NCBI GenBank assembly: GCA_900170005.1
Contig: LT827128.1
Coordinates: forward strand, 3,592,168-3,656,167
DNA from: Gordonibacter massiliensis (ex Traore et al. 2017)
GTDB lineage: Bacteria > Actinomycetota > Coriobacteriia > Coriobacteriales > Eggerthellaceae
Direction: 5' to 3'
DNA length: 64,000 bases
Shown: positions 1 to 64,000 of the stretch, in pieces
How the letters are laid out: each line of letters opens with the position of its first letter
How positions within the stretch are numbered: the stretch's first letter is position 1
Program-made: the position numbers and the translations under genes
The notes under the pieces: model-generated
Databases searched by the model: none
Told to the model about the DNA's origin: nothing
What the model saw: only the letters and a program-made list of their open reading frames with translations

Positions 1-138
1 AGCCGGCGCCAAGTCCTTATCGGCGGGGACCGGGTTTCGATCTCCGCCGAACGGGGTCCGCGACACGCTTGTCGGTGCGCGAGGGCCTTGCAGGATGCAA
101 CGAATAGCCGAAACGTCAACTTTTCTATGAAAACATGC

Positions 139-167
139 GCCCCGGGGGCTTGATTTGCCCCCGGGGC
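139..167. repeat. GC-rich perfect inverted repeat (possible terminator)
   Basis: An 11-bp perfect stem (139-149 with 157-167) encloses a 7-nt AT-rich loop. No T-run follows on the plus strand. On the minus strand the stem is followed by a weakly T-rich stretch, so it could end a transcript coming from the right. Bases 1-138 show no gene I can support. Confidence 0.45.
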
Positions 168-220
168 CATATTAATCTGGAGTATATATATTCTTGATTA
201 TGTATAGAATAGGTGATTGC

Positions 221-430
221 ATGTTCGCTCCCGTTTCCGACGCATCCCCCCTGGCCGATGCCGAGCTCGCGCCGGGGGACATCCTGCGCAGCGAATACGG
301 CAGGACGGTACGCACCGTGGTGTCCGTAGAGGGGGACGACGTGGTGGTGCGCACGCCGAAGGGGTCCATCGAGGCCATACCGCTGCAGTCCGTCAGGCGC
401 TTCTGGCGCAAGATAGGCGCCGAGACCTAA
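221..430 (+). CDS. small hypothetical protein, 69 aa
   Basis: I do not recognise this family. The product is a short acidic protein with a basic C-terminal tail (residues about 58-65) and no membrane segment or cysteine cluster. The middle has alternating hydrophobic and charged residues, as in a small beta-barrel or KOW/SH3-like fold, but this is only an impression. I start at the ATG at 221 because AGGTG lies five bases upstream; an in-frame ATG at 200 would add seven residues. A -10-like TAGAAT sits at 205-210. The gene stands alone between a GC-rich hairpin and a REPIN-like repeat. Codon use matches the genome. Confidence 0.6.
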   Translation: MFAPVSDASPLADAELAPGDILRSEYGRTVRTVVSVEGDDVVVRTPKGSIEAIPLQSVRRFWRKIGAET

Positions 431-484
431 GCGGCTTCGCGCCTGCAGCAGAGGCCGCACCGAACATGTCGCTTCACCGGCCCC

Positions 485-565
485 GTAGGGCAAGGGCTCT
501 GCCCTTGCCGCCCGACAAGCAGCGTTCCCGCAGTTCGACGGCAAGGGCAAGAGCCCTTGCCCTAC
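485..565. repeat. REPIN-like inverted repeat, copy 1
   Basis: Two 26-27-bp arms (485-510 and 539-565) are inverted copies of each other with one base inserted in the right arm. Each arm is itself nearly palindromic around GGGCTCTGCCC. The same element recurs at 16934-17014. Nested palindromes with paired inverted units are typical of REP/REPIN elements. Confidence 0.85.
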
Positions 566-665
566 AGGACGCCTGCGAAGGGCGCGTGATTGACGGCTTT
601 CGGGTGCAGCCTCTCCCAATTGTGTGGGTCGGCAACAGTTTCGCGACGTAGGGCCCCAGGTCGGG

Positions 666-671
666 TACAAT
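666..671 (+). promoter_or_regulatory. -10 box (TACAAT) placed for a near-leaderless transcript
   Basis: TACAAT ends 10 bases before the ATG at 682, and no Shine-Dalgarno lies between them. A start site 6-8 bases after the box would leave only a few bases of leader. No convincing -35 is seen. Confidence 0.45.
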
Positions 672-681
672 ACCGCCCCGT

Positions 682-2103
682 ATGTTTGAAATCCTTTCCA
701 GCATAGACGCGTTCGTCTGGGGGCCGGCCATGATCGTGCTCCTTCTGGGCACGCATGTCTTCCTCACGTTCAAGACCGGCTTCATCCAGCGCAAGCTGCC
801 GCAGGCCATCCGCATGTCGTTTCGGAAGGACCCCGAGGGCAAGGGAGACATCTCCAACTTCGGCGCCCTGGCCACGGCGCTGGCGGCCACCATCGGCACG
901 GGCTCCATCGTGGGCGTGGCGACCGCCGTTCTGGCCGGCGGGCCGGGCGCGGTGTTCTGGATGTGGATCACCGGCGTGTTCGGCATCGCCACGAAGTACG
1001 TGGAGGTGTACGCCTCGGTGAAGTACCGCGTGCGCGACCATGCCGGCAACATGCTGGGCGGCGCCATGTACGTGTGGGAGCGCGCGTTCAAGAAGAAGGA
1101 CGGGCGGGTGCCCTGGTGGGCGAAGCTGGGCGCCGTGGCGTTCGCCGCGTTCGCCACCGTGGCCACCATCGGCACGGGGTCGGCGGTGCAGGCGTCCGCC
1201 ATGACCGGCATCATCGCGTCGAACGTGCCGGTGCCCACCTGGGTTATCGGCATCGCCATCGTGGTGCTGGTGTCGGTGGTCATCTTCGGCGGCGTGCGCA
1301 GCATATCCAACGTGTGCGAGAAGCTCGTGCCCGTCATGGCCGTGGCGTACGCGGGCGGCTGCCTGGTCATCTTGGCGCTCAACGCGCCGGTGGTGGGGGA
1401 GGCCGTCGCGCTCATCTTCCAGTGCGCGTTCACCGGCAAGGCGGCGTTCGGAGGCGCGGTGGGTTCCGGCATCATGATGGCGCTGCAGTTCGGCTGCGCG
1501 CGCGGCCTGTTCTCCAACGAGTCGGGCCTGGGCTCGGCGCCCATCATCGCGGCGGCCGCCAAGACGCGCAACCCGGCCGAGCAGGCGCTCGTGGCCATGA
1601 CCGGCACGTTCTGGTCGACGGTGGTCATCTGCGCGCTCACGGGCATCGTGCTCGTGTCCACCATGATAGCCAACCCCGGCATCCAGGCCGACATCCTGGC
1701 GAACCCCACGGTGTTCTCGGGCGCCGAGTTGGCCAGCGCGGCGTTCTCGAAGATACCCTACATCGGCACGCCCATCCTGGTGCTGGGCATGGTGGCGTTC
1801 TCGTACTCCACCATCCTGGGTTGGTCGTACTACGGCAACCGCTGCGTCACGTACCTGTTCGGCAAGCGCGCCATCCGGCCGTACCAGGTGCTGTACGTGG
1901 CCGTGGCCTTCCTGGGCGCCATCGGCGTGGGCGACGTCATGTGGACCGTGTCCGACATCGGCAACGCGCTCATGGCCATCCCCAACATCGTAGCCATCCT
2001 GCTGCTGAGCGGACTCGTGGCCCGCGGTACCCGCCACTACGTGTACGACCGCCACCTCGACGAGGTGGACGAGGATCCCATCCCCGTCGTGGAGGGCAAG
2101 TAG
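682..2103 (+). CDS. AGCS-family alanine/glycine:sodium symporter (copy 1)
   Basis: This is a polytopic inner-membrane symporter of 473 aa, the usual length for the alanine or glycine:cation symporter (AlsT/DagA) family, which couples amino-acid uptake to Na+ or H+. The sequence opens with a family-typical DAFVWGPAMIVLLLGTH segment. It carries the ATIGTGSIVGVATA loop near residue 73, the conserved GSGIMMALQFGCARGLFSNE block near residue 262, and about ten hydrophobic helices. It is closely related to the copy at 4945-6360, with the protease gene between the two. The ATG at 682 has no ribosome-binding site; a -10 box just upstream suggests leaderless translation. The exact substrate (alanine, glycine or serine) cannot be told from sequence. 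Confidence 0.93.
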   Translation: MFEILSSIDAFVWGPAMIVLLLGTHVFLTFKTGFIQRKLPQAIRMSFRKDPEGKGDISNFGALATALAATIGTGSIVGVATAVLAGGPGAVFWMWITGVFGIATKYVEVYASVKYRVRDHAGNMLGGAMYVWERAFKKKDGRVPWWAKLGAVAFAAFATVATIGTGSAVQASAMTGIIASNVPVPTWVIGIAIVVLVSVVIFGGVRSISNVCEKLVPVMAVAYAGGCLVILALNAPVVGEAVALIFQCAFTGKAAFGGAVGSGIMMALQFGCARGLFSNESGLGSAPIIAAAAKTRNPAEQALVAMTGTFWSTVVICALTGIVLVSTMIANPGIQADILANPTVFSGAELASAAFSKIPYIGTPILVLGMVAFSYSTILGWSYYGNRCVTYLFGKRAIRPYQVLYVAVAFLGAIGVGDVMWTVSDIGNALMAIPNIVAILLLSGLVARGTRHYVYDRHLDEVDEDPIPVVEGK

Positions 2104-2395
2104 AAAGCGGCCTTCGCTTCCCTGCGAACTTGGAGCGCTTCGACGTCCGGTTGCTTGCCGGCTGCCGAAATCCGAACTCGCCGCACTCTCGAAACGGGCG
2201 ATCGCACGCTTTTCGCCCCCCGATGTCTTTTCTTCCCGAGCGGCGTCGATTCGCCTCGGTCGCCGATTTCTCGCCGTACCGATCCTTCGCACCCCTTGTC
2301 TCTCCTCACTTTCGTCTCTATATTTTTACCTTGTTGCGTGCGTACACAATAAGTTTGGGGTTCGTGCGTGGAGAGGATCGAGAAGGAGGCCCCCT

Positions 2396-4678
2396 TTGGT
2401 CAAAACAAATCCGGTGGCGAGGCTTGCGCGCGGAGCATTGGCGTTCGCGCTTGCGGCCAGCCTCGCTCCCACGACAGCCTTCGCCGACGAGACGCCGCCC
2501 CGAAGCGGCATCGCCGACGGGTTCATCGCCTCGAGCGAACGGGCGGTGGCGCGGTACGCGTCCACCGGGAATCCGGACGACCTGCGCGACGTGCGCGCCT
2601 ACCAGGGCAACGGGATCATGCCCTTGAACGACGGCCTTCCCGAAAAGCTCGATCTGCGCGATAGGGGCGTGGTCACCCCGGTGAAGCTTCAGAACCCCTG
2701 GGGCACCTGTTGGAGCTTCGCCGCTATTGCTGCGTCGGAGACCAGCATCATGTCCGAGCTGGGCATAACCACCGACGATGGCGCGGTGGATCTGTCCGAG
2801 CTCCACACGGCCTGGTTCTCGTACATGCCGTTGCCCGAGGGCTCCGGGTCGCAGGCGGGCGAGGGTATCCGCACGACGTCGACGGATCCCGCTGCTGTGC
2901 TGGACCAGGGCGGAGATTTGTTCACGACCACCTCGGTGTTCTCCTCGGGCATCGGTCCCGTGGCCGAGAGTCTCGTTCCCTATCGCAACAAGGAGGGTTA
3001 TACAAAAGACAAGGACGGCGTTCCCATCTACTATTCGTCCGAAGGCGACTGGTCGGTTGACGAGGACTTGCGCTTCGTTCAGGAGATAGAGCTCGAGGAG
3101 AGCAGCATCCTTCCCTCGCCTGCGGGAAGAAGCGACAGCGGCAGCTATACCTATAACGAGAGCGGCACGCAGGCCATCAAGCGCGAGTTGCAAGAAGGAC
3201 GTGCGGTGTCGATTTTGTTCGCAGCCGACCAGTCGCAGCCCGGGCAGGGGTCCCAGGGCAGGTACATAAACCCGAACACCTGGGCGCAGTACACCTACGA
3301 TGAAAGCGCTTCTGCAACCCATGCCGTCAGCATCGTAGGTTGGGACAACTCCTATAGCAAGTATCTGTTCGAGCCCGACCTCACCACCGCCGAAGGCGAG
3401 CTTGACCCGCAATTCTTCGTAGACGGGGACGTCTCGGGGAAGCTGAACGAAGAAGGGAGGGCGGTAGCCGAGGACTCCAATCGCATCCCCGCCAGCGACG
3501 GTGCATGGATCGTGAAGAACAGTTGGGGGTCGAAGGACGTCGAGTTCCCGCATCGCAACCCGAACGGATGGGGTGTTGACGGCGGCGGCTACTTCTACCT
3601 GTCGTACTACGACAAGAGCGTCGTCTTGCCCGAATCGTTCAACTACTACACCGAGAACTACGGGGAGTCGGCCGAGTACTACCTCATCAACCAGTACGAC
3701 TTCATGCCCTCGCCAGGCGTCACGGCTCAGTTGAGCGACGATCCCGTGTCCATGGCGAACGTGTTCGAAGCAAGTGAACATCAGATGGTCCGCTCGCTTT
3801 CCTGCGAAACCGCTCAGCCCGGCACGGAGGTCGACTACGAGGTGTACTTGCTGAACGACGGGTACGCGAGTCCCAAGGACGGCAAGCTGCTCGCGAAGGC
3901 GTCCGAAACCTACGAGTACGGCGGATATCACCGAATCCAGCTCAAGGAGGCCCTGCCCATCGAGCAAGGACAACATTTCTCAGTGGTGGTGACGCAACAG
4001 TGCGACGGGCTGTACTGCATCCCCGTCGACCGGGCGCTCAACGAGACGGGCATGAACAAGCTCAACGAGGAGCTCGGCCTCAACTACAGCCGGTACGCCG
4101 TGGGCGTGGTGAACGAGGGGGAGAGCTTCACCTTCGAGGATGGCGAATGGGCCGACTGGTCCGACGTAGTCGCAAGCATAAAGGCGGCTGCCGCGGAGAC
4201 AGAACCCGGTGACATATTCGATTACGACAACTTCGCCATCAAGGCGTACGCCGACCCCATGGGCGAGCCTCCCATTCACGAGGCGGTGGTCGTTCCCGAC
4301 CTGGGCGGCATGACCGAGGCCGAGGCGTTGGCAGCTTTGGAACAGGCGGGTCTTAAGGGCGAGGCGGGCGAGCCCGAGTACTCCGACGCCGTCGAGGCCG
4401 GCCGTGTGGTCCGTCAGGGCACCCCGGCGGGCACGGAGGTTGATAAGGGCTTCATCGTCACCTATCACCTCTCGCTCGGCAAGGAGCAAAGCGGGGAGCA
4501 GGGCGGAGCCGCGGGCGGCGGAGGGGCCGGCGGCACCGCAGGCGGCAAGCCCATGCCCGCCATGGGCGATACCGCAGCCCCCATCGCCGGCTCGCTCGCG
4601 GTCGCGCTTGCCGGCGCCGTCGTTGCGGTCGCGGGCTTCCGCATGAGCGGCGGCCGGAGCGGCCGCCCGCGCTGCTGA
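2396..4678 (+). CDS. secreted papain-like (C1A) cysteine protease with PASTA domain and membrane anchor
   Basis: The product is a 760-aa exported protease. Residues 1-30 form a signal peptide ending TTAFA. A C1A peptidase domain follows: catalytic Cys105 in NPWGTCWSF, a His in SATHAVSIVGWDN and an Asn in AWIVKNSWG. A beta-rich region comes next. Near residues 630-700 there is a PASTA-like repeat (VPDLGGMTEAEALAALEQAGL), a fold that in other proteins binds peptidoglycan or beta-lactams. A Gly-rich linker, a hydrophobic helix and an Arg-rich tail finish the protein, so it probably stays membrane-anchored outside the cell. Translation starts at TTG 2396, eight bases after GAAGGAGG. PASTA domains on C1 peptidases are uncommon. 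The substrate is unknown; host or dietary protein, or cell-wall peptides, are possible. Confidence 0.9.
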   Translation: MVKTNPVARLARGALAFALAASLAPTTAFADETPPRSGIADGFIASSERAVARYASTGNPDDLRDVRAYQGNGIMPLNDGLPEKLDLRDRGVVTPVKLQNPWGTCWSFAAIAASETSIMSELGITTDDGAVDLSELHTAWFSYMPLPEGSGSQAGEGIRTTSTDPAAVLDQGGDLFTTTSVFSSGIGPVAESLVPYRNKEGYTKDKDGVPIYYSSEGDWSVDEDLRFVQEIELEESSILPSPAGRSDSGSYTYNESGTQAIKRELQEGRAVSILFAADQSQPGQGSQGRYINPNTWAQYTYDESASATHAVSIVGWDNSYSKYLFEPDLTTAEGELDPQFFVDGDVSGKLNEEGRAVAEDSNRIPASDGAWIVKNSWGSKDVEFPHRNPNGWGVDGGGYFYLSYYDKSVVLPESFNYYTENYGESAEYYLINQYDFMPSPGVTAQLSDDPVSMANVFEASEHQMVRSLSCETAQPGTEVDYEVYLLNDGYASPKDGKLLAKASETYEYGGYHRIQLKEALPIEQGQHFSVVVTQQCDGLYCIPVDRALNETGMNKLNEELGLNYSRYAVGVVNEGESFTFEDGEWADWSDVVASIKAAAAETEPGDIFDYDNFAIKAYADPMGEPPIHEAVVVPDLGGMTEAEALAALEQAGLKGEAGEPEYSDAVEAGRVVRQGTPAGTEVDKGFIVTYHLSLGKEQSGEQGGAAGGGGAGGTAGGKPMPAMGDTAAPIAGSLAVALAGAVVAVAGFRMSGGRSGRPRC

Positions 4679-4823
4679 CGCCGTTTTCTGGACGACTTGC
4701 GAGGGGGACGCGGTGAAGCGGCCCCCTCGGCAGCCCCCGCGCCTGTGCTCGTTGCCCGTGCGAGAATCACCCGTTCGCCCGATTGTTTTTCCCTTGTTAA
4801 CAAAGATGACGTTTTCGTGTGGC

Positions 4824-4857
4824 TATAATCCAAGCACTTTAGTGCGGGAAAGTGCTT
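4824..4857 (+). promoter_or_regulatory. promoter -10 box with dyad operator or hairpin
   Basis: TATAAT at 4824-4829 is followed directly by a 9-bp perfect inverted repeat (AAGCACTTT at 4832-4840, AAAGTGCTT at 4849-4857). The expected start site falls inside the left arm, so the dyad is more likely a protein-binding site than an RNA hairpin. It precedes the second AGCS symporter. Confidence 0.5.
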
Positions 4858-4944
4858 CTGCCGAAATGGATTGCCGCTTGTCACTCGGTTTCGGCAATGG
4901 CTCTTCCTCGCCGTTTGGGGATCGACGGGAGAAAGAGGGAATTC

Positions 4945-6360
4945 ATGGACATCGTCCAGTTCATCAGCGACATCGACGCTTTCGTATGGGGGCCGCCGAT
5001 GATCGTGATCCTGTTGGGGTCGCACCTGTACCTGACGTTTCGCACGGGCTTCATCCAGCGCAAGCTGCCCACGGCCATCAAGCTGTCGGTGACGAAGGAC
5101 CCGGACGCTCCGGGCGACATCAGCCAGTTCGGCGCGCTGTGCACGGCGCTGTCGGCCACCATCGGCACGGGCAACATCGTGGGCGTGGCCACGGCCATCT
5201 TGGCGGGCGGCCCCGGCGCGGTGCTGTGGATGTGGCTCACCGGCGTGTTCGGCATGGCCACGAAGTACTCCGAGACGTTCGCCGCGGTGAAGTACCGCGT
5301 GAAGGACCACAACGGCAACATGCTGGGCGGTGCGATGTACGCGTGGCGCCGCGCGTTCGAGAAGGACGGCAAGGCGCCGTGGTGGGGCCTCCTGGGCGCC
5401 GGCGCGTTCGCCCTGTTCGCGGCCATCGCCTCGTTCGGCATCGGCTCGGCCGTGCAGTCCAGCGCCATGACGGGCATCATCACGTCGAACTTCCCCGGCA
5501 TTCCCGCCTGGGGCATCGGCCTGGCCATCGTCATCATGGTGTCCATCGTCATCTTCGGCGGCGTGAAGGTCATCTCGAAGGTGTGCGAGAAGCTCGTGCC
5601 GTTCATGGCCATCGCCTATGCGTGGGGCTGCATCGTCATCATCGGCATGAACTGGGAGTACGTGTGGCCGGCCATCTGCCTCATCTTCGAGTGCGCGTTC
5701 ACGCCCAAGGCGGCGTTCGGCGGCGCGGTGGGTTCCGGCATCATGATGGCGCTGCAGTTCGGCTGCGCGCGCGGCCTGTTCTCCAACGAGTCGGGCCTGG
5801 GTTCCGCGCCCATCGTGGCCTCGGCGGCCTCCACGCGCAACCCGGCGCGCCAGGCGCTCGTGTCCATGACCGGCACGTTTTGGGACACGGTGGTCATCTG
5901 CGCGCTCACGGGCATCGTGCTGGTGTCCACGCTCATCGCCAACCCCGGGATCCTCGAATCGGGCCAGATCCAGGCCGGCGCCGACCTCACGAGTGCGGCG
6001 TTCGCGTCCATTCCCTACGTGGGCACGCCCATTCTGGTCATCGGCATGATCCTGTTCGCGTACTCCACCATCCTGGGTTGGTCGTACTACGGCAACCGCT
6101 GCGCCGCCTACCTGTTCGGCAAGCACGCCGTGCGCCCCTACCAGGTGATCTACGTGGTGGTGGCGTTCTTGGGCGCCATCGGCATCGGCGACTTGGTGTG
6201 GACCATCTCCGACATCACGAACGCGCTCATGGCTGTGCCGAACATCATCGTGGTGCTGCTGCTGTCGGGCCTGATCGCGCGCGAGACGAAGCACTACGTG
6301 TGGGACAAGAACCTCGACGAGACGGACGAGACGCCCATTCCCGTGCTGGAATCGAAGTAG
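4945..6360 (+). CDS. AGCS-family alanine/glycine:sodium symporter (copy 2)
   Basis: This 471-aa integral membrane symporter is paralogous to the protein at 682-2103, sharing the N-terminal DAFVWGPPM segment, the ATIGTGNIVGVATAIL loop, the GSGIMMALQFGCARGLFSNE block and the same C-terminal acidic tail. It should import alanine or a similar small neutral amino acid with Na+. The ATG at 4945 is preceded by GAGGGA; an upstream in-frame TTG at 4852 would add 31 residues with no hydrophobic or conserved content and is rejected. A -10 box with a dyad lies about 90 bp upstream. A GC-rich 14-bp palindrome at 6362-6375 follows the stop. Two copies probably differ in substrate or regulation, as the upstream regions are unrelated. 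Confidence 0.93.
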   Translation: MDIVQFISDIDAFVWGPPMIVILLGSHLYLTFRTGFIQRKLPTAIKLSVTKDPDAPGDISQFGALCTALSATIGTGNIVGVATAILAGGPGAVLWMWLTGVFGMATKYSETFAAVKYRVKDHNGNMLGGAMYAWRRAFEKDGKAPWWGLLGAGAFALFAAIASFGIGSAVQSSAMTGIITSNFPGIPAWGIGLAIVIMVSIVIFGGVKVISKVCEKLVPFMAIAYAWGCIVIIGMNWEYVWPAICLIFECAFTPKAAFGGAVGSGIMMALQFGCARGLFSNESGLGSAPIVASAASTRNPARQALVSMTGTFWDTVVICALTGIVLVSTLIANPGILESGQIQAGADLTSAAFASIPYVGTPILVIGMILFAYSTILGWSYYGNRCAAYLFGKHAVRPYQVIYVVVAFLGAIGIGDLVWTISDITNALMAVPNIIVVLLLSGLIARETKHYVWDKNLDETDETPIPVLESK

Positions 6361-6361
6361 C

Positions 6362-6375
6362 CGGTCGGCCGACCG
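6362..6375. terminator. GC palindrome after symporter gene
   Basis: A self-complementary 14-mer (CGGTCGGCCGACCG) starts one base after the stop codon and is followed by CGGTTTTC. The short T-run makes it a weak intrinsic terminator at best. Confidence 0.35.
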
Positions 6376-6434
6376 CGGTTTTCAACAACCCGTTGAACCA
6401 TGCGGGGCGGCGACCCGGCCCCCTTCGCGGATCG

Positions 6435-6473
6435 TATAATCGTTGCCGGCCGTGCGATGCGCGGCCGGCAACG
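6435..6473 (+). promoter_or_regulatory. promoter -10 box with 11-bp dyad
   Basis: TATAAT at 6435-6440 is followed at once by an 11-bp perfect inverted repeat (6441-6451 with 6463-6473, 11-nt spacer). The transcription start would fall in the left arm, so an operator is more likely than a terminator. The architecture is the same as at 4824-4857, but the sequence is unrelated. Confidence 0.55.
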
Positions 6474-6490
6474 ATTCGAAAGGAAACGAC

Positions 6491-6904
6491 ATGTCTGGTT
6501 CCCAGAAGGCTTTGAAGGTCATCTCCATCATCACTATCGTCTATGCCGTCGTACTGCTCGTGCTGGGCATATTCATGGCGGCGGGCGGCTCGCTTCTGAG
6601 CGGCGAAACCATCGACGTGGACGGAACGGCCGCTTCGGCGAGCATCGTGGCGGCTGTTCTGGGCGTCACGCTTGTCGTCGGAGGCGTGGTCGACCTCGTC
6701 ATCGGCCTTTTGGGGTTGCGCGGCGCGAGGAACCCGCGCAAGGTGGGGCCGTTCTTCGTGCTGTGCATCATCGGCCTCGCGCTCGGCCTCGTGGGCCTGG
6801 GCATGGCCATCGCCCAGGGCACGTTCGACCCCGCGTCGCTCGTCAACATCGTCATCATCGCCGTGTGCCTGTTCCTGGCCATGCGGGTGAAGCAGCAGGC
6901 GTAG
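6491..6904 (+). CDS. small four-helix membrane protein, unknown function
   Basis: The product is 137 aa with four predicted membrane helices (about residues 10-32, 50-75, 85-108 and 114-134). The loops carry the basic pairs RGARNPRK and RVKQQ on the likely cytoplasmic side. I do not recognise a functional family; small proteins of this shape are often annotated only as membrane proteins. The ATG at 6491 has an AAAGGAAAC ribosome-binding site. It has its own promoter with a dyad and an intrinsic terminator at 6984-7018, so it is a single-gene unit between the symporter and the P-type ATPase. Nothing in the sequence links it to either neighbour. Confidence 0.75.
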   Translation: MSGSQKALKVISIITIVYAVVLLVLGIFMAAGGSLLSGETIDVDGTAASASIVAAVLGVTLVVGGVVDLVIGLLGLRGARNPRKVGPFFVLCIIGLALGLVGLGMAIAQGTFDPASLVNIVIIAVCLFLAMRVKQQA

Positions 6905-6983
6905 GCAGAGGCGCCGGGGAAGCGCTCGCCTTCCGACGTAGGGCCACCCTTATGCGCCGGTCGGGTTTTGCAGGTTTCGCGTG

Positions 6984-7020
6984 AACGGCCCCCCTTCCGG
7001 GCGAAGCGGGGGCCGTTTCG
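6984..7020 (+). terminator. intrinsic terminator
   Basis: A 10-bp GC-rich stem (6984-6993 with 7008-7017) with a 14-nt loop, followed by a short T-run, ends the transcript of the small membrane protein. Confidence 0.6.
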
Positions 7021-7106
7021 CGTCCGGTGCCGTAGAATGGAGCGCGGAGAAGCGGGTTTTCCCGAAGGCGGCGACCTTCGGGCCGGGCAGAGAGCGAGAG
7101 GACAGC

Positions 7107-9449
7107 ATGGTCGAAGAACCCAGGGGGCTCACCGCCGCCGAGGTGGCCGAGCGCGTGGCGCGCGGCGACGTGAACGCCGACGTGGACGTGAAGACGCGCT
7201 CCATCAAGCAGATCGTGCTGGAGAACATCTGCACGCTGTTCAACGCCATCAACGTGATTCTGGCCGTGTTCGTGCTGATCACCGGCTCGTACAAGAACAT
7301 GCTGTTCATGATAGTCATCGCGTGCAACGTCGTCATCGGCATCGTGCAGGAGATACGCTCGAAAATCACCACCGACCGTTTGAGCATCGTGGCGGGCTCG
7401 CATGCCACGGTCGTGCGCGACGGCGAGCGCGTGGAGGTGCCCCTGCACGAGATCGTGCGCGACGACCTTATCGTGCTGGGCCGCGGCGACCAGGTTCCGG
7501 CCGACGCCGTGGTGGTGTCGGGCGCGGCCGACGTGAACGAGAGCCTGCTCACCGGCGAGAGCAACCTCATAAAGAAGGCCGAGGGAGCCGAGCTCATGAG
7601 CGGCTCGTTCGTGAACGCCGGCACGGTGCGCGCGCGGGTGGTGCACGTGGGGCACGAGAACTACGCGGCGAAGATCAGCGCGGAGGCCAAGCAGCACAAG
7701 AAGGTCAACTCCGAGATCATGAACAGCCTGAACCGCATCATCAAGTTCGTGAGCGTCGTCATATTCCCCGTGGGTGCGCTGCTGTTCGCCCGCCAGTTCT
7801 TCAGCGGCGAGGGCGTCGAGCTCAACAACGCCATCCTATCCACGGTGGCCGCGCTCGTGGGCATGATACCCGAGGGCCTCATCCTGCTCACGTCCACGGT
7901 GCTGGCGGTGGCGGTGATCCGCCTGGCCAAGAGCAAGGTGCTCGTGCAGCAGCTGTACTGCATCGAAACGCTGGCGCGCGTGGACACGCTGTGCCTGGAC
8001 AAGACGGGCACCATAACCACGGGGGCCATGGAAGTGGCTTCGATCGAGGCGGTGGACGGCGCCGACGAGGCCGAGCTCTGCCGGGCGCTGGCGTCGCTCG
8101 CCGCGGCCGACGAGGATCCGAACGAGACGGCGCAGGCCGTGGCCGAGCACTGCGCGGCGGGCGGGTTCGAGCCGCTGCCGGCGTCGCGCGTGGTGCCGTT
8201 CTCGTCCGACAAGAAGTGGTCGGGAGCGGCGTTCGGGGATCGCGCCTACGTGATGGGCGCCGGCAAGTTCGTGCTGGGCGACGCGTTCGCCGTCGTGGAG
8301 GAGCAGGCGGCCGCCTTGGCCGCCACGGCGCGCGTGCTGCTGGTGGCGCGCGTGGAGGGCTTCGACGAGGACGGGGGCATCGTGGGCGCCCCCGTGCCCC
8401 TGGGCTTCGTGGCCATCCACGACCAGATACGCTCCACGGCGGCCGAGACCATCGGCTACTTCAAAGACCAGGGCGTCACGGTGAACGTCATCTCGGGCGA
8501 CGACCCCCGCACGGTGGCGGGCATCGCGGCCCAGGTGGGCGTGGACGGCGCCGATGCCTACGTGGACGCCACGACGCTCGAAACGCCCGAGCAGGTGGCC
8601 GAGGCCGTGGAGCGCTACCACGTGTTCGGCCGCGTGAAGCCCGAGCAGAAGAAGCAGTTCGTCGTCGCGCTGCAAAAGCGGGGCCACGTGGTGGCCATGA
8701 CGGGCGACGGCGTGAACGACACGCTGGCCCTCAAGCAGGCCGACTGCTCGGTGGCCATGGCGGCCGGCTCTGACGCGGCGCGCAACGTGGCGCAGCTCGT
8801 GCTGGTGGACAACGACTTCGCCAGCATGCCGAAGGTGGTGGCCGAGGGGCGGCGCTCCATCAACAACCTGCAGCGCTCGGCGTCGCTGTTCCTGGTGAAG
8901 ACGCTCTTGTCCATGACGCTGGCCGTGCTGTTCGTGCTGCTGCCGTGGCAGTACCCGTTCCAGCCCATCCAGATGACGCTCATCTCGGCGTTCACCATCG
9001 GCATCCCGTCGTTCGTGCTGGCGTTGGAACCGAATAAGGACCGCATACGCGGCCGTTTCTTGGAGAACGTCATCGTGAAGTCCATTCCCGGCGCCGTGTG
9101 CGCGGTGCTGGCCGTGCTGACGGTGAACGTGGTGGGGCGCTTGGCGCTGGGGCTCGACTACGGGCAGGTGTCCACGCTGTGCGTGCTGCTCGCGGCATGG
9201 GTGGGCGCCATGCTCATCGTGCGCCTGTCGGTGCCGTTCACGCCCATACGCACGGCGCTGCTGGTCGTGGTGGTGGGCGGCACCGTGCTGGGCGCGACGC
9301 TGCTGCACGGGCTGTTCGGCATCGTGCCGTTCACGCTGGAGATGACCGTGCTGTTCGTCGCGTGCGCCGTGGGCGTGGCGGCGGTGTTCCACTGGCTGTA
9401 CGGGGTGTTCGGACGTTGGCATGGGGCGCGGCTGGCGAAGATGGCTTAG
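7107..9449 (+). CDS. P-type cation-transporting ATPase (HAD-IC), CtpE-like
   Basis: A 780-aa P-type ATPase that moves cations across the membrane by forming an aspartyl phosphate. Visible landmarks in order are the actuator-domain TGES, a PEGL motif in the fourth membrane helix (GMIPEGLILL), the phosphorylation motif DKTGT, the hinge MTGDGVNDTLALKQADCSVA and six helices at the C-terminus. There are no N-terminal CxxC metal-binding repeats, so it is not a copper or zinc exporter. PEGL places it near Ca2+/Mg2+ pumps, and overall it looks like mycobacterial CtpE, a reported calcium importer; that likeness is from memory. The ATG at 7107 has GAGAGGA upstream, and a TAGAAT box lies at 7033-7038. 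Confidence 0.9.
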   Translation: MVEEPRGLTAAEVAERVARGDVNADVDVKTRSIKQIVLENICTLFNAINVILAVFVLITGSYKNMLFMIVIACNVVIGIVQEIRSKITTDRLSIVAGSHATVVRDGERVEVPLHEIVRDDLIVLGRGDQVPADAVVVSGAADVNESLLTGESNLIKKAEGAELMSGSFVNAGTVRARVVHVGHENYAAKISAEAKQHKKVNSEIMNSLNRIIKFVSVVIFPVGALLFARQFFSGEGVELNNAILSTVAALVGMIPEGLILLTSTVLAVAVIRLAKSKVLVQQLYCIETLARVDTLCLDKTGTITTGAMEVASIEAVDGADEAELCRALASLAAADEDPNETAQAVAEHCAAGGFEPLPASRVVPFSSDKKWSGAAFGDRAYVMGAGKFVLGDAFAVVEEQAAALAATARVLLVARVEGFDEDGGIVGAPVPLGFVAIHDQIRSTAAETIGYFKDQGVTVNVISGDDPRTVAGIAAQVGVDGADAYVDATTLETPEQVAEAVERYHVFGRVKPEQKKQFVVALQKRGHVVAMTGDGVNDTLALKQADCSVAMAAGSDAARNVAQLVLVDNDFASMPKVVAEGRRSINNLQRSASLFLVKTLLSMTLAVLFVLLPWQYPFQPIQMTLISAFTIGIPSFVLALEPNKDRIRGRFLENVIVKSIPGAVCAVLAVLTVNVVGRLALGLDYGQVSTLCVLLAAWVGAMLIVRLSVPFTPIRTALLVVVVGGTVLGATLLHGLFGIVPFTLEMTVLFVACAVGVAAVFHWLYGVFGRWHGARLAKMA

Positions 9450-9469
9450 GGACTCTGTTCAACCTGGTC

Positions 9470-9582
9470 GGGCCGGAGGGGTGCGGGGTGCGCCGTTCGG
9501 TCAGTCCTGAGCTCGCTCGAACAGCCCACAGGGCTGTTCGGCTCGTGCGGAATCTACGGCGCACCCCGCACCCCTCCGGCCC
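9470..9582. repeat. 27-bp-arm dyad element between convergent genes
   Basis: Perfect 27-bp inverted arms (9470-9496 and 9556-9582) flank a second perfect 10-bp palindrome (9518-9527 with 9531-9540). The element lies between the ends of the convergent P-type ATPase and beta-propeller genes. It probably stops transcripts from both sides, and its nested form suggests a mobile repeat family distinct from the REPIN-like one. Confidence 0.8.
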
Positions 9583-9647
9583 TGGCCTTTTGTGGTTGAC
9601 GCCATCTTCCTGGGCTTGGTGAGAGGGGTGTTGTTGGGAGGTTTTTG

Positions 9648-10697
9648 CTAGCCGAGGGCGTTTTGTTTGGCGGAGGTGGGGATTCTCCAGATTATGCCTT
9701 GGCCGAACTCGCAGGCGTACAGGTAGCCGTCGTGGATCGTCAGGTTCGAGACGAAGATGCCGGCGCCTTCGGGAAGCCGCACGGTGGTTATGTCCCAACC
9801 GTCGGGGTCGACGACCACGACCTCGCCGGCTTTCAGGTGCGCTGCGTAGATGTTGCCGTCCGCGTCGGTCAGCAGGCCGTCGGGGCCGTGGCCGCCGGTG
9901 AGCCGGGCGGCGACGTAGGGCGTGTCCTTCGCGTCCACGTAGGTTTTCGAGGGCACGCAGAGGATCGAGTTCGTGTTGAACTCGGCAACGTACAGGAAGT
10001 TCGCATCGGGCGAGATGGTGATGCCGTTGGGGTACGCGAACCCGGTTTTGTAGAGCTCGATCTCGGGTTCGGCGGCATCGTATTTCACGTAGTACACGTT
10101 GCCGTTCTTGTCGAGGTAGTCCGACTGGCCGGGGTCGGTGAAGTAGGCGCCGCCCTGCCCGTCGAGAACGAGGTCGTTCAGCCCCAGAAACGGCGTTCCT
10201 TTGAAATCCCCCAGCAGCACTTTGTACTCGAGCGTCTCGATGTCGAACGTGCACAGCCCTTGCGAGCGGTCGGTGATGAGCATCGTGGTGTCGTCGATGA
10301 ACTTCGCGCCGTTGGGCATGGCCTTCTTGGCGTCGTCGTGGTAGACGACCACGGCCTTGCCGTCTTCCACTTTGAGGATGTTCGACATCGCCACGTCGAT
10401 GAACCACAGGGTGCCGTCTTTGAAGTTCATGCCCTCGATGAGCCCGCTGTCTTCGACGGTCGCGTACTTCTCCCATGCGGCAGTCGGGCTGACGATGTAG
10501 TCGTCGGCGAACGTTTTCGGGCCGGCCTGCGCGAATTCGGATGCGGATCCCTCCCCGGATCCCTTCTCGGAGCCTTCCGACCCCTGCGCTTGGCTGCTGC
10601 ATCCTGCCATCAAGCCGAGCGCCATCGTTCCACCGGCGACGACGGACCCTTTCAGGAAGTTCCGCCTGTCGATGCCGTGCGTTTGCATAATGCCCAT
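9648..10697 (-). CDS. Tat-exported SMP-30/NHL-like beta-propeller lipoprotein
   Basis: A 349-aa lipoprotein. The N-terminus has a twin-arginine signal (DRRNFLKGS) followed by a hydrophobic stretch and the lipobox LMAGC, so the folded protein should be exported by Tat and lipid-anchored outside. A Ser/Gly/Glu-rich linker precedes a beta-propeller with repeated short blades containing NDLVLDGQGGAYFTDP, GFAYPNGITISPDA and GPDGLLTDADGNIYA, typical of SMP-30/gluconolactonase or strictosidine-synthase-like folds. Members hydrolyse lactones or simply bind ligand; the substrate is unknown. The start at 10697 has AAGGAGG nine bases upstream; a longer form from 10781 would bury the signal and is rejected. 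It diverges from the 79-aa gene at 10977. Confidence 0.85.
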   Translation of the reverse strand: MGIMQTHGIDRRNFLKGSVVAGGTMALGLMAGCSSQAQGSEGSEKGSGEGSASEFAQAGPKTFADDYIVSPTAAWEKYATVEDSGLIEGMNFKDGTLWFIDVAMSNILKVEDGKAVVVYHDDAKKAMPNGAKFIDDTTMLITDRSQGLCTFDIETLEYKVLLGDFKGTPFLGLNDLVLDGQGGAYFTDPGQSDYLDKNGNVYYVKYDAAEPEIELYKTGFAYPNGITISPDANFLYVAEFNTNSILCVPSKTYVDAKDTPYVAARLTGGHGPDGLLTDADGNIYAAHLKAGEVVVVDPDGWDITTVRLPEGAGIFVSNLTIHDGYLYACEFGQGIIWRIPTSAKQNALG

Positions 10698-10976
10698 TTC
10701 CTTCTCCCTCCTTCGAATGATGGAAACCTTCGCGAAACTATACGAGCCGCGAAAGGCATTCTCCAAATAGCGATTCGGCATGCGGGTATGCTGGTGTCGG
10801 ATGAAGCGATTCCCGTTTGCGGGCGCTTCGGCGGGCGTTGCGCGTCCGCCGCCGGTTCTCTGGCGCTATTCCGAAACGGCATCGGCTCGGAACGAATGCG
10901 CATTTCCCCTATGCGGGGAATCCGTTCTACACTTTCGAGGCAGGGGTTGGCGGATTGGATAGGTAAGGAGAGCGAG

Positions 10977-11216
10977 ATGCTTACAGTTGTTTCCCACGAG
11001 TATGACGAGAGCACCGGAATCGATCGTTACGTGTTCGACCCGGGAGCCATGAAAGCCCAGGTCAAAGTTATGGTGGAAGATGGGGGCGACCCTCAGGTCC
11101 TGCTCGGCGTGGAGGGCATGGCCGTTCAGCAAAGCGTCACCGAGCCTACGTGGACCGTTTGCCGGAACAAGGAGATCGTCGAGATCGCCTTGGCCGACTA
11201 CCAAGCGCGCCAGTAG
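10977..11216 (+). CDS. small hypothetical protein, 79 aa
   Basis: I do not recognise the family. The protein is acidic, soluble and has no metal-binding cluster: one Cys near the C-terminus (TVCRNKE) and alternating hydrophobic residues suggest a small alpha/beta fold. The ATG at 10977 follows AAGGAGAGCGAG. A TACACT -10-like box is about 45 bp upstream, and a strong intrinsic terminator starts 22 bp after the stop, so it is a single-gene transcript. The clean expression signals argue that it is a real gene despite its size. It lies between the propeller lipoprotein and the LysR/molybdoenzyme region. Confidence 0.65.
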   Translation: MLTVVSHEYDESTGIDRYVFDPGAMKAQVKVMVEDGGDPQVLLGVEGMAVQQSVTEPTWTVCRNKEIVEIALADYQARQ

Positions 11217-11238
11217 CGACGCGAGCGCCGTGCGCCTG

Positions 11239-11275
11239 CGGGAGCCCGCCTTGAAGAGGCGGGCTCCCGTTTTTC
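11239..11275 (+). terminator. strong intrinsic terminator
   Basis: A 12-bp perfect GC-rich stem (11239-11250 with 11258-11269), a 7-nt loop and a following T5 run. It is the best rho-independent terminator in the window. Confidence 0.85.
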
Positions 11276-11360
11276 GCGCATGCGCGATCCTGCGTGCTGG
11301 CGAGAGGAAAGCCCCCCCTCCCTCGGCCGCTGCCTTCGGATTCCCTGGCGCTCGGCTCGA

Positions 11361-11588
11361 TCACGCGCCTGCGGCGCCGGGGGGATCGTAGCGGTCCGCG
11401 TAGTAGTCTTTCGAACCCTCGGGCTTGCCGATTTCCCCGCGGGTCATGTTGTGCAGGAACGGGGTTCCGCACGTTCGGCAGACCCTGCCTCCGGCCGGGA
11501 TGGGCTCGCCGCACGTGCTGCAGCGCAAGTCCAACCGCAAGGAGAAGATGCCGCATTTGTTGCAGTGGGAGCAGGGATAGCAGGGCAT
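11361..11588 (-). CDS. small double zinc-ribbon protein, 75 aa
   Basis: A 75-aa protein with two zinc-ribbon modules: CSHCNKCG near the N-terminus pairs with CSTCG, then CRTCG follows. Cysteine pairs at CxxC spacing imply one or two structural Zn2+ ions. The tail (DYYADRYDPPG) is hydrophilic. The ATG at 11588 has AAAGGAAG eight bases upstream. The gene lies 55 bp downstream of the LysR gene on the same strand and is probably co-transcribed with it. A second small zinc-ribbon protein sits at the far end of the same cluster (19836-20060). The function is unknown; a role as an assembly or adaptor factor for the molybdoenzymes is only a guess. Confidence 0.65.
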   Translation of the reverse strand: MPCYPCSHCNKCGIFSLRLDLRCSTCGEPIPAGGRVCRTCGTPFLHNMTRGEIGKPEGSKDYYADRYDPPGAAGA

Positions 11589-11643
11589 GGCTAAGACTTC
11601 CTTTCGTGCGTCCCGTTGTGCCGGCGCACCGCGCCGGTCGGCG

Positions 11644-12576
11644 TCATTTCCTCTCGACGCTTGCGCAGAGCACCTCGAGGGCCTCGTCGAGAACGGGGTT
11701 GGCGTTGTCAAGGCGGTAGGCCGCCGATATGGGGAAGAACGCGTCGTCGTCGGTTATGGGAACCTGCACGCAGAAGGGGGCGATCCCCATGCCCACGCGC
11801 TTGGTGAAGTTGGTTCCCATGATCAGCACGTCGTCCCTGATGCTCGCTGCCGTGGTGAGCAGGTCGGTCTCCTTCATGGAGTAGTGCCTGCGCGTTTTCG
11901 GCTTGAAGCCCCGCGAGCGGCAGGCTTCCTCGATGTAGCGCCACGCGTCGCTGACGTGCGATCCTTCGATCTTTATGAGCGTTTCGTCCTTTAGCTGCGA
12001 AAGCGAGATCGATTCCCGCTGGGCCAGGCGATGGCTGCTGCTCATGAGCGCCACCCAGGTGCAGCTGCCCAGCTGCACGACTCCGATTTCGTCGTCGTCC
12101 GACACATCGCTTTCCGACAGGTAGTCGAAGACGATGTCGCAGCCGCCCTCTTCGAGAATCTCCCGGGGCAGTTGATGCCGGCAGGGCTTCGTCTCGAGGA
12201 AGTTGAACCCGTAAACGGGCCCGAGCTCCGCGAGGATGCAGCTCAGCGCCCGCGTCACCATCTCCTCGTTGACGAGCCCGCCGATGGACAGGTGGACGGA
12301 CGGCGCGACGCGCAGCTCTTTGGCCCGTTCGCTGAAGGCCATCTGCGCCTCGATGAGCTTGTAGGCGTACGACAGCAGCGACGCGCCCGCGGTCGTCAGG
12401 CGCATCGAGGACCCCGTCCGGTCGAACAGGGAGAGGCGCAGCTCTTTTTCGAGCGCGTTGATGTGCTTGCTCAGCGTTGGCTGCGACATGTTGAGAAGCC
12501 GGGCCGTTTCCGTGAAGTTCAGGTTCTTGGCCAGCTCGACGAACTCGTAGATGATGCGGACATCCAAAGCTCCCAC
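11644..12576 (-). CDS. LysR-family transcriptional regulator
   Basis: A 310-aa LysR-type regulator. Residues 1-60 are a winged helix-turn-helix (FTETARLLNMSQPTLSKHIN), followed by a linker helix and a substrate-binding effector domain to the C-terminus. LysR proteins usually control a divergent neighbour in response to a small molecule; here the divergent gene is the MFS carrier at 12829, followed by two molybdopterin oxidoreductases, so the effector may be the enzymes' aromatic substrate. Pairing of LysR regulators with such gene sets is familiar in Eggerthella. The start is uncertain: GTG at 12576 abuts a purine-rich run, while TTG at 12567 has better spacing and begins LDVRII, like many LysR proteins. 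Confidence 0.9.
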   Translation of the reverse strand: MGALDVRIIYEFVELAKNLNFTETARLLNMSQPTLSKHINALEKELRLSLFDRTGSSMRLTTAGASLLSYAYKLIEAQMAFSERAKELRVAPSVHLSIGGLVNEEMVTRALSCILAELGPVYGFNFLETKPCRHQLPREILEEGGCDIVFDYLSESDVSDDDEIGVVQLGSCTWVALMSSSHRLAQRESISLSQLKDETLIKIEGSHVSDAWRYIEEACRSRGFKPKTRRHYSMKETDLLTTAASIRDDVLIMGTNFTKRVGMGIAPFCVQVPITDDDAFFPISAAYRLDNANPVLDEALEVLCASVERK

Positions 12577-12747
12577 CCCCTTGACGAGAACTCTACGGAT
12601 ACTCCTCCCGCGAAGCGAGGAAGCTGCCTTCGACTATATTAGAACACAGGCGGATAATACCACCAATTCCAAAACGGCATGGAAGCGATATGCCCGGGGC
12701 ATGCGGCTACTCCCAATCGTCATTTTTCGTATGCGCCGCCGCCTTCC

Positions 12748-12776
12748 TATACTTTCATCGTTCGAGGGGACTCGAA
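12748..12776 (+). promoter_or_regulatory. candidate promoter for the molybdoenzyme operon
   Basis: TATACT at 12748-12753 is followed by a short dyad, TTCGAG-GGGA-CTCGAA (12761-12776), in the 252-bp gap between the divergent LysR and MFS genes. A classical LysR T-N11-A box was not identified with confidence. Confidence 0.4.
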
Positions 12777-12828
12777 TAGGTAGGAGGAGCATTGCAACGC
12801 AGGGGTTCTCCGAAGAAAGGGGAGTAGG

Positions 12829-14073
12829 ATGAGCACGCAAACTCAGGAAAGACTCGGGAAGATCATGGTGCCCATCATGGCGATCTTCGCCCTGGGAGCA
12901 TCGCAGGGCGGCGTCAACGCCGGCATGGCCACGATGTCGATGGCGTTTCCCGACGCCGGGGCGAACATCGCCTACATCGTGAGCATCGTGGCTTTGGGCA
13001 TGATACCCTCGGGCATCATCTCGGGCGCCGTGACGGGCAAGTTCATCAAGTACCGCACGTCCATCATCGCCGCGATCGTTCTGTACGTGATATCGGGTTG
13101 CTGGCCTTTCATCGCGCAGGGCACGTCGTTCGCCGCCCTGCTCGTTTCGCGTTTCATATTCGGCTTCGCCGTAGGCTGGTCGTACCCGCTGGCGCAGGCC
13201 TTGGTGTTCAAATCGGTGGCCGACGAGCACAAGAGGGCCTCGTGGCTGGGAGTGGGCATGTGCTGCTTCAACCTGGGCAGCATGATCATGGAGTTCGCAG
13301 GCGGCTACCTTGCCGTCATCAGCTGGCAGGCATGCTTCCTCGTGTACCTGATCGGCATCATCCCGCTGGTCGTCGTCATATTCACGCTCAAAGAGCCCGA
13401 GACCGATGCCCAGCAGGCCGAGGACTTGGCAAAGGCCACGGGCCAGGCCGTGAAGGCGAAGATCCCGCCCATCACGTTCTGCTACATGCTCATGCTTACG
13501 CTCGTGACCGGGTTCGCCATGCCGACCATTCTGTACTGCTCGTTCGTCATCGCCGATCCTATCGTCGCGGGATGGATTCTGTCCGCCATGACGCTCGTGG
13601 GCGCGGTTTCCGGTTTGACCCTCGGCCCGGTGTACAAGAAGCTGGGGAAGTGGACGCTTCCCGTGTCCATCCTCGTGCTCGGCGTGCTCTACGTGGCGGC
13701 CGCCCTGCTGTCTCAGCCCGGCTCGTTCAACCTGGCGCTGTACGCCGTCGCCTTCCTCGTCGGCCACTGGGGCTTCGCCATCATCATCCCGGGCACGGGC
13801 GACATGGTCACCAACCTCACGCCCATCGCGGCGGCAACGCGGGCCATGGGATTCAACACCGCGTTCCATCAGCTCGGCTGCTTCATCGGCACGCCCATCG
13901 CCGCGCTGGTCATGAGCCTTGTCGGCGGGGCGTCCGTTATCGACGTGCTGCTGCCCACGGCCATCGCGATCGTCGTCCTGGGCGTGATCGACCTCATCCT
14001 GGTTGGTTGCACCAAGATGGAGAAGTACGGCGACGCCTACGGCAAGATCGACGCGGGATCCGCGGAAGACTAA
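12829..14073 (+). CDS. MFS transporter, first gene of molybdoenzyme operon
   Basis: A 414-aa major facilitator with about twelve membrane helices. The second loop has SGAVTGKFIKYRTS and the middle loop TLKEPETDAQQAEDL, as in organic-anion or drug-type carriers. It begins the operon that continues with two molybdopterin oxidoreductases, so it probably imports their substrate or exports the product. MFS carriers are found next to the cytoplasmic catechol dehydroxylases of Eggerthella and Gordonibacter (established for hydrocaffeate- and catechin-dehydroxylase loci, as I recall). The ATG at 12829 has GGGGAG with good spacing. The divergent LysR gene probably regulates it. The substrate cannot be named from sequence. 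Confidence 0.88.
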   Translation: MSTQTQERLGKIMVPIMAIFALGASQGGVNAGMATMSMAFPDAGANIAYIVSIVALGMIPSGIISGAVTGKFIKYRTSIIAAIVLYVISGCWPFIAQGTSFAALLVSRFIFGFAVGWSYPLAQALVFKSVADEHKRASWLGVGMCCFNLGSMIMEFAGGYLAVISWQACFLVYLIGIIPLVVVIFTLKEPETDAQQAEDLAKATGQAVKAKIPPITFCYMLMLTLVTGFAMPTILYCSFVIADPIVAGWILSAMTLVGAVSGLTLGPVYKKLGKWTLPVSILVLGVLYVAAALLSQPGSFNLALYAVAFLVGHWGFAIIIPGTGDMVTNLTPIAAATRAMGFNTAFHQLGCFIGTPIAALVMSLVGGASVIDVLLPTAIAIVVLGVIDLILVGCTKMEKYGDAYGKIDAGSAED

Positions 14074-14212
14074 CCACAACCGAACCATAGGCCTCTTCGA
14101 GAGGCGAGAATCGCGCTTCCGAGGGAAGCGCTTGGGAAAGCGTTGCTTGTTTCGATTCGATTCCACCTATCTGAACGTCCAAGGCGAGAGAGTCCTAAGA
14201 GAGGAGCTGCAC

Positions 14213-16579
14213 ATGTCGCAAGACTACTACGAGAGCCATCGGGGTGAGTGGCAATGGCAGGACGGCGAATACACCGTCACGCGCACCACCGCTTGGTCGG
14301 GGCCGGGCTGCCATGACGGCTGCGGCGTTCTGTACTACACCAAGAACGGCAAGCTGGAAAAGGTCGAGGGCGATCCCGACAACCCGTTCAACCAGGGGAC
14401 GCTCTGCATGCGCTGCCTGGAGATGCCCGAGTTCGTGAACAACCCCACCCGCCTGGGCCACCCGATGAAGCGCGCGGGCGAGCGCGGCGAAAACAAGTGG
14501 GAGCGCATAACCTGGGAGGAAGCGCTCGACATCATCGAGGAGAAGGTGCGCGCCATCTGGGCGGACTACGGCCCCGAGTCCATCGTCTGCCATATCGGCA
14601 CCGGCCGCAACAACTGCGACCAGATACCCTACCTGTGCTACGCGGCCTTCGGATCGCCGAACTTCTCCATGGGCTATCTGGCCGGCGATTCCTGCTTCTG
14701 CCCGCGCTCGGCCTCCATGGCGTCCCAGAACGGCGACTTCATGATCGCCGACTGCTCCCAGCAGTTCGAGAAGCGCTACGACGAGAGCACGGGCTGGCGC
14801 TGCCCCGAGGTCATCGTGAACTGGGGTTGCAACGCCGTCGTGTCCAACTCCGATAACTTCTACGGCGGCTGGATCGTCGACTGCATGCAGCGCGGGTCGA
14901 AGATGATCACCGTCGACCCGTCGCTCACCTGGCTGGCCGCGCGCTCGGAGTACTGGCTGCGCGTGCGCCCCGGCACCGACGCGGCGCTGGCCATGGCCAT
15001 GCTGAACGTCATCATCTCGGAGGATCTCTACGACCACGACTTCGTGGAGTGCTGGTGCTACGGGTTCGACGAGCTGGCCGAGCGCGTGAGCGATTGGACG
15101 CCCGAACGCGCCGCCGAGGTGTGCTGGGTCGAGGCCGAGGACATCGTCGGCGCCGCCCGCCTGTACGCCCAGGCCAAGCCCGCCGCCATCCAATGGGGCC
15201 TGAAGCTCGACCAGACCACGAACGCCACGGCGACGGCGTGCGCCGTCAACTCGCTCTGGGTCGTGACGGGCAACGTCGATAACCCCGGCGGCAACATCGT
15301 CATCCGCAACGCCTTCGACCAGAACCTGTCCTACGGCTACGGCTACCACCTGCTGTCGCCCGAGGTCCAGGCGAAGCGCTTGGGTGCCGAGTTCCCGCTG
15401 ATGAGCCGGGCGGGCTACAGCTCCTCGGCCCACGCCGACTCCGTGCTGCAGGCCATCGAGACGGGCGAGCCGTATCCCATCCGCATGGTGTGGATGACGT
15501 CCACGAACCCCATCGCCAACATGGGCGCCGACGCGCCGCGCATCTACCGCGCCTTGAAGGGCGTCGACTTCGTGGTGGTCAACGACCTGTTCATGACGCC
15601 CACCGCCGTCGCCTTCGCCGACTTGGTCCTGCCGGCCGCCATGTCTCCCGAGCGCAACTCCCAGCGCTGCTGGTGGGTGCCGAACCGCACGCTCACCAAG
15701 GTCACCCAGTACGAGGAGTGCGTGTCCGACGACGATTTGGTCACCATGGTGGGCAAGCGCCTGCACCCCGAGAACTTCCCGTGGGACGACAACATCGGCT
15801 GGATCAACCACATCTTCGAGCACGAGACAAACGACAAGCTGCCGTACAAAAGCTTCGAGGAAGCGCAGAAGGCCGTGTGGTCTTACCCCGAGTTCCAGTA
15901 CTTCAAGCACGAGAAGGGCCTGCTGCGCCCCGACGGCCAGCCGGGCTTCAACACGCCGTCCGGGCGCATCGAGCTGTACAACACGAACCTGATGCTGTGG
16001 GGCTACGATCCTCTCCCCGATTTCAAGGAGCCCAGCTGCTCACCGGTGAGCAACCCCGAGCTCGCCGAGCAGTACCCGCTGGTGCTCACCACCGGCGCGC
16101 GCTCCTTCGAGTTCTTCCATTCCGAGCATCGCCAAGCGGGCACCGTCTCGCGCGAGCTGCACCCCGACCCCCTGTTCGAGATGAGCGCCAAGAGCGCCGC
16201 CGAGCACGGTTTGAGCGAGGGCGACTGGGCGTGGATCGAGAACCAGCGCGGGCGCTGCCGTCAGAAGCTGCACGTGAACCCCTCGCTCGATGACCGCGTC
16301 GTGCGCGCCGAGCACGGCTGGTGGTTCCCCGAGACCGAGGGCGCCGAGCCCAACCTCTTCGGCGTGTTCGACTCCAACATCAACAACCTCACCCCGCAGT
16401 GCGAGAACGGCGACACCGGGTTCGGCGCCCCGTACGCCAACCAGCTGTGCCGGGTCTACCGGTGCACCGAGGAGAACAGCGAGGTTCCGCCCGGAGAGCA
16501 GGTGACCAAGCACGGCGGCTATTCCAAGGTCATCGACGAGTCCAACGGCGACGTGAAGGTAGGTGCCATCTATGGCTAA
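14213..16579 (+). CDS. molybdopterin oxidoreductase, transhydroxylase/catechol-dehydroxylase-like (copy 1)
   Basis: A 788-aa catalytic subunit of the DMSO-reductase superfamily, binding bis-MGD molybdenum. There is no Tat signal, so it is cytoplasmic. N-terminal cysteines are C33, C37, C65 and C68; the family's usual first cluster ligand is replaced by Ser29-Gly30, so the [4Fe-4S] site is altered or absent. MGD-binding landmarks are visible (GENKWERITWEEALDIIE, NPGGNIVIRNAFDQN, and C-terminal TTGARSFEFFHSEHRQ). Among known relatives it resembles pyrogallol transhydroxylase and gut catechol dehydroxylases rather than DmsA; this is recognition by eye. A real substrate cannot be assigned. The ATG at 14213 follows GAGGAG. 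The ferredoxin subunit gene overlaps its end by 8 bp. Confidence 0.88.
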   Translation: MSQDYYESHRGEWQWQDGEYTVTRTTAWSGPGCHDGCGVLYYTKNGKLEKVEGDPDNPFNQGTLCMRCLEMPEFVNNPTRLGHPMKRAGERGENKWERITWEEALDIIEEKVRAIWADYGPESIVCHIGTGRNNCDQIPYLCYAAFGSPNFSMGYLAGDSCFCPRSASMASQNGDFMIADCSQQFEKRYDESTGWRCPEVIVNWGCNAVVSNSDNFYGGWIVDCMQRGSKMITVDPSLTWLAARSEYWLRVRPGTDAALAMAMLNVIISEDLYDHDFVECWCYGFDELAERVSDWTPERAAEVCWVEAEDIVGAARLYAQAKPAAIQWGLKLDQTTNATATACAVNSLWVVTGNVDNPGGNIVIRNAFDQNLSYGYGYHLLSPEVQAKRLGAEFPLMSRAGYSSSAHADSVLQAIETGEPYPIRMVWMTSTNPIANMGADAPRIYRALKGVDFVVVNDLFMTPTAVAFADLVLPAAMSPERNSQRCWWVPNRTLTKVTQYEECVSDDDLVTMVGKRLHPENFPWDDNIGWINHIFEHETNDKLPYKSFEEAQKAVWSYPEFQYFKHEKGLLRPDGQPGFNTPSGRIELYNTNLMLWGYDPLPDFKEPSCSPVSNPELAEQYPLVLTTGARSFEFFHSEHRQAGTVSRELHPDPLFEMSAKSAAEHGLSEGDWAWIENQRGRCRQKLHVNPSLDDRVVRAEHGWWFPETEGAEPNLFGVFDSNINNLTPQCENGDTGFGAPYANQLCRVYRCTEENSEVPPGEQVTKHGGYSKVIDESNGDVKVGAIYG

Positions 16580-16907
16580 CGCACTCTTGATCGACTACGA
16601 GTTCTGCACGGGCTGCCACGCCTGCGAGGTGGCCTGCAAGAAGCACCTCGGCCTGCCGCAGGGCCAGTTCGGCATCAAGCTATTGCAGGACGGCCCGCGC
16701 GAGCTGGAAGGGGGAGGCTGGGAGTACAACTACCTGCCCATGCCCACCAGCCTGTGCGACCTGTGCGCCCCGCGCATCGCCGAGGGCAAGGACGCCGCCT
16801 GCGTCCACCACTGCCCGGCCCACGCCATGCGGTTCGGCCCCGCGGACGAGATCGCTGCGGCGGCCGCCGAGAAGGGCCGCCGCGCGATGTTCGTGCCGAC
16901 GGTCTGA
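16572..16907 (+). CDS. 4Fe-4S ferredoxin-like subunit (copy 1)
   Basis: A 111-aa electron-transfer subunit. The first cluster motif is CTGCHACEVACKKH and the second is CDLC...CVHHCPAHAMRFG, enough for two [4Fe-4S] clusters. It should pass electrons to the preceding molybdenum subunit, with which it is translationally coupled: the ATG at 16572 lies inside the last codons of that gene. It is shorter than DmsB (about 200 aa) and has no membrane partner, so its electron donor must be soluble. The DNA is almost identical to 19400-19738 over about 330 bp with only a few mostly silent changes, far more alike than the two large-subunit genes. Confidence 0.9.
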   Translation: MANALLIDYEFCTGCHACEVACKKHLGLPQGQFGIKLLQDGPRELEGGGWEYNYLPMPTSLCDLCAPRIAEGKDAACVHHCPAHAMRFGPADEIAAAAAEKGRRAMFVPTV

Positions 16908-16933
16908 AACGCCGGCGCCCATGCGGGTCGACT

Positions 16934-17014
16934 GTAGGGCAAGGGCTCTGCCCTTGCCGTCGGCCCGCGAAGGCGCTCCGTCGTTGGGCGGCAAGGGCAG
17001 AGCCCTTGCCCTAC
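16934..17014. repeat. REPIN-like inverted repeat, copy 2
   Basis: Perfect 26-bp inverted arms (16934-16959 and 16989-17014), each internally palindromic and matching the element at 485-565. It lies between the first ferredoxin subunit and the second large-subunit gene, so it may uncouple the two enzyme units or stabilise the upstream mRNA. Confidence 0.87.
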
Positions 17015-17087
17015 AAGGGGCGCCGACATAGGCCAAGCACCGCGCCGGTTTCGGCGCAAGCTCTATGGACACACGAAAGAGGAGATC

Positions 17088-19403
17088 ATGGAAGATTATT
17101 ACGAGAGCCATAAAGGCCAGGTGGAATGGCAGGACGGCGACTACACCGTCACGCGCACCACGGTTTGGTCCGGCCCCGGATGCCACGACGGCTGCGGCGT
17201 GCTGTACTACACGAAGGACGGCAAGCTCGAAAAGGTCGAGGGCGATCCCGACTGCGCCTACAACCAAGGCACGCTCTGCATGCGCTGTCTCGAGATGCCC
17301 GAAGCCGTGAACAACCCCCGTCGTCCCACCCGTCCGCTCAAGCGCGTCGGCGAGCGCGGCGAGAACAAGTGGGAGGGCATCACCTGGGATGAGGCCTACG
17401 ACATCATCGAGGCGAAGGTGCGCAGCATCTGGGATGAGTACGCTCCCGAGTCCATCGCGTGCATGATCGGCACGGGCCGCGCGAATTGCTGGCAGGTGCC
17501 CTATCTGTGCTACTCGGCCTTCGGTTCGCCGAACTTCTGCCTGGGCTTCCTTTCCGGGGAGTCCTGCTTCCAGCCCCGTTCCGCCGCCATGGCCTCCATG
17601 AACGGCGACTTTCTGATCGCCGACTGCTCGCAGCAGTTCGAGAAGCGCTACGACACCGAGAACACCGAATGGCGCGTGCCCGAGATCATCGTCAACTGGG
17701 GCTGCAACGCCGTCGCCTCCAACTCCGACAACTTCTACGGGGGCTGGATCGTCGACTGCATGCAGCGCGGCACGAAGCTCATCACCGTCGACCCGTCGCT
17801 GACCTGGCTCGCCGCGCGCTCCGAGGTATGGCTGCGCCTGCGCCCCGGCACCGACGGCGCCCTGGCCCTGGCCATGCTGAACGTCATCATCGAAGAGGAC
17901 CTGTGGGACCACGACTTCGTCGAGAACTGGTGCTACGGCTTCGACGAGCTGGCCGAGCGCGTGAAGGAGTGGACGCCCGAGCGGAGCGCCGAGATCTGCT
18001 GGGTCGAAGCGGACACGATTCGCGCCGCCGCCCGCCGGTACGCCGAAGCCAAGCCCGCCGCCATCCAATGGGGCCTTCCCATCGACCAGGCCGTCATGGG
18101 CATTCCCACGGCGCAGGCCATCAACGCGCTCTGGGCCATCACCGGGAACACGGACGTTCCCGGCGGCAACATCATCATCCGCAACGCCTTCGACCAGAAC
18201 GTGTCCTACAACTACGGTTACAACAACCTGCCGGCCGAGGTCCAGGCGAAGCGCATCGGCGCCGAGTACCCGCTCATGTCGAAGGCCGGGTTCAGCTCGA
18301 CGGCCCACTCCGATTCCATCCTGCAGGCCATCGAGACGGGCGAGCCGTATCCCATCCGCATGCTGTGGCTCACCTCCACGAACCCCATCGCCAACATGGC
18401 GTCCGACGCTCCCCGCGTGTTCCGCGCGGTGAAGACGGTCGACTTCGTCGTCGTCAACGACCTGTTCCTCACGCCCACTGCCGTGGCCTTCGCGGACATC
18501 TTCCTGCCCGCCGCCATGAGCCCCGAGCGCGACATGCAGCGCGTGTGGTGGGTTCCGCTGCGCGGCATGAAGAAGGTCGTGCAGTACGCCGAGGCGAAGT
18601 CCGACGACACGGTGGTCACCGAGCTGGGCAAGCGCCTGCATCCCGAGAACTTCCCTTGGGACGACGACAAGGGATGGACGGACAACATCCTGCGCACCGA
18701 GACCCCGGGCTACGACGGCGGCTACGACGACCTGTGCAACCGCGACGTCTGGGTCTACCCCGACTTCGAGTACCGCAAGTACGAGAAGGGTCTGCTGCGT
18801 CCCGACGGCCAGCCGGGTTTCAACACGCCCACCGGCCGCGTGGAGTTGTACAACTCGGTGTTCTCGCTGTGGGGCTACGATCCGCTGCCCGACTGGGCCG
18901 AGCCCTCGTGCTCGCCGTACGCGTCCCCCGAGCTTTACGAAGAGTACCCCTTCGTGCTCACCACTGGCGCGCGCTCCTTCGAGTTCTTCCACTCCGAGCA
19001 CCGTCAGCCCGAGCTGACCTCGCGCGAGCTGCATCCCGACCCCCTGTTCGAGATGAGCGCCAAGAGCGCCGCCGAACTCGGGCTGCACGAGGGCGATTGG
19101 TGCTGGCTCGAGAACCAGCGCGGGCGCTGCCGCCAGAAGCTGCACGTGAACCCCTCGCTCGACGACCGCGTCGTACGCGCCGAGCACGGCTGGTGGTTCC
19201 CCGAAAGGGAGGCTGCCGAACCCTCGCTCTACGGCGTGTTCGACTCCAACATCAACAACCTGCTGCCGCAATGCGAGAACGGCGTGACGGGGTACGGCGC
19301 GCCGTACAAGAACCAGCTGTGCAAAGTCTATCTGTGCACCGAGGAGAACAGCGAAACGCTGCCTTCCCTGCACGTTACCAAGATGGGAGGCTACTCCAAA
19401 TGA
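17088..19403 (+). CDS. molybdopterin oxidoreductase, transhydroxylase/catechol-dehydroxylase-like (copy 2)
   Basis: A 771-aa paralogue of the protein at 14213-16579, with the same cytoplasmic bis-MGD architecture and no export signal. The N-terminal cysteines are C32, C36, C64 and C67, again without the usual first cluster ligand. Long blocks match copy 1, for example RQKLHVNPSLDDRVVRAEHG near the C-terminus. Substitutions cluster in the region around residues 115-145 (CMIGTGRANCWQVPYLC versus CHIGTGRNNCDQIPYLC) and in an insertion-bearing segment near residue 540, which may tune substrate choice. The ATG at 17088 has AGAGGAG. The downstream ferredoxin gene overlaps by ATGA. The two copies probably act on related aromatic substrates under one LysR regulator. 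Confidence 0.88.
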   Translation: MEDYYESHKGQVEWQDGDYTVTRTTVWSGPGCHDGCGVLYYTKDGKLEKVEGDPDCAYNQGTLCMRCLEMPEAVNNPRRPTRPLKRVGERGENKWEGITWDEAYDIIEAKVRSIWDEYAPESIACMIGTGRANCWQVPYLCYSAFGSPNFCLGFLSGESCFQPRSAAMASMNGDFLIADCSQQFEKRYDTENTEWRVPEIIVNWGCNAVASNSDNFYGGWIVDCMQRGTKLITVDPSLTWLAARSEVWLRLRPGTDGALALAMLNVIIEEDLWDHDFVENWCYGFDELAERVKEWTPERSAEICWVEADTIRAAARRYAEAKPAAIQWGLPIDQAVMGIPTAQAINALWAITGNTDVPGGNIIIRNAFDQNVSYNYGYNNLPAEVQAKRIGAEYPLMSKAGFSSTAHSDSILQAIETGEPYPIRMLWLTSTNPIANMASDAPRVFRAVKTVDFVVVNDLFLTPTAVAFADIFLPAAMSPERDMQRVWWVPLRGMKKVVQYAEAKSDDTVVTELGKRLHPENFPWDDDKGWTDNILRTETPGYDGGYDDLCNRDVWVYPDFEYRKYEKGLLRPDGQPGFNTPTGRVELYNSVFSLWGYDPLPDWAEPSCSPYASPELYEEYPFVLTTGARSFEFFHSEHRQPELTSRELHPDPLFEMSAKSAAELGLHEGDWCWLENQRGRCRQKLHVNPSLDDRVVRAEHGWWFPEREAAEPSLYGVFDSNINNLLPQCENGVTGYGAPYKNQLCKVYLCTEENSETLPSLHVTKMGGYSK

Positions 19404-19738
19404 CCACGAACGCGCTCTTGATCGACTACGAGTTCTGCACGGGCTGCCACGCCTGCGAGGTGGCCTGCAAGAAGCACCTCGGCCTGCCGCAGGGCCAGTT
19501 CGGCATCAAGCTATTGCAGGACGGCCCGCGCGAGCTGGAAGGGGGAGGCTGGGAGTACAACTACCTGCCCATGCCCACCAGCCTGTGCGACATGTGCGCC
19601 CCCCGCATCGCCGAGGGCAAGGACGCCGCCTGCGTCCACCACTGCCCGGCCCACGCCATGCGGTTCGGCCCCGCGGACGAGATCGCCGCCGCGGCCGCCG
19701 AGAAGGGCCGCCGCGCGATGTTCGTGCCGACGGTCTAG
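19400..19738 (+). CDS. 4Fe-4S ferredoxin-like subunit (copy 2)
   Basis: A 112-aa protein identical to the copy at 16572-16907 except at its first residues and one Leu/Met change (CDMC versus CDLC). It has the same two four-cysteine motifs and the same job as electron donor to a molybdenum subunit. It starts at 19400 in an ATGA overlap with the preceding gene, so the two are made together. Near-identity with copy 1 implies recent duplication or gene conversion, and suggests that both large subunits are fed from the same electron source. Confidence 0.9.
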   Translation: MTTNALLIDYEFCTGCHACEVACKKHLGLPQGQFGIKLLQDGPRELEGGGWEYNYLPMPTSLCDMCAPRIAEGKDAACVHHCPAHAMRFGPADEIAAAAAEKGRRAMFVPTV

Positions 19739-19835
19739 CCGTTTGCCGAAGGGGCCGCATCGAAAGCCGCTCGGCGCTCTCTATCGGCCCCTTCCCTTTG
19801 TTTTGAAAACCAGTATCGAACGAAAGGATTTTCAT

Positions 19836-20060
19836 ATGTGCTTCAGACCGGCAACCGTTGCTCCCGACAAAACTTGCCCCGCCTGCGGGGAAACGTGCAA
19901 ACCGGAGCTGGACGCGTGTCCGAAATGCGGTGCAGAACTTCCGAAGACGCCTATGCCGCCCATGCCCGGCGCCCCCGGTGCGGCGGGCGCTCCCGGTATG
20001 CCCAAGGCTCCCGGCGCGCCCGGCGCGCCCAAACCCCCGAGCGCTCCCGGCACGCGTTAG
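19836..20060 (+). CDS. small zinc-ribbon protein with collagen-like Gly-Ala-Pro tail
   Basis: A 74-aa protein with two parts. Residues 1-34 hold a zinc ribbon (CPACG at 15-19, CPKCG at 30-34). Residues about 40-74 are a low-complexity run of G-A-P and G-x-P triplets resembling a short collagen-like segment. The ATG at 19836 has CGAAAGGA; a longer in-frame reading from 19743 lacks a ribosome-binding site. The gene closes the molybdoenzyme cluster, 97 bp after the second ferredoxin gene. The function is unknown. A zinc ribbon with a flexible Pro-rich arm could act as a docking or assembly factor, but nothing in the sequence proves this. Confidence 0.7.
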   Translation: MCFRPATVAPDKTCPACGETCKPELDACPKCGAELPKTPMPPMPGAPGAAGAPGMPKAPGAPGAPKPPSAPGTR

Positions 20061-20137
20061 GCTCTCCTGCCCGTCTTGGCGGCCCCACCGAGCGACTTCG
20101 CCGGCTTTCGATGTACCTTTTCCCTTGAGAGGTTGCG

Positions 20138-21367
20138 ATGGAGTATCCCAATCATCCTGCGCGGCGGTACCAGAACTGCATCGCGGTGGCGGTCCCGCTC
20201 TTTCTGGTCGCCACGGCGGTGACGGCGATCCAGTACAAGATACCCACTATCATGGTTCCCGTCATGCAGCAGTTCGGGGTGGGTGCGTACGCCGCCTCGT
20301 GGCTCATGTCCATCTTCACGTTCGTGGGCATCGTGTTCTCCCTGCCGGTGGGGATGCTCGCGCGCAGGTTCCAGCCGAAAAGGATCATCCTCTCTGCCGT
20401 GGTCCTGGCGTGTGCCTCCTCCCTCGCCGGAGCGTTTGCCCAAGACGTTGCCCTGCTTCTGGTCACGCGCGCGCTGGAGGGCGTCTCGCTCGTGTGCATT
20501 ATCGCGTGCGGGCCCATCGTGATCCAGCAGTGCGTCGATCCTGCCAGGAGGGGAACCGCTTCGGGCATCTGGATGCTGGGCGGCATGATCGGCGCCACGC
20601 TGGCGGGCGTGACGACGCCTCTGCTTTACGATCTGGTCGGGTTTTCCGGGCTATGGCTTGCCTATGCCGCTTTTGCCGCCGTCTCGGGCGCCATCCTTGC
20701 CGTGGTGGTGAAGACCCCGGTGGCAAAGGCCCTTGCGGCAAACGGGAACGAATCGCGTGCCGCGCGCGATGCGCGTCCCTTCCGGGAAAGGCTCAAAGCG
20801 GAATACGGGGTGTTCGCCAAGCCGAACACGTGGGCCTTCTACCTTCCTTTCGGCATATTCCAGATACTGCTGCTGTCGGTGCTCTCGTACGCTCCCACTT
20901 CTTTGCAGCAGCAGGGCATGGACGCATCCTTGTCGGGATTCGTGAGCACGTTTCCCATGCTCATCGCCATCGTGTCGTCCGTCGCGTTCGGCGCGTTGTC
21001 GGACGCCCTGCATCGCTGCAAGCCGCTGTTCGTCGTGGGGATGTTGGCGATGGCTCTTTGCACGCCGGTGCTCTTGACGCTTTCCGGGGTGCCTTTGTGG
21101 ATCGCCGTCGTGGCGATGGGCCTGCTCGCCATGGGCGTGCCTACTGTTGCCATTTCCGCCTATCCTTCGATTCTGGGCGATCCGAAGCTGATGACCGTGG
21201 GCATGGGTGTGCTCATGCTGGTGCAGAGCATGGGCCAGTTCCTCGGTTCGTTCGTGCCCGCCAGCCTGCTCGGCCCCGATCTGTCCCAATGGACGCTGTG
21301 CGCCGCCGTGCTGTGCGGGCTCGGGCTCGTCGGCACCGTCTCGCTGCTGGCGTGCAGGTTCAGGTGA
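20138..21367 (+). CDS. MFS transporter (second, CynX/NimT-like)
   Basis: A 409-aa major facilitator with twelve predicted helices. The cytoplasmic loop after helix 2 reads GMLARRFQPKRI, and helix 5 has GGMIGATLAGVTTPLL. It resembles CynX/NimT-type anion or aromatic-compound carriers more than the MFS at 12829, so the two are not close paralogues. The ATG at 20138 has GAGAGG at good distance. It follows the zinc-ribbon gene by 77 bp on the same strand and may be the last gene of the molybdoenzyme cluster, giving the cluster one carrier at each end. That could allow substrate uptake and product export, or the use of two substrates. Confidence 0.85.
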   Translation: MEYPNHPARRYQNCIAVAVPLFLVATAVTAIQYKIPTIMVPVMQQFGVGAYAASWLMSIFTFVGIVFSLPVGMLARRFQPKRIILSAVVLACASSLAGAFAQDVALLLVTRALEGVSLVCIIACGPIVIQQCVDPARRGTASGIWMLGGMIGATLAGVTTPLLYDLVGFSGLWLAYAAFAAVSGAILAVVVKTPVAKALAANGNESRAARDARPFRERLKAEYGVFAKPNTWAFYLPFGIFQILLLSVLSYAPTSLQQQGMDASLSGFVSTFPMLIAIVSSVAFGALSDALHRCKPLFVVGMLAMALCTPVLLTLSGVPLWIAVVAMGLLAMGVPTVAISAYPSILGDPKLMTVGMGVLMLVQSMGQFLGSFVPASLLGPDLSQWTLCAAVLCGLGLVGTVSLLACRFR

Positions 21368-21429
21368 TCGACGCGCGCCTGAAGAGGGGTTGTTCCTGAA
21401 GTCGCCCCTCAGCATTCCCACACGAGGCT

Positions 21430-21455
21430 GACAAAGCGTCTTCGCGTCTTTTTTG
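21430..21455 (+). terminator. weak terminator-like T-run
   Basis: A short imperfect stem ends in CGCGTC followed by T6, about 65 bp after the MFS gene. The stem is poor but it is the only T-rich end signal here. The rest of 21368-21643 holds nothing I can identify. Confidence 0.3.
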
Positions 21456-21643
21456 TAGCGCAGAACCTTACTCTGCGAGAAGACCGTGGAAACGGTGCGT
21501 TTCGGCGGGTTTTGGCATGCTTCCGCGTGGCAAGACTCGTTTTCGTAGGTCGTGGGTCGAAGTAAGTCCCAGCACTACGGAACGACCGTCGCGTTACCGT
21601 GACATTCGAAACTACCCCTAAACACTGCGATGTTCGCGCGTTC

Positions 21644-21871
21644 CTAGAAATCGATCAGGTCGTCCACGCGCACGCCAAGGGCGTCGGCGATCTTCATAAG
21701 CTGCTCGAGGCCGATTTTGATTTGGCCTTTCTCGACGCGCATAATGTAGGAATTCGAGGTTGAATGACCGATCATGCCTGCAAGATCCCTTTGAGACAAC
21801 TCGCGATCCATTCTGGCGCTACGAATCGCCTCTCCCAAGCACGCGTATCTTTTGTCCATATTCTCGGCCAT
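21644..21871 (-). CDS. XRE-family (Cro/C1) regulator, 75 aa
   Basis: A 75-aa single-domain repressor-type protein. A Cro/C1 helix-turn-helix spans about residues 12-68 with LSQRDLAGMIGHSTS...IMRVEKG as the recognition region and the family's typical C-terminal MKIADALGVRVDDLI. It diverges from another XRE-type gene at 21988, and an 8+8 bp dyad lies between them. The first Met (21871) or the fifth residue Met (21859) could be the start. Such small regulators commonly repress their own promoter and that of a neighbour; here both genes of the pair are regulators. Confidence 0.85.
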   Translation of the reverse strand: MAENMDKRYACLGEAIRSARMDRELSQRDLAGMIGHSTSNSYIMRVEKGQIKIGLEQLMKIADALGVRVDDLIDF

Positions 21872-21902
21872 GACAAGAGGGTATGCGCTAGAATTATCTT
21901 GA

Positions 21903-21922
21903 TGAATACTGGTGAGTATTCA
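21903..21922. promoter_or_regulatory. operator dyad TGAATACT-GGTG-AGTATTCA
   Basis: A perfect 8-bp inverted repeat with a 4-bp spacer lies in the 116-bp gap between two divergent XRE genes. The size and symmetry fit a Cro/C1-type dimer. On the minus strand a GATAAT -10-like box lies close by, so binding should block the 21644-21871 promoter. Confidence 0.7.
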
Positions 21923-21987
21923 TTTAACGCGCGTTGACATTTTGTGCTGCATGGGATGGCGGACGCTTGGAAAAGAGAGGACGAAGC

Positions 21988-22209
21988 ATGTCCATAAGGC
22001 TGCGCTTCGATTGCGTTACGGACGAGCGCGAGGTTGGCTTGCGCGAGCTTTCGGAAAGAGTGGGGATCGCTCCGGGCAGCCTCTCTCGCATCGAAACGGG
22101 CGGGATCCGCGCCATACGCTTCTCGACGTTGAGCGGGCTATGCGAGGCGCTGGGATGTCAGCCAGGCGATTTGCTGGAATACATTCCCGACGGCAGCAGC
22201 GGCGATTGA
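21988..22209 (+). CDS. XRE-family regulator (HTH_26 type), 73 aa
   Basis: A 73-aa helix-turn-helix protein of the short HTH_26/YozG type: it begins MSIRLRF, has the recognition segment LSERVGIAPGSLSRIETG, and ends with the LCEALGCQPGDLLEY motif seen in this group. The ATG at 21988 has AGAGAGG. It is divergent from the 75-aa regulator at 21644, sharing an intergenic operator. Having two divergent small regulators resembles a phage or mobile-element switch, but no integrase or phage genes lie nearby. The downstream 437 bp contain two inverted repeats and no gene. Confidence 0.82.
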   Translation: MSIRLRFDCVTDEREVGLRELSERVGIAPGSLSRIETGGIRAIRFSTLSGLCEALGCQPGDLLEYIPDGSSGD

Positions 22210-22326
22210 GCCGGCGGGCGAGGGGCTTTCGGCAATCGGCGGTTGGCGAAAGCGTCCTTGGCCGACGCTTGGGCTTTGGCGGAGGCGCGCTTGGCTGCGA
22301 CTGCGGGGCGACAGACTTCTCCTCTC

Positions 22327-22489
22327 GGAACAAAAATCACCGATCCTCTGCAGGTTTGGGCTCGAAACGAGCTTCCGTGGTTCGGCGTTGTTCGCCTCGT
22401 CGTCCGTTTGCCCAGTTCGCGCGAATCGGCAACGACTTGCTGGGCGCTGCAGGGCGGCGTGCATGCAGAGGATCGGTGATTTTTGTTCC
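22327..22489. repeat. 26-bp perfect inverted repeat with 111-bp spacer
   Basis: Arms at 22327-22352 and 22464-22489 are perfect reverse complements and contain an AT-rich AAAAATCACCGATCC core unlike the surrounding GC-rich DNA. It lies in the 437-bp gene-free stretch 22210-22646. No transposase is present; it could be a MITE-like remnant or a structured RNA. Confidence 0.8.
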
Positions 22490-22520
22490 AAACGGCATGC
22501 GGGCGATGACCGCAAGGTCG

Positions 22521-22578
22521 CACTGTCGGCCCAAAAACGCGTTTTGGGGCCGAATTCCGCGTTTTCGGGCCGACAGTG
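22521..22578. repeat. 12-bp inverted repeat upstream of flavoprotein gene
   Basis: CACTGTCGGCCC (22521-22532) and its reverse complement (22567-22578) flank a near-palindrome, AAAACGCGTTTT. The element lies 69 bp before the flavoprotein start, directly after the 26-bp repeat. Confidence 0.6.
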
Positions 22579-22634
22579 TCGGCGCACCGACGCCGCGAAA
22601 CGCGTTCCGCATGGGCGCGCCGCTTCGCTTACCC

Positions 22635-22640
22635 TATAAT
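22635..22640 (+). promoter_or_regulatory. -10 box TATAAT giving a leaderless mRNA
   Basis: A consensus TATAAT ends 6 bases before the ATG at 22647, so the first transcribed base should be at or next to the start codon. No ribosome-binding site is present. Confidence 0.6.
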
Positions 22641-22646
22641 GGCGGC

Positions 22647-23873
22647 ATGAAGAAACTGGCTATCATAGGCGGCGGAGCCGCCGGACTGGCGGCGGCCGTC
22701 TCCGCCGCGCGCGACGCGGCAGGCGGCATGGACGTCGTGGTGTACGAAGCCGACGAGCGCGTGGGGCGCTCCATTCTGGCCACGGGCAACGGGCGGTGCA
22801 ACTTCTCGAACGCGCGCGTCGACGAGGGAGTGTACCGCAATGCGGAGTTCGTCGCGGCGGCGCTCGGCGTGCTCGCCGACGCCGAAGCGCCCGTCGATCC
22901 CGTGCACGCGTTCTTCGCCGATCTCGGCCTTATGTGGCGCGAGGAGGGCGAGGGGCGCCTGTACCCGCTTGCCAACAAGGCTTCGAGCGTGCTCGACGTG
23001 CTGCGTTCGGCCATGGCCGACTTCGGTGCGGTCGAGGCGTGCGAGCGCCGGGCGGTGCGCCTCGACGTGCCCGAGCGCCCGGGCGGGCGCTTCCATATCC
23101 GTTTCGCCGACGGTGCGGTGGAGCACGCCGACGCCGTGGTGCTGGCCACCGGCGGCCGCACGGCTCGCGAGCTGTTGCCGGCGGGCATCCCCGTGTCCGC
23201 CACGCGTCCGGTGCTCGGGCCGCTGCGCACCGCGACCGACGTGGTGAAGCATCTGAACAACATACGCGTGCGCGGCGCCGTGTCGCTCGCCGGGCCCGAC
23301 GGCCGGGTCAAAGCGCACGAAGCGGGCGAGGTCCTGTTCCGCGATTACGGCGTGTCGGGCATCGCGGTGTTCAACCTGTCGCGTTTCGCCGAAGCGGGCG
23401 ACCGCCTGCTCATCGACCTGCTGCCGCAGGTGCCCGAGGACGGTTGCGCGGGGTTCCTGCACGCGCGCCGCAAGCGGTTCACGTCCGGCGGCCGCCCGCT
23501 CTCGCGCGAGGCGTTCCTGCGCGGCATGCTGCTGCCGGCGGTGGCGCGCGCCGTGCTGCGCGAGGCCGGTTTGGCGCCCGAGGCGCCGCTCGCCAAGCGC
23601 GACGTAGTGCCGCTGGCGGCAGCGCTCAAGGCGTTCCCGCTCGAGGTGCGCGGCATAGGCGACGAGCGCCAATGCCAGGTACGCCGCGGCGGCGCGGACG
23701 TCGCCGCGTTCGACCCCCGCACGCTGGAGGCCCGCACCGTGCCCGGTCTGCACGTGGTGGGCGAGGCTTTGGACGTGGACGCTCCCTGCGGCGGCTACAA
23801 CCTGCACTGGGCCTGGGCGAGTGGCATCCAAGCGGGCTGCGCGGCTACCGCGCGCTTTCGCGAGCGAAGCTAA
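22647..23873 (+). CDS. HI0933/BaiN-family FAD-dependent oxidoreductase
   Basis: A 408-aa soluble flavoprotein. It opens with the dinucleotide-binding motif GGGAAGLAAA, followed by the family hallmark GNGRCNFSN near residue 49. The C-terminus has the second FAD contact GGYNLHWAWASG. The family includes YhiN-like proteins and BaiN, proposed to act in reduction of unsaturated bile-acid intermediates; most members have no proven reaction. The ATG at 22647 directly follows a perfect -10 box and lacks a ribosome-binding site. The gene is alone on its transcript, with inverted repeats upstream and an AT-rich gap downstream. The annotation as a flavoprotein is firm; the substrate is not known. Confidence 0.88.
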   Translation: MKKLAIIGGGAAGLAAAVSAARDAAGGMDVVVYEADERVGRSILATGNGRCNFSNARVDEGVYRNAEFVAAALGVLADAEAPVDPVHAFFADLGLMWREEGEGRLYPLANKASSVLDVLRSAMADFGAVEACERRAVRLDVPERPGGRFHIRFADGAVEHADAVVLATGGRTARELLPAGIPVSATRPVLGPLRTATDVVKHLNNIRVRGAVSLAGPDGRVKAHEAGEVLFRDYGVSGIAVFNLSRFAEAGDRLLIDLLPQVPEDGCAGFLHARRKRFTSGGRPLSREAFLRGMLLPAVARAVLREAGLAPEAPLAKRDVVPLAAALKAFPLEVRGIGDERQCQVRRGGADVAAFDPRTLEARTVPGLHVVGEALDVDAPCGGYNLHWAWASGIQAGCAATARFRERS

Positions 23874-23999
23874 TTTCACGGAGTGTTACAGAAAGTGTCG
23901 ATATTTTTCAAAAAATGGCGTCATTCGATGTAATTTTTCAACACAAATTAACACTTGCTGTACACTAGGCTGAACGGTCGATGCACGGGGAGGATGCGC

Positions 24000-25292
24000 A
24001 TGGAACGCACGGTCATGAAAAAGCTTGAAGCCTGGAAGCGCAGCCCCTTCCGCAAACCGCTTGTCGTGCAGGGCGCGCGACAGGTCGGCAAAACGTACAC
24101 CCTGCTCGAATTCGGAAAGCGCGCGTACGAGAACATAGCCTACTTCAACTTCGAGACCGATCCGCGCTACCGCGAGCTGTTCGATGAAAGCATAGCTCCG
24201 GATTATCTGGTGCCGCTCTTGTCGCGGGCGTCCCAGCAGACGATCACCACCGAGAAAACCCTGATTGTGTTCGACGAGGTGCAGTTATGCGAGCGCGCCC
24301 TCACGTCGCTCAAGTACTTCTGCGAACAGGCGCCCGCCTACCACGTTGCCGTGGCGGGAAGCCTGCTGGGCATTGCGGTGAACCGCGAGGAGTACTCTTT
24401 CCCCGTGGGCAAGGCCGACATGCTCACCATGCACCCCATGGATATGGAGGAGTTCCTCTTGGCCATGGGCGACGGCGAGCTTGCGGAGCGCATCCGACGG
24501 TGCTATGAGCGCGACGAGCCGTTGCCGTCTCTTCTCCATCAGGCCGCCCTCGAACGGTATCGCGAATATCTGCTGGTGGGCGGAATGCCGGAGTGCGTGC
24601 TCCAGTATGCCCAAACCCAAAACCATGTGCTCGTGCGCCATACGCAGGAAACCATACTCATGAGCTACCTGGCCGATATGAGCAAGTACAATTCGACGAG
24701 CGAGAACAAGAAGACGCGGCTCGTGTACGACAACATTTCGGTACAGCTTTCGCGCGACAACACGAGGTTCCAGTACAAACTCGTCAAGAAAGGCGGTCGC
24801 GCCGCCGAGTTCGAGAACGCCATCGAATGGCTCAAGCTGTCGGGCATAGCCGGTCAAGTCTTTCGAGTCGGGCAGGCTCGCAAGCCGCTTGAGAACTACC
24901 GCGACATCGACGCGTTCAAGCTTTACGTGTCCGACACCGGGCTTTTGGCGGCGAAGGAGAATCTGGAGCCCGTCGACGTGCTCTACGGTTCGCACGACCT
25001 TGACGATTTCCGCGGGGGGCAGACTGAAAACTACGCATACACGCAGATGAACGCGCACGGGTACTCCTGCTACTACTGGAAACCGGACAGGGGAGCCGAG
25101 GTCGATTTCGTGATCCAGCGGGAAGGCGCGATCGTTCCCGTGGAAGTGAAAAGCTCCGATGGCAAGGCCAAGAGCCTGCACCTGTTCATGGAGCGGTACC
25201 GTCCGCCGTACGCCGTCAAGCTTTGCGCGCGGAACTTCGGCTTCGAGGGCTACGTGAAAACGGTGCCGCTGTACGCGGCCTATTGTTTGTGA
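24000..25292 (+). CDS. DUF4143-type AAA ATPase with PD-(D/E)XK-like C-terminus
   Basis: A 430-aa predicted ATPase. Walker A is GARQVGKTYT near residue 22 and Walker B is LIVFDEVQL near residue 89. The C-terminal domain carries GAEVDFVIQ...VPVEVKS, the pattern of a PD-(D/E)XK nuclease fold that may be inactive. These AAA_14/DUF4143 proteins are widespread, patchy in distribution and of unknown role, often in variable genome regions. The start at 24000 (MERTVMKK) is six bases after GGGGAGG; an ATG at 23994 is too close to it. The upstream 120 bp are AT-rich with a TACACT box at 23961, unlike the rest of the region, which hints at transfer. The flavoprotein gene at 25302 follows by 9 bp. Confidence 0.88.
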   Translation: MERTVMKKLEAWKRSPFRKPLVVQGARQVGKTYTLLEFGKRAYENIAYFNFETDPRYRELFDESIAPDYLVPLLSRASQQTITTEKTLIVFDEVQLCERALTSLKYFCEQAPAYHVAVAGSLLGIAVNREEYSFPVGKADMLTMHPMDMEEFLLAMGDGELAERIRRCYERDEPLPSLLHQAALERYREYLLVGGMPECVLQYAQTQNHVLVRHTQETILMSYLADMSKYNSTSENKKTRLVYDNISVQLSRDNTRFQYKLVKKGGRAAEFENAIEWLKLSGIAGQVFRVGQARKPLENYRDIDAFKLYVSDTGLLAAKENLEPVDVLYGSHDLDDFRGGQTENYAYTQMNAHGYSCYYWKPDRGAEVDFVIQREGAIVPVEVKSSDGKAKSLHLFMERYRPPYAVKLCARNFGFEGYVKTVPLYAAYCL

Positions 25293-25301
25293 GGGACGGC
25301 C

Positions 25302-27017
25302 ATGCTTGAAGTGTCGAACGTGAAGTTGCCGCTTGATGCGGGGTTGCCGGGCGCGGCGGGCGAGGGGCTTGTGCGCGCGGCTGCGGCTCGGGCGCTGGGC
25401 GTGGCGCCGGGTGACGTGCGCGAGGTTCGCCTGATCAAGCGCAGCGTGGATGCGCGCAAGAAGCGCGACGTGCATTTCGTGGCCACCCTCGGCGCGGAGT
25501 TGGCCGACGCCGCTGCCGAAGACCGGGTGCTTGCGGCGGCGCAGGAACGCGGCGGCGCGGGGGTCGTGGCGGGCACGCACGTTAAGCGCGGCGAGCCGTA
25601 CGAGCCGCTTCCCGTGCCCGACCTGCGCGCGGCGGCCGGTGCGCAGCCGCGCCCGGTGGTGGTGGGTGCCGGCCCCGCAGGGCTGTTCTGCGCGCTCTAC
25701 CTGGCGCGCGCGGGGCTGCGGCCCCTCTTGCTGGAACGCGGCGGCGACGTGGACGAGCGCCTGCGTGCCGTGGCCGCCTTCGACGGCGGCGGCGATTTGG
25801 ATCCGCGCACGAACATCCAGTTCGGCGAGGGCGGGGCGGGCACGTTCTCGGACGGCAAGCTCACCACGAACATCAAGAACCCGCTCGCCAAGCATGTGCT
25901 GCGATGGTTCGTGGAGGCTGGCGCGCCGCGGGAGATCCTTTGGCAGGCGAAGCCCCACATCGGCACGGACGTGCTGGTGGGCGTGGTGCGCGCGCTGCGC
26001 GAGCAGATCGTCGAAGCGGGCGGCGAAGTGCGCTTCGGCGTCCAGCTCACGGACCTGCGCTTCGAGGGCGGCGCTCTCGCCGAGATCGAGGCGACCGACA
26101 TGCGCACGGGGTGCAGCGAGCGCGTGCCCGCGCGCCGTGTGGTGCTGGCGTGCGGACATTCCGCGCGCGACACGTTCGAGGCCGTGCTGGCGGCCGGTGT
26201 GCGCATGGAGCAGAAGCCGTTCTCCGTGGGCGTGCGCATCGAGCACCTCCAGAGCGCGATCGATCGCGCCCAGTACGGCCCGGCGGCGTCGCATCCCGTG
26301 CTCGACGCGGCCGACTACAAGCTGGCCGTGCACCTGCCGTCGCGCGACGGCGAAGGCGAGGGGCGCGGCGTGTACACGTTCTGCATGTGCCCGGGCGGCC
26401 AGGTGGTGTGCGCGGCCAGCGAGCCCGGCGGCGTGACGGTGAACGGCATGAGCCGCTTCGCGCGCGATGGCGAGAACGCGAACAGCGCGCTGCTGGTGGG
26501 CGTGGGTCCGGAAGACTTCGGGAGCGACCACCCGCTCGCGGGCGTGGAACTGCAACGGCGCATGGAGCGGGCGGCCTACGATGCGGCCGTGGCGGCCGGG
26601 GGCACGCCGTACCAGGCCCCGGCTCAGACGGTGGGCGACTTCCTCGCAGGGCGCGCGGGAACCCCGAGCGCGACGGTGCGCCCCACCTACGCGCGCGGCG
26701 TGGCCTGGTGCGACCTGCGGGACTGCCTGCCGCCGTTCGCGGCCGACGCGCTGGCCGAGGCGCTGCCGCTGCTCGATCGCAAGCTGCACGGCTTCGCCGA
26801 CGCCGACGCCGTGATGACCGGCGTGGAAACGCGCAGCTCCAGCCCCGTGCGCATCATGCGCGACGATGCTCTGCAAGCGATGCTGGAGCACCCAACTGCG
26901 ACGGGCAGCGGCCTCTACCCCTGCGGCGAGGGCGCCGGCTACGCCGGCGGCATCATGAGCGCCGCCTGCGATGGCCTGCGCGTGGCCCAGGCGGTGGCGG
27001 AGGCGTTCGCCCGCTAG
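25302..27017 (+). CDS. COG2509-type FAD-dependent dehydrogenase
   Basis: A 571-aa flavoprotein. The first 95 residues form a small domain with VRLIKRSVDARKKRDV, typical of this family, then comes the FAD-binding VVVGAGPAGLFCALYLARAG motif and TNIQFGEGGAGTFSDGKL, a hallmark of COG2509 proteins. The C-terminus ends GEGAGYAGGIMSAACDG. The reaction is unknown in every organism I can recall; an NAD(P)-linked dehydrogenase is assumed. The ATG at 25302 follows the ATPase gene by 9 bp, so the two share a transcript. Its stop overlaps the stop of the convergent cobO by 4 bp. Confidence 0.88.
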   Translation: MLEVSNVKLPLDAGLPGAAGEGLVRAAAARALGVAPGDVREVRLIKRSVDARKKRDVHFVATLGAELADAAAEDRVLAAAQERGGAGVVAGTHVKRGEPYEPLPVPDLRAAAGAQPRPVVVGAGPAGLFCALYLARAGLRPLLLERGGDVDERLRAVAAFDGGGDLDPRTNIQFGEGGAGTFSDGKLTTNIKNPLAKHVLRWFVEAGAPREILWQAKPHIGTDVLVGVVRALREQIVEAGGEVRFGVQLTDLRFEGGALAEIEATDMRTGCSERVPARRVVLACGHSARDTFEAVLAAGVRMEQKPFSVGVRIEHLQSAIDRAQYGPAASHPVLDAADYKLAVHLPSRDGEGEGRGVYTFCMCPGGQVVCAASEPGGVTVNGMSRFARDGENANSALLVGVGPEDFGSDHPLAGVELQRRMERAAYDAAVAAGGTPYQAPAQTVGDFLAGRAGTPSATVRPTYARGVAWCDLRDCLPPFAADALAEALPLLDRKLHGFADADAVMTGVETRSSSPVRIMRDDALQAMLEHPTATGSGLYPCGEGAGYAGGIMSAACDGLRVAQAVAEAFAR

Positions 27018-27532
27018 AATTCGATGCCGCGGCGTGCGGGCACGCCGTCGCGGAAGTAGTGCTTCACCTCGCGCATCTCGGTCACCAGGTCGGCCGCCGC
27101 CCTGATATCGCCGCCGGCGCCGCGTCCGGTGAGCACCAGCTCCACGTTCCTCGGGCGCTCGCGGACCAGCTCCAGCAGCGCGCCCGCGTCTAGGTATCCG
27201 AGGGCGTCGGCTACGTTCGCCTCGTCCAGCACCACGACGTCGTAGCGCCCGCCGAGTAGCGCCTCGCGGGCCCGCTCGAGGCCCGCCTGCGCGGCGCGCG
27301 CATCGGCCTGCGGGTCGGGAGCGGCGATCTCGCCGCCCGTGCCGTACTGCTCGACGACCACCCGGCTGCCGAGCGCGCGAAACGCGTCAAGCTCGCCCGT
27401 CTCGTTGTTCTTCATGAATTGGCCGAAGTACACGCGCAGCCCTGCACCCGCCGCCCGCACGGCCAGCCCGACGGCGGCCGTCGTCTTGCCCTTGCCGTTG
27501 CCCGTGTACACCTGCACCTTGCCTTCGTCCAT
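27014..27532 (-). CDS. cobO: cob(I)alamin adenosyltransferase, CobO/BtuR type
   Basis: A 172-aa soluble enzyme that transfers the adenosyl group of ATP to cob(I)alamin or cob(I)yrinate a,c-diamide, giving coenzyme B12. The P-loop variant GNGKGKTTAA is at residues 11-20; DVVVLDEAN (Walker B) and the C-terminal EMREVKHYF motif are also present. Length matches the family. The start at 27532 has GAAAGG seven bases upstream; a longer reading would include a translated repeat and is rejected. With the PduO-type enzyme at 44074, the window holds two unrelated adenosyltransferases, in line with a large demand for adenosylcobalamin by the mutase operon. Confidence 0.92.
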   Translation of the reverse strand: MDEGKVQVYTGNGKGKTTAAVGLAVRAAGAGLRVYFGQFMKNNETGELDAFRALGSRVVVEQYGTGGEIAAPDPQADARAAQAGLERAREALLGGRYDVVVLDEANVADALGYLDAGALLELVRERPRNVELVLTGRGAGGDIRAAADLVTEMREVKHYFRDGVPARRGIEF

Positions 27533-27550
27533 GTCCGTACCTTTCGTTTT

Positions 27551-27652
27551 TTCGACTGCGCGCTGCGCGTCATCGCTTCGCGACGCCTCCCTGCGCTCGC
27601 TTCGCGTGCTCGGGAGTTCGACAGTCCACTGGACTGTCGAATGCTCAGGATG
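27551..27652 (-). repeat. 102-bp dispersed repeat (copy in cobO upstream region)
   Basis: This segment is, on the minus strand, 101/102 identical by eye to 56746-56847. It contains the palindrome TTCGACAGTCCA-CTGGACTGTCGAA type core and runs from 19 bp upstream of cobO. The copy at 56746 lies inside a coding region. Confidence 0.9.
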
Positions 27653-27732
27653 GCAAGAGGAGGCGACCATGCGTTAAAAAGGCTTAGAGCCTGCACCCTG
27701 CTGAGCAGCGATGGCCCCTTCGCCGCAGCTCG

Positions 27733-28131
27733 TCAGTCGCCCAGCTCGCGTTCCCAGTCGAAGTCGGCCGGCGGTGCGAGCGGCAGGTCCCCGCCGTCGG
27801 CGTCGACCCCGTGGCCGTCCCATTGGCAGGCGCCCATGTCCACGTGCTCGTCGTCGGCGAACGTGACGCCTTCCTCTTCCAACATCTCGCGCTGCACGTG
27901 CGCGCCGCCGAACGCGTAGCCTTTGCACAGGCCTCCGTCCTTGAACACGATGCGATGGCAGGGGATGTTGTTCACCTCGGCGCCCGGGTCGGGGTTCGCG
28001 TGCAGCGCGTAGCCCACGTACCGGGCCGAACGCGGCGCACCTACCAGGCGCGCCACCTGGCCGTACGAGGCCACTTTGCCGCGCGGCACCTCGCGCACCA
28101 CCGCGAACACCTTCTCAGAGAACTCGCCCAT
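27733..28131 (-). CDS. MGMT-family alkyltransferase (Ogt-like, DNA-binding domain only)
   Basis: A 132-aa protein made of the C-terminal DNA-binding/methyltransferase domain of O6-alkylguanine-DNA alkyltransferase. The active-site motif IPCHRIV (Cys58) is intact, so unlike alkyltransferase-like (PWHR) proteins it may accept an alkyl group. The helix-turn-helix segment GKVASYGQVARLVGAPRSAR is conserved. The N-terminal domain of Ada/Ogt is missing, as in many short bacterial members. A hydrophilic acidic C-terminal tail (residues 95-132) is extra. The start at 28131 follows GGAAGGAC; 28170 is the alternative. It probably repairs alkylated guanine or marks it for nucleotide excision. Confidence 0.87.
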   Translation of the reverse strand: MGEFSEKVFAVVREVPRGKVASYGQVARLVGAPRSARYVGYALHANPDPGAEVNNIPCHRIVFKDGGLCKGYAFGGAHVQREMLEEEGVTFADDEHVDMGACQWDGHGVDADGGDLPLAPPADFDWERELGD

Positions 28132-28292
28132 GCCGCCGTCCTTCCGCCTGCGCTCCCACTGCTTCCGCAAGGGTACCGCATCCCGACGGGGCGCGCAAAG
28201 GGCCTGTCTTCAGGTTCTCTTAACAGGTGTGTGGATTCGGCCGCAGCCCGAAGGTTCCGGGAATTCGCCTTCCCTTTTTCGCTCCGGCCCTT

Positions 28293-28298
28293 TATTCT
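28293..28298 (+). promoter_or_regulatory. candidate -10 box for MacAB-like operon
   Basis: TATTCT lies 64 bp before the adaptor-gene ATG in the 230-bp gap between divergent genes. No clear -35 or operator is seen. Confidence 0.3.
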
Positions 28299-28361
28299 GA
28301 GGCGGAGAGGTTAACGTTCGGCCCAGGGGGTTCCGAGCGCATTTCCACGAGGAGGTCCACG

Positions 28362-29942
28362 ATGGCACTTCGACGCAACCACCGGGGCGAGGGCGAAGGC
28401 GCGGGAGACCGCGCATCTTGGAACGCCGGGGGCGGGGGAACCTGGCCCGCCGCCGAACACCCCATCGGCGCGCCCGTCTCGCCCGCCGCAACCGCCGAGC
28501 TCGCCAACGTGCCGGCTTCCGGCGGTCCCGACCCGGCCGGTCCCGCGTGGGGCGACGGCCTGGTGGACGCGTCGGCCCTTGCCGACATGCAGGCGTTCAA
28601 CGACTTGAAGGCGAAGCGCAAGAAGCAGAAGAAGCGCAAGATCGTCACGGCCGTGGCCGTGGCGGCGGCTCTGATCGTGGCGGCGGGCGGCGTGGGCTTC
28701 TGGTACGTCAGCGACCAGGCGGCCCGCGCCCTGCAGGAGGCGGGCATGCAGTTCGCGCCCGTCGAGCAGGGAACGTTCACCCAGACCGTCTCGGCATCGG
28801 GCAACCTGCGCCCCGTGGCCTCCGTGAGCGCCACGCCCGAGGTGGACGGCATCGTGGGCGAGGTGCTGGTGTCGGAAGGCGATGCCGTGGCCGCCGGCCA
28901 AACGCTGTTCACCGTGGTCAACGCCGAATTGGACAAGGCCGTGACGCAAGCCGCCCAGGGCATCGAAGAGGCTCGCAACGGCGTGGCCCAGGCGCAGAAC
29001 GCCGTCAACGACGCCTACCGCGCGAAGGAACAGGGCCGGCAGGCCGCCGCCGACGCGCAGGCGGCAGCGGCGGCGATGGCCGCGGTGGGCGGCGAAGGAG
29101 GCGCGGGCGCTGCGGCGGCTGCGGGAGGCCAGTCGTTCGACGAGGCCAGCGCCGACTCGGCTATCAGGCAGGCAGAGCTCTCGCTGAACAGCGCCAACCT
29201 GGGTCTGCAGAACGCCCAGGCCGCCTACGACGAGGCGGTGGCCCGCGCCGAGAAGCGCACGGTCACGTCCTCCATCGCGGGCAGCGTGGTGGCGGTGAAC
29301 ATCGAACCGGGCAAGGCTCTGGGGGCGGTCGCCTCCGGAGCCGGCACCGGCTCGCCCGTGCAGATAGCCGATCTGTCGCAGATGAAGGTGTCCATCGGCG
29401 TGAACGAGATAGACATCCTGAAGGTGAGCGCCGACCAGCAGGCGACGGTCACCTTCACCGCCGCGCCCGACTTGCAGCTTCCCGCCAAGGTCGTGCGCAT
29501 CGCCACCACGTCTTCCGGCTCGGGCGACGTTGCGGCCGTAGGTGCGTACGGCGGCTCGGGCGCCGCGGTCACCTACGCGGTGGAGCTGCTCATCGAAGCG
29601 CCCGACCCGCGCCTGAAGCCCGGCATGACGGCCAAGGCCACCATCGTCACGCAGACGATCGAGCGGGCGCTCATGGTGCCCATCTCGGCCGTGCAGACGG
29701 ACGGCGCCGGCAGCTACGTCATGGTGCTCGTCGACCCCGAGACGCAGGAAACGGAGATGCGCAAGGTCGAGACGGTGGCTTCCGACGGCCTCACCACGGT
29801 GGTGAAGGGCGACGTCAAACCGGGCGATTCCGTGGTCGTGGGCGGCGGCGCCCTGGGCGGCATGGACGCGTCGCTCGCCGGCGGGGGAGCGGTCTCCGAT
29901 TCCGGCGCGGTGGTGTCCGGCGACTCCGTCATGGTCGGGTAG
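28362..29942 (+). CDS. MacA/HlyD-type efflux periplasmic-adaptor-like protein
   Basis: A 526-aa membrane-fusion protein. Residues 1-92 are an unusual low-complexity, Gly/Pro/Ala-rich cytoplasmic N-terminus ending in a KAKRKKQKKRK patch. A single membrane anchor spans about 93-116. The outside part has a biotinyl-lipoyl-like hairpin (VDGIVGEVLVSEGDAVAAGQ), a coiled coil interrupted by an Ala/Gly-rich stretch (about 215-265), and beta-barrel domains (KPGMTAKATIV). In Gram-positives such adaptors work with MacB-type ABC permeases, whose genes follow directly, to export peptides, antibiotics or lipids. The ATG at 28362 has GAGGAGG. It is the first gene of a three-gene operon. Confidence 0.9.
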   Translation: MALRRNHRGEGEGAGDRASWNAGGGGTWPAAEHPIGAPVSPAATAELANVPASGGPDPAGPAWGDGLVDASALADMQAFNDLKAKRKKQKKRKIVTAVAVAAALIVAAGGVGFWYVSDQAARALQEAGMQFAPVEQGTFTQTVSASGNLRPVASVSATPEVDGIVGEVLVSEGDAVAAGQTLFTVVNAELDKAVTQAAQGIEEARNGVAQAQNAVNDAYRAKEQGRQAAADAQAAAAAMAAVGGEGGAGAAAAAGGQSFDEASADSAIRQAELSLNSANLGLQNAQAAYDEAVARAEKRTVTSSIAGSVVAVNIEPGKALGAVASGAGTGSPVQIADLSQMKVSIGVNEIDILKVSADQQATVTFTAAPDLQLPAKVVRIATTSSGSGDVAAVGAYGGSGAAVTYAVELLIEAPDPRLKPGMTAKATIVTQTIERALMVPISAVQTDGAGSYVMVLVDPETQETEMRKVETVASDGLTTVVKGDVKPGDSVVVGGGALGGMDASLAGGGAVSDSGAVVSGDSVMVG

Positions 29943-29946
29943 CGCC

Positions 29947-30774
29947 GTGCCTGCCGCAACCGTCGTCGAGGCGGTCGACCTGCACCGCATTTACGAGAGC
30001 GCCTCGGGCTTCACCCACGCGTTGCGCGGCGTGTCGCTCACCGTGGCCCAAGGCGAGTTCTTGGCCATCATGGGCCCGTCGGGGTCGGGGAAGTCCACGC
30101 TCATGAACCTGCTGGGGTGCCTGGACACGCCCACGCGCGGGCGCTACCTGCTGGAGGGCGTGGACGTGGCCGCCTACCGCGAGGACGAGCTGGCCGAGAT
30201 CCGCGCCACGCGCCTGGGGTTCGTGTTCCAGTCGTTCAACCTGCTGCCGCGCGCCACCGTGCTGCGCAACGTGGTGCTGCCGCTCATCTACACCGCCTGC
30301 CCGCGCAAGGAGCGCGAGCAGCGCGCCCGCGCGGCGCTGCGCAGCGTGTCCATCGACGAGCGGCTGTTCGACCATCGAAGCAACGAGCTGTCCGGCGGCC
30401 AGATGCAGCGCGTGGCCATCGCGCGCGCCCTGGTGAACAACCCGGCGCTCATTTTGGCCGACGAGCCCACCGGCAACCTGGACACCGCCACGGGCGACAT
30501 GGTGCTCGACACGTTCAAGCGCCTACGCGACCAGGGCAAGACCATCGTGCTCATCACCCACGAGCCCGAGGTGGCCGCCCACGCCGACCGCGTGATCCAC
30601 ATCCGCGACGGCCGCCGCTACGACGACGCTCCCTACGCCGGCGTTCCGACCGTCGGCGACCCCCGCGCCTCTGCGCCCGCCGCCGGCGTTCTTGCGGCGA
30701 ACGGCCCCGGCGTTTCCACCCTGCACGCCCCGGTTCCCGGCGACTCCCGCGCGAAGGGAGGTGCGCGCCCATGA
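29947..30774 (+). CDS. ABC transporter ATP-binding protein, MacB/LolD type
   Basis: A 275-aa ATPase. Walker A is GPSGSGKST (residues 43-51), the signature [15 protein letters not shown], and Walker [14 protein letters not shown]; the GNLDT sequence is typical of the MacB/LolD/FtsE group. The last 45 residues are a Pro/Ala-rich extension not found in the family core. It starts with GTG at 29947, four bases after the adaptor stop, and ends in an ATGA overlap with the permease gene. It powers the adaptor-permease complex. Confidence 0.92.
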
Positions 30775-31964
30775 GATTCGGCGACCTGCTCTACGAAACG
30801 TGGCACGCGCTCTCGGCCAACAAGGGCCGCTCGCTGCTCACCATTTTGGGCATCGTCATAGGCATCGCGGCCGTCATCGCCATGACCTCGCTCATCGGCG
30901 GCATCCAGAACATGCTCATCGGCGAGCTGGGGCTGGCCCAGGCGCGGCAGGTTTCCATCAGCGTGAACGCCATGGAGCCCGTCGACTTCGACGACGTGGA
31001 GCACCTGGCGAAGGGCATGCCCGACTACGAGATACTCACCGGTTCGGGCATGACGTCGGTGGAGACGACGCTGGCCGACGGCACCAAGTCGTACGCGCAG
31101 ATCGTGGCCGTGAAGCCCGACTTCTTCGCGGCGAACGGGTCCAAGGTCGCCGAGGGCCGCTTCTTCACGGCCGGCGAGGAGGCCGCCGCGGCCCGCCTCG
31201 CGCTGGTGGACCAGTCGTCGGTGAAGGAGCTGTTCGGCAACGCCGACGTGGAGGCGGTGGGCAAGACGCTGCATCTGGGCAACGACGACTTCACCATCGT
31301 GGGCGTCATCGAAAGCTCGTCGCTCATGTCGTACGGCGTGACGGTGTACCTGCCCTACACCACGGCCGAAACGCGCGTGGGCGGGATGTACGGCGTGTCG
31401 CAGATCATCGGCTTCGCGCGGGAGGGCACGGACATGGACCGCCTGACCGAAACGACGAAGTCCTACGTGGCGTCGTATTTCAACGTGTCGCCGGAAGACG
31501 GGGTGTACGTGTACGCGCTCGACTCCATGATCAAGCAGATGGAGTCCATGATGGCGTCGTTCTCGCTGCTCATGGGGGCGGTGGCCTCCATATCGCTGTT
31601 CGTGGGCGGCATCGGCATCATGAACATGATGCTCACGAACGTCACGGAGCGCATCCGCGAGATCGGCCTGCGCAAATCGCTCGGCGCGCGTCGCCGCGAC
31701 ATCACGAAGCAGTTTTTGCTGGAGTCCATCATGCTATGCGTGGCGGGCGGCGTGTTCGGCATCCTGTTCGGCTTCCTGGCCGCCTGGGGGCTGGGCGGCG
31801 TGATCGGCATGGTGCAGGCGGGCATGACCGTCACGCCCGTGCTGGCGCCGGGGGTGGTGGCCCTGGCGGTGGGCGTGTGCGTGCTCATCGGCGTGGTGTT
31901 CGGCTACTATCCCGCCCGCCGCGCCGCCAAGCTCGACCCGGTGGAGTCGCTGCGCTACCAGTAG
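30771..31964 (+). CDS. ABC transporter permease, MacB/FtsX family
   Basis: A 397-aa permease with one N-terminal helix (about 20-42), a large extracytoplasmic MacB-type domain (about 45-260), and three C-terminal helices. Family motifs include KGRSLLTILGIVIGIAAV and ERIREIGLRKSLGARRRDI. The tail ends DPVESLRYQ, which is the usual end of MacB-like permeases. MacB systems act as mechanotransmitters that extrude substrates without passing them through the membrane. It is coupled to the ATPase by ATGA. The substrate is unknown. Confidence 0.92.
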   Translation: MRFGDLLYETWHALSANKGRSLLTILGIVIGIAAVIAMTSLIGGIQNMLIGELGLAQARQVSISVNAMEPVDFDDVEHLAKGMPDYEILTGSGMTSVETTLADGTKSYAQIVAVKPDFFAANGSKVAEGRFFTAGEEAAAARLALVDQSSVKELFGNADVEAVGKTLHLGNDDFTIVGVIESSSLMSYGVTVYLPYTTAETRVGGMYGVSQIIGFAREGTDMDRLTETTKSYVASYFNVSPEDGVYVYALDSMIKQMESMMASFSLLMGAVASISLFVGGIGIMNMMLTNVTERIREIGLRKSLGARRRDITKQFLLESIMLCVAGGVFGILFGFLAAWGLGGVIGMVQAGMTVTPVLAPGVVALAVGVCVLIGVVFGYYPARRAAKLDPVESLRYQ

Positions 31965-31999
31965 CGGCGGGGAAGCGAAGGCCCGACTGGGTGCCATTC

Positions 32000-32566
32000 T
32001 CAGCTCAGCAAGCCTCCGACGAGCTGGTAGCGCAAGGGAATCTCGCCTGCGTTCGCCCAGACGAGATCGAGGCCGAACAGCTCGCGTTGCATCAGTCCAA
32101 CGTCCCCTCCCAAGGACTCGATTGAAAACCTGAGCGTTTCGGGAGACGCGCATTGCCGCCCGAGCGCCCGCTTGCAGGGGGTCGCGCAACGGCTGCATGA
32201 CCCGGGAAAAAGCGCTTTCGAATCGGGCTTCTCCCGTTCGCGCTCGAGTAATCTGTCTTCGAGGTCGCGTTTTGCCTCCGCGAGTGCGGCCCATTTCATC
32301 GCGTCGATTTCCGCAACGAGGCGCTTGTCGGCATCGAAAGGGAGGAATGCAACGATGGCGCAGGTGACCTCGAGCTGCCGGTATTGAGCCCAGTATTCAA
32401 GCGGTTCGAAATCGAATGGCGGGCACGACCATTTAGCGTTGAAGTTTCGACATGCCTTGCACAGCGCGTTGAATCGCTCGACGTCGACGAACTTCTTCGT
32501 CACTTCATCGATTGCGACGAAAGAGCTGACCATCTCGATCCGGTGGGGAAGGGATGTTGAATCCAT
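32000..32566 (-). CDS. DUF2284 predicted metal-binding protein
   Basis: A 188-aa cysteine-rich soluble protein. Conserved pieces are CKACRNFNAKWSCPPF near the N-terminus and the later SCSRCATPCKRALGRQCASPE, giving eight cysteines that could hold metal or an Fe-S cluster. DUF2284 proteins are found mostly in anaerobes; their function is unknown. The start at 32566 has GAAAGGA seven bases upstream. The gene follows the AEC carrier by 60 bp on the same strand and may be the last gene of that transcript. Confidence 0.8.
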   Translation of the reverse strand: MDSTSLPHRIEMVSSFVAIDEVTKKFVDVERFNALCKACRNFNAKWSCPPFDFEPLEYWAQYRQLEVTCAIVAFLPFDADKRLVAEIDAMKWAALAEAKRDLEDRLLEREREKPDSKALFPGSCSRCATPCKRALGRQCASPETLRFSIESLGGDVGLMQRELFGLDLVWANAGEIPLRYQLVGGLLS

Positions 32567-32626
32567 GCGTGCGTCCTTTCTTGGGTATCTAGACCGCATG
32601 CGAGCATCTTGCGAGGCAAATCCGCT

Positions 32627-33547
32627 CTATCCGATCAGGTACACCAAGAGCGGTATGGTTCCGACCGAAAGCAGGGTGGAGAGAAACACGCCGCGCGATG
32701 CAAGTCGGTCGTTTCCTCCGTATTGCAGGCAGAGCAACGTCGCATTTGCTGCAACCGGCATCGCCATCAGAAGGACGCCAATTTTGATAAGCAAGGGGTT
32801 CTGAACGACGAGCGATAAGATGGCGAGCGACACGGCGGGCACCAATGCCACTTTTGCGAGAGAGACCAGGTACAGGCCCGGGTTCGCGAACACGTCTTTC
32901 GGCGTTTCCTTTCCGAGCGACGCCCCGGTTATGAGCATAGCCAGGGGCACGGTGGCCGATCCGAGGGTGTCGAAGCATGTTTGGACGATGGCGGGAGCTC
33001 GGAACGTCGTCAGATAGAGCGCGATGGCCGCCACGGACGCAACGAGGCAGGCGTTCACAAACGATCGGGGCTTGATGTTGCGAATGCTCGATTCATCCGA
33101 AACGAGGAGTATCCCGATCGAGAATACGAGGAAGTTGAATGGCAGATTGAATACGGTCGCATAAAAGACGGCTTCGGTACCGAATAACGCACCGATGACG
33201 GGCAACCCGATGAAGCCGGTGTTACCGAACGTCGTCATGAACGAACACAGGCGCCTGTCGCTGCGTGGGAACACGGGGAGCCGTGAGAGCGCGCTCCCAA
33301 TGAGATAGGCGGCTGCGTAGCAGGCGAGCGACGCGAGAAAATAGACGAATATTTCCGCCCCGCTTGCAGAGCGATCTGCGGAAAATCCAGACGAGACTAT
33401 AAAGCAGGGAAGCGTGATGGACATCACCACTTTGGTGACGGCTTTGCAACTCGCGTCATCGAGTATATGCAGCCGGCGCGCTATGAAACCAATGATAATT
33501 CCAACGAACAGAATAATCATCTGTTGAAAGGCTGCTCCTACTCCCAT
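32627..33547 (-). CDS. AEC-family (auxin efflux carrier-like) permease
   Basis: A 306-aa transporter with about ten helices, opening QMIILFVGIIIGFIARRLHI and containing ITLPCFIVSSGFSA and FGNTGFIGLPV, the conserved motifs of the AEC family. Bacterial members carry malate, malonate or other organic acids. The start at 33547 lies 2 bp after the stop of the upstream membrane-protein gene, so the two are translationally coupled. The ribosome-binding site is poor, in line with coupling. The nucleoside phosphorylase further upstream suggests, but does not prove, a nucleoside- or base-related substrate. Confidence 0.87.
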   Translation of the reverse strand: MGVGAAFQQMIILFVGIIIGFIARRLHILDDASCKAVTKVVMSITLPCFIVSSGFSADRSASGAEIFVYFLASLACYAAAYLIGSALSRLPVFPRSDRRLCSFMTTFGNTGFIGLPVIGALFGTEAVFYATVFNLPFNFLVFSIGILLVSDESSIRNIKPRSFVNACLVASVAAIALYLTTFRAPAIVQTCFDTLGSATVPLAMLITGASLGKETPKDVFANPGLYLVSLAKVALVPAVSLAILSLVVQNPLLIKIGVLLMAMPVAANATLLCLQYGGNDRLASRGVFLSTLLSVGTIPLLVYLIG

Positions 33548-33549
33548 GT

Positions 33550-34221
33550 CTACTGGTCGCCTGCTTTTTTCGATGCCGAAGTGCTCTTTTTCTTGCCTTG
33601 CTGTTTCTGCCAAGCGACCCTCATCGGTTTGAGCTTCTTGAGTTCGAGATAGACCGCTCCGAACAGGAAAATGTACGAAGAGGTCAGAACGAGGATGGGC
33701 GTTGTAGTGTCGCCGGGGTTCATTCTGATAAGAGCCATTGCGCTGAACATGATGACAACGGCTACGACAATGAGCACCCGCCATAACAAGCGCGTCCGCT
33801 TGTATTCACGCGTTTGAGGGTGCTTACTGCTTTTCGCCAAGCTTGCAGGGGGCTCTGGTGCCCGCTTTCCCTTCTTGCCGCCTTTGGCGCGCATCGAAGG
33901 GTTCTGCTCCCTTTTCAGCGCATCGTTCCAAGCGCGTATGTCGGCTTTTATGGGGCGCACGCGCATGAAGGTTATGAATAGGATGACAGCGACGAAGATG
34001 TAGCTGCCCATGATCATCATGAATTGAACCTCGCCGTCGATGACGCCTCCTTTGTAGAGCGCCATCGACGCACCAAGCAATGCGATGCAACACGTCCCCA
34101 AAGCAAACACGGCATATCGATATTTCCGATACATACTCAACAAAGCAGTGATCGTCTCGTCACTTGGCTGGTCGTGTACGGTTTGCTCAACAGTGGGTGG
34201 ATGCGGTATGCTGTGTTTCAT
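33550..34221 (-). CDS. four-helix membrane protein of unknown function
   Basis: A 223-aa protein with two helix pairs (about 37-58 and 66-86, then 145-166 and 173-192) joined by a highly basic cytoplasmic segment (REQNPSMRAKGGKKGKRAP). The C-terminus is again Lys-rich. The two halves look like an internal duplication: each has a helix pair followed by a basic stretch with a K-P pair. I do not recognise a family. The start at 34221 has AAGGAAC; the gene ends 2 bp before the AEC permease start. Its codon use is less GC-biased than the genome average. Confidence 0.7.
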   Translation of the reverse strand: MKHSIPHPPTVEQTVHDQPSDETITALLSMYRKYRYAVFALGTCCIALLGASMALYKGGVIDGEVQFMMIMGSYIFVAVILFITFMRVRPIKADIRAWNDALKREQNPSMRAKGGKKGKRAPEPPASLAKSSKHPQTREYKRTRLLWRVLIVVAVVIMFSAMALIRMNPGDTTTPILVLTSSYIFLFGAVYLELKKLKPMRVAWQKQQGKKKSTSASKKAGDQ

Positions 34222-34300
34222 GACATGTTCCTTATTTTTATGAAGCAAATGATAATATTTATATAAACAAAAATAAATAATATAGTCAACCAGATTATTA

Positions 34301-35098
34301 TCAAAATGAGCTGTCAATATCTATTCGAGTGGTTATGGCAAGGGCCATCTTGAAAGCGATCGCTCGTGCATCGAGGTTCGACATCCAATCGCGCGTGTCG
34401 TGCCGACCCGATACGCAGAGACTGTCGCCGCTGTAAAGAATTTCGACGAAGCGCGCTCCGCAAGCCTGCGAAACGGCTACCAGTGCGGCGCATTCCATAT
34501 CGACCGCATCACAGCCCTCACGTTTCCTCTTCTCGACGAGGTGCGGCGTTTCGCGAAAGAAACCGTCGGTTGTCCATGTTTTGCACGTGCGAAAAGGAAC
34601 TTCCTGCTCCTCGAGCAAGCGGCATGCCGCCTTGACCGCGCCGACGTCGAGCACGATGTCGCGGGCGGGAGCGCAATAGCAAAACGAGGTCCCCTCGTCT
34701 CGCAACGCTTCTGTCGGTACCAATATCATGCCTGATGATATTGGTGATAGGACACCACAGCCACCACATGCGACCAATACTTCAACGCCTGACGAAATAA
34801 GAAGGTCGGCCATGATGGCTGCGGCGGGCGCTCCGACCGGCGCTTGAACGAGGCAGACGCTCGTATTGCGAACGCGATCGCGGTAGATAGGGAAGTCGCG
34901 GGTTTCCGAGTGAAGGACGGCGATTCGCTCGCATCCTCGTTCTTCAACATAGTGCTCCAAAACGTCGCCCATGAAGCTCATGAGGCAGCGGATGGGAAGA
35001 GCGCTGCCGTCGGGGGCGGCGAGGGGAGGGCGGGACATAGGATTGCGCGGTTCGCTGCAGTCGTGATCGAAGAGCGGGCAGTCTGTTATCTTGCTCAT
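34301..35098 (-). CDS. nucleoside phosphorylase (uridine/purine phosphorylase family)
   Basis: A 265-aa enzyme of the PNP/UDP phosphorylase superfamily, which splits nucleosides with phosphate into base and ribose-1-phosphate. Evidence is the phosphate-binding-type segment LVACGGCGVLSP, the TTDGFFRET loop, and the ribose-binding VDMECAALVAVSQ motif with the catalytic Glu. The start at 35098 has AAGGGAG; an upstream start would add an unconserved AT-rich stretch. It is the first gene of the minus-strand group with the membrane protein and AEC carrier. It diverges from the B12 operon across an AT-rich regulatory region. The exact base specificity is not clear. Confidence 0.87.
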   Translation of the reverse strand: MSKITDCPLFDHDCSEPRNPMSRPPLAAPDGSALPIRCLMSFMGDVLEHYVEERGCERIAVLHSETRDFPIYRDRVRNTSVCLVQAPVGAPAAAIMADLLISSGVEVLVACGGCGVLSPISSGMILVPTEALRDEGTSFCYCAPARDIVLDVGAVKAACRLLEEQEVPFRTCKTWTTDGFFRETPHLVEKRKREGCDAVDMECAALVAVSQACGARFVEILYSGDSLCVSGRHDTRDWMSNLDARAIAFKMALAITTRIDIDSSF

Positions 35099-35150
35099 GC
35101 CGGACTCCCTTTCTGAATCGTATTCGGATCCTCTTCTCATTGTACAAATT

Positions 35151-35222
35151 ATTAACATATGATACAAATAAATAAAAATATAGTTAATAAATATTGACAA
35201 AGAAGTTACAGCACTTTAATCT
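35151..35222 (+). promoter_or_regulatory. AT-rich promoter of the B12-mutase operon
   Basis: A perfect -35 TTGACA (35194-35199), a 17-bp spacer and a -10 TAATCT (35217-35222) place the transcription start near 35229, just before the cobalamin riboswitch. ATTAACATAT (35151-35160) and TATAGTTAA (35179-35187) lie upstream and recur near the promoter of the other cobalamin-riboswitch operon. Confidence 0.8.
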
Positions 35223-35235
35223 AGCGAACAAAGAA

Positions 35236-35425
35236 CGCTACGGGTTCGGCTGCATTATCGGCCGTCCAAGGGAAGCAGGTGAGAATCCTGCGCTGTACCG
35301 CAGCTGTGAGTGCATGAACCGGTTCGGGGACTGAGGTTCCCGAAAGCCACTGGGAAACTGGGAAGGCGAACCGGGTGGAGCGAAAAGCCGCTCCCATGCC
35401 AAGCCAGAAGACCTGCCGGTAGCGA
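35236..35425 (+). promoter_or_regulatory. cobalamin riboswitch
   Basis: The RNA has the conserved core GGTGAGAATCCTGCGCTG, CCGCAGCTGTGA, AAGCCACTGGGAAACTGGGAAGGCG, and a B12 box AGCCAGAAGACCTGCC at 35402-35417. The strong promoter ends about 15 bp upstream. It should sense adenosyl- or related cobalamin and control the mutase operon. Normally B12 represses such operons, which is odd for a B12-using enzyme. About 385 nt of leader separate it from glmL. Confidence 0.92.
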
Positions 35426-35531
35426 ATGAGCATGGCGGCGACGCGTATCGCCCTCCATGAGGCGCTTGGGAGCAACGGGCGCTGTGTAGCGAGCCTTATA
35501 CCGGTTCCGCGCATGGAAGGGGACGAATGAC

Positions 35532-35636
35532 ATGCTGAACACGTTCCGTCACATCGATCTGAATTCCTTCGAAGAAGCGGCTCTTGCCTGCCTTGGCAGT
35601 CAACCTGCTTTTCTCGCCTTCGGCAGACGCTCGTAG
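35532..35636 (+). CDS. candidate 34-aa leader peptide after riboswitch
   Basis: A short reading frame starts at ATG 35532 with AAGGGG nine bases upstream and ends TAG at 35634. The peptide begins MLNTFRHIDLNSFEEA and ends AFGRRS. It has no repeated codon that would suggest attenuation. Two hairpins follow (35651-35681 and 35695-35721). I do not recognise it. It is either a real small protein regulated by the riboswitch or part of the expression platform. Confidence 0.4.
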   Translation: MLNTFRHIDLNSFEEAALACLGSQPAFLAFGRRS

Positions 35637-35650
35637 GCCCGTTCCTTGGT

Positions 35651-35721
35651 GACTTACCGGGCTCACCCCAACCCGGTAGTCAGAATTCCTCCTTCCCCTC
35701 CGAGTATGTGCCTCGGAGGGG
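35651..35721 (+). promoter_or_regulatory. two leader hairpins upstream of glmL
   Basis: Hairpin 1 pairs 35651-35661 with 35672-35681 (one bulge). Hairpin 2 has a 10-bp perfect stem (35695-35704 with 35712-35721) and a TATGTGC loop. A pyrimidine tract, TTCCTCCTTCCCC, before hairpin 2 is complementary to purine-rich AGGAAGGAAGG after it. No T-run follows, so control of translation or mRNA folding fits better than intrinsic termination. Confidence 0.45.
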
Positions 35722-35821
35722 TTCAGGAAGGAAGGGCGTCAATCATCTTATCGCCTGAATATTTACTGGTTTGTATAAGGCGCTGTCGGTTCTCATGATG
35801 AAAGGAAGGGGAGACAAGCTC

Positions 35822-37330
35822 ATGGAAGCCTATCTGCTCATCGATTTTGGAAGCACGTACACCAAGGTTACCGCGATCGACCTTGAAGAGGAGGTCGTTC
35901 TCGGCACGGCTCAGGCGTCGACCACCATCGAGACGGACGTTCGCGTCGGTCTCGACGAGGCGCTCGGGCTGCTTCAGGCCGCGTGCGGGCTCGGTCTTGA
36001 CGACTACGCAGGGAAATACGCCTGCTCGTCAGCCGCAGGCGGTCTCAAAATGGTTTCGATCGGGCTCGTGCCGTCGCTTACGCTCGAGGCCGCCCGCCGC
36101 GCCGCACTCGGTGCCGGAGCCAAAGTCATCGGATCCTACGGATACGAGCTTTCGAGCGCGCAGGCTGTCGAAATAGAGGGGATGACGTGCGACATCGTCA
36201 TGCTGGCGGGAGGAACGAACGGCGGCAACAAGGATGTGATCCGTCACAATGCCGATATGCTGGCGCAGACAAGCATAGCATGTCCTATCCTCGTCTGCGG
36301 CAACACGGCAGTGCAAGACGAGATCGCCCAGAAGCTCGAAGCATCGGGAAAGAAAGTCTACCTTGCCGACAACGTCTTGCCAGAAGTCGATCAGGTGCGC
36401 GTCGAATCCGCCCAGAGCGTCATACGGGAGATATTCGTCAAGCATATCACCAAGGCGAAGGGGCTCGAGTATGCGGCGAGGTTCATCGGCCGCGACATCA
36501 TTCCCACGCCCAAAGCCTCGCTCAACGCCGCGACGCTTATCGCCGAAGGCTCCAAGCACGAGTCGGGCATGGGCAGCGTTTTAGTGCTCGAGATCGGCGG
36601 AGCGACCATCAACGTGCATTCCGTTGAGGAGGTGAAGCCCGTTACGCCGCAGACCATCGTGCGTGGTTTGCCCGAGAACAAGGTCAAGCGCACGGTCGAG
36701 GGCGACTTGGGCATCCGGTGGAACGCGAACACCATCTGCGAGCTGGTGGGCGTCGAGACGATCATGGACAATCTACGCAAGGTCGCCCCCGACATCGACG
36801 TCGATTCGGTCGACCCCGCAACGTTCACCTCTTTTCTTGCGCGCAACACGTCTCATAAGCCAGAGACCCCAGCGGAATGGGCGTTTGACATCGCTTTGGC
36901 GTATTCCGCCGCCGATGTGGCGGTTCGCCGCCATGCGGGAACGGCCCGCAAGGAAACGGTCGCCATTGGGGAAGTCGACGTGCAGCGAGGCAAAAACCTA
37001 CTCGATGTGCGCAACGTGATCGGCATCGGAGGCATCTTCCGTTACGGGCAGCATCCTGAACGCATCCTGCCCGCCGCGGCTTACGATCTTAAAAACCCAG
37101 AGAGTCTCAGGCCTGTGCATCCGAATTTCTATCTGGACACGACCTATGTGCTCTATGCCGTCGGCCTGCTTTCCCAGGATCATCCCGATCAAGCTCTGCG
37201 CATTGCAAAGAAATACCTGAGGCCCGTCGACGTCGCAACGGCACTCCCGGTTTCGGGCGGTTACGCCAATCGCGGAAGCTCTTTGGGCGAGATGGAGCAC
37301 GGAGGCTGCGGCGGCTTGATGACCCACTGA
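35822..37330 (+). CDS. glmL: GlmL/MutL-type glutamate mutase accessory ATPase
   Basis: A 502-aa protein of the MutL/GlmL family, actin-fold (ASKHA) ATPases encoded between or beside the subunits of glutamate mutase and thought to reactivate or protect the B12 enzyme. The N-terminal phosphate-binding motif is LIDFGSTYTKVTAID. A second motif, VLEIGGATINVHSVEE, lies near residue 258, and GIGGIFRYGQHPERIL near the C-terminus. It is slightly longer than classical GlmL (about 460 aa). The ATG at 35822 has GGGGAG at good distance; 35771 is a weaker upstream alternative. It is the first full gene after the cobalamin riboswitch. Confidence 0.92.
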   Translation: MEAYLLIDFGSTYTKVTAIDLEEEVVLGTAQASTTIETDVRVGLDEALGLLQAACGLGLDDYAGKYACSSAAGGLKMVSIGLVPSLTLEAARRAALGAGAKVIGSYGYELSSAQAVEIEGMTCDIVMLAGGTNGGNKDVIRHNADMLAQTSIACPILVCGNTAVQDEIAQKLEASGKKVYLADNVLPEVDQVRVESAQSVIREIFVKHITKAKGLEYAARFIGRDIIPTPKASLNAATLIAEGSKHESGMGSVLVLEIGGATINVHSVEEVKPVTPQTIVRGLPENKVKRTVEGDLGIRWNANTICELVGVETIMDNLRKVAPDIDVDSVDPATFTSFLARNTSHKPETPAEWAFDIALAYSAADVAVRRHAGTARKETVAIGEVDVQRGKNLLDVRNVIGIGGIFRYGQHPERILPAAAYDLKNPESLRPVHPNFYLDTTYVLYAVGLLSQDHPDQALRIAKKYLRPVDVATALPVSGGYANRGSSLGEMEHGGCGGLMTH

Positions 37331-37354
37331 ACGAAGCGGTCTCGCTCGCTTCGT
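37331..37354 (+). other. intergenic hairpin after glmL
   Basis: An 8-bp perfect stem (ACGAAGCG at 37331-37338, CGCTTCGT at 37347-37354) begins at the stop codon. No T-run follows, so it may stabilise the upstream mRNA or set relative expression rather than terminate. Confidence 0.4.
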
Positions 37355-37443
37355 GTAACACGACGCGTGCGAAAAAAATGAAAAGGCAAGCGCCGGCGAA
37401 CCCGGTGCCGGTCGAGTTCTGCCAAAGGAGCGGAGCGCGAGAT

Positions 37444-38823
37444 ATGAAAGGATGCGGCATGAAGGTAGAAGACAAAGTGGTCTCGTTCATTGAGAATGCT
37501 ACGTACGACGACCTGAACGCAACCGATATCGACATCGTGAAAAAGCAGATCCTGACCTACGTTGGGTGCGTGATCGCGGGCAGCTCGAACATGGGATGCG
37601 AAGAAGTCGTCGATATCGCCAAAGACCTCGGGGGCAAAGAAGAAGCCACCATCCTCGTGCACGGTGGCAAGGTGCCAGCTCAGCAAGCCGCCTTTGCTAA
37701 CGGCGTCATGGGTCGCGCGCTCGACGTGTGCGACCATATCAAGCCCGGCATGCATGTCGGCTCCGGCATGATCCCTGCCATTTACGCTGTTGCCGAGATG
37801 AAGGGAGGGATCAGCGGCAAGGAGTTCATCAACGCCATCGCCGTCGGCGACGAGGTGGCCCTGCGTCTGAACCTGCTGGAAAAGGACTACCACGGATTCG
37901 ATCCGACGGGCATCGCCGGCGTGTTCGGGGCGGCTGCGGGGGCGGCGAAGATATGGGGTATGTCCCATAAGGAAATACTGCATACGCTTGCTCTAGCCTT
38001 CAACCGCGCGGCGGGAAGCTTCCAGTGCAACATCGACGGGGCGTTGGCTGTGCGCGTTATCGAAGGATGGATCGGCCAGGCCGGCGTCGAATGCGCGCGT
38101 CTGGCATCCAAGGCCATCACCGGTCCCGTTGACTTTCTCGACGGCGTGTACGGATACTTCAACCTGTTCACGAACGGTCGCACGAGCGGCGAAGAGATAT
38201 TCGCCGGCTTGGGGGAAGAGCCGCTGCGCACGTACACGCTCGGCTTCAAGAAGTATCCGAGTTGCGGTATGACGCAGGGTTCCACCGAGCTTATCTTGAA
38301 CATGATGGCGAAGCACGGTTTCTGCGCCGACGACGTCGAACGTATTGTGCTCACAATGCCGACCTACGGGTACAACTTGGTCGGCAATTTCAAACTGGGC
38401 GATAATCCCAAGGTCAATGCGCAGTTCGGCACGCCGTACTGCATCGCCAATGCGCTTGTGCGCAAGGGGGTCAAGCTCGAGCACTTCGAGCCGGAGTTCA
38501 TCATGAACGACGAGGTTCTGGAATTCACGAAGAAAATCGAGTCTGTTTGCGATCCGAGCCTCGACCCCATCCGCCCGCACTATGCATCCGACATCAAAGT
38601 CGTCTGCAAGGACGGCGGCATCTACGAGGGCTCCATCGACATCTCGCCCGGTACCGAAGAAGCGCCGCTCGAGGACGAAGACTTCAAGCGCCGCTTCTAC
38701 GACTGCATCGATTTCGCGAAGAAGCCCTTCCTCGAAGAGCGGGCGGACGAGATATATCGGAAGTGCCTCGATGTTGCCGACATGGGAAACGTCGACGAGC
38801 TGTTCCACTTCATGACGAATTGA
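37444..38823 (+). CDS. MmgE/PrpD-family protein (dehydratase/decarboxylase/isomerase fold)
   Basis: A 459-aa member of the MmgE/PrpD family, which includes 2-methylcitrate dehydratase, cis-aconitate decarboxylase and iminodisuccinate epimerase. Family features are ALDVCDHIKPGMHVGSGMIPA near residue 96, GFDPTGIAGVFGAAAGAA near 153 and KKYPSCGMTQGSTELI near 277. It is cofactor-free and cytoplasmic. Two starts are possible: 37444 and 37459, each with a usable ribosome-binding site. In this operon it should add or remove water (or CO2) on a branched di- or hydroxy-carboxylate, before or after the B12 mutase. The classical methylaspartate pathway uses methylaspartase and mesaconase here instead, so this gene marks a different route. 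Confidence 0.9.
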   Translation: MKGCGMKVEDKVVSFIENATYDDLNATDIDIVKKQILTYVGCVIAGSSNMGCEEVVDIAKDLGGKEEATILVHGGKVPAQQAAFANGVMGRALDVCDHIKPGMHVGSGMIPAIYAVAEMKGGISGKEFINAIAVGDEVALRLNLLEKDYHGFDPTGIAGVFGAAAGAAKIWGMSHKEILHTLALAFNRAAGSFQCNIDGALAVRVIEGWIGQAGVECARLASKAITGPVDFLDGVYGYFNLFTNGRTSGEEIFAGLGEEPLRTYTLGFKKYPSCGMTQGSTELILNMMAKHGFCADDVERIVLTMPTYGYNLVGNFKLGDNPKVNAQFGTPYCIANALVRKGVKLEHFEPEFIMNDEVLEFTKKIESVCDPSLDPIRPHYASDIKVVCKDGGIYEGSIDISPGTEEAPLEDEDFKRRFYDCIDFAKKPFLEERADEIYRKCLDVADMGNVDELFHFMTN

Positions 38824-38858
38824 TCGATCGAAGCCAGAAGGGGAAGGCGGCGAGAAAC

Positions 38859-40283
38859 ATGCTGGACAACGAAGATCAGGGTCGGTGGGACGAAATTGCG
38901 GACGTTGTCGTCGTAGGGTCGGGCTTCGCCGGGCTCGTTGCGGCGAGCGAGGCCGCGAAAACCTATGAGCGCGTGCTCGTTTTGGAGAAGATGCCCTACA
39001 GCGGCGGGAACTCGCGCATCGCGGGCGGAGGCTACTGCTGCTGGGACAGCAAGCTCAAATTGCGTGAAGAGCTTGGTCTGGGCGAGGACTCCTGGCAAGC
39101 GCACTTTGACGACACGATGAAGGCAGGCGGGCTCTACAACGCGCCGGAACTCGTCGAGGTGCTGGCGAGGGAGGCTCCGGCAGGACTCGACTTTTTGGTG
39201 GACGCGGGCATCCCGTTTCGAAAGAGCCTGCCGCGCATCGGGGGCCATTCGGCGTATCGCAGCTATCAGATAGCGTGCTCGGGAAGCGAGACGATGGACC
39301 TTTTGCATGAAGCGTGCTTTGCGAGCGGCCATGTGGAGCTTCGTCGCAACGCCGCAGTGCGCGACCTGTTCAGAGAGGGCTGGCGTCCGTTCGCCGACAA
39401 TGTCCCCGGGCGAGTGCTGGGCGTTGCCGTGGCGGATGGCGGCACGGTCAAGAAGATCCGTGCGAAATACGGCGTGATCATCGCATCGGGGGGATACGGG
39501 CGCGATGTGGAGCTGCGCACGGTTTACAAGCCGTCGTTGAGCGCTGCCTACAACTGCACGAATCACAAAGGCGCGACCGGAGAGATGATCCGCTTCGCTA
39601 AATCAGTCGGCGCCGATGCGGTTCATATGGAGTTCGTGCAGCTGTATCCCTGCGCCGACCCCAAAACCGGGGGCATCGACCAGGCGGCGTTCTTGTGCTA
39701 TTCGGGCACCGGCTACGGGCTCGTCTACGTGAACGGCGCTGGGCGGCGATTCGTCAACGAGCTGGCGAGCAGGGAGGATGTTTCAAACGCGCAGATGAAC
39801 GCGGGCGGCAAACCAACCTATTCGATTTTGAACGACCGGATCTTCGAGCTGCTCGGAATTGGCGCGGACGATATCGCGCGGCTGGTTGAGCGAGGGCGTG
39901 CCTGCAAGGCTGCCACGCTTTCCGGCCTTGCCGAACAAGTGGGCTTCGACCCCGCCATCTTCGAAGAGGACATCGCACGGCACAACACGGCTATCTCGAC
40001 CGGTGTCGACGAGGCGTTCGGCAAGCCGATGACGAGCCAGATGGTTCCTTTAGACTCCGGGGATTTCTACGCAATACCTCAGTGGCCGTCCGTCCACTAC
40101 TGCATGGGTGGTTTGCGTATCGACGCGAAGGCCCGCGTCATCGATATAGAGGGGAAGCCCATCCCGGGCCTCTACGCGGCTGGCGAGGTGTGCGGCGGCG
40201 TGCACGGGATCGACCGGTTAGGAGGTAACGGTATTGCCGAGTGCATAGTTTTCGGGCGAATAGCCGGTCGTCTTGGGTGTTGA
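38859..40283 (+). CDS. fumarate-reductase/urocanate-reductase-type FAD flavoprotein, cytoplasmic
   Basis: A 474-aa FAD-binding_2 family oxidoreductase. The dinucleotide motif is VVVVGSGFAGLVAASEAA and the C-terminal FAD and active-site region is GGVHGIDRLGGNGIAE. It lacks a Tat signal, FMN-binding domain and heme domain, unlike the many exported reductases of this family in Eggerthellaceae, so it should draw electrons from a soluble donor. Family members reduce C=C bonds conjugated to a carboxylate (fumarate, urocanate, acrylate derivatives) or oxidise ring carbons. Within the operon it would reduce or oxidise an unsaturated acid made by the PrpD-like step. The ATG at 38859 has AAGGGGAAGG. 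Confidence 0.9.
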   Translation: MLDNEDQGRWDEIADVVVVGSGFAGLVAASEAAKTYERVLVLEKMPYSGGNSRIAGGGYCCWDSKLKLREELGLGEDSWQAHFDDTMKAGGLYNAPELVEVLAREAPAGLDFLVDAGIPFRKSLPRIGGHSAYRSYQIACSGSETMDLLHEACFASGHVELRRNAAVRDLFREGWRPFADNVPGRVLGVAVADGGTVKKIRAKYGVIIASGGYGRDVELRTVYKPSLSAAYNCTNHKGATGEMIRFAKSVGADAVHMEFVQLYPCADPKTGGIDQAAFLCYSGTGYGLVYVNGAGRRFVNELASREDVSNAQMNAGGKPTYSILNDRIFELLGIGADDIARLVERGRACKAATLSGLAEQVGFDPAIFEEDIARHNTAISTGVDEAFGKPMTSQMVPLDSGDFYAIPQWPSVHYCMGGLRIDAKARVIDIEGKPIPGLYAAGEVCGGVHGIDRLGGNGIAECIVFGRIAGRLGC

Positions 40284-40335
40284 AACGCGGCCGGTTGCTG
40301 GATTTTGTCGAATAAGAAACGAGGAGGTACGTAAT

Positions 40336-41808
40336 ATGGCACGACAAGGAGAGGCTATCCGCAACGTGCGACTCGATGATGAGGAGTTCTTCCGCATCAG
40401 AAACGAAGAGGTTCTGCCCATGTGGAAGACGGGGCGGGAGATAGCCGACTTCGACGAGTGCATCGCTGCGGCCAAGGAGCTTTCGGCGGGTAAAAACTAC
40501 GCCGAACGGCAACTTGCAGCGCGCGAGAACGAGGTGCACAACCTGCAACCGCAGTTCGGGCATGCGTTGACCGAGCAGCTGCTCGAGGGCGTGCAGTATG
40601 TTGAGAGCGAGTCTCCGCTCCTGCCGAATGGCGTGTGGAACTTCTACACGGACTCCTACACGCGAAAATGCAGCTTCGACATGGCCCAAGTGGGTCTCGA
40701 GCGCACGAAAGCCGAAGGGCAGACCATGCTCAACGGCTATCCCATCGTGAACCACGGCGTCGAGGAGGCTCGCAAGGTGAAGCGAGCCGTTCGGGCTCCG
40801 ATAACGATGAACTCCACCGATGAAGATGGGCGGCTCGCTTCCGAGATCGCGCTTGCTTCCGGCTGGAATGCCTGCAACTGCCGCTCGCTTCAAGAAGTTA
40901 TCGCACACTGCAAGTACATCGACCTTGCCGACGAGATACGCATCAACCAGTACGAGTCGCGGCTTGCTGCGAAGTACACCGAGGCCGGCGTGCCCATTGC
41001 GCCCCATATCACATCCAACCTGACCGGCTACGATGCCCCTGGGTTCAAAGCCCTCGTCATGACGTCGCAGACGCTTATCGGCGCGGCTCAGGGCATCAAG
41101 CAGTTTTACTTCGAGCTCGGCCTCAACATGCATCTCATTGAGGATTGCGCCACCATCAATGTCACCGAGAAGCTGGCGCGCGAGTACTTGGACAAGTTCG
41201 GCTACACCGACATCAAATTCTCGTCTGGCGCGTTTCCGTTTTTGGGCGCATGGCCTCCCCGCATAGACGAAGCCGAGGCGATGATCGCCTGGAACACGGT
41301 GGACACGTTCCTGGCTGGCATCGACACGGCTATTCTCAAATGTCGCGATGAGGCGTTTGCCACGCCGACCAAGGAGGGCATGTCGAACGCGGTTCGCATG
41401 GCGCGCCATCTGGATACGCTCATTGGCAGGCAACACGTGGACACCTCGGGCGCGGATTACCGTCTGGAGGAGCAGATGATCGAACTCGAGGTTCGCTCCA
41501 TTTTGGACAAGTGCCTCGAAGTGGCCGATGGCGATGCGGTCGTCGCGTTGTGCAAGGGCGTCGAGGCGGGCTGGATCGATGCCATGCTCACTCCGTGGGT
41601 GCACAACCACGGCAACGTGCGCCTCATACGCGACGCCGAGAAGGCTCAGCGCTATTGGGATATGGGCGACTTGCCTGTGCCGCAAGAGGTGCGCGATTAC
41701 CACCGCAAGAAGTTGGAGAGCCGGGCAAAAATAGAAGGTCGCCCCCTTGATTTCAGCATGCTGGTTGGCGACCTTCAGTTCGCTTCGCGCATCGCCCCCC
41801 AGGTGTAG
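40336..41808 (+). CDS. glutamate-mutase-like epsilon (E) subunit with altered substrate pocket
   Basis: A 490-aa TIM-barrel catalytic chain of the adenosylcobalamin-dependent glutamate mutase family (GlmE/MutE). It keeps the family frame: EEFFRIRNEEVLPMW near the start, MLNGYPIVNHGVEEARKV, and GRPLDFSMLVGDL at the end. In Clostridium cochlearium GlmE the substrate is held by Arg66, Arg100, Arg149, Glu171, Tyr177 and Tyr181. In my by-eye alignment the matching residues are Gln73, Arg110, Asn159, Asn181, Glu187 and His191, so only one of six is kept. The true substrate is probably not glutamate. The start at 40336 has GAGGAGG. The gene lies between the flavoprotein and the S subunit. Confidence 0.88.
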   Translation: MARQGEAIRNVRLDDEEFFRIRNEEVLPMWKTGREIADFDECIAAAKELSAGKNYAERQLAARENEVHNLQPQFGHALTEQLLEGVQYVESESPLLPNGVWNFYTDSYTRKCSFDMAQVGLERTKAEGQTMLNGYPIVNHGVEEARKVKRAVRAPITMNSTDEDGRLASEIALASGWNACNCRSLQEVIAHCKYIDLADEIRINQYESRLAAKYTEAGVPIAPHITSNLTGYDAPGFKALVMTSQTLIGAAQGIKQFYFELGLNMHLIEDCATINVTEKLAREYLDKFGYTDIKFSSGAFPFLGAWPPRIDEAEAMIAWNTVDTFLAGIDTAILKCRDEAFATPTKEGMSNAVRMARHLDTLIGRQHVDTSGADYRLEEQMIELEVRSILDKCLEVADGDAVVALCKGVEAGWIDAMLTPWVHNHGNVRLIRDAEKAQRYWDMGDLPVPQEVRDYHRKKLESRAKIEGRPLDFSMLVGDLQFASRIAPQV

Positions 41809-41854
41809 ACGCGTGTCGAGTCGAATGAATCGAGAAGGAGGAGGTACGGGTTTC

Positions 41855-42295
41855 ATGAGTGAAACGAAGAAAGCGCCGAACAAGGCCGTCGTCATCGGCA
41901 CCATCGGCAAAGACGCCCACATGATCGGGGGCTGGGTGCTCACCCAGGCGTTCCGCGACGCAGGCTACCAGGTGGCTTTCCTGGGTGCGGTTGTACCGCA
42001 AGAGGAGTTCATCAACGCCGCTATCGAGATCAACGCCGACGCCATCTTGTGCTCGTCCTTGTACGGCATGGGCATCATCGATTGCGAGGGCATGCGTGAA
42101 AAGTGCGTCGAAGCCGGCATCGGGGACATCCTGCTGTATGCAGGCGGGCAGGTTGCCGCGCCGCTCGACTTGGTGAACAAATGGCCCGAGATCGAGCGCC
42201 GCTTCGCCGATATGGGTTTCAACCGCGTGTTTCAAAATACCGTCACAGCCGAAGCGACCGTCGAGATTCTCAACAAGGATCTCGGTCTTTCGTAA
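41855..42295 (+). CDS. glutamate-mutase-like sigma (S) subunit, B12-binding
   Basis: A 146-aa Rossmann-like cobalamin-binding subunit. The B12 motif DAHMIGG (Asp20, His22, Gly25) supplies the lower cobalt ligand His22. SSLYG (67-71) and YAGGQ (near 92) complete the family pattern that cradles the nucleotide tail. Length fits GlmS/MutS (about 137 aa). It pairs with the E subunit to form the active mutase at their interface, carrying out a radical carbon-skeleton rearrangement. The ATG at 41855 follows AGGAGGAGG. Unlike the E subunit, it has kept all its hallmark residues, as expected if only substrate choice has changed. Confidence 0.92.
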   Translation: MSETKKAPNKAVVIGTIGKDAHMIGGWVLTQAFRDAGYQVAFLGAVVPQEEFINAAIEINADAILCSSLYGMGIIDCEGMREKCVEAGIGDILLYAGGQVAAPLDLVNKWPEIERRFADMGFNRVFQNTVTAEATVEILNKDLGLS

Positions 42296-42320
42296 CGGGC
42301 TTTAAGGAGGGGAATGCGTT

Positions 42321-43922
42321 ATGGAACTATTGATTTCGTTTGTGCCCGTTATCCTTATCTTGGTTTTGATCGTCGGGTTCAAGGTTCGCGGGGACATCGC
42401 AGGTATCGTCGGTTGGGTGGCCGTCATGGCCGTCGCCTACTTCTTTTTCGATACGGGAATCGACATCGGGCTGATCGCGTCGGCAAAGGGCGCCCTTGCT
42501 TCGATGGCCGTCACCGGCATGGGCTTCTTCGCCTTGCTGCAGATCACGTTCATGCAGGAGACCGGCGCCTTGCAGCGTGCCGTTGTGGCCATCAAGACGC
42601 TTGCTCCGGGCAGCAAGGCCTGCCAGATCATGATCGTCAACGTGATTATCGGCACGGCGCTGGTTTCCGTCGGTGCCACGCCGGCAATCATCTTGCCGCC
42701 AATCATGTTCGCCATGGGTTACTCGGTTATCGTATCCATTGCCCTGCCGTGCATTGGCTACGACTCGCTGTGCACGTTTGCAATGCTCGCTGCTCCTGTA
42801 GTTACGCTGTCTGACATCCTCACGGGGGCTGGCTTCACGATGCCCGACGGGGGCGCTCCCACCGTGCAGCATATCGCCATCTTCTTCTCGCACTATCTGC
42901 CGGTCATCACGCCGTGCATCTGCATTGCCATGCTCTTGATGGCGGGGGGTCCGAAACTGCTCAAGCAAGGCATAGTGCCCGCGCTCATCACGGGCCTCGG
43001 CATGGGCTTTACCGCCATGGCCGTTTCCTACATCGGCTACGGCATCGTGTTGACGGGCGTCATCGCCGCTGCGGTCACTTTGGCGATCATGATTCTTTAC
43101 ATGAAGCTGCGAAAGATACCGCTGATCGATCGATCTGTTCTCACCGAGGAAGATTTGGAAGCGGAGAAATCGATGCCGTTGTGGAAGGCGCTGAGCCCTT
43201 GGGCGCTGCTGATCGTCTTCTGCTTGGTCACGAACTTCATCCCGCCGCTGTACGACCTTTTGTATACCGATCTTGAGGCGAGAATCATCTTGTTCCCCGG
43301 CGATGCCGGCCAGCCTTTGCGCCCGCTGTGGCAGGCGTACTTCTGGGTGCTCGTATCCACGCTCGTGGCTTCATGGCTCATCATCAAGCCGAAAAAGGGA
43401 ACGTGGGGCGCGATACTCAAGAAGTGGAACAAGCGCTGGGCTCCGCCCACCATCAGCTCCATCATCTACTTCTGCATAGCCTACGTCATGATGTACTCCG
43501 CGTATACGGCGACTGGTGACGGCGGTGCCTGGGTCTTGGTCGACCAGGGCAAGAACATCATCAGCCTCTGGGCCAATGCGGCTGCTGACGCGTTCGGGTG
43601 GTTCTATCCCATCGCCAACGGCTTCCTCGGTTTGGTGTCGGGCTTTGTCACGGGTTCCGAAACGTCCACCGTGGCGCTGTTCGCAAAGTACAACCTTATC
43701 AGTTCCGAGATCTTGGGGTTGAACCCGCTCGTGGTTATCGCCTCTGGCGGCATCGCGGCCGGCCTGGCATCGGTTATTACCCCCGTCAAGCTGCAGCAGG
43801 CGTCTTCTTCCATCGACAAGATCGGCGAAGAGGGGGGCGTGTTGCGTCGCGTGTTCCCTTACGCGCTTATCTTGGTGGCGATTTCGGTGGTCATGTCGCA
43901 GTTCTTCGCGGTGACCTACTAG
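42321..43922 (+). CDS. L-lactate permease family (LctP) transporter
   Basis: A 533-aa permease with 12-14 predicted helices. The LctP/LldP family patterns are GTALVSVGATPAIILPPIMF in the first half and GFVTGSETSTVALFAKYN in the second. Known members import lactate, glycolate and similar 2-hydroxy-monocarboxylates with protons. In this operon it is the only transporter and probably brings in the substrate of the B12 pathway, which would therefore be a small hydroxy- or unsaturated carboxylate rather than glutamate. The ATG at 42321 follows AAGGAGGGG. A 10-bp GC hairpin after the stop marks the likely end of the main transcript. Confidence 0.88.
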   Translation: MELLISFVPVILILVLIVGFKVRGDIAGIVGWVAVMAVAYFFFDTGIDIGLIASAKGALASMAVTGMGFFALLQITFMQETGALQRAVVAIKTLAPGSKACQIMIVNVIIGTALVSVGATPAIILPPIMFAMGYSVIVSIALPCIGYDSLCTFAMLAAPVVTLSDILTGAGFTMPDGGAPTVQHIAIFFSHYLPVITPCICIAMLLMAGGPKLLKQGIVPALITGLGMGFTAMAVSYIGYGIVLTGVIAAAVTLAIMILYMKLRKIPLIDRSVLTEEDLEAEKSMPLWKALSPWALLIVFCLVTNFIPPLYDLLYTDLEARIILFPGDAGQPLRPLWQAYFWVLVSTLVASWLIIKPKKGTWGAILKKWNKRWAPPTISSIIYFCIAYVMMYSAYTATGDGGAWVLVDQGKNIISLWANAAADAFGWFYPIANGFLGLVSGFVTGSETSTVALFAKYNLISSEILGLNPLVVIASGGIAAGLASVITPVKLQQASSSIDKIGEEGGVLRRVFPYALILVAISVVMSQFFAVTY

Positions 43923-43985
43923 GAAATCCGGTTTAACGTTCAAGCCGGATCGTTTCCGCTGCACTCGGCGATCCGCTTCGAGCGA

Positions 43986-44014
43986 GACGGGGCCGCCTTA
44001 GGGACGGCCCCGTC
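43986..44014 (+). terminator. GC hairpin after lactate-permease-like gene
   Basis: A perfect 10-bp stem (43986-43995 with 44005-44014) and a 9-nt loop. No T-run follows. A new -10 box (TATACT, 44024-44029) begins 10 bp later, supporting a transcript boundary. Confidence 0.55.
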
Positions 44015-44023
44015 GAAGCGGCG

Positions 44024-44029
44024 TATACT
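44024..44029 (+). promoter_or_regulatory. -10 box for the pduO-like gene
   Basis: TATACT lies 45 bp before the ATG at 44074, directly after the GC hairpin. It would give the adenosyltransferase and DUF1847 genes riboswitch-independent expression. Confidence 0.45.
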
Positions 44030-44073
44030 TGTCCGATACGGCACGGGCCACCGATGCATGAGGAGGTTCTTCG

Positions 44074-44589
44074 ATGGCGAAGGTTTACACAAGGACGGGA
44101 GACCAAGGCGAGACCTCGCTATACTCGGGCGAGCGCGTTCCCAAATGCTGTCCACGCATCGACGCCTACGGCACGGTGGACGAGCTGCAGGCTTCACTGG
44201 GCTTGGCTCGCGCGTTTGTTTCCCATGAAAGCGTGGGGGAGGTGCTCTACGAGCTGCAGCGCTCGCTCGTTCACGCGATGGCCGAGATGGCGACGTTGGG
44301 GGGCGAAGCGCGTATCCGCGCCGAAGAAGTGGAGGGTCTTGAGCAGACGATCGACAAGTTCAGTGCTCTCATCCCCTCCGGTTTTTCCTTTCAGGTTCCT
44401 GGAGAATCTGCCGGTTCGGCCGCATTGCATGTTGCGCGAACCGTTGCCCGTCGATGCGAGCGAGTGATTCTCGCTAGCATCGATGAGGGGCTGGCGACTT
44501 CGGCTACGCTTGCATTTTTCAACCGTATATCAGATCTCTGCTATGTGCTCGCTCGATACGAGGACGAAGCCAAGGAGGAGGAGCGATGA
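44074..44589 (+). CDS. PduO-type ATP:cob(I)alamin adenosyltransferase
   Basis: A 171-aa enzyme of the PduO/MMAB family that makes adenosylcobalamin. The N-terminal ATP-binding motif TRTGDQGETSLYSGERVPK is clear, as is the RRCERVILA motif in the C-terminal helix bundle that binds ATP. It directly follows the mutase operon and should load its coenzyme; PduO enzymes often hand AdoCbl to a partner mutase. The ATG at 44074 has TGAGGAGG. It has its own -10 box and overlaps the next gene by ATGA. It is not related in sequence to the CobO enzyme at 27014. Confidence 0.93.
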   Translation: MAKVYTRTGDQGETSLYSGERVPKCCPRIDAYGTVDELQASLGLARAFVSHESVGEVLYELQRSLVHAMAEMATLGGEARIRAEEVEGLEQTIDKFSALIPSGFSFQVPGESAGSAALHVARTVARRCERVILASIDEGLATSATLAFFNRISDLCYVLARYEDEAKEEER

Positions 44590-45257
44590 GCTACGACAAC
44601 AAGAGTTGCGCGAACTGCGGTGTGTTCCATTGCGATCATTTAGACAGCGATTGGCCCGGGTTCTGCATGACTACCCACACGCCAGACGAAGAGTTCGACT
44701 ACGCTCTCGACCAATACAACAACGATCCGGAGACGTCCAAAATATTCAAGGCGGCAGCGGAAATCGAGGGACTGTACTACGGTCGTTTGACGAGGGTTGA
44801 GGAGGTCGTGCTCTTCGCCCAGAAGATCGGTGCAAAAAAGATCGGCATCGCAACTTGCATGGGTCTGGTGCACGAATCTCAGAAGTTCGCAAAGGTGCTC
44901 AAGGCGAAGGGGCTCGACAGCGTGTGCGCGGTTGTGTGCAAGGTGGGCGGCATCGACAAGACGAAAGCCGGTATTCCCGACAACGTGAAAGTGCGCCCGG
45001 GCGAGCACGAGTCCACGTGCAACCCCATCGTGCAGGCGCGTATCCTCAACAAGGAAGAAACGGATCTCAATGTGATTGTCGGTTTATGCGTCGGTCACGA
45101 CACGTTGTTCATCAAGCATTCGGAGGCGCCGGTAACCTATTTGATCGTGAAGGATCGCGTGCTTGCGCACAATCCGGCTGCGGCCCTTTATACGACGGGA
45201 TCGTATTACAAGCGTCTGCTTTCGCCGGAAACAATGCCGGCGCGTCCGTTGGGGTGA
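44586..45257 (+). CDS. DUF1847 cysteine-rich protein
   Basis: A 223-aa protein of the DUF1847 family. It has an N-terminal metal-type site (CANCGVFHCDH), then an alpha/beta domain with FAQKIGAKKIGIATCMGL, VCKVGG, STCNPIVQA, and LCVGHDTLF. These proteins are common in anaerobes and have no proven function; the conserved cysteines suggest a metal or corrinoid role. The coupling with the PduO enzyme (ATGA overlap) suggests a part in B12 handling or mutase maintenance, which is inference. A 15-bp perfect hairpin lies 75 bp downstream. Confidence 0.85.
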   Translation: MSYDNKSCANCGVFHCDHLDSDWPGFCMTTHTPDEEFDYALDQYNNDPETSKIFKAAAEIEGLYYGRLTRVEEVVLFAQKIGAKKIGIATCMGLVHESQKFAKVLKAKGLDSVCAVVCKVGGIDKTKAGIPDNVKVRPGEHESTCNPIVQARILNKEETDLNVIVGLCVGHDTLFIKHSEAPVTYLIVKDRVLAHNPAAALYTTGSYYKRLLSPETMPARPLG

Positions 45258-45331
45258 TGTTCGATTCCGTAACGCTTCAGCGACTCTCTAACGCTTGGGT
45301 GCTGAGCGGATAGTCGGCCTTCGATCAAATG

Positions 45332-45366
45332 CGTCCGGCCCGTTGCGACGTGCAACGGGCCGGACG
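45332..45366. terminator. 15-bp perfect hairpin between convergent genes
   Basis: The stem pairs 45332-45346 with 45352-45366 around a 5-nt loop. It lies between the ends of the convergent DUF1847 and CRP-like genes and has no T-run. It probably works as a two-way transcription barrier. Confidence 0.65.
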
Positions 45367-45473
45367 TGGGAATTCCGAGTGATACGATCGCTCCCCATCG
45401 ATCAACCCTTTCGCCATGTTTTCGGCTTCGGCAATATCGGGCGAAAGCACTGCCGCGTGCTTAGTGGCTGAAT

Positions 45474-46043
45474 TTACAAGGGGAGGGGGGTGTCTGCTTT
45501 TTGCCCGTCGAGCTTTTTGCGCACTCGACTGACCGAAACCCGATGCATGCCCATGAACGTGGCGAGAGTTGCATCGCTGATATGCTCGCCTTTTAACTCG
45601 TCTATCTGCGAAAAAATGTCTTCTAAGTATTTGAGCTGGTCTTCGGACGCATCGAGCGCGGCGTGCTTATACTTTGCGAGCGTGCTTGTGAACTGGTCGT
45701 GGTAATGTTCAGCCAGCAGCCAGCCAAGCTCTGGATTTTCTTTAAGGTGTCGATTGATCTCTTCGGACGGATAGCGGACGAGTACGCAGTCAGTGAGGGC
45801 ATGCAACGGAAGCATGGTGTCTTCGTCGAGCGAGTGAATCATGCAGTTCTTCTGCCAGATGGTGTTGGCGAGCTCCTCCTCTCCGCACTCGGATTGAGCG
45901 GTGGTGAATAGAACCCCCTCTTTCACGAACCATGTATACGTTCGTGTGCCGCAAGAAATGACGTACACGCGCCCTTTCTTACAATGAAACTCTTCGCCCA
46001 CGAAGCGGTCTTCCGCCCAAGATGCAAGCAAACTATCGGTCAT
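45474..46043 (-). CDS. CRP/FNR-like regulator (paralogue 1)
   Basis: A 189-aa protein with a cyclic-nucleotide-binding-like beta-roll (residues about 10-110) and a C-terminal winged helix-turn-helix whose recognition segment is ISDATLATFMGMHRVSVSRVRKKL. No N-terminal FNR-type cysteine cluster is present; cysteines at 21, 31, 53, 67 and 86 are spread out. The effector is unknown. It is paralogous to 46181-46735, 137 bp away on the same strand. A perfect CRP-type dyad, TATGTTA-N6-TAACATA, lies 51-70 bp upstream, pointing to self-control. The gene sits between the B12-dependent operon and the B12-uptake operon, which makes both possible targets. Confidence 0.87.
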   Translation of the reverse strand: MTDSLLASWAEDRFVGEEFHCKKGRVYVISCGTRTYTWFVKEGVLFTTAQSECGEEELANTIWQKNCMIHSLDEDTMLPLHALTDCVLVRYPSEEINRHLKENPELGWLLAEHYHDQFTSTLAKYKHAALDASEDQLKYLEDIFSQIDELKGEHISDATLATFMGMHRVSVSRVRKKLDGQKADTPLPL

Positions 46044-46093
46044 CGAAAACTCCTTGTGCGCGTCTGCGGCGCGACGTTACCCGTTTCTTGCCG

Positions 46094-46113
46094 TATGTTA
46101 AGGTTATAACATA
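46094..46113. promoter_or_regulatory. CRP/FNR-type operator TATGTTA-N6-TAACATA
   Basis: A perfect 7-bp inverted repeat with a 6-bp spacer, the layout of CRP-family sites (TGTGA-N6-TCACA), lies between the two CRP-like genes and 50 bp upstream of the 45474-46043 gene. The half-site TATGTTA recurs at 46970-46976. Confidence 0.65.
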
Positions 46114-46180
46114 TGTTTACAGGTACCATCATAGTAAATACTGCGGTTTTTGACGCCGATGCTATGAGCAGCCTGGGAGT

Positions 46181-46735
46181 TTATAGGGGCTTCTCTTTGA
46201 CAAGCTTTTTTCTGATTCTGCTTACCGATACGCGGTGCATGCCCATGAATGAGGCAAGGGTTGCATCGCTGATGCGTTCTCCTTTTAGCTCGTCGATGCC
46301 CATGAACATATCCTCAAGATAAGCGAGCCTGTCTTCGGACGCATCCAGGGCGGCGTGACGGTAGTTCGAAAGCGTTCTGGTGAACTGATTGTGATAATAT
46401 TCCGCAAGCCACCAGCTCAACTCGGCATCTTCCCTAATCTGTCGATTGAGGTTTTCCGACGAGTAACGAACGATCGTGGCGTCGGTCAAGGCGTGAAAGG
46501 GCAGCATGATGTCTTCGTCGAGAGAATGCACCATGTTATTCTTTCTCCAGATGCTGTTGGCAAGCTCCCCTTCGCTGTTCTCGGTTTGCATGGCCGTGAA
46601 CATGACGCCTTCCTTGATGAACCATGTATAGGTTTTCCTGCCGCATGACAAGACGTACACCTGGTCTTTCTTGCAATGGAACTCTTCGCCCTCGTTATGC
46701 TCATGTGCCCATTGCGCGAATGCGGCTTCGTCCAT
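46181..46735 (-). CDS. CRP/FNR-like regulator (paralogue 2)
   Basis: A 184-aa paralogue of the preceding regulator with the same beta-roll pattern (GEEFHCKKDQVYVLSCGRKT) and an almost identical recognition helix region (SFMGMHRVSVSRIRKKL), so the two proteins should recognise the same DNA site. The ligand domains differ more, which suggests that two signals act on one site. The start at 46735 has AGGAAC; 46771 is a longer alternative. It diverges from the tandem cobalamin riboswitches across a 250-bp AT-rich stretch. Confidence 0.87.
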   Translation of the reverse strand: MDEAAFAQWAHEHNEGEEFHCKKDQVYVLSCGRKTYTWFIKEGVMFTAMQTENSEGELANSIWRKNNMVHSLDEDIMLPFHALTDATIVRYSSENLNRQIREDAELSWWLAEYYHNQFTRTLSNYRHAALDASEDRLAYLEDMFMGIDELKGERISDATLASFMGMHRVSVSRIRKKLVKEKPL

Positions 46736-46859
46736 GTCCGTTCCTTCTCTTGCTTCCGGGATCCGAAGCACATGCTGTGCTGGATCGCCCTTTCCTGTTG
46801 CGTGGATTTTCGCTCGGTCATCAGCTTCGAATGACCTCTTGCCATTGGAGGTACATCAT

Positions 46860-46985
46860 ACAGAACTTGTTTCCGTGCGGCAAATCGTAATAATCCAATC
46901 ACAAAAATTACAATATGTAATAACATTTATTAATAATATCGATAACAAATAGTAGATATATAGTTAAAATATGTTAATATGTAGC
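46860..46985. promoter_or_regulatory. AT-rich divergent regulatory region
   Basis: A low-GC stretch lies between the CRP-like gene and the first of two riboswitches. It holds TATAGTTAA (46959-46967) and ATATGTTAAT (46969-46978), the latter the reverse complement of ATTAACATAT at 35151. An exact -10/-35 pair cannot be fixed with confidence. Bases 46736-46859 hold nothing further. Confidence 0.5.
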
Positions 46986-46987
46986 GA

Positions 46988-47145
46988 GATAAGGCTTCAT
47001 CGGGTTGCGAATGATGCAATGCATAATGCCTCGGGGAATGCGGGTGTGAATCCCGCGCTATGCCAGTAACCGTGAGCCTCTCCGCAGGGGGGCAAGTCGG
47101 AAAACCGAGCCGAACGACCAGGAGTCCTGGAAAGCGAGGTTGGTC
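46988..47145 (+). promoter_or_regulatory. cobalamin riboswitch, tandem copy 1
   Basis: Core GAATGCGGGTGTGAATCCCG, then GCCAGTAACCGTGA, and a B12 box AAGTCGGAAAACCGAGCC (47094-47111). It ends in CCTGGAAAGCGAGG followed by an ATG (47146), which looks like a ribosome-binding site built into the expression platform. Confidence 0.87.
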
Positions 47146-47400
47146 ATGACGCTTCACGAAAGCATGCTGAAAAAGCGTCCCTATCGGACAAGCTCGGTCT
47201 TCTTTAATGGATTTGCCCCTCCTGATGCTAGAATACCCGCAACAGAATACTGGCACAGATGGTTGCGCCGGGCACGGCGCGGAGCTTGCCTAAAGGCTGC
47301 TCTAGGGGAATGCGGGTGTGAATCCCGCGCTATACCAGTAACCGTAAACGCAGATGGACGAGAAGCCTTCCGTGTATGCAGCGGGATCTCGTACAGTTGA
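47146..47400 (+). pseudogene. short reading frame between tandem riboswitches (possible remnant)
   Basis: The ATG at 47146 sits after the first riboswitch exactly as the surface-protein ATG sits after the second. The frame runs 84 codons (begins MTLHESMLKKRPYRTSSVFF) but passes through the conserved core of the second riboswitch, so its C-terminal half is unlikely to be selected as protein. It is either a leader peptide, a decayed gene start left by duplication of the riboswitch, or not translated. Confidence 0.3.
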
Positions 47401-47458
47401 AGCGAAGTCGGAATACCTATCCATCACACCTCGAGCCCTGGAAAGAGAGGTTCCGACC
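47283..47458 (+). promoter_or_regulatory. cobalamin riboswitch, tandem copy 2
   Basis: It repeats the core of copy 1 (GAATGCGGGTGTGAATCCCG, ACCAGTAACCGTAA) with a B12 box variant AAGTCGGAATACC at 47405-47417, and ends CCTGGAAAGAGAGG, the ribosome-binding site of the large surface protein at 47459. Two in-series sensors should sharpen repression by B12. Confidence 0.87.
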
Positions 47459-50400
47459 ATGTTCGGATCAGACTTGGCGCATATTGACGTGCGTTTTGCC
47501 CCACGAGAACGAGCGGCTGTTCTCAGGAGTATCTTATCGGTAATCGTCGCAGCTATGTTGTCGGTTTCCCTCGTACCGAGCGCCGCGTGGGCTCAAACCG
47601 ATGCCTCCGTTGGGCAAAGCGACGCGTCCGCCCACACGACGCTCGAGCCGCAGGACGCGTCGGGGCAACTCTCGATCGAGGAGCCGAGTGTCGCCGAAGA
47701 ACTCGCTGCTTCTGTGCAAGAGGCCAACGCGACTCCTGCGCAGGAAGGCGCGCCGGAGCCGTTCGCTGACGTGCTGAGTTCGGCTCCTGAAGGATTTGGC
47801 GTCAGCGTGATGTCCAATGAAGAATCGGAAGCGGCCGCCGTCCAGCTGTCCGGCGTCGAACTGGCGAAGCCCGCCTCCTTCGAGCTGGGCACGACGCTCG
47901 AGGCGAAGGCGTACACGGGCCCCTCGTACGCGCCGACGTACGTGACCGAGGGCGTCACCTACACTTGGAAGTACGCCGAGACGGACAGCCCGTCGTATAC
48001 GACGGTGTGGACGGCCATCGAGGGCGCCACCGAAAGCACGTTCACCGTTTCGGATGAGTTTTACCTGGGTAAATGCCTCGCGGTCTCGGCGTCGGCGGGG
48101 GCGAACTCGGTCGACTTCGGCTATCCCTACGGCTACGGGCCGTTCAAGCCCGCCGGCGCGGTGGACATCTACTCGGCGTTCCTGTCCAATGGCGCGGAGA
48201 GCACCAGCACGTTCGCGGTCGGCGACACGGTGATGGTGCAGGCCAAGGAGCAGGGCACATCCGACTTCATCGACCCCGGCAAGCTGACGTACCGGTGGCT
48301 TGCCAGTTCCGACGGCTCCTCGTTCTCGGAAATCCCCGGCGCCACGCAGGAGAGCCTCGTCCTCGATGCCGGCTACCAAGGTAAGTACGTCAAGTGCGAG
48401 CTTGCCGCGAAGGTCGGCGGCAGCACGTACACGACGCGCGCCACGAGCAAGATCGCAGCGGCCGGGTCCGTCAACGTCACGTCGGTCAAGCTCGACAAGA
48501 CGGGGAAGCTGCACGTGGGCGACGCCGTCACCGCCACGGCGACGGCGGCGTCGGGCGACGTGACCAACGATCCAGGCGTCGCCTGGGCGTGGTACTGCGG
48601 CGACAGCGCGTACGCAACCGACGAGAAGATCGAAGGCGCTGCGGGCAGCTCCCTCGTCGCGGGTGAGGCGTTGCTCGGCAAGTTCCTCGAGGCACGTGCC
48701 GACGGCGGATACGGCGAGAAGGATTCGTCGGCAGCCGGTCCGGTTGTCAAAAACGGCTCCGTCGAACTGTACAAGGTGGAGGCCGCAGGGTCCGCGCGCG
48801 TGGGCGCCACCTTGACCGCGAAGGCATACGAGAGCGCGTACGCGCAGGTGGCGGACGGTGCCCTGGTGGACTACCAATGGCAGTACGCCAAAACCAACAC
48901 CACCTCCGACGCCGCCTTCAAAGACATCCCCGGTGCCACCGGCAAAACCTACACCGTGGGCGAGACCATCGACGGCGCGTCGTCGCTCGGTACCTACCTC
49001 CGCGTCAAGGCCGTGAGCGACGGGGCCGTCGTCAGCACGAAGCAGCCCTCGTACTACGGCTCGACCTACGTCGATCCCATCGGCCCCATCAGGCTGGAAG
49101 GCGCCTACGAGCTCTCCTCGGTCAAGCTGGCCTCGTCGGGGCAGGGCATGCAGGCGGGCAACGTCATTACACCTACGGCGCAGGTGAAAGACGGCTATTA
49201 CGAGAAGGACGCTCCCTCCGACGCGAAGGTGACCTATTCGTGGTGGGTGAGCGAGGGCGGCGAATACCGGCCGCTCGCAGAGGGCGTCGCCTCCGACGGA
49301 GCCCTCACGCTGTCGGCGCCGCTCGTGGGCAAGCAGGTCAAGGTTTCGGCCAACGCGCTCGTCGAGGGCAACGAGCCGCAGAGCGCCGCGTTCACCGTGT
49401 TGGGCGCGGGCGAGTACGCATTGCTGCGCGTGACGCTCAACCCCGGTTCGGGCGACCTGTTCACGGGCGACGAGATTGCGGCAAAGGTGCAGGCGAAAGG
49501 CCTTTCCGGCACGAGCTACGGCGACGACGTGACGGACGACGTGACGATTTCCTGGTCCGTGGCCGAGAGCGCCGACGGCGCGTTCGTCCCGCTTGCCGAC
49601 GCCGGCGGCGCGCGCCTTTCCATCCCCTCCGAGGCCGCCGGCAGGTACCTCAAGGTCACGGCGACGAGCGGCTCGACTACGGTCGAGGCCGTCACCCCGA
49701 GCGCCGTCGTGGCCTCGGATTCGCTCGAGGGCGCGGCGAAGAAGCTGGAGAAGGCCGGGTTCAGGCCGAACCCGGTGTACGGAGAAAACGACAACGTCAA
49801 CGACGTGGTGGAGGCGAAGCTGGTCGAGCTCGGCTACGACGACGTTGATGTCACGACGAAGGCGGCCAAGGCGCGCCAGACGAACGAGAACGCGACGGTG
49901 GGCGTGTCCACGGCCGACGGCGACGAGAACGGCCGCATCACGTACTTCTTCATGGACCCCGACAAGGCGTCGAGTTCGTATATGTCCTACACGCAGCTGC
50001 GGCAGATGGACTTCACGTTCACGCTGTCGCGCGGCGACGAAACGTACGAATACGCGCCGGGCTACGCCGGCACCATCCCTTGGGACGACGGCAAGGTGGT
50101 CGAACTGCTCGAGCAGAAGGCCGCGGCGCTCGCTCCCGGTTTCGCGCTGGGGGACGAGGCGGCTTCCGTCACGCGGAACCTGACCCTGCCCTACAAGCTT
50201 TCGGACGGTTCGGGTGCCGCGAAGTCGTGGTCGAGCGTCTCGTGGGATTCGTCCGACTCTTCCGTGATCGCGATCGACGGCCCTGCTTGGGCGGACCGCA
50301 CGGGCAAGATCACCCGTACGGCGGCCGACCGCACCGTCGCGTTGACGGCGACCGTTTCCGCCGGCTCCATCTCGTCGTCCGGCGGCCCCGGCACGACCGT

Positions 50401-53400
50401 CGACAAGACGTTCGAGGTCACGGTCAAGGGCGACCCCGAGAAGGTGGCCGCCGCGAAGGCCGCTTTGGAGCAGAAGGTGCAGGCGAACTTCACCTACGAA
50501 AACGTGAGGCTCGCCGAAACGGGCGAGATGGCGGACAAGGACGCCTTGGCCGGCGACCTGAGCCTGCCGAAGCCCGCTACCATCGGGGTCGACGGCAAGT
50601 ACTACCAGGTGGCGTATTCGGCTTCAACCGACGCGGTGGTTCCCAACGGTTGGGCCGGCAAGGTCTACCGTCCGCTGCCCGGCGAGGAGCCGGCCGCGGT
50701 CGACATCGTCGTCACGGTGACGGACAAGGCGAATGCCGAGATCACCGCCTCGAAGGCGCTCTCGTTCCGCGTGACCCCCCTGGAGCAGGGCGGCATCGAC
50801 CGAGAGATCGCGCTGATGGACCGCGCCGAGGCCGGTTATTTCGCGGCCCTCGCGAACGGGCAGGATGCTTCGGCGGTCGAGGCGAACCTGCACGCGTTCC
50901 AAAAAGCCTCCTTCGATGCGGACGGCAATCTGGCCTGGGCGTACGATCGCGACGCGGCCGCTGCAGCCGGCGACGGCATCGTGCCGGTCGACTTGGCGGG
51001 CTACGATCCCATGGGGTCGGCCGGATGGCGCCTGTTCAGGTCGAGCGCGCCGACGGTGGTGTCGCACGAGAACCTGCTGGTGACCCAGCCCGAGTACAAC
51101 ACGCAGGTCACCGTATCGTCGCGTCTGGCGAGCGAGAAGTACGCCCGCTATGCCGAGCGCTACCCCGACAATGCCGACTTGCAGAAGCTGGCCGGCCGCG
51201 ACGTTTCCGCCACGTTCACCGTCAAGGGCGCGAGCGGGCAGGAAGACCCCCACGTCATTTCCACCTGCTCGGTCATCGGCGTGGACAAGGACGGCGCCGC
51301 GCAAACGTGGGCGGCGGCGTTGCCGTACACGCTCGACAACGGGGCCACGGCGGCCGATTTGTCCGAGGCCGCGTTCGCCGCGACGGGGCTCGCCGCCGAC
51401 TTCGAAGTGGGGAAGTGGGGTTGGCAGCTCAACTCCATCACCTCGCCGTTCGATGCCGCGGTGATGCTTCCCTCGTGGGACGCTGCGACGGAAAAGGGCT
51501 GGATGTTCTACGTCAACGGAAAGGACCCGGGGGTCGGTGCGGGCTCCTACGTGCTTCAGCCGGGCGACAGCGTCATCTGGCGCTACGGCGCCTGGAACGA
51601 CCCGGCCCCCACCGACAAGCTGTCGGTGACGTGCTCCGTCATTGGCGCCGATTCGCACGGCGCCCCCCAGACGTGGGCCTCGCCGGTTGGCTTTGCCATG
51701 GACGAAGGCGCCACGGCGGCCGATCTCTCCGAGGCGCTGTTCGAGCAGGCGGGCCTGCCGGCCGAAACGAGCATGGGGGCATACGGCTGGTACCTCACCT
51801 CCATCGCCTCGCCGTACACGGGCGAGGTTCTGGCTAGCGAAGAGACGTCCCCCGGCGTTTGGGCTTTCTGGCAGCTGTTCGTGAACGGCGAGGCGGCCAC
51901 CGTGGGCGCGGGCGGTTACACGCTGCAGGCCGGCGACGAGGTGGTCTGGTGCTACGGCGCGGACGGCACGCTGCCCGGCCAGGTGGCAGCTACCTGCGAG
52001 GTCATCGGCCTCGACGCGAACGGCAACGCGCAGGTGTGGGCCTCGGAGGCGACCTATCGGATGGTCGAAGGCGCCACGGCGGCCGATCTATCGGAGCAGC
52101 TGTTCGCGGCAAAGGACATCGAGGCGAGCTTCGATCCGAATGGCACGTACGGATGGGTGCTCGAATCCATCACGTCCCCCCACGACGCGGCCTTTACGCT
52201 CGCCAACGAGAGCGAACCCCCTTACCGGTACTGGCAGCTCTTCGTGAACGGGATTTCCTCGGACGACGGCGCCGGCTTGGTCGTGCTGAAGCCGGGCGAC
52301 CGCGTGACGTGGTGCTACTCCACTTACGGTTCCAGCCTTCCCGACCCTGACGAGGTCGTGCCCGACCCTTATGCTCCGCGTCCGAGCTACGACTCCGCGT
52401 GGTCGGGCTTCGGCGGCGGCTCGGCGGTCGAGCGTCCCACGCCCACGCAGTCGGCGGAGCCGGCCTGGTCCTACGACTACCGCGAGGGCGCGACCGGCGA
52501 CGTGAGCGTGTCGGAGCCGCTTATCGTGAACGGCGACGTGTACCTTGTGGTGAACGGCGAGCTGCGGGTGGTCGACGCTGCCGCCGGCACGATCAAGAAA
52601 GGCCGCAGCGGGAACGACCTGCGCGCGAACGTGGGCGGCACGAGCGCCTACTGCAACCGACCTGTCTACGCCGACGGCGTGGTCATCGTGCCGTCCGACG
52701 ACGGCAGCCTGGCCGCCTTCACGGCCGACGAGCTGGTATGCGTGTGGAAGACGAAGCCGCTCGAAACGGACGGCGAGCGGGGTTACCAGTCGCTCTCGTC
52801 GCTCACGGTGAACGGCTCGTACGTGTTCGCTGCCTTCACGGCGGTGGGCGCCGGCGGCCTGGGCACGGGCGGCGTGCGCCTGTGCGTGGACGTTCGCGAC
52901 GGATCGGTGAAGTGGGAGCAGCGGGACGAGCCGGCCGAGCAGGGCGGAGCGGCCGGCTACTACTGGGCCGGTGCCGCGGCTTCGGGCGCGGACCTGGTCG
53001 TGGGCAACGATGCCGGCCTCGTGCAGCTGGTGGACGGGAGCACGGGCGCGGTGAAGGCGGCGCTCGAGGTGGGCGCCTCGGTTCGCGCGGGGGTGGTCGC
53101 CCTTCCCGCAGCGGCGCGCTCGGGCGAGATCGGCCTGTTCGCCGTGGTGTCGAGCGACGGCGTGCTGCATCTCGTCGCCCGCGAGGACGACCGTCTGGTC
53201 GAGACGGGTTCTGTGAAGTTCGCCGCCAAGTCCACCTCCACGCCGACCGTGGCGGGCAGCAAGGCCTTCGTGTGCGGTCTCGACGCCGACCAGCGGCACG
53301 GCACGCTCTCGGTCATCGACTTGACGTCGCTCTCCGTCGAGCGCACGGTGCGCGGCGGGCTGGGCGAGGCCCAATCGGCGCCGCTCGTGTCGGTGCAAAG

Positions 53401-54196
53401 CGACGGGACGTTCGCGTACTTCACCTGCAACGGCCTGCCGGGCGGCGTGTACGGCTACCGGTTGGGCGACGACGCGGCCTATGCGCTGTTCACGCCCGCC
53501 GTAGGCGAGCAGAACTACTGCATGGCCTCCGTCGTGGCCGACGAGAAGGGCAACCTGTACTACACGAACGACGCGGGACGGCTGTTCGCCTTGAAGGGGC
53601 TGGACGGCGTCAAGGTGACGTTCGACGCGCGGGGCGGATCCTTCGTCGGGTCGGCCTACGTGGCGCGCGGGAAAGCGGTGCTGCGTCCGGCCGATCCGGT
53701 GCGCGACGGCTATACGTTCGCCGGCTGGTTCTCGGACGAAGCCTGCACGAGCCCGTGGGACTTCGACGTGCCGCTGAACGGGGAAGAAGCCGAGCTCACG
53801 CTGTATGCGAAATGGATCGAGAAGACCGGGCAGCAGGACGGGCGGCCGGGTTCGAACCCGCAACCGAGCCTGCCTCCGAACGCCCAAGCGCCGCTTGGAG
53901 GCACGGTGGCCGCCGCCCATGCCCCGCTGACGCAGGAGGCGGCCGCTCGGGCCGAGGCGGACGCCGACAAGGCTTCCAAGCAGGCCGCCGTGCGGGCGGC
54001 TTCGGCCCGTGACGGGGCGAAGGGCTCTGCCGCCGCCGACGGAGGCGTCGACGGCGGCGCGCCGGGCGGTGTGAACCCGTGGGCCGTCGGCGGCATCGTC
54101 GTGGGCGTCGCAGGTTTGGTGGCCGTTGCGGCCTACGCCGTGCTCGCTCGCCGCCGACCGGGCGTTCCAACCGGCAACACGAAGGGAAGGGGCTGA
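47459..54196 (+). CDS. giant surface protein with Ig-like repeats, three DUF4430 (transcobalamin-like) domains and beta-propeller
   Basis: A 2,245-aa exported protein. A signal peptide ends near residue 45 (SVSLVPSAAWAQ). Residues about 130-755 hold around six Ig-like repeats of about 95 aa, each ending in a G-x-YLKV/GKCLAV-type strand. A mixed region follows to 1265. Three DUF4430 domains lie at about 1265-1380, 1388-1502 and 1508-1625, each with NGATAADLSE or GATAADLSE, F-V-N-G and W-x-YG motifs. DUF4430 is the fold of the cobalamin-binding C-terminal domain of transcobalamin and intrinsic factor. A PQQ/WD40-like propeller spans 1667-2053, then an InlB-type repeat and a C-terminal membrane anchor with Arg tail. 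Two cobalamin riboswitches precede it. It should capture B12 at the surface. GAGAGG precedes the ATG at 47459. Confidence 0.88.
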   Translation: MFGSDLAHIDVRFAPRERAAVLRSILSVIVAAMLSVSLVPSAAWAQTDASVGQSDASAHTTLEPQDASGQLSIEEPSVAEELAASVQEANATPAQEGAPEPFADVLSSAPEGFGVSVMSNEESEAAAVQLSGVELAKPASFELGTTLEAKAYTGPSYAPTYVTEGVTYTWKYAETDSPSYTTVWTAIEGATESTFTVSDEFYLGKCLAVSASAGANSVDFGYPYGYGPFKPAGAVDIYSAFLSNGAESTSTFAVGDTVMVQAKEQGTSDFIDPGKLTYRWLASSDGSSFSEIPGATQESLVLDAGYQGKYVKCELAAKVGGSTYTTRATSKIAAAGSVNVTSVKLDKTGKLHVGDAVTATATAASGDVTNDPGVAWAWYCGDSAYATDEKIEGAAGSSLVAGEALLGKFLEARADGGYGEKDSSAAGPVVKNGSVELYKVEAAGSARVGATLTAKAYESAYAQVADGALVDYQWQYAKTNTTSDAAFKDIPGATGKTYTVGETIDGASSLGTYLRVKAVSDGAVVSTKQPSYYGSTYVDPIGPIRLEGAYELSSVKLASSGQGMQAGNVITPTAQVKDGYYEKDAPSDAKVTYSWWVSEGGEYRPLAEGVASDGALTLSAPLVGKQVKVSANALVEGNEPQSAAFTVLGAGEYALLRVTLNPGSGDLFTGDEIAAKVQAKGLSGTSYGDDVTDDVTISWSVAESADGAFVPLADAGGARLSIPSEAAGRYLKVTATSGSTTVEAVTPSAVVASDSLEGAAKKLEKAGFRPNPVYGENDNVNDVVEAKLVELGYDDVDVTTKAAKARQTNENATVGVSTADGDENGRITYFFMDPDKASSSYMSYTQLRQMDFTFTLSRGDETYEYAPGYAGTIPWDDGKVVELLEQKAAALAPGFALGDEAASVTRNLTLPYKLSDGSGAAKSWSSVSWDSSDSSVIAIDGPAWADRTGKITRTAADRTVALTATVSAGSISSSGGPGTTVDKTFEVTVKGDPEKVAAAKAALEQKVQANFTYENVRLAETGEMADKDALAGDLSLPKPATIGVDGKYYQVAYSASTDAVVPNGWAGKVYRPLPGEEPAAVDIVVTVTDKANAEITASKALSFRVTPLEQGGIDREIALMDRAEAGYFAALANGQDASAVEANLHAFQKASFDADGNLAWAYDRDAAAAAGDGIVPVDLAGYDPMGSAGWRLFRSSAPTVVSHENLLVTQPEYNTQVTVSSRLASEKYARYAERYPDNADLQKLAGRDVSATFTVKGASGQEDPHVISTCSVIGVDKDGAAQTWAAALPYTLDNGATAADLSEAAFAATGLAADFEVGKWGWQLNSITSPFDAAVMLPSWDAATEKGWMFYVNGKDPGVGAGSYVLQPGDSVIWRYGAWNDPAPTDKLSVTCSVIGADSHGAPQTWASPVGFAMDEGATAADLSEALFEQAGLPAETSMGAYGWYLTSIASPYTGEVLASEETSPGVWAFWQLFVNGEAATVGAGGYTLQAGDEVVWCYGADGTLPGQVAATCEVIGLDANGNAQVWASEATYRMVEGATAADLSEQLFAAKDIEASFDPNGTYGWVLESITSPHDAAFTLANESEPPYRYWQLFVNGISSDDGAGLVVLKPGDRVTWCYSTYGSSLPDPDEVVPDPYAPRPSYDSAWSGFGGGSAVERPTPTQSAEPAWSYDYREGATGDVSVSEPLIVNGDVYLVVNGELRVVDAAAGTIKKGRSGNDLRANVGGTSAYCNRPVYADGVVIVPSDDGSLAAFTADELVCVWKTKPLETDGERGYQSLSSLTVNGSYVFAAFTAVGAGGLGTGGVRLCVDVRDGSVKWEQRDEPAEQGGAAGYYWAGAAASGADLVVGNDAGLVQLVDGSTGAVKAALEVGASVRAGVVALPAAARSGEIGLFAVVSSDGVLHLVAREDDRLVETGSVKFAAKSTSTPTVAGSKAFVCGLDADQRHGTLSVIDLTSLSVERTVRGGLGEAQSAPLVSVQSDGTFAYFTCNGLPGGVYGYRLGDDAAYALFTPAVGEQNYCMASVVADEKGNLYYTNDAGRLFALKGLDGVKVTFDARGGSFVGSAYVARGKAVLRPADPVRDGYTFAGWFSDEACTSPWDFDVPLNGEEAELTLYAKWIEKTGQQDGRPGSNPQPSLPPNAQAPLGGTVAAAHAPLTQEAAARAEADADKASKQAAVRAASARDGAKGSAAADGGVDGGAPGGVNPWAVGGIVVGVAGLVAVAAYAVLARRRPGVPTGNTKGRG

Positions 54197-54200
54197 ACCC

Positions 54201-55013
54201 ATGGCCGAAGAACCGAAGATCGACGAGCGCATCGCTCCGGCGCCGATTCGAACGGACGCCGCGGCCGAGCCTGCTGCGGGCAGCGGGGAAGGCTCGGACG
54301 CCCCGGCGGGCGCGTTGTCTGACGCCTCGAAGCGCGCCGGGCGCGGCCCGCTGAGCGCCGTGCAGAAGGCGGGCGTCGGCATCGCGGCAACGCTGTTCGT
54401 CGCGCTCATCGCCGTGTCGGCGTACTTCGTGGCGGCTCCGGCTACCGGGGCGTCCGGTTCGGCCGACCTCTTGGCCACGACGCGGGATGCGCAGTCAGCC
54501 GACGCGCCGGCCGCTTCCGGAGAGGATGCATCTCCTGAGGTCGGAGAACAGGTTGAAGCGGCTTCGGGCGAGGAGGGCGTGTCGGACGAAGCCTCGGCTC
54601 CGTCCGACGCTCCTTCGGCGGGCGCTCCTGCCGTTTCCGGCTCCCCTGCGACGAGCTCTTCCGATGCCGGCGATCGGCCTTCTTCCGATAATCCGGCTAC
54701 GGTCACGGTAAGCGTGACGGTGGACTCGTCGGCCGTCGGCGGCTCCGTTTCGGGCGGCACGACGGCGACGTTCGCGCAAGGGGCCACGGCCTACGACGCG
54801 CTCATGGCGTGCGGCTTGTCCGTGAACGCGTCGCAGTCGGCGATGGGCATCTACGTGCGCGCCATCGGGGGGTTGGCCGAGGGGGATAGCGGCGGCAGCG
54901 GCGGCTGGAAGTACGCCGTCAATGGCGTCGAGCCCGGTTATTCTTGCGGCAACTATGTGCTGAAAGACGGCGACGTCGTGACATGGCGCTACGCGCTCAG
55001 CGCAAGCGAATAG
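54201..55013 (+). CDS. membrane-anchored DUF4430 protein
   Basis: A 270-aa protein: a cytoplasmic N-terminus (1-50), one membrane helix (about 53-75), an acidic Ser/Ala-rich spacer (80-165), and one C-terminal DUF4430 domain (about 167-268) with ATAYDALMACG, W-K-Y-A-V-NG and GDVVTWRYA motifs. DUF4430 corresponds to the transcobalamin/intrinsic-factor C-terminal domain that caps the corrin. The tether would hold the domain close to the membrane, able to pass a corrinoid from the giant surface protein to the ECF transporter encoded next. The start at 54201 has AAGGGG; it lies 4 bp after the preceding gene. Confidence 0.88.
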   Translation: MAEEPKIDERIAPAPIRTDAAAEPAAGSGEGSDAPAGALSDASKRAGRGPLSAVQKAGVGIAATLFVALIAVSAYFVAAPATGASGSADLLATTRDAQSADAPAASGEDASPEVGEQVEAASGEEGVSDEASAPSDAPSAGAPAVSGSPATSSSDAGDRPSSDNPATVTVSVTVDSSAVGGSVSGGTTATFAQGATAYDALMACGLSVNASQSAMGIYVRAIGGLAEGDSGGSGGWKYAVNGVEPGYSCGNYVLKDGDVVTWRYALSASE

Positions 55014-55051
55014 CCGATGCGCGGCAAAGAAGCGATCGCGCGGTGCGCGTC

Positions 55052-55915
55052 ATGAAACCAACGGTGTTCGACCTCTACCATCCCGGCGTGGCGCTGGCGT
55101 ACTTCGCGGCCGTGCTCGTGTTCTGCATGGCGGCGTTTCAGCCGGCGTATTTGGGCCTCGCGCTCGTTTCGGGGTTCGCCTACAGCGCCTACCTGCGCGG
55201 TTGGCGGGCGGCGGCGCGCAGCGCGACTTGGCAGCTTCCGCTGCTGCTGATCGTGGCGGTGGCGAACCCGTTGTTCTCGGCGTCGGGGTCCACGGAGCTG
55301 TTCCGCATCGGCCTGCGCGCCGTGTATCTGGAGAGCCTGGCGTTCGGCCTGTGCATGGGGGTCATGCTGATGTCGGTCGTGCTCTGGTTTTCGAATGCGT
55401 CCCACGTGCTCTCCACCGACAAGGTCATGGCGCTGTTCGGAAACGTGGCGCCCGTGGTCGCGGTCATGCTGTCGTTCGCGGCCCGGCTCGTGCCGCAGTA
55501 CGTGCGGCGCGGCGCCGAGATCGAGGCCGTCCAGCAGGCCACGAGCGCCGCGCGCCCGCGCTCGGCCAAGGAAAAGGGGGCGTTTCGCTTGAGGCAGGTG
55601 TCCGTTCTCATGGGCTGGAGCATGGAAGACTCGCTCGAGACCGCCGACGCCATGCGGGCGCGCGGATGGGGCGCGGCGCCCAGGCGCACCGCCTACCGGC
55701 GCTTCCGCTTTCACGCGCGCGACGCTGCGGCTTTGGCGGTGCTCGCGCTGCTCGCGGGCGCGAACGCGTTTCTGGCATGGACGGCGTGCGGGCAGTTCTC
55801 GTTCTATCCAACGATGAGCCGGCTCGCGTTGTGGTGGGGCTACGCCCCCTACGTCGCGCTCGTGTTCCTGCCCCTGGTTCTGCAGATCGTGGAGGATGTC
55901 CGATGGAGAGCATGA
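55052..55915 (+). CDS. ECF transporter T component (EcfT)
   Basis: A 287-aa transmembrane coupling protein of an energy-coupling-factor transporter. It has about six helices, a cytoplasmic coupling segment, and the diagnostic A-R-G motif in ETADAMRARGWG that docks into the ATPases. Its neighbours are the fused ATPase and the S component. The start at 55052 has no strong ribosome-binding site; coupling with the upstream DUF4430 gene is likely. The next gene begins 13 bp before its stop. Confidence 0.9.
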   Translation: MKPTVFDLYHPGVALAYFAAVLVFCMAAFQPAYLGLALVSGFAYSAYLRGWRAAARSATWQLPLLLIVAVANPLFSASGSTELFRIGLRAVYLESLAFGLCMGVMLMSVVLWFSNASHVLSTDKVMALFGNVAPVVAVMLSFAARLVPQYVRRGAEIEAVQQATSAARPRSAKEKGAFRLRQVSVLMGWSMEDSLETADAMRARGWGAAPRRTAYRRFRFHARDAAALAVLALLAGANAFLAWTACGQFSFYPTMSRLALWWGYAPYVALVFLPLVLQIVEDVRWRA

Positions 55916-57813
55916 GCGCCTCGATGCGGAAAGCGGAAAACAAAGGGAACGCCCGCACCGGGCGTTCGGATGAAGAGGCTGGGCGCCCCGCCGAGGGCGC
56001 GCGGAATCCGGCCGCGGCCGCGGCCCGCGCTCCGGAGCCCTTCCGCCCGGCTCCGGCCGTGCGGCTGGCGGGTTTCGGGTTCTCGTACCCCGACGGGCAG
56101 CCCGTGCTCGCGGACGCTTCCTGGTGCGTGGAGGCCGGCTCGTTCGCGTTGCTCGTGGGCGACACCGGCAGCGGGAAGACCACGCTCCTGCGCTCGCTCA
56201 AGCCCGAGATCGCCCCCGAGGGCTCCCGTAGCGGTGCGCTCGAACTCTTCGGCGAGCCGTACGAGGCGTGGCGAGAGCGCGGCTCGGCGGCGTGCGCGGG
56301 CTACGTGGCGCAAAGCCCCGAGAACCAGATCGTGTGCGACACCGTGTGGCACGAGCTGGCGTTCGGTCTGGAGAACCTGGGGGAGCCGCCCGACGCCATG
56401 CGGCGCCGCGTGGCCGAGGTGGCGCACTTCTTCGGCATCGAACCCTGGGTGCGCGCTTCGACCGCGGCCCTCTCGGGCGGGCAGAAGCAGATGGTGAACC
56501 TGGCGGCCGTGCTGGCCATGCAGCCTCGCCTGCTGCTGCTGGACGAGCCCACGGCGCAGCTGGACCCGGTGGCCGAGAAGAGCTTCCTCCACGCGCTGTT
56601 TCGCATCAACCGCGAGCTGGGCATCACCGTGGTGGTGGCCACCCACGCGCCCGAGGCCATGGCCGCCTACGCCACCGCCGCCTTCGAGCTGTCCGACGGC
56701 CGCGTAGAGGCCGTGCCGCTCGAGCGCTTCTCGTACGCTCCCTGTCATCCTGAGCATTCGACAGTCCAGTGGACTGTCGAACTCCCGAGCACGCGAAGCG
56801 AGCGCAGGGAGGCGTCGCGAAGCGATGACGCGCAGCGCGGAGTCGAAGGATCCCGGGCGGCGTTAGCCGTGGCGCCTTCGGTTGGCACCGCGCGGGATCC
56901 TTCGACTCCGCGCCTTCGGTGCTCCGCTCAGGATGACAAAGGGAACTCGCGCCCGTCTCGCGGTCGCTCCGCCCGCGCCGACGACGCGCCTCCCGTCCTC
57001 GAGGCGCGCGACGTGCGCTTCCGCTACACGCGCGACGGTGGTTGGGTGCTGCGCGGCGCGGACGTAGCCGTGGCTCCGGGCACGGTGCACGCCGTGGTGG
57101 GCGGCAACGGCTGCGGCAAGTCCACGCTGCTGCGCGTGCTGGCCGGCGCGCTCAAGCACGAGCGCGGGCGGGTGCGCAACGCCGCCCGCGACCGGCAAGC
57201 GCTGTTGCCGCAGGATCCCAAGGCCCTGTTCGTGTGCGACTCGGTGGAAGAGGAGCTGCGCGAATGGCAGACCCGCTGCGGCTACGACGACGCCGCCGTG
57301 CAGCGAGCAGCGCACCGCTTCGGCTTGGACGGCCTGCTCGAGCGGCATCCCTACGATCTCTCCGGCGGCCAGCAGCAGAAGCTCGCGTTGGCGAAGGTGC
57401 TGCTCACGAACCCGCAGTTGCTGCTGCTGGACGAGCCCACGAAGGGCCTCGACGCCCGCTCGAAGCTCGAAGCGGCCGACGCGCTTGCGGCCTGCGCGCG
57501 CGAGGGGCGCACCGTCGTGCTGGTCACGCACGACCTGGCGTTCGTCTCGCGCGTGGCCGACCGCGTGTCCATGCTGTTCGACGGCGAGACTGCCTGCACC
57601 GAGCCGACGTGCGAGTTCTTCGAGCGAAACCTGTTCTACCGCCCTCAGCCCGACGGCTTCCTGGCGCTTTGGGACGAGCGCGCCCGCGAGGACGCGCGTG
57701 AGCTCTCGGCGGCCGAGCAAGCTGCGGGGGCTGGGGATGGTGCCGAAGACGGCGGAGCAGGCGAGCGGCAGGCTCCCTGCTCTCCGGGCTCTTCCGCGAA
57801 AGACGCCCGATGA
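55903..57813 (+). CDS. fused ECF ATPase (EcfA-EcfA') with repeat-derived linker
   Basis: A 636-aa protein with two ABC ATPase domains. Domain 1 has Walker A GDTGSGKTT (near 85), LSGGQKQMV and LLLLDEPTAQLD. Domain 2 has GGNGCGKST (near 401), LSGGQQQKLALAKVLL and LLLLDEPTKGLD. ECF systems normally use two separate ATPases; here they are one chain. The linker at residues about 281-346 (CHPEHSTVQWTVELPS onwards) is a translated copy of a dispersed intergenic repeat, 196 bp long with inverted ends. Its N-terminal 45 residues are charged and low-complexity. The ATG at 55903 has GGAGG. It hydrolyses ATP to drive cobalamin uptake. Confidence 0.9.
   Translation: MESMSASMRKAENKGNARTGRSDEEAGRPAEGARNPAAAAARAPEPFRPAPAVRLAGFGFSYPDGQPVLADASWCVEAGSFALLVGDTGSGKTTLLRSLKPEIAPEGSRSGALELFGEPYEAWRERGSAACAGYVAQSPENQIVCDTVWHELAFGLENLGEPPDAMRRRVAEVAHFFGIEPWVRASTAALSGGQKQMVNLAAVLAMQPRLLLLDEPTAQLDPVAEKSFLHALFRINRELGITVVVATHAPEAMAAYATAAFELSDGRVEAVPLERFSYAPCHPEHSTVQWTVELPSTRSERREASRSDDAQRGVEGSRAALAVAPSVGTARDPSTPRLRCSAQDDKGNSRPSRGRSARADDAPPVLEARDVRFRYTRDGGWVLRGADVAVAPGTVHAVVGGNGCGKSTLLRVLAGALKHERGRVRNAARDRQALLPQDPKALFVCDSVEEELREWQTRCGYDDAAVQRAAHRFGLDGLLERHPYDLSGGQQQKLALAKVLLTNPQLLLLDEPTKGLDARSKLEAADALAACAREGRTVVLVTHDLAFVSRVADRVSMLFDGETACTEPTCEFFERNLFYRPQPDGFLALWDERAREDARELSAAEQAAGAGDGAEDGGAGERQAPCSPGSSAKDAR
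56743..56938 (+). repeat. dispersed repeat inserted in-frame in ECF ATPase gene
   Basis: The element has 13-bp inverted ends (TGTCATCCTGAGC at 56743-56755 and its complement at 56926-56938), a second internal inverted pair (GGAGTCGAAGGATCCCG-type), and shares 101/102 bases with the copy at 27551-27652. It is read through in frame, adding about 65 residues between ATPase domains. Confidence 0.9.
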
Positions 57814-58523
57814 TCGCGCGCATCCTGCGGCACCTCGAGGTGCCGGCGCTCGTCGCGGTGCCCGTCGCGCTCGCCGTGTGCGCCTTCCTCCAAATCGAGC
57901 AGACGGCGCTGCTCTCGCTCGCGGTCGCGCTGGCGGCGCTGGCGGTGTTCTTCGCCAGCTTCGAGACGTCGCGGCCGGCTCTGCGCCAGATCATGCCCAC
58001 GGCGGTGCTGGGCGCGCTGGGCGCCGCCGGGCGCATCTTGTTCGCGCCCGTTCCCGACTTCAAGCCCGTCTCCGCCATCTGCATCCTGGCCGGCGCCGTG
58101 TTCGGCCGCCGCAGCGGCTTCATGGCGGGCGCCTTGGCGGCGCTCGTGTCGAACTTCTTCTTCGGGCAGGGCCCGTGGACGCCGTGGCAGATGTACGCCT
58201 GGGGGCTCGTGGGGTACCTGGCCGGCGTGCTGGCCGAACGCGGCCTGTTCGAGCGACGGTGGGCGATCTACGCCTACGGCTTCCTGTCGGCGCTGCTCTA
58301 CGGCTTCCTGCTGAACTCGTGGCACGTCGTGGGGTTTGTGAACCCCCTCACCTGGCAGGGCGCGCTGTTGGCCTACGGCGCCGGCCTACCGTTCGACGGC
58401 GTCCACGGCGTGGCCACGGTCGCGTTCCTCGCCGCGCTCTACGCCCCCTGGCGCAAGAAGCTCGAGCGCATCAAGCGCAAGTACGCCCTCGTCCCCCACG
58501 ATGAAGGTCGATCTCCGGAATAA
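57810..58523 (+). CDS. ECF transporter S component, probable cobalamin-specific (CbrT-like)
   Basis: A 237-aa six-helix substrate-binding membrane protein. The conserved core LGALGAAGRILFAPVPDFKP followed by SNFFFGQGPWTPWQMYAWGL is the signature, as I recall it, of S components encoded with DUF4430 proteins and assigned to cobalamin or cobalamin precursors. It overlaps the ATPase gene by ATGA and ends the operon that starts at the two cobalamin riboswitches, which strongly supports B12 or a corrinoid as substrate. The positively charged C-terminal tail is cytoplasmic. Confidence 0.88.
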   Translation: MIARILRHLEVPALVAVPVALAVCAFLQIEQTALLSLAVALAALAVFFASFETSRPALRQIMPTAVLGALGAAGRILFAPVPDFKPVSAICILAGAVFGRRSGFMAGALAALVSNFFFGQGPWTPWQMYAWGLVGYLAGVLAERGLFERRWAIYAYGFLSALLYGFLLNSWHVVGFVNPLTWQGALLAYGAGLPFDGVHGVATVAFLAALYAPWRKKLERIKRKYALVPHDEGRSPE

Positions 58524-58694
58524 CGGACAACCTCCGCAGGGGCGGGCTGCTGTCCGCCCGGAGCGGAGCCTTCAAACGCGGCACATCCGTGCGGCAAGCG
58601 CATCGAAGCCCCGTCACGCCTCTCGTCGACAGGTTGGCCACCCCTTCCTTCCTTTCTGCGGCAGGCGCCGTTTTGCTTCTCCACAGAGGAGTGC

Positions 58695-58700
58695 TACAAT
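58695..58700 (+). promoter_or_regulatory. -10 box upstream of tsaC
   Basis: TACAAT lies 112 bp before the ATG at 58813, leaving a GC-rich leader of about 105 nt that I cannot assign to a known RNA family. The rest of 58524-58694 holds nothing I can support. Confidence 0.4.
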
Positions 58701-58812
58701 GCGAGCCCCCTTGCCAAGCGAGGGGAAACGGCAGGTGACGACTAATGGAGCGCCGCATGCGGCCGCAGCCTGCGGGAAGGCGGCGGACCTGGCGCGAAGG
58801 GACGGGACGGCC

Positions 58813-59415
58813 ATGCAGACCAGCACGATAGACCAGGCGGCGAGCGCGCTCAAGCGCGGCCGCGCCGTCATCTTCCCCACGGACACCGTGTACGGCCTCG
58901 GCGTGGCCGTGGACGCTGCGAGCGGCCCCGACATCCTCTACGACCTCAAGGAGCGCGACGCCGGCAAGCCCATCGCCTGGCTCGTGGGCGGCTTGGACGA
59001 CCTCGACCGCTACGGCCGCGTCGTGCCCGAGCTCGCCCGCACGCTCGCCCGCACGTTCTGGCCCGGCCCGCTCACACTCGTCGTGAAGGCGAGCGACGAG
59101 GTGCCCCCGGCGTTCCGTTCGGCCGAGGGCACCATCGGCCTGCGCATGCCGAACAACGCCACGGCGCTCGCGCTCGTGCGCGCCGCCGGCTGCCCGTTGG
59201 CCACCTCGTCGGCCAACGTGTCCGGCGTCCGCGCCCCGCGCTCGCTCGACGCCGTGGACCCCGCTTTCGCCGAGCGCGTCGGCCTCGTGGTGGCCGACGA
59301 CGCCGACGGCGACAAAAGCGGCGTGGCCTCCACCGTGCTCGACTGCACGCAGGACCACCCCGTCGTGGTGCGCGAGGGCGCCGTGACCATCGCGGACATC
59401 CGCGCGCTTTCGTAG
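58813..59415 (+). CDS. tsaC: threonylcarbamoyl-AMP synthase (TsaC/Sua5/YrdC family)
   Basis: A 200-aa enzyme that makes threonylcarbamoyl-AMP from threonine, bicarbonate and ATP for the t6A modification of tRNA. Motifs are GRAVIFPTDTVYGLG near the N-terminus, KERDAGKPIAW (the K-R-x(n)-K-P site), FWPGPLTLV and SSANVSG. The Sua5-specific C-terminal domain is absent, so it is TsaC length. The ATG at 58813 has AAGGGA ten bases upstream; a longer frame would include the promoter. It is a housekeeping gene on its own transcript. Confidence 0.92.
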   Translation: MQTSTIDQAASALKRGRAVIFPTDTVYGLGVAVDAASGPDILYDLKERDAGKPIAWLVGGLDDLDRYGRVVPELARTLARTFWPGPLTLVVKASDEVPPAFRSAEGTIGLRMPNNATALALVRAAGCPLATSSANVSGVRAPRSLDAVDPAFAERVGLVVADDADGDKSGVASTVLDCTQDHPVVVREGAVTIADIRALS

Positions 59416-59431
59416 ACGCTCCCGAAAGGCG

Positions 59432-59437
59432 TACAAT
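59432..59437 (+). promoter_or_regulatory. -10 box for third molybdoenzyme operon
   Basis: TACAAT lies 47 bp before the ATG at 59485, just after tsaC. A good ribosome-binding site (AGGGGG) sits between them. Confidence 0.45.
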
Positions 59438-59484
59438 AAGGCGAGCCGCTCCAAACGGGAACGGCGACGCGAGGGGGCGATCGT

Positions 59485-61896
59485 ATGGCGGCACGGTCGG
59501 AAGGCGAGGGCGCCGTCGCGGGCGGCGCGGCTCGGCAGGAGAGGCGTGGACGCGACGACGGGGAAACCCGGCCTCAGGAGCAGGTGTTCAGCGGCGTTTG
59601 CCGTCCCAACTGCATGTACGCGTGCCGCATGTCGGCCCACGTGCGCGACGGCAAGCTGGTCAAACTCGAACCGGCCCCTTACCCCGAAGAGGGCTACACG
59701 GGCTGCTGCGCGAAGGGGCTCTCCTACATCGAGCGCATCTACAGCCCCACGCGCATCAAGCATCCCCTGCGCCGCGTGGGCGAACGGGGCTCGGGAGCAT
59801 GGCAGCGCGTGTCGTGGGACGAGGCCGTCTCGGAAATCGCGGAGCGCTTCCAAGCCGTCATCGACGAGTTCGGCCCGCAGGCCATCGTGTTCGATACCTG
59901 CTCGGGAAACTACGGCTACGTGAACGGCATCTACAGCCCGCTCGCGCGCCTGGCGTGCGTCATGGGCGCGCTCAAACCCGCCGTCTGCTACGACTACGCC
60001 GCCGGCCACGGCATCCATCGCGTGCTGGGCACGGGCGACTGGAACTACTGCAACGAGCCGAATAGCGTGATCGACGCGTCGCTCGTGGTGATCTGGGGAA
60101 CGAACCCCGTGTTCTGCGCGCCCCACAACTGGCGTTGGATACAGCAGGCGAAGGAGGGCGGCACGCGGACGGTCGCCCTCGACCCCATCAAGTCGGCCAC
60201 GGCGCACCGCTGCGACGAGTACGTTCCCGTCACGCCCGGCAACGACGGCTACCTGGCTCTCGCCATGGCGCAGCATGTGGTGGAGAAGGGCCTGGTGGAC
60301 GAGGAGTTTTTGCGCGAGAAGACCACGGCCGTTTTCCTCGTTCGCCGCGATACGCGAAAGCACGTGCGCTTGAGCGACTTCGCGTCCGCTTCCGCCGCCG
60401 GGAACCCGCCCCAAGACGCCTTCTACGTGTGGGATAAGGCGTCGGGCGGCCTCGCGCTCGCCGACGAGGCGCGCGATCCGGCGCTGGAGGGCACGTTCGC
60501 CTTGGACGACGGCAGCCTGGTCGACACCGCGTACACGCTGCTCAAACGCGAGCTCGCGCACTACTCGGTCGCGCGGGCCAGCGAGCTGTGCGGGCCCGCG
60601 CCCGAAACCATCGAGGCGCTGGCGGAGGAGATCGCCACGAGCCGGGCCGTGACGGTGAGCATCACCTACGGCCTCGACCACTACGTGAACGGGTATCTGT
60701 CCACGTGGGCCGTGGCCATCCTGCTCGCGCTCACCGGCAACTTCGCCAAGCCCGGCGCGGGTTTCACCGGCATGTTCCTGCAGCCGTTCGCGCTGAACTT
60801 TTTGGGACAATGGACGGAGGCGCCCGAGCCGGCCACGCTGCGCTCGAACCTCCCGAGCGGCCTTCTGCCCGACATCATCGCCACGCAGACGCTCGAGGGC
60901 AGGCCGTTTCCCGTGAAGGCCATGCTCAGCTACTCGTCGAACCCCGTGGGCAACTACGCCTCGCAGCGCGCCTATCTCGACAAGGTGCTTCCCAACCTGG
61001 ACTTCTGGGTCGTGCTCGACATGGAACTGGGCGATTCGGCCCGCTTCGCCGACCTCGTGCTGCCGGTGACGTCGTGGTACGAGTCCTGCGACATCCGCGT
61101 GGCGTACAACAACCCCTACACGCTGTTCCAGGAGCAGGCCATCGAGCCGCTCTACGAGAGCAAGCCCGAGTACGAGATAGCGGGGCTCATCGGCCGCGCC
61201 CTGGGCCACGAGCGCTCGTTTCCCGCGGACTACGGCTTCGACGAATGGGCTTCCCTGCTGTTCACGAACGACGCGGCGAGGGAGCAGGGCCTCACGCTCG
61301 AGCGCCTGCGCGCCGAGAAGGTCGTGCGCACGAGCGGGAAGCCGGGCAAGCCCTTCGTGCGAGGGCTCAGCGCGCCGTGGCCCACGGAGTCGGGTCGCGT
61401 CCAGCTGTACTGCGAGAACCCCGCTCCGCGCCTGGACTACGGGCAGGACCTCTCCGCCCGCGAGCCGCACGAGCACGTGGTGCACTACCGCGAGCCGGCG
61501 GAATGCGGGCCGAACAGCCCCTTGCGGGGGAAGTACCCGCTCGTGTTCCTTCAGGAGCACTCGCGGTTCCGCGTCCACACCCAGTGGGCCCGCACGCCGG
61601 CCCTGCGCGAGCTCGATCCCGAGCCGCTGGCGAAGGTGAACGGCGCCGACGCGCGTGCGCGCGGCGTGCGCGACGGCGATATGGTGGAGGTGTTCAACGA
61701 TCGCGGCCACGCCGTCGTGCGATGCCTCGTGGACGAGTCCATCGCCCCCGGCGTGCTCTCCATTCCCAAGGGGTGGCAGCGCGACCAGTTCGTGGCGGGC
61801 GGGTACCAGGAGATGACGCAGCCGGCCATGGATCCGTATCCTTCGTCGTTCGCCTATTACGACACCCGCGTCGATTTCAGGAAATGGGAGGGATAG
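59485..61896 (+). CDS. molybdopterin oxidoreductase, DmsA-type, cytoplasmic
   Basis: An 803-aa bis-MGD enzyme of the DMSO-reductase family. A complete cluster motif is present: C39-x3-C43-x3-C47-x27-C75. Other landmarks are SWDEAVSEIAERFQ, WGTNPVFCAPHNWRW, VSITYGLDHYVNGY and GNFAKPGAGFTGMF. The first 35 residues are polar and charged with no Tat signal, unlike exported DmsA, and no membrane-anchor gene follows, so the complex is soluble and inside the cell. With the intact cluster it belongs to a different branch from the enzymes at 14-19 kb. The substrate is unknown. The ATG at 59485 has AGGGGG. Confidence 0.9.
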   Translation: MAARSEGEGAVAGGAARQERRGRDDGETRPQEQVFSGVCRPNCMYACRMSAHVRDGKLVKLEPAPYPEEGYTGCCAKGLSYIERIYSPTRIKHPLRRVGERGSGAWQRVSWDEAVSEIAERFQAVIDEFGPQAIVFDTCSGNYGYVNGIYSPLARLACVMGALKPAVCYDYAAGHGIHRVLGTGDWNYCNEPNSVIDASLVVIWGTNPVFCAPHNWRWIQQAKEGGTRTVALDPIKSATAHRCDEYVPVTPGNDGYLALAMAQHVVEKGLVDEEFLREKTTAVFLVRRDTRKHVRLSDFASASAAGNPPQDAFYVWDKASGGLALADEARDPALEGTFALDDGSLVDTAYTLLKRELAHYSVARASELCGPAPETIEALAEEIATSRAVTVSITYGLDHYVNGYLSTWAVAILLALTGNFAKPGAGFTGMFLQPFALNFLGQWTEAPEPATLRSNLPSGLLPDIIATQTLEGRPFPVKAMLSYSSNPVGNYASQRAYLDKVLPNLDFWVVLDMELGDSARFADLVLPVTSWYESCDIRVAYNNPYTLFQEQAIEPLYESKPEYEIAGLIGRALGHERSFPADYGFDEWASLLFTNDAAREQGLTLERLRAEKVVRTSGKPGKPFVRGLSAPWPTESGRVQLYCENPAPRLDYGQDLSAREPHEHVVHYREPAECGPNSPLRGKYPLVFLQEHSRFRVHTQWARTPALRELDPEPLAKVNGADARARGVRDGDMVEVFNDRGHAVVRCLVDESIAPGVLSIPKGWQRDQFVAGGYQEMTQPAMDPYPSSFAYYDTRVDFRKWEG

Positions 61897-61898
61897 CC

Positions 61899-62519
61899 AT
61901 GCGCTGCGGATTCGTCGTCGATACCCAACGATGCACGGGCTGCCACACCTGCTCGGTCGCCTGCCGCATGGAGAACAACCTGCCCGAAGGCGTGTGGTGG
62001 ACGCGCGTTGTCACCGTGGGCGGCGAGCGCATGGACACGCCGGCGGGGACGTTTCCCAACGCCGCGATGAGCTATTACACGCTGTCGTGCCAGCACTGCG
62101 CGAACCCGGCTTGCGCGGCGGCGTGCTCCACGGGGGCGGCCTACCGCGACGAGACTGCGGGGACGGTCCGCCAAGACGCTTGGGCGTGCACGGGCTGCGG
62201 GGCGTGCTTGGACGCCTGCCCTTATCCCGGCGTGCGCACGCTGGTCGAAGAAGAGCCGCGCTACTCCCTGCCGTTCGCCGTGGGCGACGCTTGCGCCCCC
62301 GTCCATCGCGGCGGCACCGTGGAGAAGTGCACGATGTGCGCGCATCGCCTCGAGCGCGGGTTGGAGCCCGCCTGCGTGGGGGCCTGTCCGGCGCGCGCCC
62401 GCTTCTTCGGCGACTTCGACGACCCGGCCTCTCCGGTGTCCCGGCTCGCGGTCGAACGGCGGTCGCGCCTGCTGTCGCCCGAAAAGGGAACGGAGCCGTC
62501 CGTCCTCTATCTGGTGTGA
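61899..62519 (+). CDS. DmsB-like four-cluster ferredoxin subunit
   Basis: A 206-aa electron-transfer subunit. Four cysteine groups are visible: CTGCHTCSVAC, CQHCANPACAAAC, CTGCGACLDAC and CTMCAHR...CVGACPARA, enough for four [4Fe-4S] clusters as in DmsB. It follows the molybdenum subunit by 2 bp and starts at ATG 61899 after GGGAGGG. No DmsC-like anchor follows, so electrons must come from a soluble carrier rather than the quinone pool. Confidence 0.92.
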   Translation: MRCGFVVDTQRCTGCHTCSVACRMENNLPEGVWWTRVVTVGGERMDTPAGTFPNAAMSYYTLSCQHCANPACAAACSTGAAYRDETAGTVRQDAWACTGCGACLDACPYPGVRTLVEEEPRYSLPFAVGDACAPVHRGGTVEKCTMCAHRLERGLEPACVGACPARARFFGDFDDPASPVSRLAVERRSRLLSPEKGTEPSVLYLV

Positions 62520-62547
62520 CCCGTCCCTTTCGACGCGCACCTCGGGG

Positions 62548-62553
62548 TATACT
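62548..62553 (+). promoter_or_regulatory. -10 box for the hydrolase-glycerol kinase pair
   Basis: TATACT lies 32 bp before the ATG at 62586, with a strong ribosome-binding site (GGGGGAGGGG) at 62571-62580. Confidence 0.45.
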
Positions 62554-62585
62554 GGAGGCCGGCTGTCTCAGGGGGAGGGGTTGGC

Positions 62586-63581
62586 ATGGCAAAAGGCAAC
62601 ATGAAGGAAAGCGCGGGCCGTTCGTCGAAGACGCGGCTCGGCTATTTGTCTCACGACGGGACCACCCAGATCAGGGCGTTGGTGTGGGAACCGTCCAAGC
62701 GCGTGTCCGCCGCGCCGCGCGCCATCGTGCAGATCGTGCACGGCATGTCCGAGCACGTCGACCGCTACGACGACTTCGCCCGCTTCCTGGTCGAGCGCGG
62801 CTTCGTGGTGTGCGCGAACGACCACGTGGGCCACGGCGAGAGCGTGCCCGACCCCGCCAAGCTGGGCTGCCTGCCGGCGCAGGGAGGCAAGGACGTGCTC
62901 GTCGAAGACGTCCACGAGCTGCGGCGCACCGTGGCCGCCCGCTACGCGCGACAGGTCCCCTACGTCCTGTTCGGCCATTCCATGGGCAGCTTCGTCGTGC
63001 GCGCCTACCTGGCCCGCCATGCCGAGGGTCTGGCCGCGGCCGTCATCTGCGGCACGGGCCAGCAGCCGCTCGCGCTCTCGAAGGCCGGCAACTTCCTGGC
63101 GCGCCGCATCGCCGCGTCGAAGGGCGAGGACTACAAAAGCTCCTTCCTCGACGGCCTGGGAGCCGGCGCGTTCGCCAAGCAGATCGAGAACGCGCGCACG
63201 CCGTTCGACTGGATATCCGTCGATCCGGCCGTCGTGGACGCCTACATCGCCGACGAGCGGTGCGGCGTCATGTTCTCCGCCGGCGGCTACGCCACGCTCA
63301 CCGACCTCACGGGCGAGGTGGTCACGCGCTCCTGCGCGGCCAAGGTGCCCCGCGACCTGCCCGTGCTGTTCGTCGCCGGCGCCGAGGACCCGGTGGGAGG
63401 GTGCGGCAAGGGCGTGCACGCGGCGGCCGAGCTTCTGCGCGGAGCGGGCGTGCGGCAGGTGGACGAGATCCTGTACGAGGGCATGCGCCACGAAATACTC
63501 AACGAACCGGGGCGCGCCCGGGTCTATACTGAGGTGGCACAGTGGATTGAGGAGCACGCATGCGAAAAGCCTACGTCATAG
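62586..63581 (+). CDS. alpha/beta hydrolase, monoacylglycerol lipase/lysophospholipase-like
   Basis: A 331-aa serine hydrolase of the Hydrolase_4 (PldB-like) group. The oxyanion segment is VHGMSEHVDRY, the nucleophile elbow GHSMGS, the acid is probably Asp in AGAEDPVGG and the base His in GMRHEIL. There is no signal peptide, so it acts inside the cell on monoacylglycerols or lysolipids. Its last 21 bp overlap the start of glycerol kinase, which suggests that the glycerol it releases is phosphorylated at once. Confidence 0.9.
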   Translation: MAKGNMKESAGRSSKTRLGYLSHDGTTQIRALVWEPSKRVSAAPRAIVQIVHGMSEHVDRYDDFARFLVERGFVVCANDHVGHGESVPDPAKLGCLPAQGGKDVLVEDVHELRRTVAARYARQVPYVLFGHSMGSFVVRAYLARHAEGLAAAVICGTGQQPLALSKAGNFLARRIAASKGEDYKSSFLDGLGAGAFAKQIENARTPFDWISVDPAVVDAYIADERCGVMFSAGGYATLTDLTGEVVTRSCAAKVPRDLPVLFVAGAEDPVGGCGKGVHAAAELLRGAGVRQVDEILYEGMRHEILNEPGRARVYTEVAQWIEEHACEKPTS

Positions 63582-64000
63582 CGCTCGACCAGGGCACCAC
63601 CTCGTCGCGCGCCATGCTCGTCGACGCACTGGGGCGCGTCGTCGACACGGTGCAGAACCCGTTCCCGCAGCTGTACCCGCAGCCCGGTTGGGTGGAGCAC
63701 GACCCGCTCGACATCCTGTCGTCCCAGTTGGGCGCCCTTGCCGAGCTCACGGTGTCGCACGGCCTGGGGCCCGGCGACATCGACAGCATCGGCATCACGA
63801 ACCAGCGCGAGACCACCGTGGTGTGGAACCGCGAGACGGGCCGCCCCGTGGGCAACGCCATCGTGTGGCAGTGCCGCCGCACGGCGCCCATCGTGGAGGA
63901 GCTCTGCGGCGACGCGGCCGTGGCCCGCCGCATCGCGGACACGACGGGCCTCGTGCCCGACGCCTATTTCTCGGCCAGCAAGATCAAGTGGCTGCTCGAC
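63561..64000 (+). CDS. glpK: glycerol kinase, N-terminal part (runs off the window)
   Basis: The first 146 codons of a FGGY-family kinase. LDQGTTSSRAMLVD near the start is the phosphate-binding motif, GWVEHDPLDI and GITNQRETTVVWNRETG are glycerol-kinase hallmarks, and VWQCRRT is close to the glycerol-binding site. It converts glycerol and ATP to glycerol-3-phosphate. The ATG at 63561 has GAGGAG five bases upstream and overlaps the preceding hydrolase gene. The 3' part lies beyond the window. Confidence 0.93.

Follow-up and report, generated by a model that had tools for sequence, protein, structure and literature searches.

A cobalamin-riboswitch operon of Gordonibacter massiliensis with a variant glutamate-mutase-like enzyme and a possible undescribed carbon-skeleton pathway

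We analyzed a window of 64,000 nucleotides from Gordonibacter massiliensis (contig LT827128.1), and all positions refer to this whole stretch. A plus-strand operon headed by a cobalamin riboswitch runs in the order glmL, MmgE/PrpD-like gene, flavin reductase gene, mutE, mutS, LctP-like carrier gene, PduO, and DUF1847, with a nucleoside-phosphorylase gene divergent from it.

32627..33784, minus strand, AEC-type carrier (PF03547), possible exporter
33550..34317, minus strand, small membrane protein with no match in Pfam, encoded between the genes for the phosphorylase and the AEC-type carrier
34301..35098, minus strand, PNP_UDP_1 (nucleoside phosphorylase/nucleosidase) gene, divergent
35225..35434, plus strand, cobalamin riboswitch (RF00174), heads the operon, 87.9 bits, gathering score 31.5
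35822..37330, plus strand, glmL, MutL/GlmL family accessory protein, NF040745 526.6 bits, cut-off 475
37459..38823, plus strand, MmgE/PrpD-family protein, read as a putative epimerase, PF03972 162 bits, PF19305 92 bits
38859..40283, plus strand, FAD reductase of the flavocytochrome c / urocanate reductase type, TIGR01813 377 bits, cut-off 285
40336..41808, plus strand, mutE, variant glutamate-mutase-like large subunit, PF06368 (Met_asp_mut_E) 305 bits
41855..42295, plus strand, mutS, B12-binding small subunit with DxHxxG, TIGR01501 (GlmS) 151.7 bits, cut-off 135.8
42321..43922, plus strand, LctP-family carrier, divergent in sequence, PF02652 (Lactate_perm) 90.5 bits, above cut-off
44074..44589, plus strand, PduO-type cobalamin adenosyltransferase, TIGR00636 145.5 bits, cut-off 108
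44586..45257, plus strand, DUF1847 protein, overlapping the PduO stop

The RF00174 and family matches confirm an earlier sequence-only reading of this DNA, which had described a cobalamin-riboswitch operon with glmL, MmgE/PrpD, FAD reductase, E and S subunit, LctP-family carrier, and PduO genes; the protein folds are fixed by full-length sequence match. The glmL start is the ATG following GGAAGGGG, picked by eye. The order glmL-prpD-reductase-mutE-mutS was found again in all 4 of the other Eggerthellaceae-type loci (L009-L012), each with a cobalamin riboswitch, so the arrangement is not due to chance. Among these loci, only L009 and L010 showed PduO; the same two and L012 showed an LctP-like carrier, and L011 stops at a contig edge.

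In the excerpted account of glutamate mutase (PMC9545868), the substrate is bound through its glycyl part by R66, R149, and E171 and through its acrylate part by Y177 and R100. Aligned with these, the operon's MutE has Q73, N159, N181, and E187 in place of R66, R149, E171, and Y177, and retains R100 as R110. Four of these 5 paper-named substrate-contact residues were replaced identically in 14/14 distinct variant rows (the invariance of N181 being partly selected, because GWNACNC, one of the 2 locus-scan peptides with EAMI[AC]WN, spans it) and were unchanged in 38/38 canonical rows. The R66/R100/R149 claw plus E171 accordingly reads Q, R, N, N in 14/14 variants and R, R, R, E in 38/38 canonical rows. 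The alignment comprises loci among the matches listed (30 in one profile search) rather than every genome with a match; the count excludes same-genome duplicates (L022-L028, L031, and L033), the L074 fragment, and a canonical row identical to another. By Fisher's test, with columns taken as independent, 6 of 7 substrate residues were fixed within each group yet differed between the groups, compared with 34 of 472 other columns (p ~2e-6), where the 7 include H150 and Y181, which we assume to be glutamate mutase substrate residues, and the paper-named 5 alone give 4/5. Restricted to columns constant in both groups, the comparison is 6/7 against 34/88 (p 0.04).

The variants form one clade (100/100) spanning Eggerthellaceae and Bacillota, and profile searches without hand-chosen peptides found no sequence intermediate between variant and canonical MutE. 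The operon's MutE is 33% identical to a canonical MutE (L002) from the same bacterial family, and it scores 286.2 bits against the TIGR01503 equivalog, below the cut-off of 390.1. Equivalents of K326 and E330, which we take to be the ribose contacts of glutamate mutase, are retained in 12/12 variant rows reaching those positions, and DxHxxG is present in 11/11 MutS rows. The system thus shares with glutamate mutase GlmES and GlmL (EC 5.4.99.1) the E and S subunits, GlmL, the B12-binding motif, and the K326/E330 and R100 equivalents, but differs in the 4 replaced residues and in falling under the TIGR01503 cut-off. The operon mutase is very probably not a glutamate mutase. A cofactor site that is kept, beside a substrate site rebuilt alike in all 14 variants, offers a direct lead toward a new radical reaction. 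R183, new in the mutase, could stand in for the lost arginines by gripping a second carboxylate in another pose, and with E187 adjoining R110, even the R100 site could work differently. The rebuilt pocket would comprise Q73, R110, N159, N181, R183, E187, H191, H224, and E260.

We searched the carrier genomes for methylaspartase (PF07476, cut-off 27) and found none above the cut-off in 11 of 12 and a score of 28.7 bits in the twelfth; the canonical genomes scored 380-399 bits in 6/6. With the glutamate-holding residues lost and no convincing methylaspartase in the 12 carrier genomes, the ordinary methylaspartate pathway was rejected, as the sequence-only reading had anticipated in proposing a different pathway. 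The Gordonibacter operon differs from the methylaspartate pathway also in its extra epimerase-like and reductase genes.

According to an excerpt on MmgE/PrpD enzymes (PMC12290011), 5 residues hold the 2 carboxylates alongside a catalytic His, and the residues listed for the IDS-epimerase are H85, D88, H99, H150, K198, and K266; we deduce that H99 is the catalytic His. In the operon's PrpD-like protein, 3 of the 5 carboxylate-holding residues are changed (R86, D148, and V198 or G), and the D88 and K266 equivalents are kept. Its His99 and Tyr144 are invariant in 12/12 sequences and align with H99 and Y145 of the IDS-epimerase; this His and Tyr pair is that of the two-base epimerases, the Tyr being special to them. 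In a profile search of solved relatives, the IDS-epimerase scored best (137.7 bits), with cis-aconitate decarboxylases close behind (122-127 bits) and 2-methylcitrate dehydratases last (43-23 bits), whereas a single-sequence search ranked Bacillus subtilis IRG1, whose function is termed undetermined in the same excerpt, ahead of the IDS-epimerase. With such small score gaps and the IRG1 ranking, sequence rank alone is weak for this protein. The name 2-methylcitrate dehydratase was rejected, as these enzymes were the weakest solved relatives and the NF042438 equivalog, a model covering high-GC Gram-positive PrpD only, gave 29.3 against a cut-off of 950 bits. The protein has its fold family, catalytic His, extra Tyr, and Lys266 equivalent in common with the IDS epimerase and the (S)-(R)-methylsuccinate isomerase (PMC12290011), and differs from them in the 3 replaced carboxylate-holding residues. 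A dehydratase or double-bond isomerase function is possible, but by its sequence the protein looks more like an epimerase, and the dehydration step of the sequence-only reading is disfavored by the His and Tyr pair and the profile ranking. The PrpD name thereby gains a different and testable meaning in this operon.

The FAD reductase has 474 amino acids and no heme or FMN domain, and no signal peptide was evident by eye; it is probably cytoplasmic. Equivalents of Arg402, His504, and Arg544, the one-carboxylate and proton-donor residues, are kept in 7/7 orthologues. At the positions for the second carboxylate of fumarate, His365 is replaced by Tyr (6) or Phe (1) and Thr377 by Cys (7), and at the relay positions, Glu378 is replaced by Tyr (5) or Phe (2) and Arg381 by Thr, Ala, or Pro. 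The position of urocanate reductase Tyr373 carries Tyr in 6/7 orthologues, and that of Asp388 (or Asn/Gln), which we equated with the Glu378 position, carries Tyr or Phe in 7/7. Fumarate was rejected as the substrate because the His365/Thr377 equivalents are absent, and urocanate because there is no Asp388 equivalent; methacrylate reductase likewise lacks both fumarate-specific residues, according to an excerpt of PMC4427408. Compared with the urocanate, fumarate, and methacrylate reductases, the operon enzyme thus shares the 3 kept residues and, in 6/7 orthologues, the Tyr, and differs at the remaining positions and in having no heme/FMN domain. The reductase direction may be reversed, since dehydrogenases also belong to this flavin enzyme family.

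Reductases of at least 67% identity were limited to the 5 variant mutE carriers among 138 family genomes (with the best 11 first-look candidates scored in most). Further, a PduO-reductase fusion adjoins mutS in a Peptococcaceae genome (G143, locus L084), and Sporobacter has a 60% reductase orthologue unlinked to its mutase operon, in a neighborhood (L090) where no pathway gene was recognized by eye. No orthologue was found at E 1e-40 in the 5/5 termite-type carrier genomes searched (G139-G142 and G466); with these genomes lacking it and the Sporobacter copy unlinked, the reductase lies outside a universal core. Its link to the mutase system, which the sequence-only reading had claimed, is supported by the conserved order, the fusion, the Sporobacter orthologue, and the restriction to carriers. 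The MmgE/PrpD gene was identified in 12/14 variant loci, and Sporobacter has only a 31% homologue, which places the epimerase, too, outside a universal core.

We tentatively propose, at somewhat less than even confidence, that this B12-regulated operon encodes an undescribed carbon-skeleton pathway in which a mutase and an MmgE/PrpD epimerase act on X-substituted propionates and a flavin reductase takes up electrons. We infer the following reactions, with their order and direction. The variant MutE and MutS, with GlmL and the adenosyltransferase, would, like glutamate mutase, generate a 5'-deoxyadenosyl radical, but would move a group X, neither glycyl nor carboxylate (X-CH2-CH2-COO- <-> CH3-CH(X)-COO-). 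The PrpD-like protein would be an epimerase inverting the newly made 2-methyl center, and the flavin enzyme would reduce the acrylate X-CH=CH-COO- to X-CH2-CH2-COO-, supplying the mutase and consuming electrons. The LctP and AEC carriers would transport acids inward or outward, and the phosphorylase may remove 5'-deoxyadenosine. Import of a hydroxy or unsaturated acid through LctP, with reduction as an electron sink, is plausible, and Gordonibacter, a gut genus, may possess a B12-dependent electron sink.

The mutase and epimerase pair would act like methylmalonyl-CoA mutase and its epimerase, but on a free acid. Methylmalonyl-CoA mutase makes a 2-methyl acid by radical rearrangement and its epimerase partner inverts the center, and the likeness would lie in these 2 steps; the Gordonibacter operon differs in having another mutase subfamily, an MmgE/PrpD-type partner, and no recognized CoA gene. 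In nicotinate fermentation, an isomerase likewise follows a B12 mutase, 2-methyleneglutarate mutase, but that enzyme is of another, single-chain type and acts on a dicarboxylate. The known B12 carbon-skeleton mutases accept only a handful of substrates, and a search of the open-licence PMC literature found nothing relevant on this gene set or a new mutase of this sort. More tentatively still, the enzyme may represent a new class of AdoCbl carbon-skeleton mutase in gut and termite-gut anaerobes, acting on a free monocarboxylic acid in which the migrating group is not glycyl, acrylate, or CoA-thioester but an aryl, acyl, hydroxyalkyl, or cationic one, and coupled to an MmgE/PrpD 2-methyl-acid epimerase.

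Since the mutase, the epimerase-like protein, and the reductase appear altered alike, the substrate of the undescribed pathway is probably a non-dicarboxylate acid. The candidates named by the sequence-only reading (glutamate, itaconate, 2-methyleneglutarate, 2-hydroxyglutarate, and citramalate) are all dicarboxylates and fit poorly with 3 enzymes whose second-carboxylate (or glycyl) sites are altered. A dicarboxylate pathway, for example from 2-hydroxyglutarate to 3-methylmalate, then by PrpD-like dehydration to mesaconate and by reduction to methylsuccinate, with R183 taking the role of R66/R149, would suit a mutase-dehydratase-reductase chain, the invariance of R183 among the variants, and the fact that LctP-type carriers transport 2-hydroxy acids. 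We consider it unlikely, with the H365 and T377 equivalents of the reductase and 3 of 5 carboxylate ligands of the PrpD-like protein changed and the 2-methylcitrate dehydratases its weakest solved relatives.

Equally improbable is a pathway with a hydroxylated aromatic or heteroaromatic ring as X, where the reductase would saturate a cinnamate-type acid and the mutase shift the aryl group to give a 2-arylpropionate. Genes for an acetylene hydratase-related molybdopterin enzyme, an OYE, and a PF04199 cyclase lie near the Sporobacter mutase operon, but on the opposite strand or several kb off. Such a molybdopterin enzyme also lies beside a 69% LctP orthologue in G050, a genome with no MutE match, and termite-type loci repeatedly carry esterase-like (BD-FAE in L019; CocE/NonD in L015 and L018) and URO-D-like (L015 and L017) proteins. 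The Tyr at the Tyr373 position of the reductase would suit a ring, whereas the Tyr or Phe at the Asp388 position, the mostly polar new residues of the mutase pocket, and the Gordonibacter operon itself, with no recognized aromatic gene, speak against one.

Less likely again is a positively charged X (amino, imidazole, or quaternary ammonium). The mutase loses the positive R66 and R149 and gains the acids E187 and E260, the MmgE/PrpD protein has D148 for H150, and the URO-D-like proteins of termite-type loci could be counted in its favor; against it, E171, the amino-group holder of glutamate mutase, is lost, positive residues are gained too (R183 and K238 in the mutase, R86 in the MmgE/PrpD protein), and the operon has no recognized amine gene. 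A true, slightly divergent glutamate mutase feeding the methylaspartate branch via an unrecognized ammonia-lyase is very improbable and already strongly disfavored, for although GlmL exceeds its equivalog cut-off and GlmS its own, 2 of 3 claw arginines and E171 are gone in 14/14, TIGR01503 gives 286 bits against a cut-off of 390, and no convincing methylaspartase was found.

Among the flanking and carrier genes, the nucleoside-phosphorylase gene (34301-35098) belongs to the gene set and co-occurs exactly with the variant mutE, in the same 5 of 138 family genomes. The LctP-family carrier scored 81.4 bits against TIGR00795 (lctP), below the cut-off of 341, and was matched in 7/138 family genomes, namely the 5 variant mutE carriers, G050, and G060 (39%). 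DUF1847 adjoins the operon in the Gordonibacter window and in L009-L012, a small membrane protein similar by eye occupies the equivalent place in the same 4 loci, and an AEC-type carrier was identified by eye in L009 and L012.

The genome holding the window is a single contig of 3.95 Mb, in which a riboswitch search placed the following feature at the head of the operon:

35225-35434, plus strand, cobalamin riboswitch at the start of the operon

The genes that follow are, in order, glmL, the MmgE/PrpD gene, a flavin reductase gene, mutE, mutS, a LctP-family carrier gene, pduO, and a DUF1847 gene, with a nucleoside-phosphorylase gene, a small membrane protein, and an AEC-type carrier lying upstream and divergent from the operon. 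Variant loci were sought in 84,980 species genomes with 2 peptide patterns from the variant MutE alignment, GWNACNC and EAMI[AC]WN, and 13 loci were found. Hosts on the Coriobacteriia/Eggerthellales side were Gordonibacter sp. 28C (L009), Candidatus Aphodovivens, and 2 further MAGs, family kin of the window; those on the clostridial side were Sporobacter termitidis, Clostridiales Family XIII MAGs, another Clostridiales MAG, and a Peptococcaceae MAG, with the Family XIII and Clostridiales MAGs probably of termite-gut origin, judging from isolate names. The order glmL, prpD-like gene, flavin reductase, mutE, mutS is shared by all 5 Eggerthellaceae-type loci (window and L009-L012), each with the flavin reductase between prpD and mutE and a cobalamin riboswitch before the operon. 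Across the window and the 13 loci, glmL was found near variant mutE in 12/14, the prpD-like gene in 12/14, and mutS in 11/14; 2 of the 3 loci missing mutS stop at a contig edge, and in the third, L018, a TPP enzyme comes next instead. On the clostridial side, L013, L014, L015, and L018 were searched for cobalamin riboswitches, and none of these 4 loci had one reaching the gathering score.

In glutamate mutase, according to PMC9545868, the glycyl part of the substrate is held by R66, R149, and E171 and the acrylate part by R100 and Y177. The variant MutE has Q73, N159, N181, and E187 at the sites of R66, R149, E171, and Y177, respectively, and keeps R100 as R110. This pattern (Q, N, N, R, E at R66/R149/E171/R100/Y177) was present in all 14 distinct variant rows of the alignment, with the invariance of N181 partly selected because it falls within one search peptide, and R, R, E, R, Y occupied the same sites in all 38 distinct canonical rows. 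Among 479 aligned columns, 55 were constant and identical across the 2 groups, and 40 were constant yet different. With 4 of these 5 substrate-holding residues replaced throughout the variants, the mutase is, as judged from its sequence, not a glutamate mutase. Variant MutE formed a single clade with support of 100/100, in a tree that drew a program warning about long branches meeting. In profile searches of groups of 393 and 394 genomes (two orders), variants matched at 542-1001 bits, the lower scores being genes cut at contig ends, and 2 short variant-gene pieces scored 75 and 39 bits; every non-variant match was at or below 346 bits, leaving a clear gap. Within the window's class, matches at E 1e-50 were confined to known carriers (4/396 genomes), the fifth carrier, G093, being either outside the 396 drawn or without a match at this threshold.

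The sequence-only reading asked whether methylaspartase is absent, and 11 of the 12 carrier genomes had no PF07476 match over the cut-off; in G000 the top match, at 24.1 bits, fell short of it. The twelfth, Peptococcaceae G143, matched over part of the domain only at 28.7 bits, versus 380-399 bits in 6/6 canonical genomes in the same search.

The PrpD-like protein was compared with IDS-epimerase, for which PMC12290011 lists H85, D88, H99, H150, K198, and K266 and describes 5 residues as binding the two carboxylates, plus a catalytic His; by deduction, the 5 that hold carboxylates are these minus His99. The catalytic His (H99) and Tyr (Y144), together with D89 and K264, equivalents of D88 and K266, are common to both proteins and invariant in 12/12 rows, whereas the remaining sites are changed: H85 to R86 and H150 to D148 (12/12 rows each), and K198 to V (9 rows) or G (3 rows). 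Among solved relatives, a profile of 10 orthologues scored IDS-epimerase highest at 137.7 bits, B. subtilis IRG1 at 134.0, cis-aconitate decarboxylases at 122-127, and 2-methylcitrate dehydratases at 42.8, 38.9, and 23.1 bits; the window sequence alone placed IRG1 first (86.6) and IDS-epimerase second (79.6). PMC12290011 describes the function of B. subtilis IRG1 as undetermined. We read the PrpD-like protein as a putative epimerase or isomerase.

Reductase residues were mapped by script onto an alignment with a flavocytochrome c3 for 7 orthologues: the window copy, those of L009-L012, the fusion protein of Peptococcaceae L084, and Sporobacter L090. Equivalents of Arg402, His504, and Arg544 were kept in 7/7, while the His365 site was Tyr in 6 and Phe in L084, Thr377 was Cys in all 7, Glu378 was Tyr in 5 and Phe in L011 and L012, and Arg381 was Thr in 5, Ala in L084, and Pro in L090. 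PMC7921117 presents the one-carboxylate network as common to the whole family; according to it, Tyr373 marks urocanate reductase, and use of urocanate requires Asp388 (or Asn, Gln). The window-type reductase, unlike urocanate reductase, lacks this last residue. According to PMC4427408, methacrylate reductase lacks the same 2 fumarate-specific residues as the window-type reductase.

Reductase matches at E 1e-60 occurred in 31/138 family genomes, with identity of at least 67% confined to the 5 carriers and others reaching 38%. The phosphorylase (E 1e-20) was found in 5/138 genomes, exactly these carriers, and the LctP-like protein (E 1e-40) in 7/138 genomes, namely the 5 carriers, G050 (69%), and G060 (39%). 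G050 has no MutE match; its LctP orthologue adjoins a molybdopterin enzyme (region L091:8450-13429, minus strand). Acetylene hydratase is the best solved relative of this enzyme, which is 38% identical to the one near the Sporobacter mutase operon. In Peptococcaceae G143, variant mutE runs off a contig end, and another contig end carries a mutE C-terminus, mutS, and then a 655-aa PduO adenosyltransferase-reductase protein, its reductase part 50% identical to the window reductase; the 2 ends probably carry one mutE gene. The Sporobacter reductase (60% identical) sits away from the mutase genes, and at E 1e-40 no reductase was found in 5 genomes (G139-G142 and G466). Corrinoid adenosyltransferases lie near the mutase in several lineages, as PduO (window, L009, L010, and fused in G143) or CobA (L014 and, by eye, L019). 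The window has a second one, of the CobA/BtuR family, at 27014-27670 (minus strand), some 8 kb upstream of the operon.

All 3 enzymes keep one-carboxylate sites or catalytic residues; the second-carboxylate holders are changed in the reductase and MmgE/PrpD protein, and the glycyl-part holders in the mutase. This combination suggests a monocarboxylate substrate with a different distal group, X (X-CH2-CH2-COO- / CH3-CH(X)-COO-). From the observed sequence features and linkage we infer the reactions, their order, and their direction: the reductase would yield X-propionate, as such a mutase needs, and the mutase, followed by the MmgE/PrpD protein as epimerase, would act on the monocarboxylate carrying X. 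Methylmalonyl-CoA metabolism runs through a mutase and then an epimerase, and the proposed operon pathway would share this logic. The operon proteins are members of known families; searches of open-licence PMC literature turned up neither the mutase substrate site nor its pairing with an epimerase-like partner, and a new radical reaction is a possibility.

In termite-type loci the mutase genes are accompanied by peptide-type ABC transporters, CocE/NonD hydrolases, a cupin-like protein, a 227-aa protein, URO-D-like proteins, and a TPP enzyme; the transporters, the cupin-like protein, and some of the copies were identified by eye. Near the Sporobacter mutase genes lie an OYE, a PF04199 cyclase, a DASS-type carrier, and a molybdopterin enzyme. 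These neighbours are a hint of aromatic or ester substrates, though not a decisive one. The TPP-dependent enzyme replacing mutS directly after mutE (L018:11477-13180, plus strand) belongs to a Family XIII MAG with a second mutE copy that has mutS (L017). The 227-aa protein, without a Pfam match, lies close to the mutase genes at L015:14773-15456 (plus strand), adjoining a URO-D-like protein, and at L017:436-1116 (plus strand; 226 aa).

A third MutE class of about 640 aa, fused to its own B12-binding domain, was found at L081:8132-10051 (plus strand), L082:6127-8061, and L083:6741-8675 (both minus strand), each adjoining a GlmL-like gene. At 2/3 loci this MutE has a glycyl radical enzyme and its activase beside it, along with iron alcohol dehydrogenases (some neighbours named by eye). 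This class keeps the arginine claw, has Pro and Trp at the E171 and Y177 sites of glutamate mutase, and possibly represents another undescribed mutase pathway.

Elsewhere in the window, a large surface protein with DUF4430 repeats (47354-54196, plus strand) is followed by a second DUF4430 protein (54126-55013, plus strand), and an ECF-type S component lies at 57810-58523. In the sister loci L009 (16691-17044) and L010 (18049-18142), AdoCbl-II riboswitches lie close to or at the beginning of the counterpart DUF4430 gene; none in the window exceeded the gathering score. The region may be a B12 uptake island. A LysR regulator, an MFS carrier, and a molybdopterin oxidoreductase stand in a row at 11644-16579, presumably resembling dehydroxylase-type clusters of gut Eggerthellaceae. 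After the operon lies a tandem pair of similar regulator-like proteins without Pfam matches (45474-46043 and 46181-46771, both minus strand), with homologues at a like position in L009 and L010.
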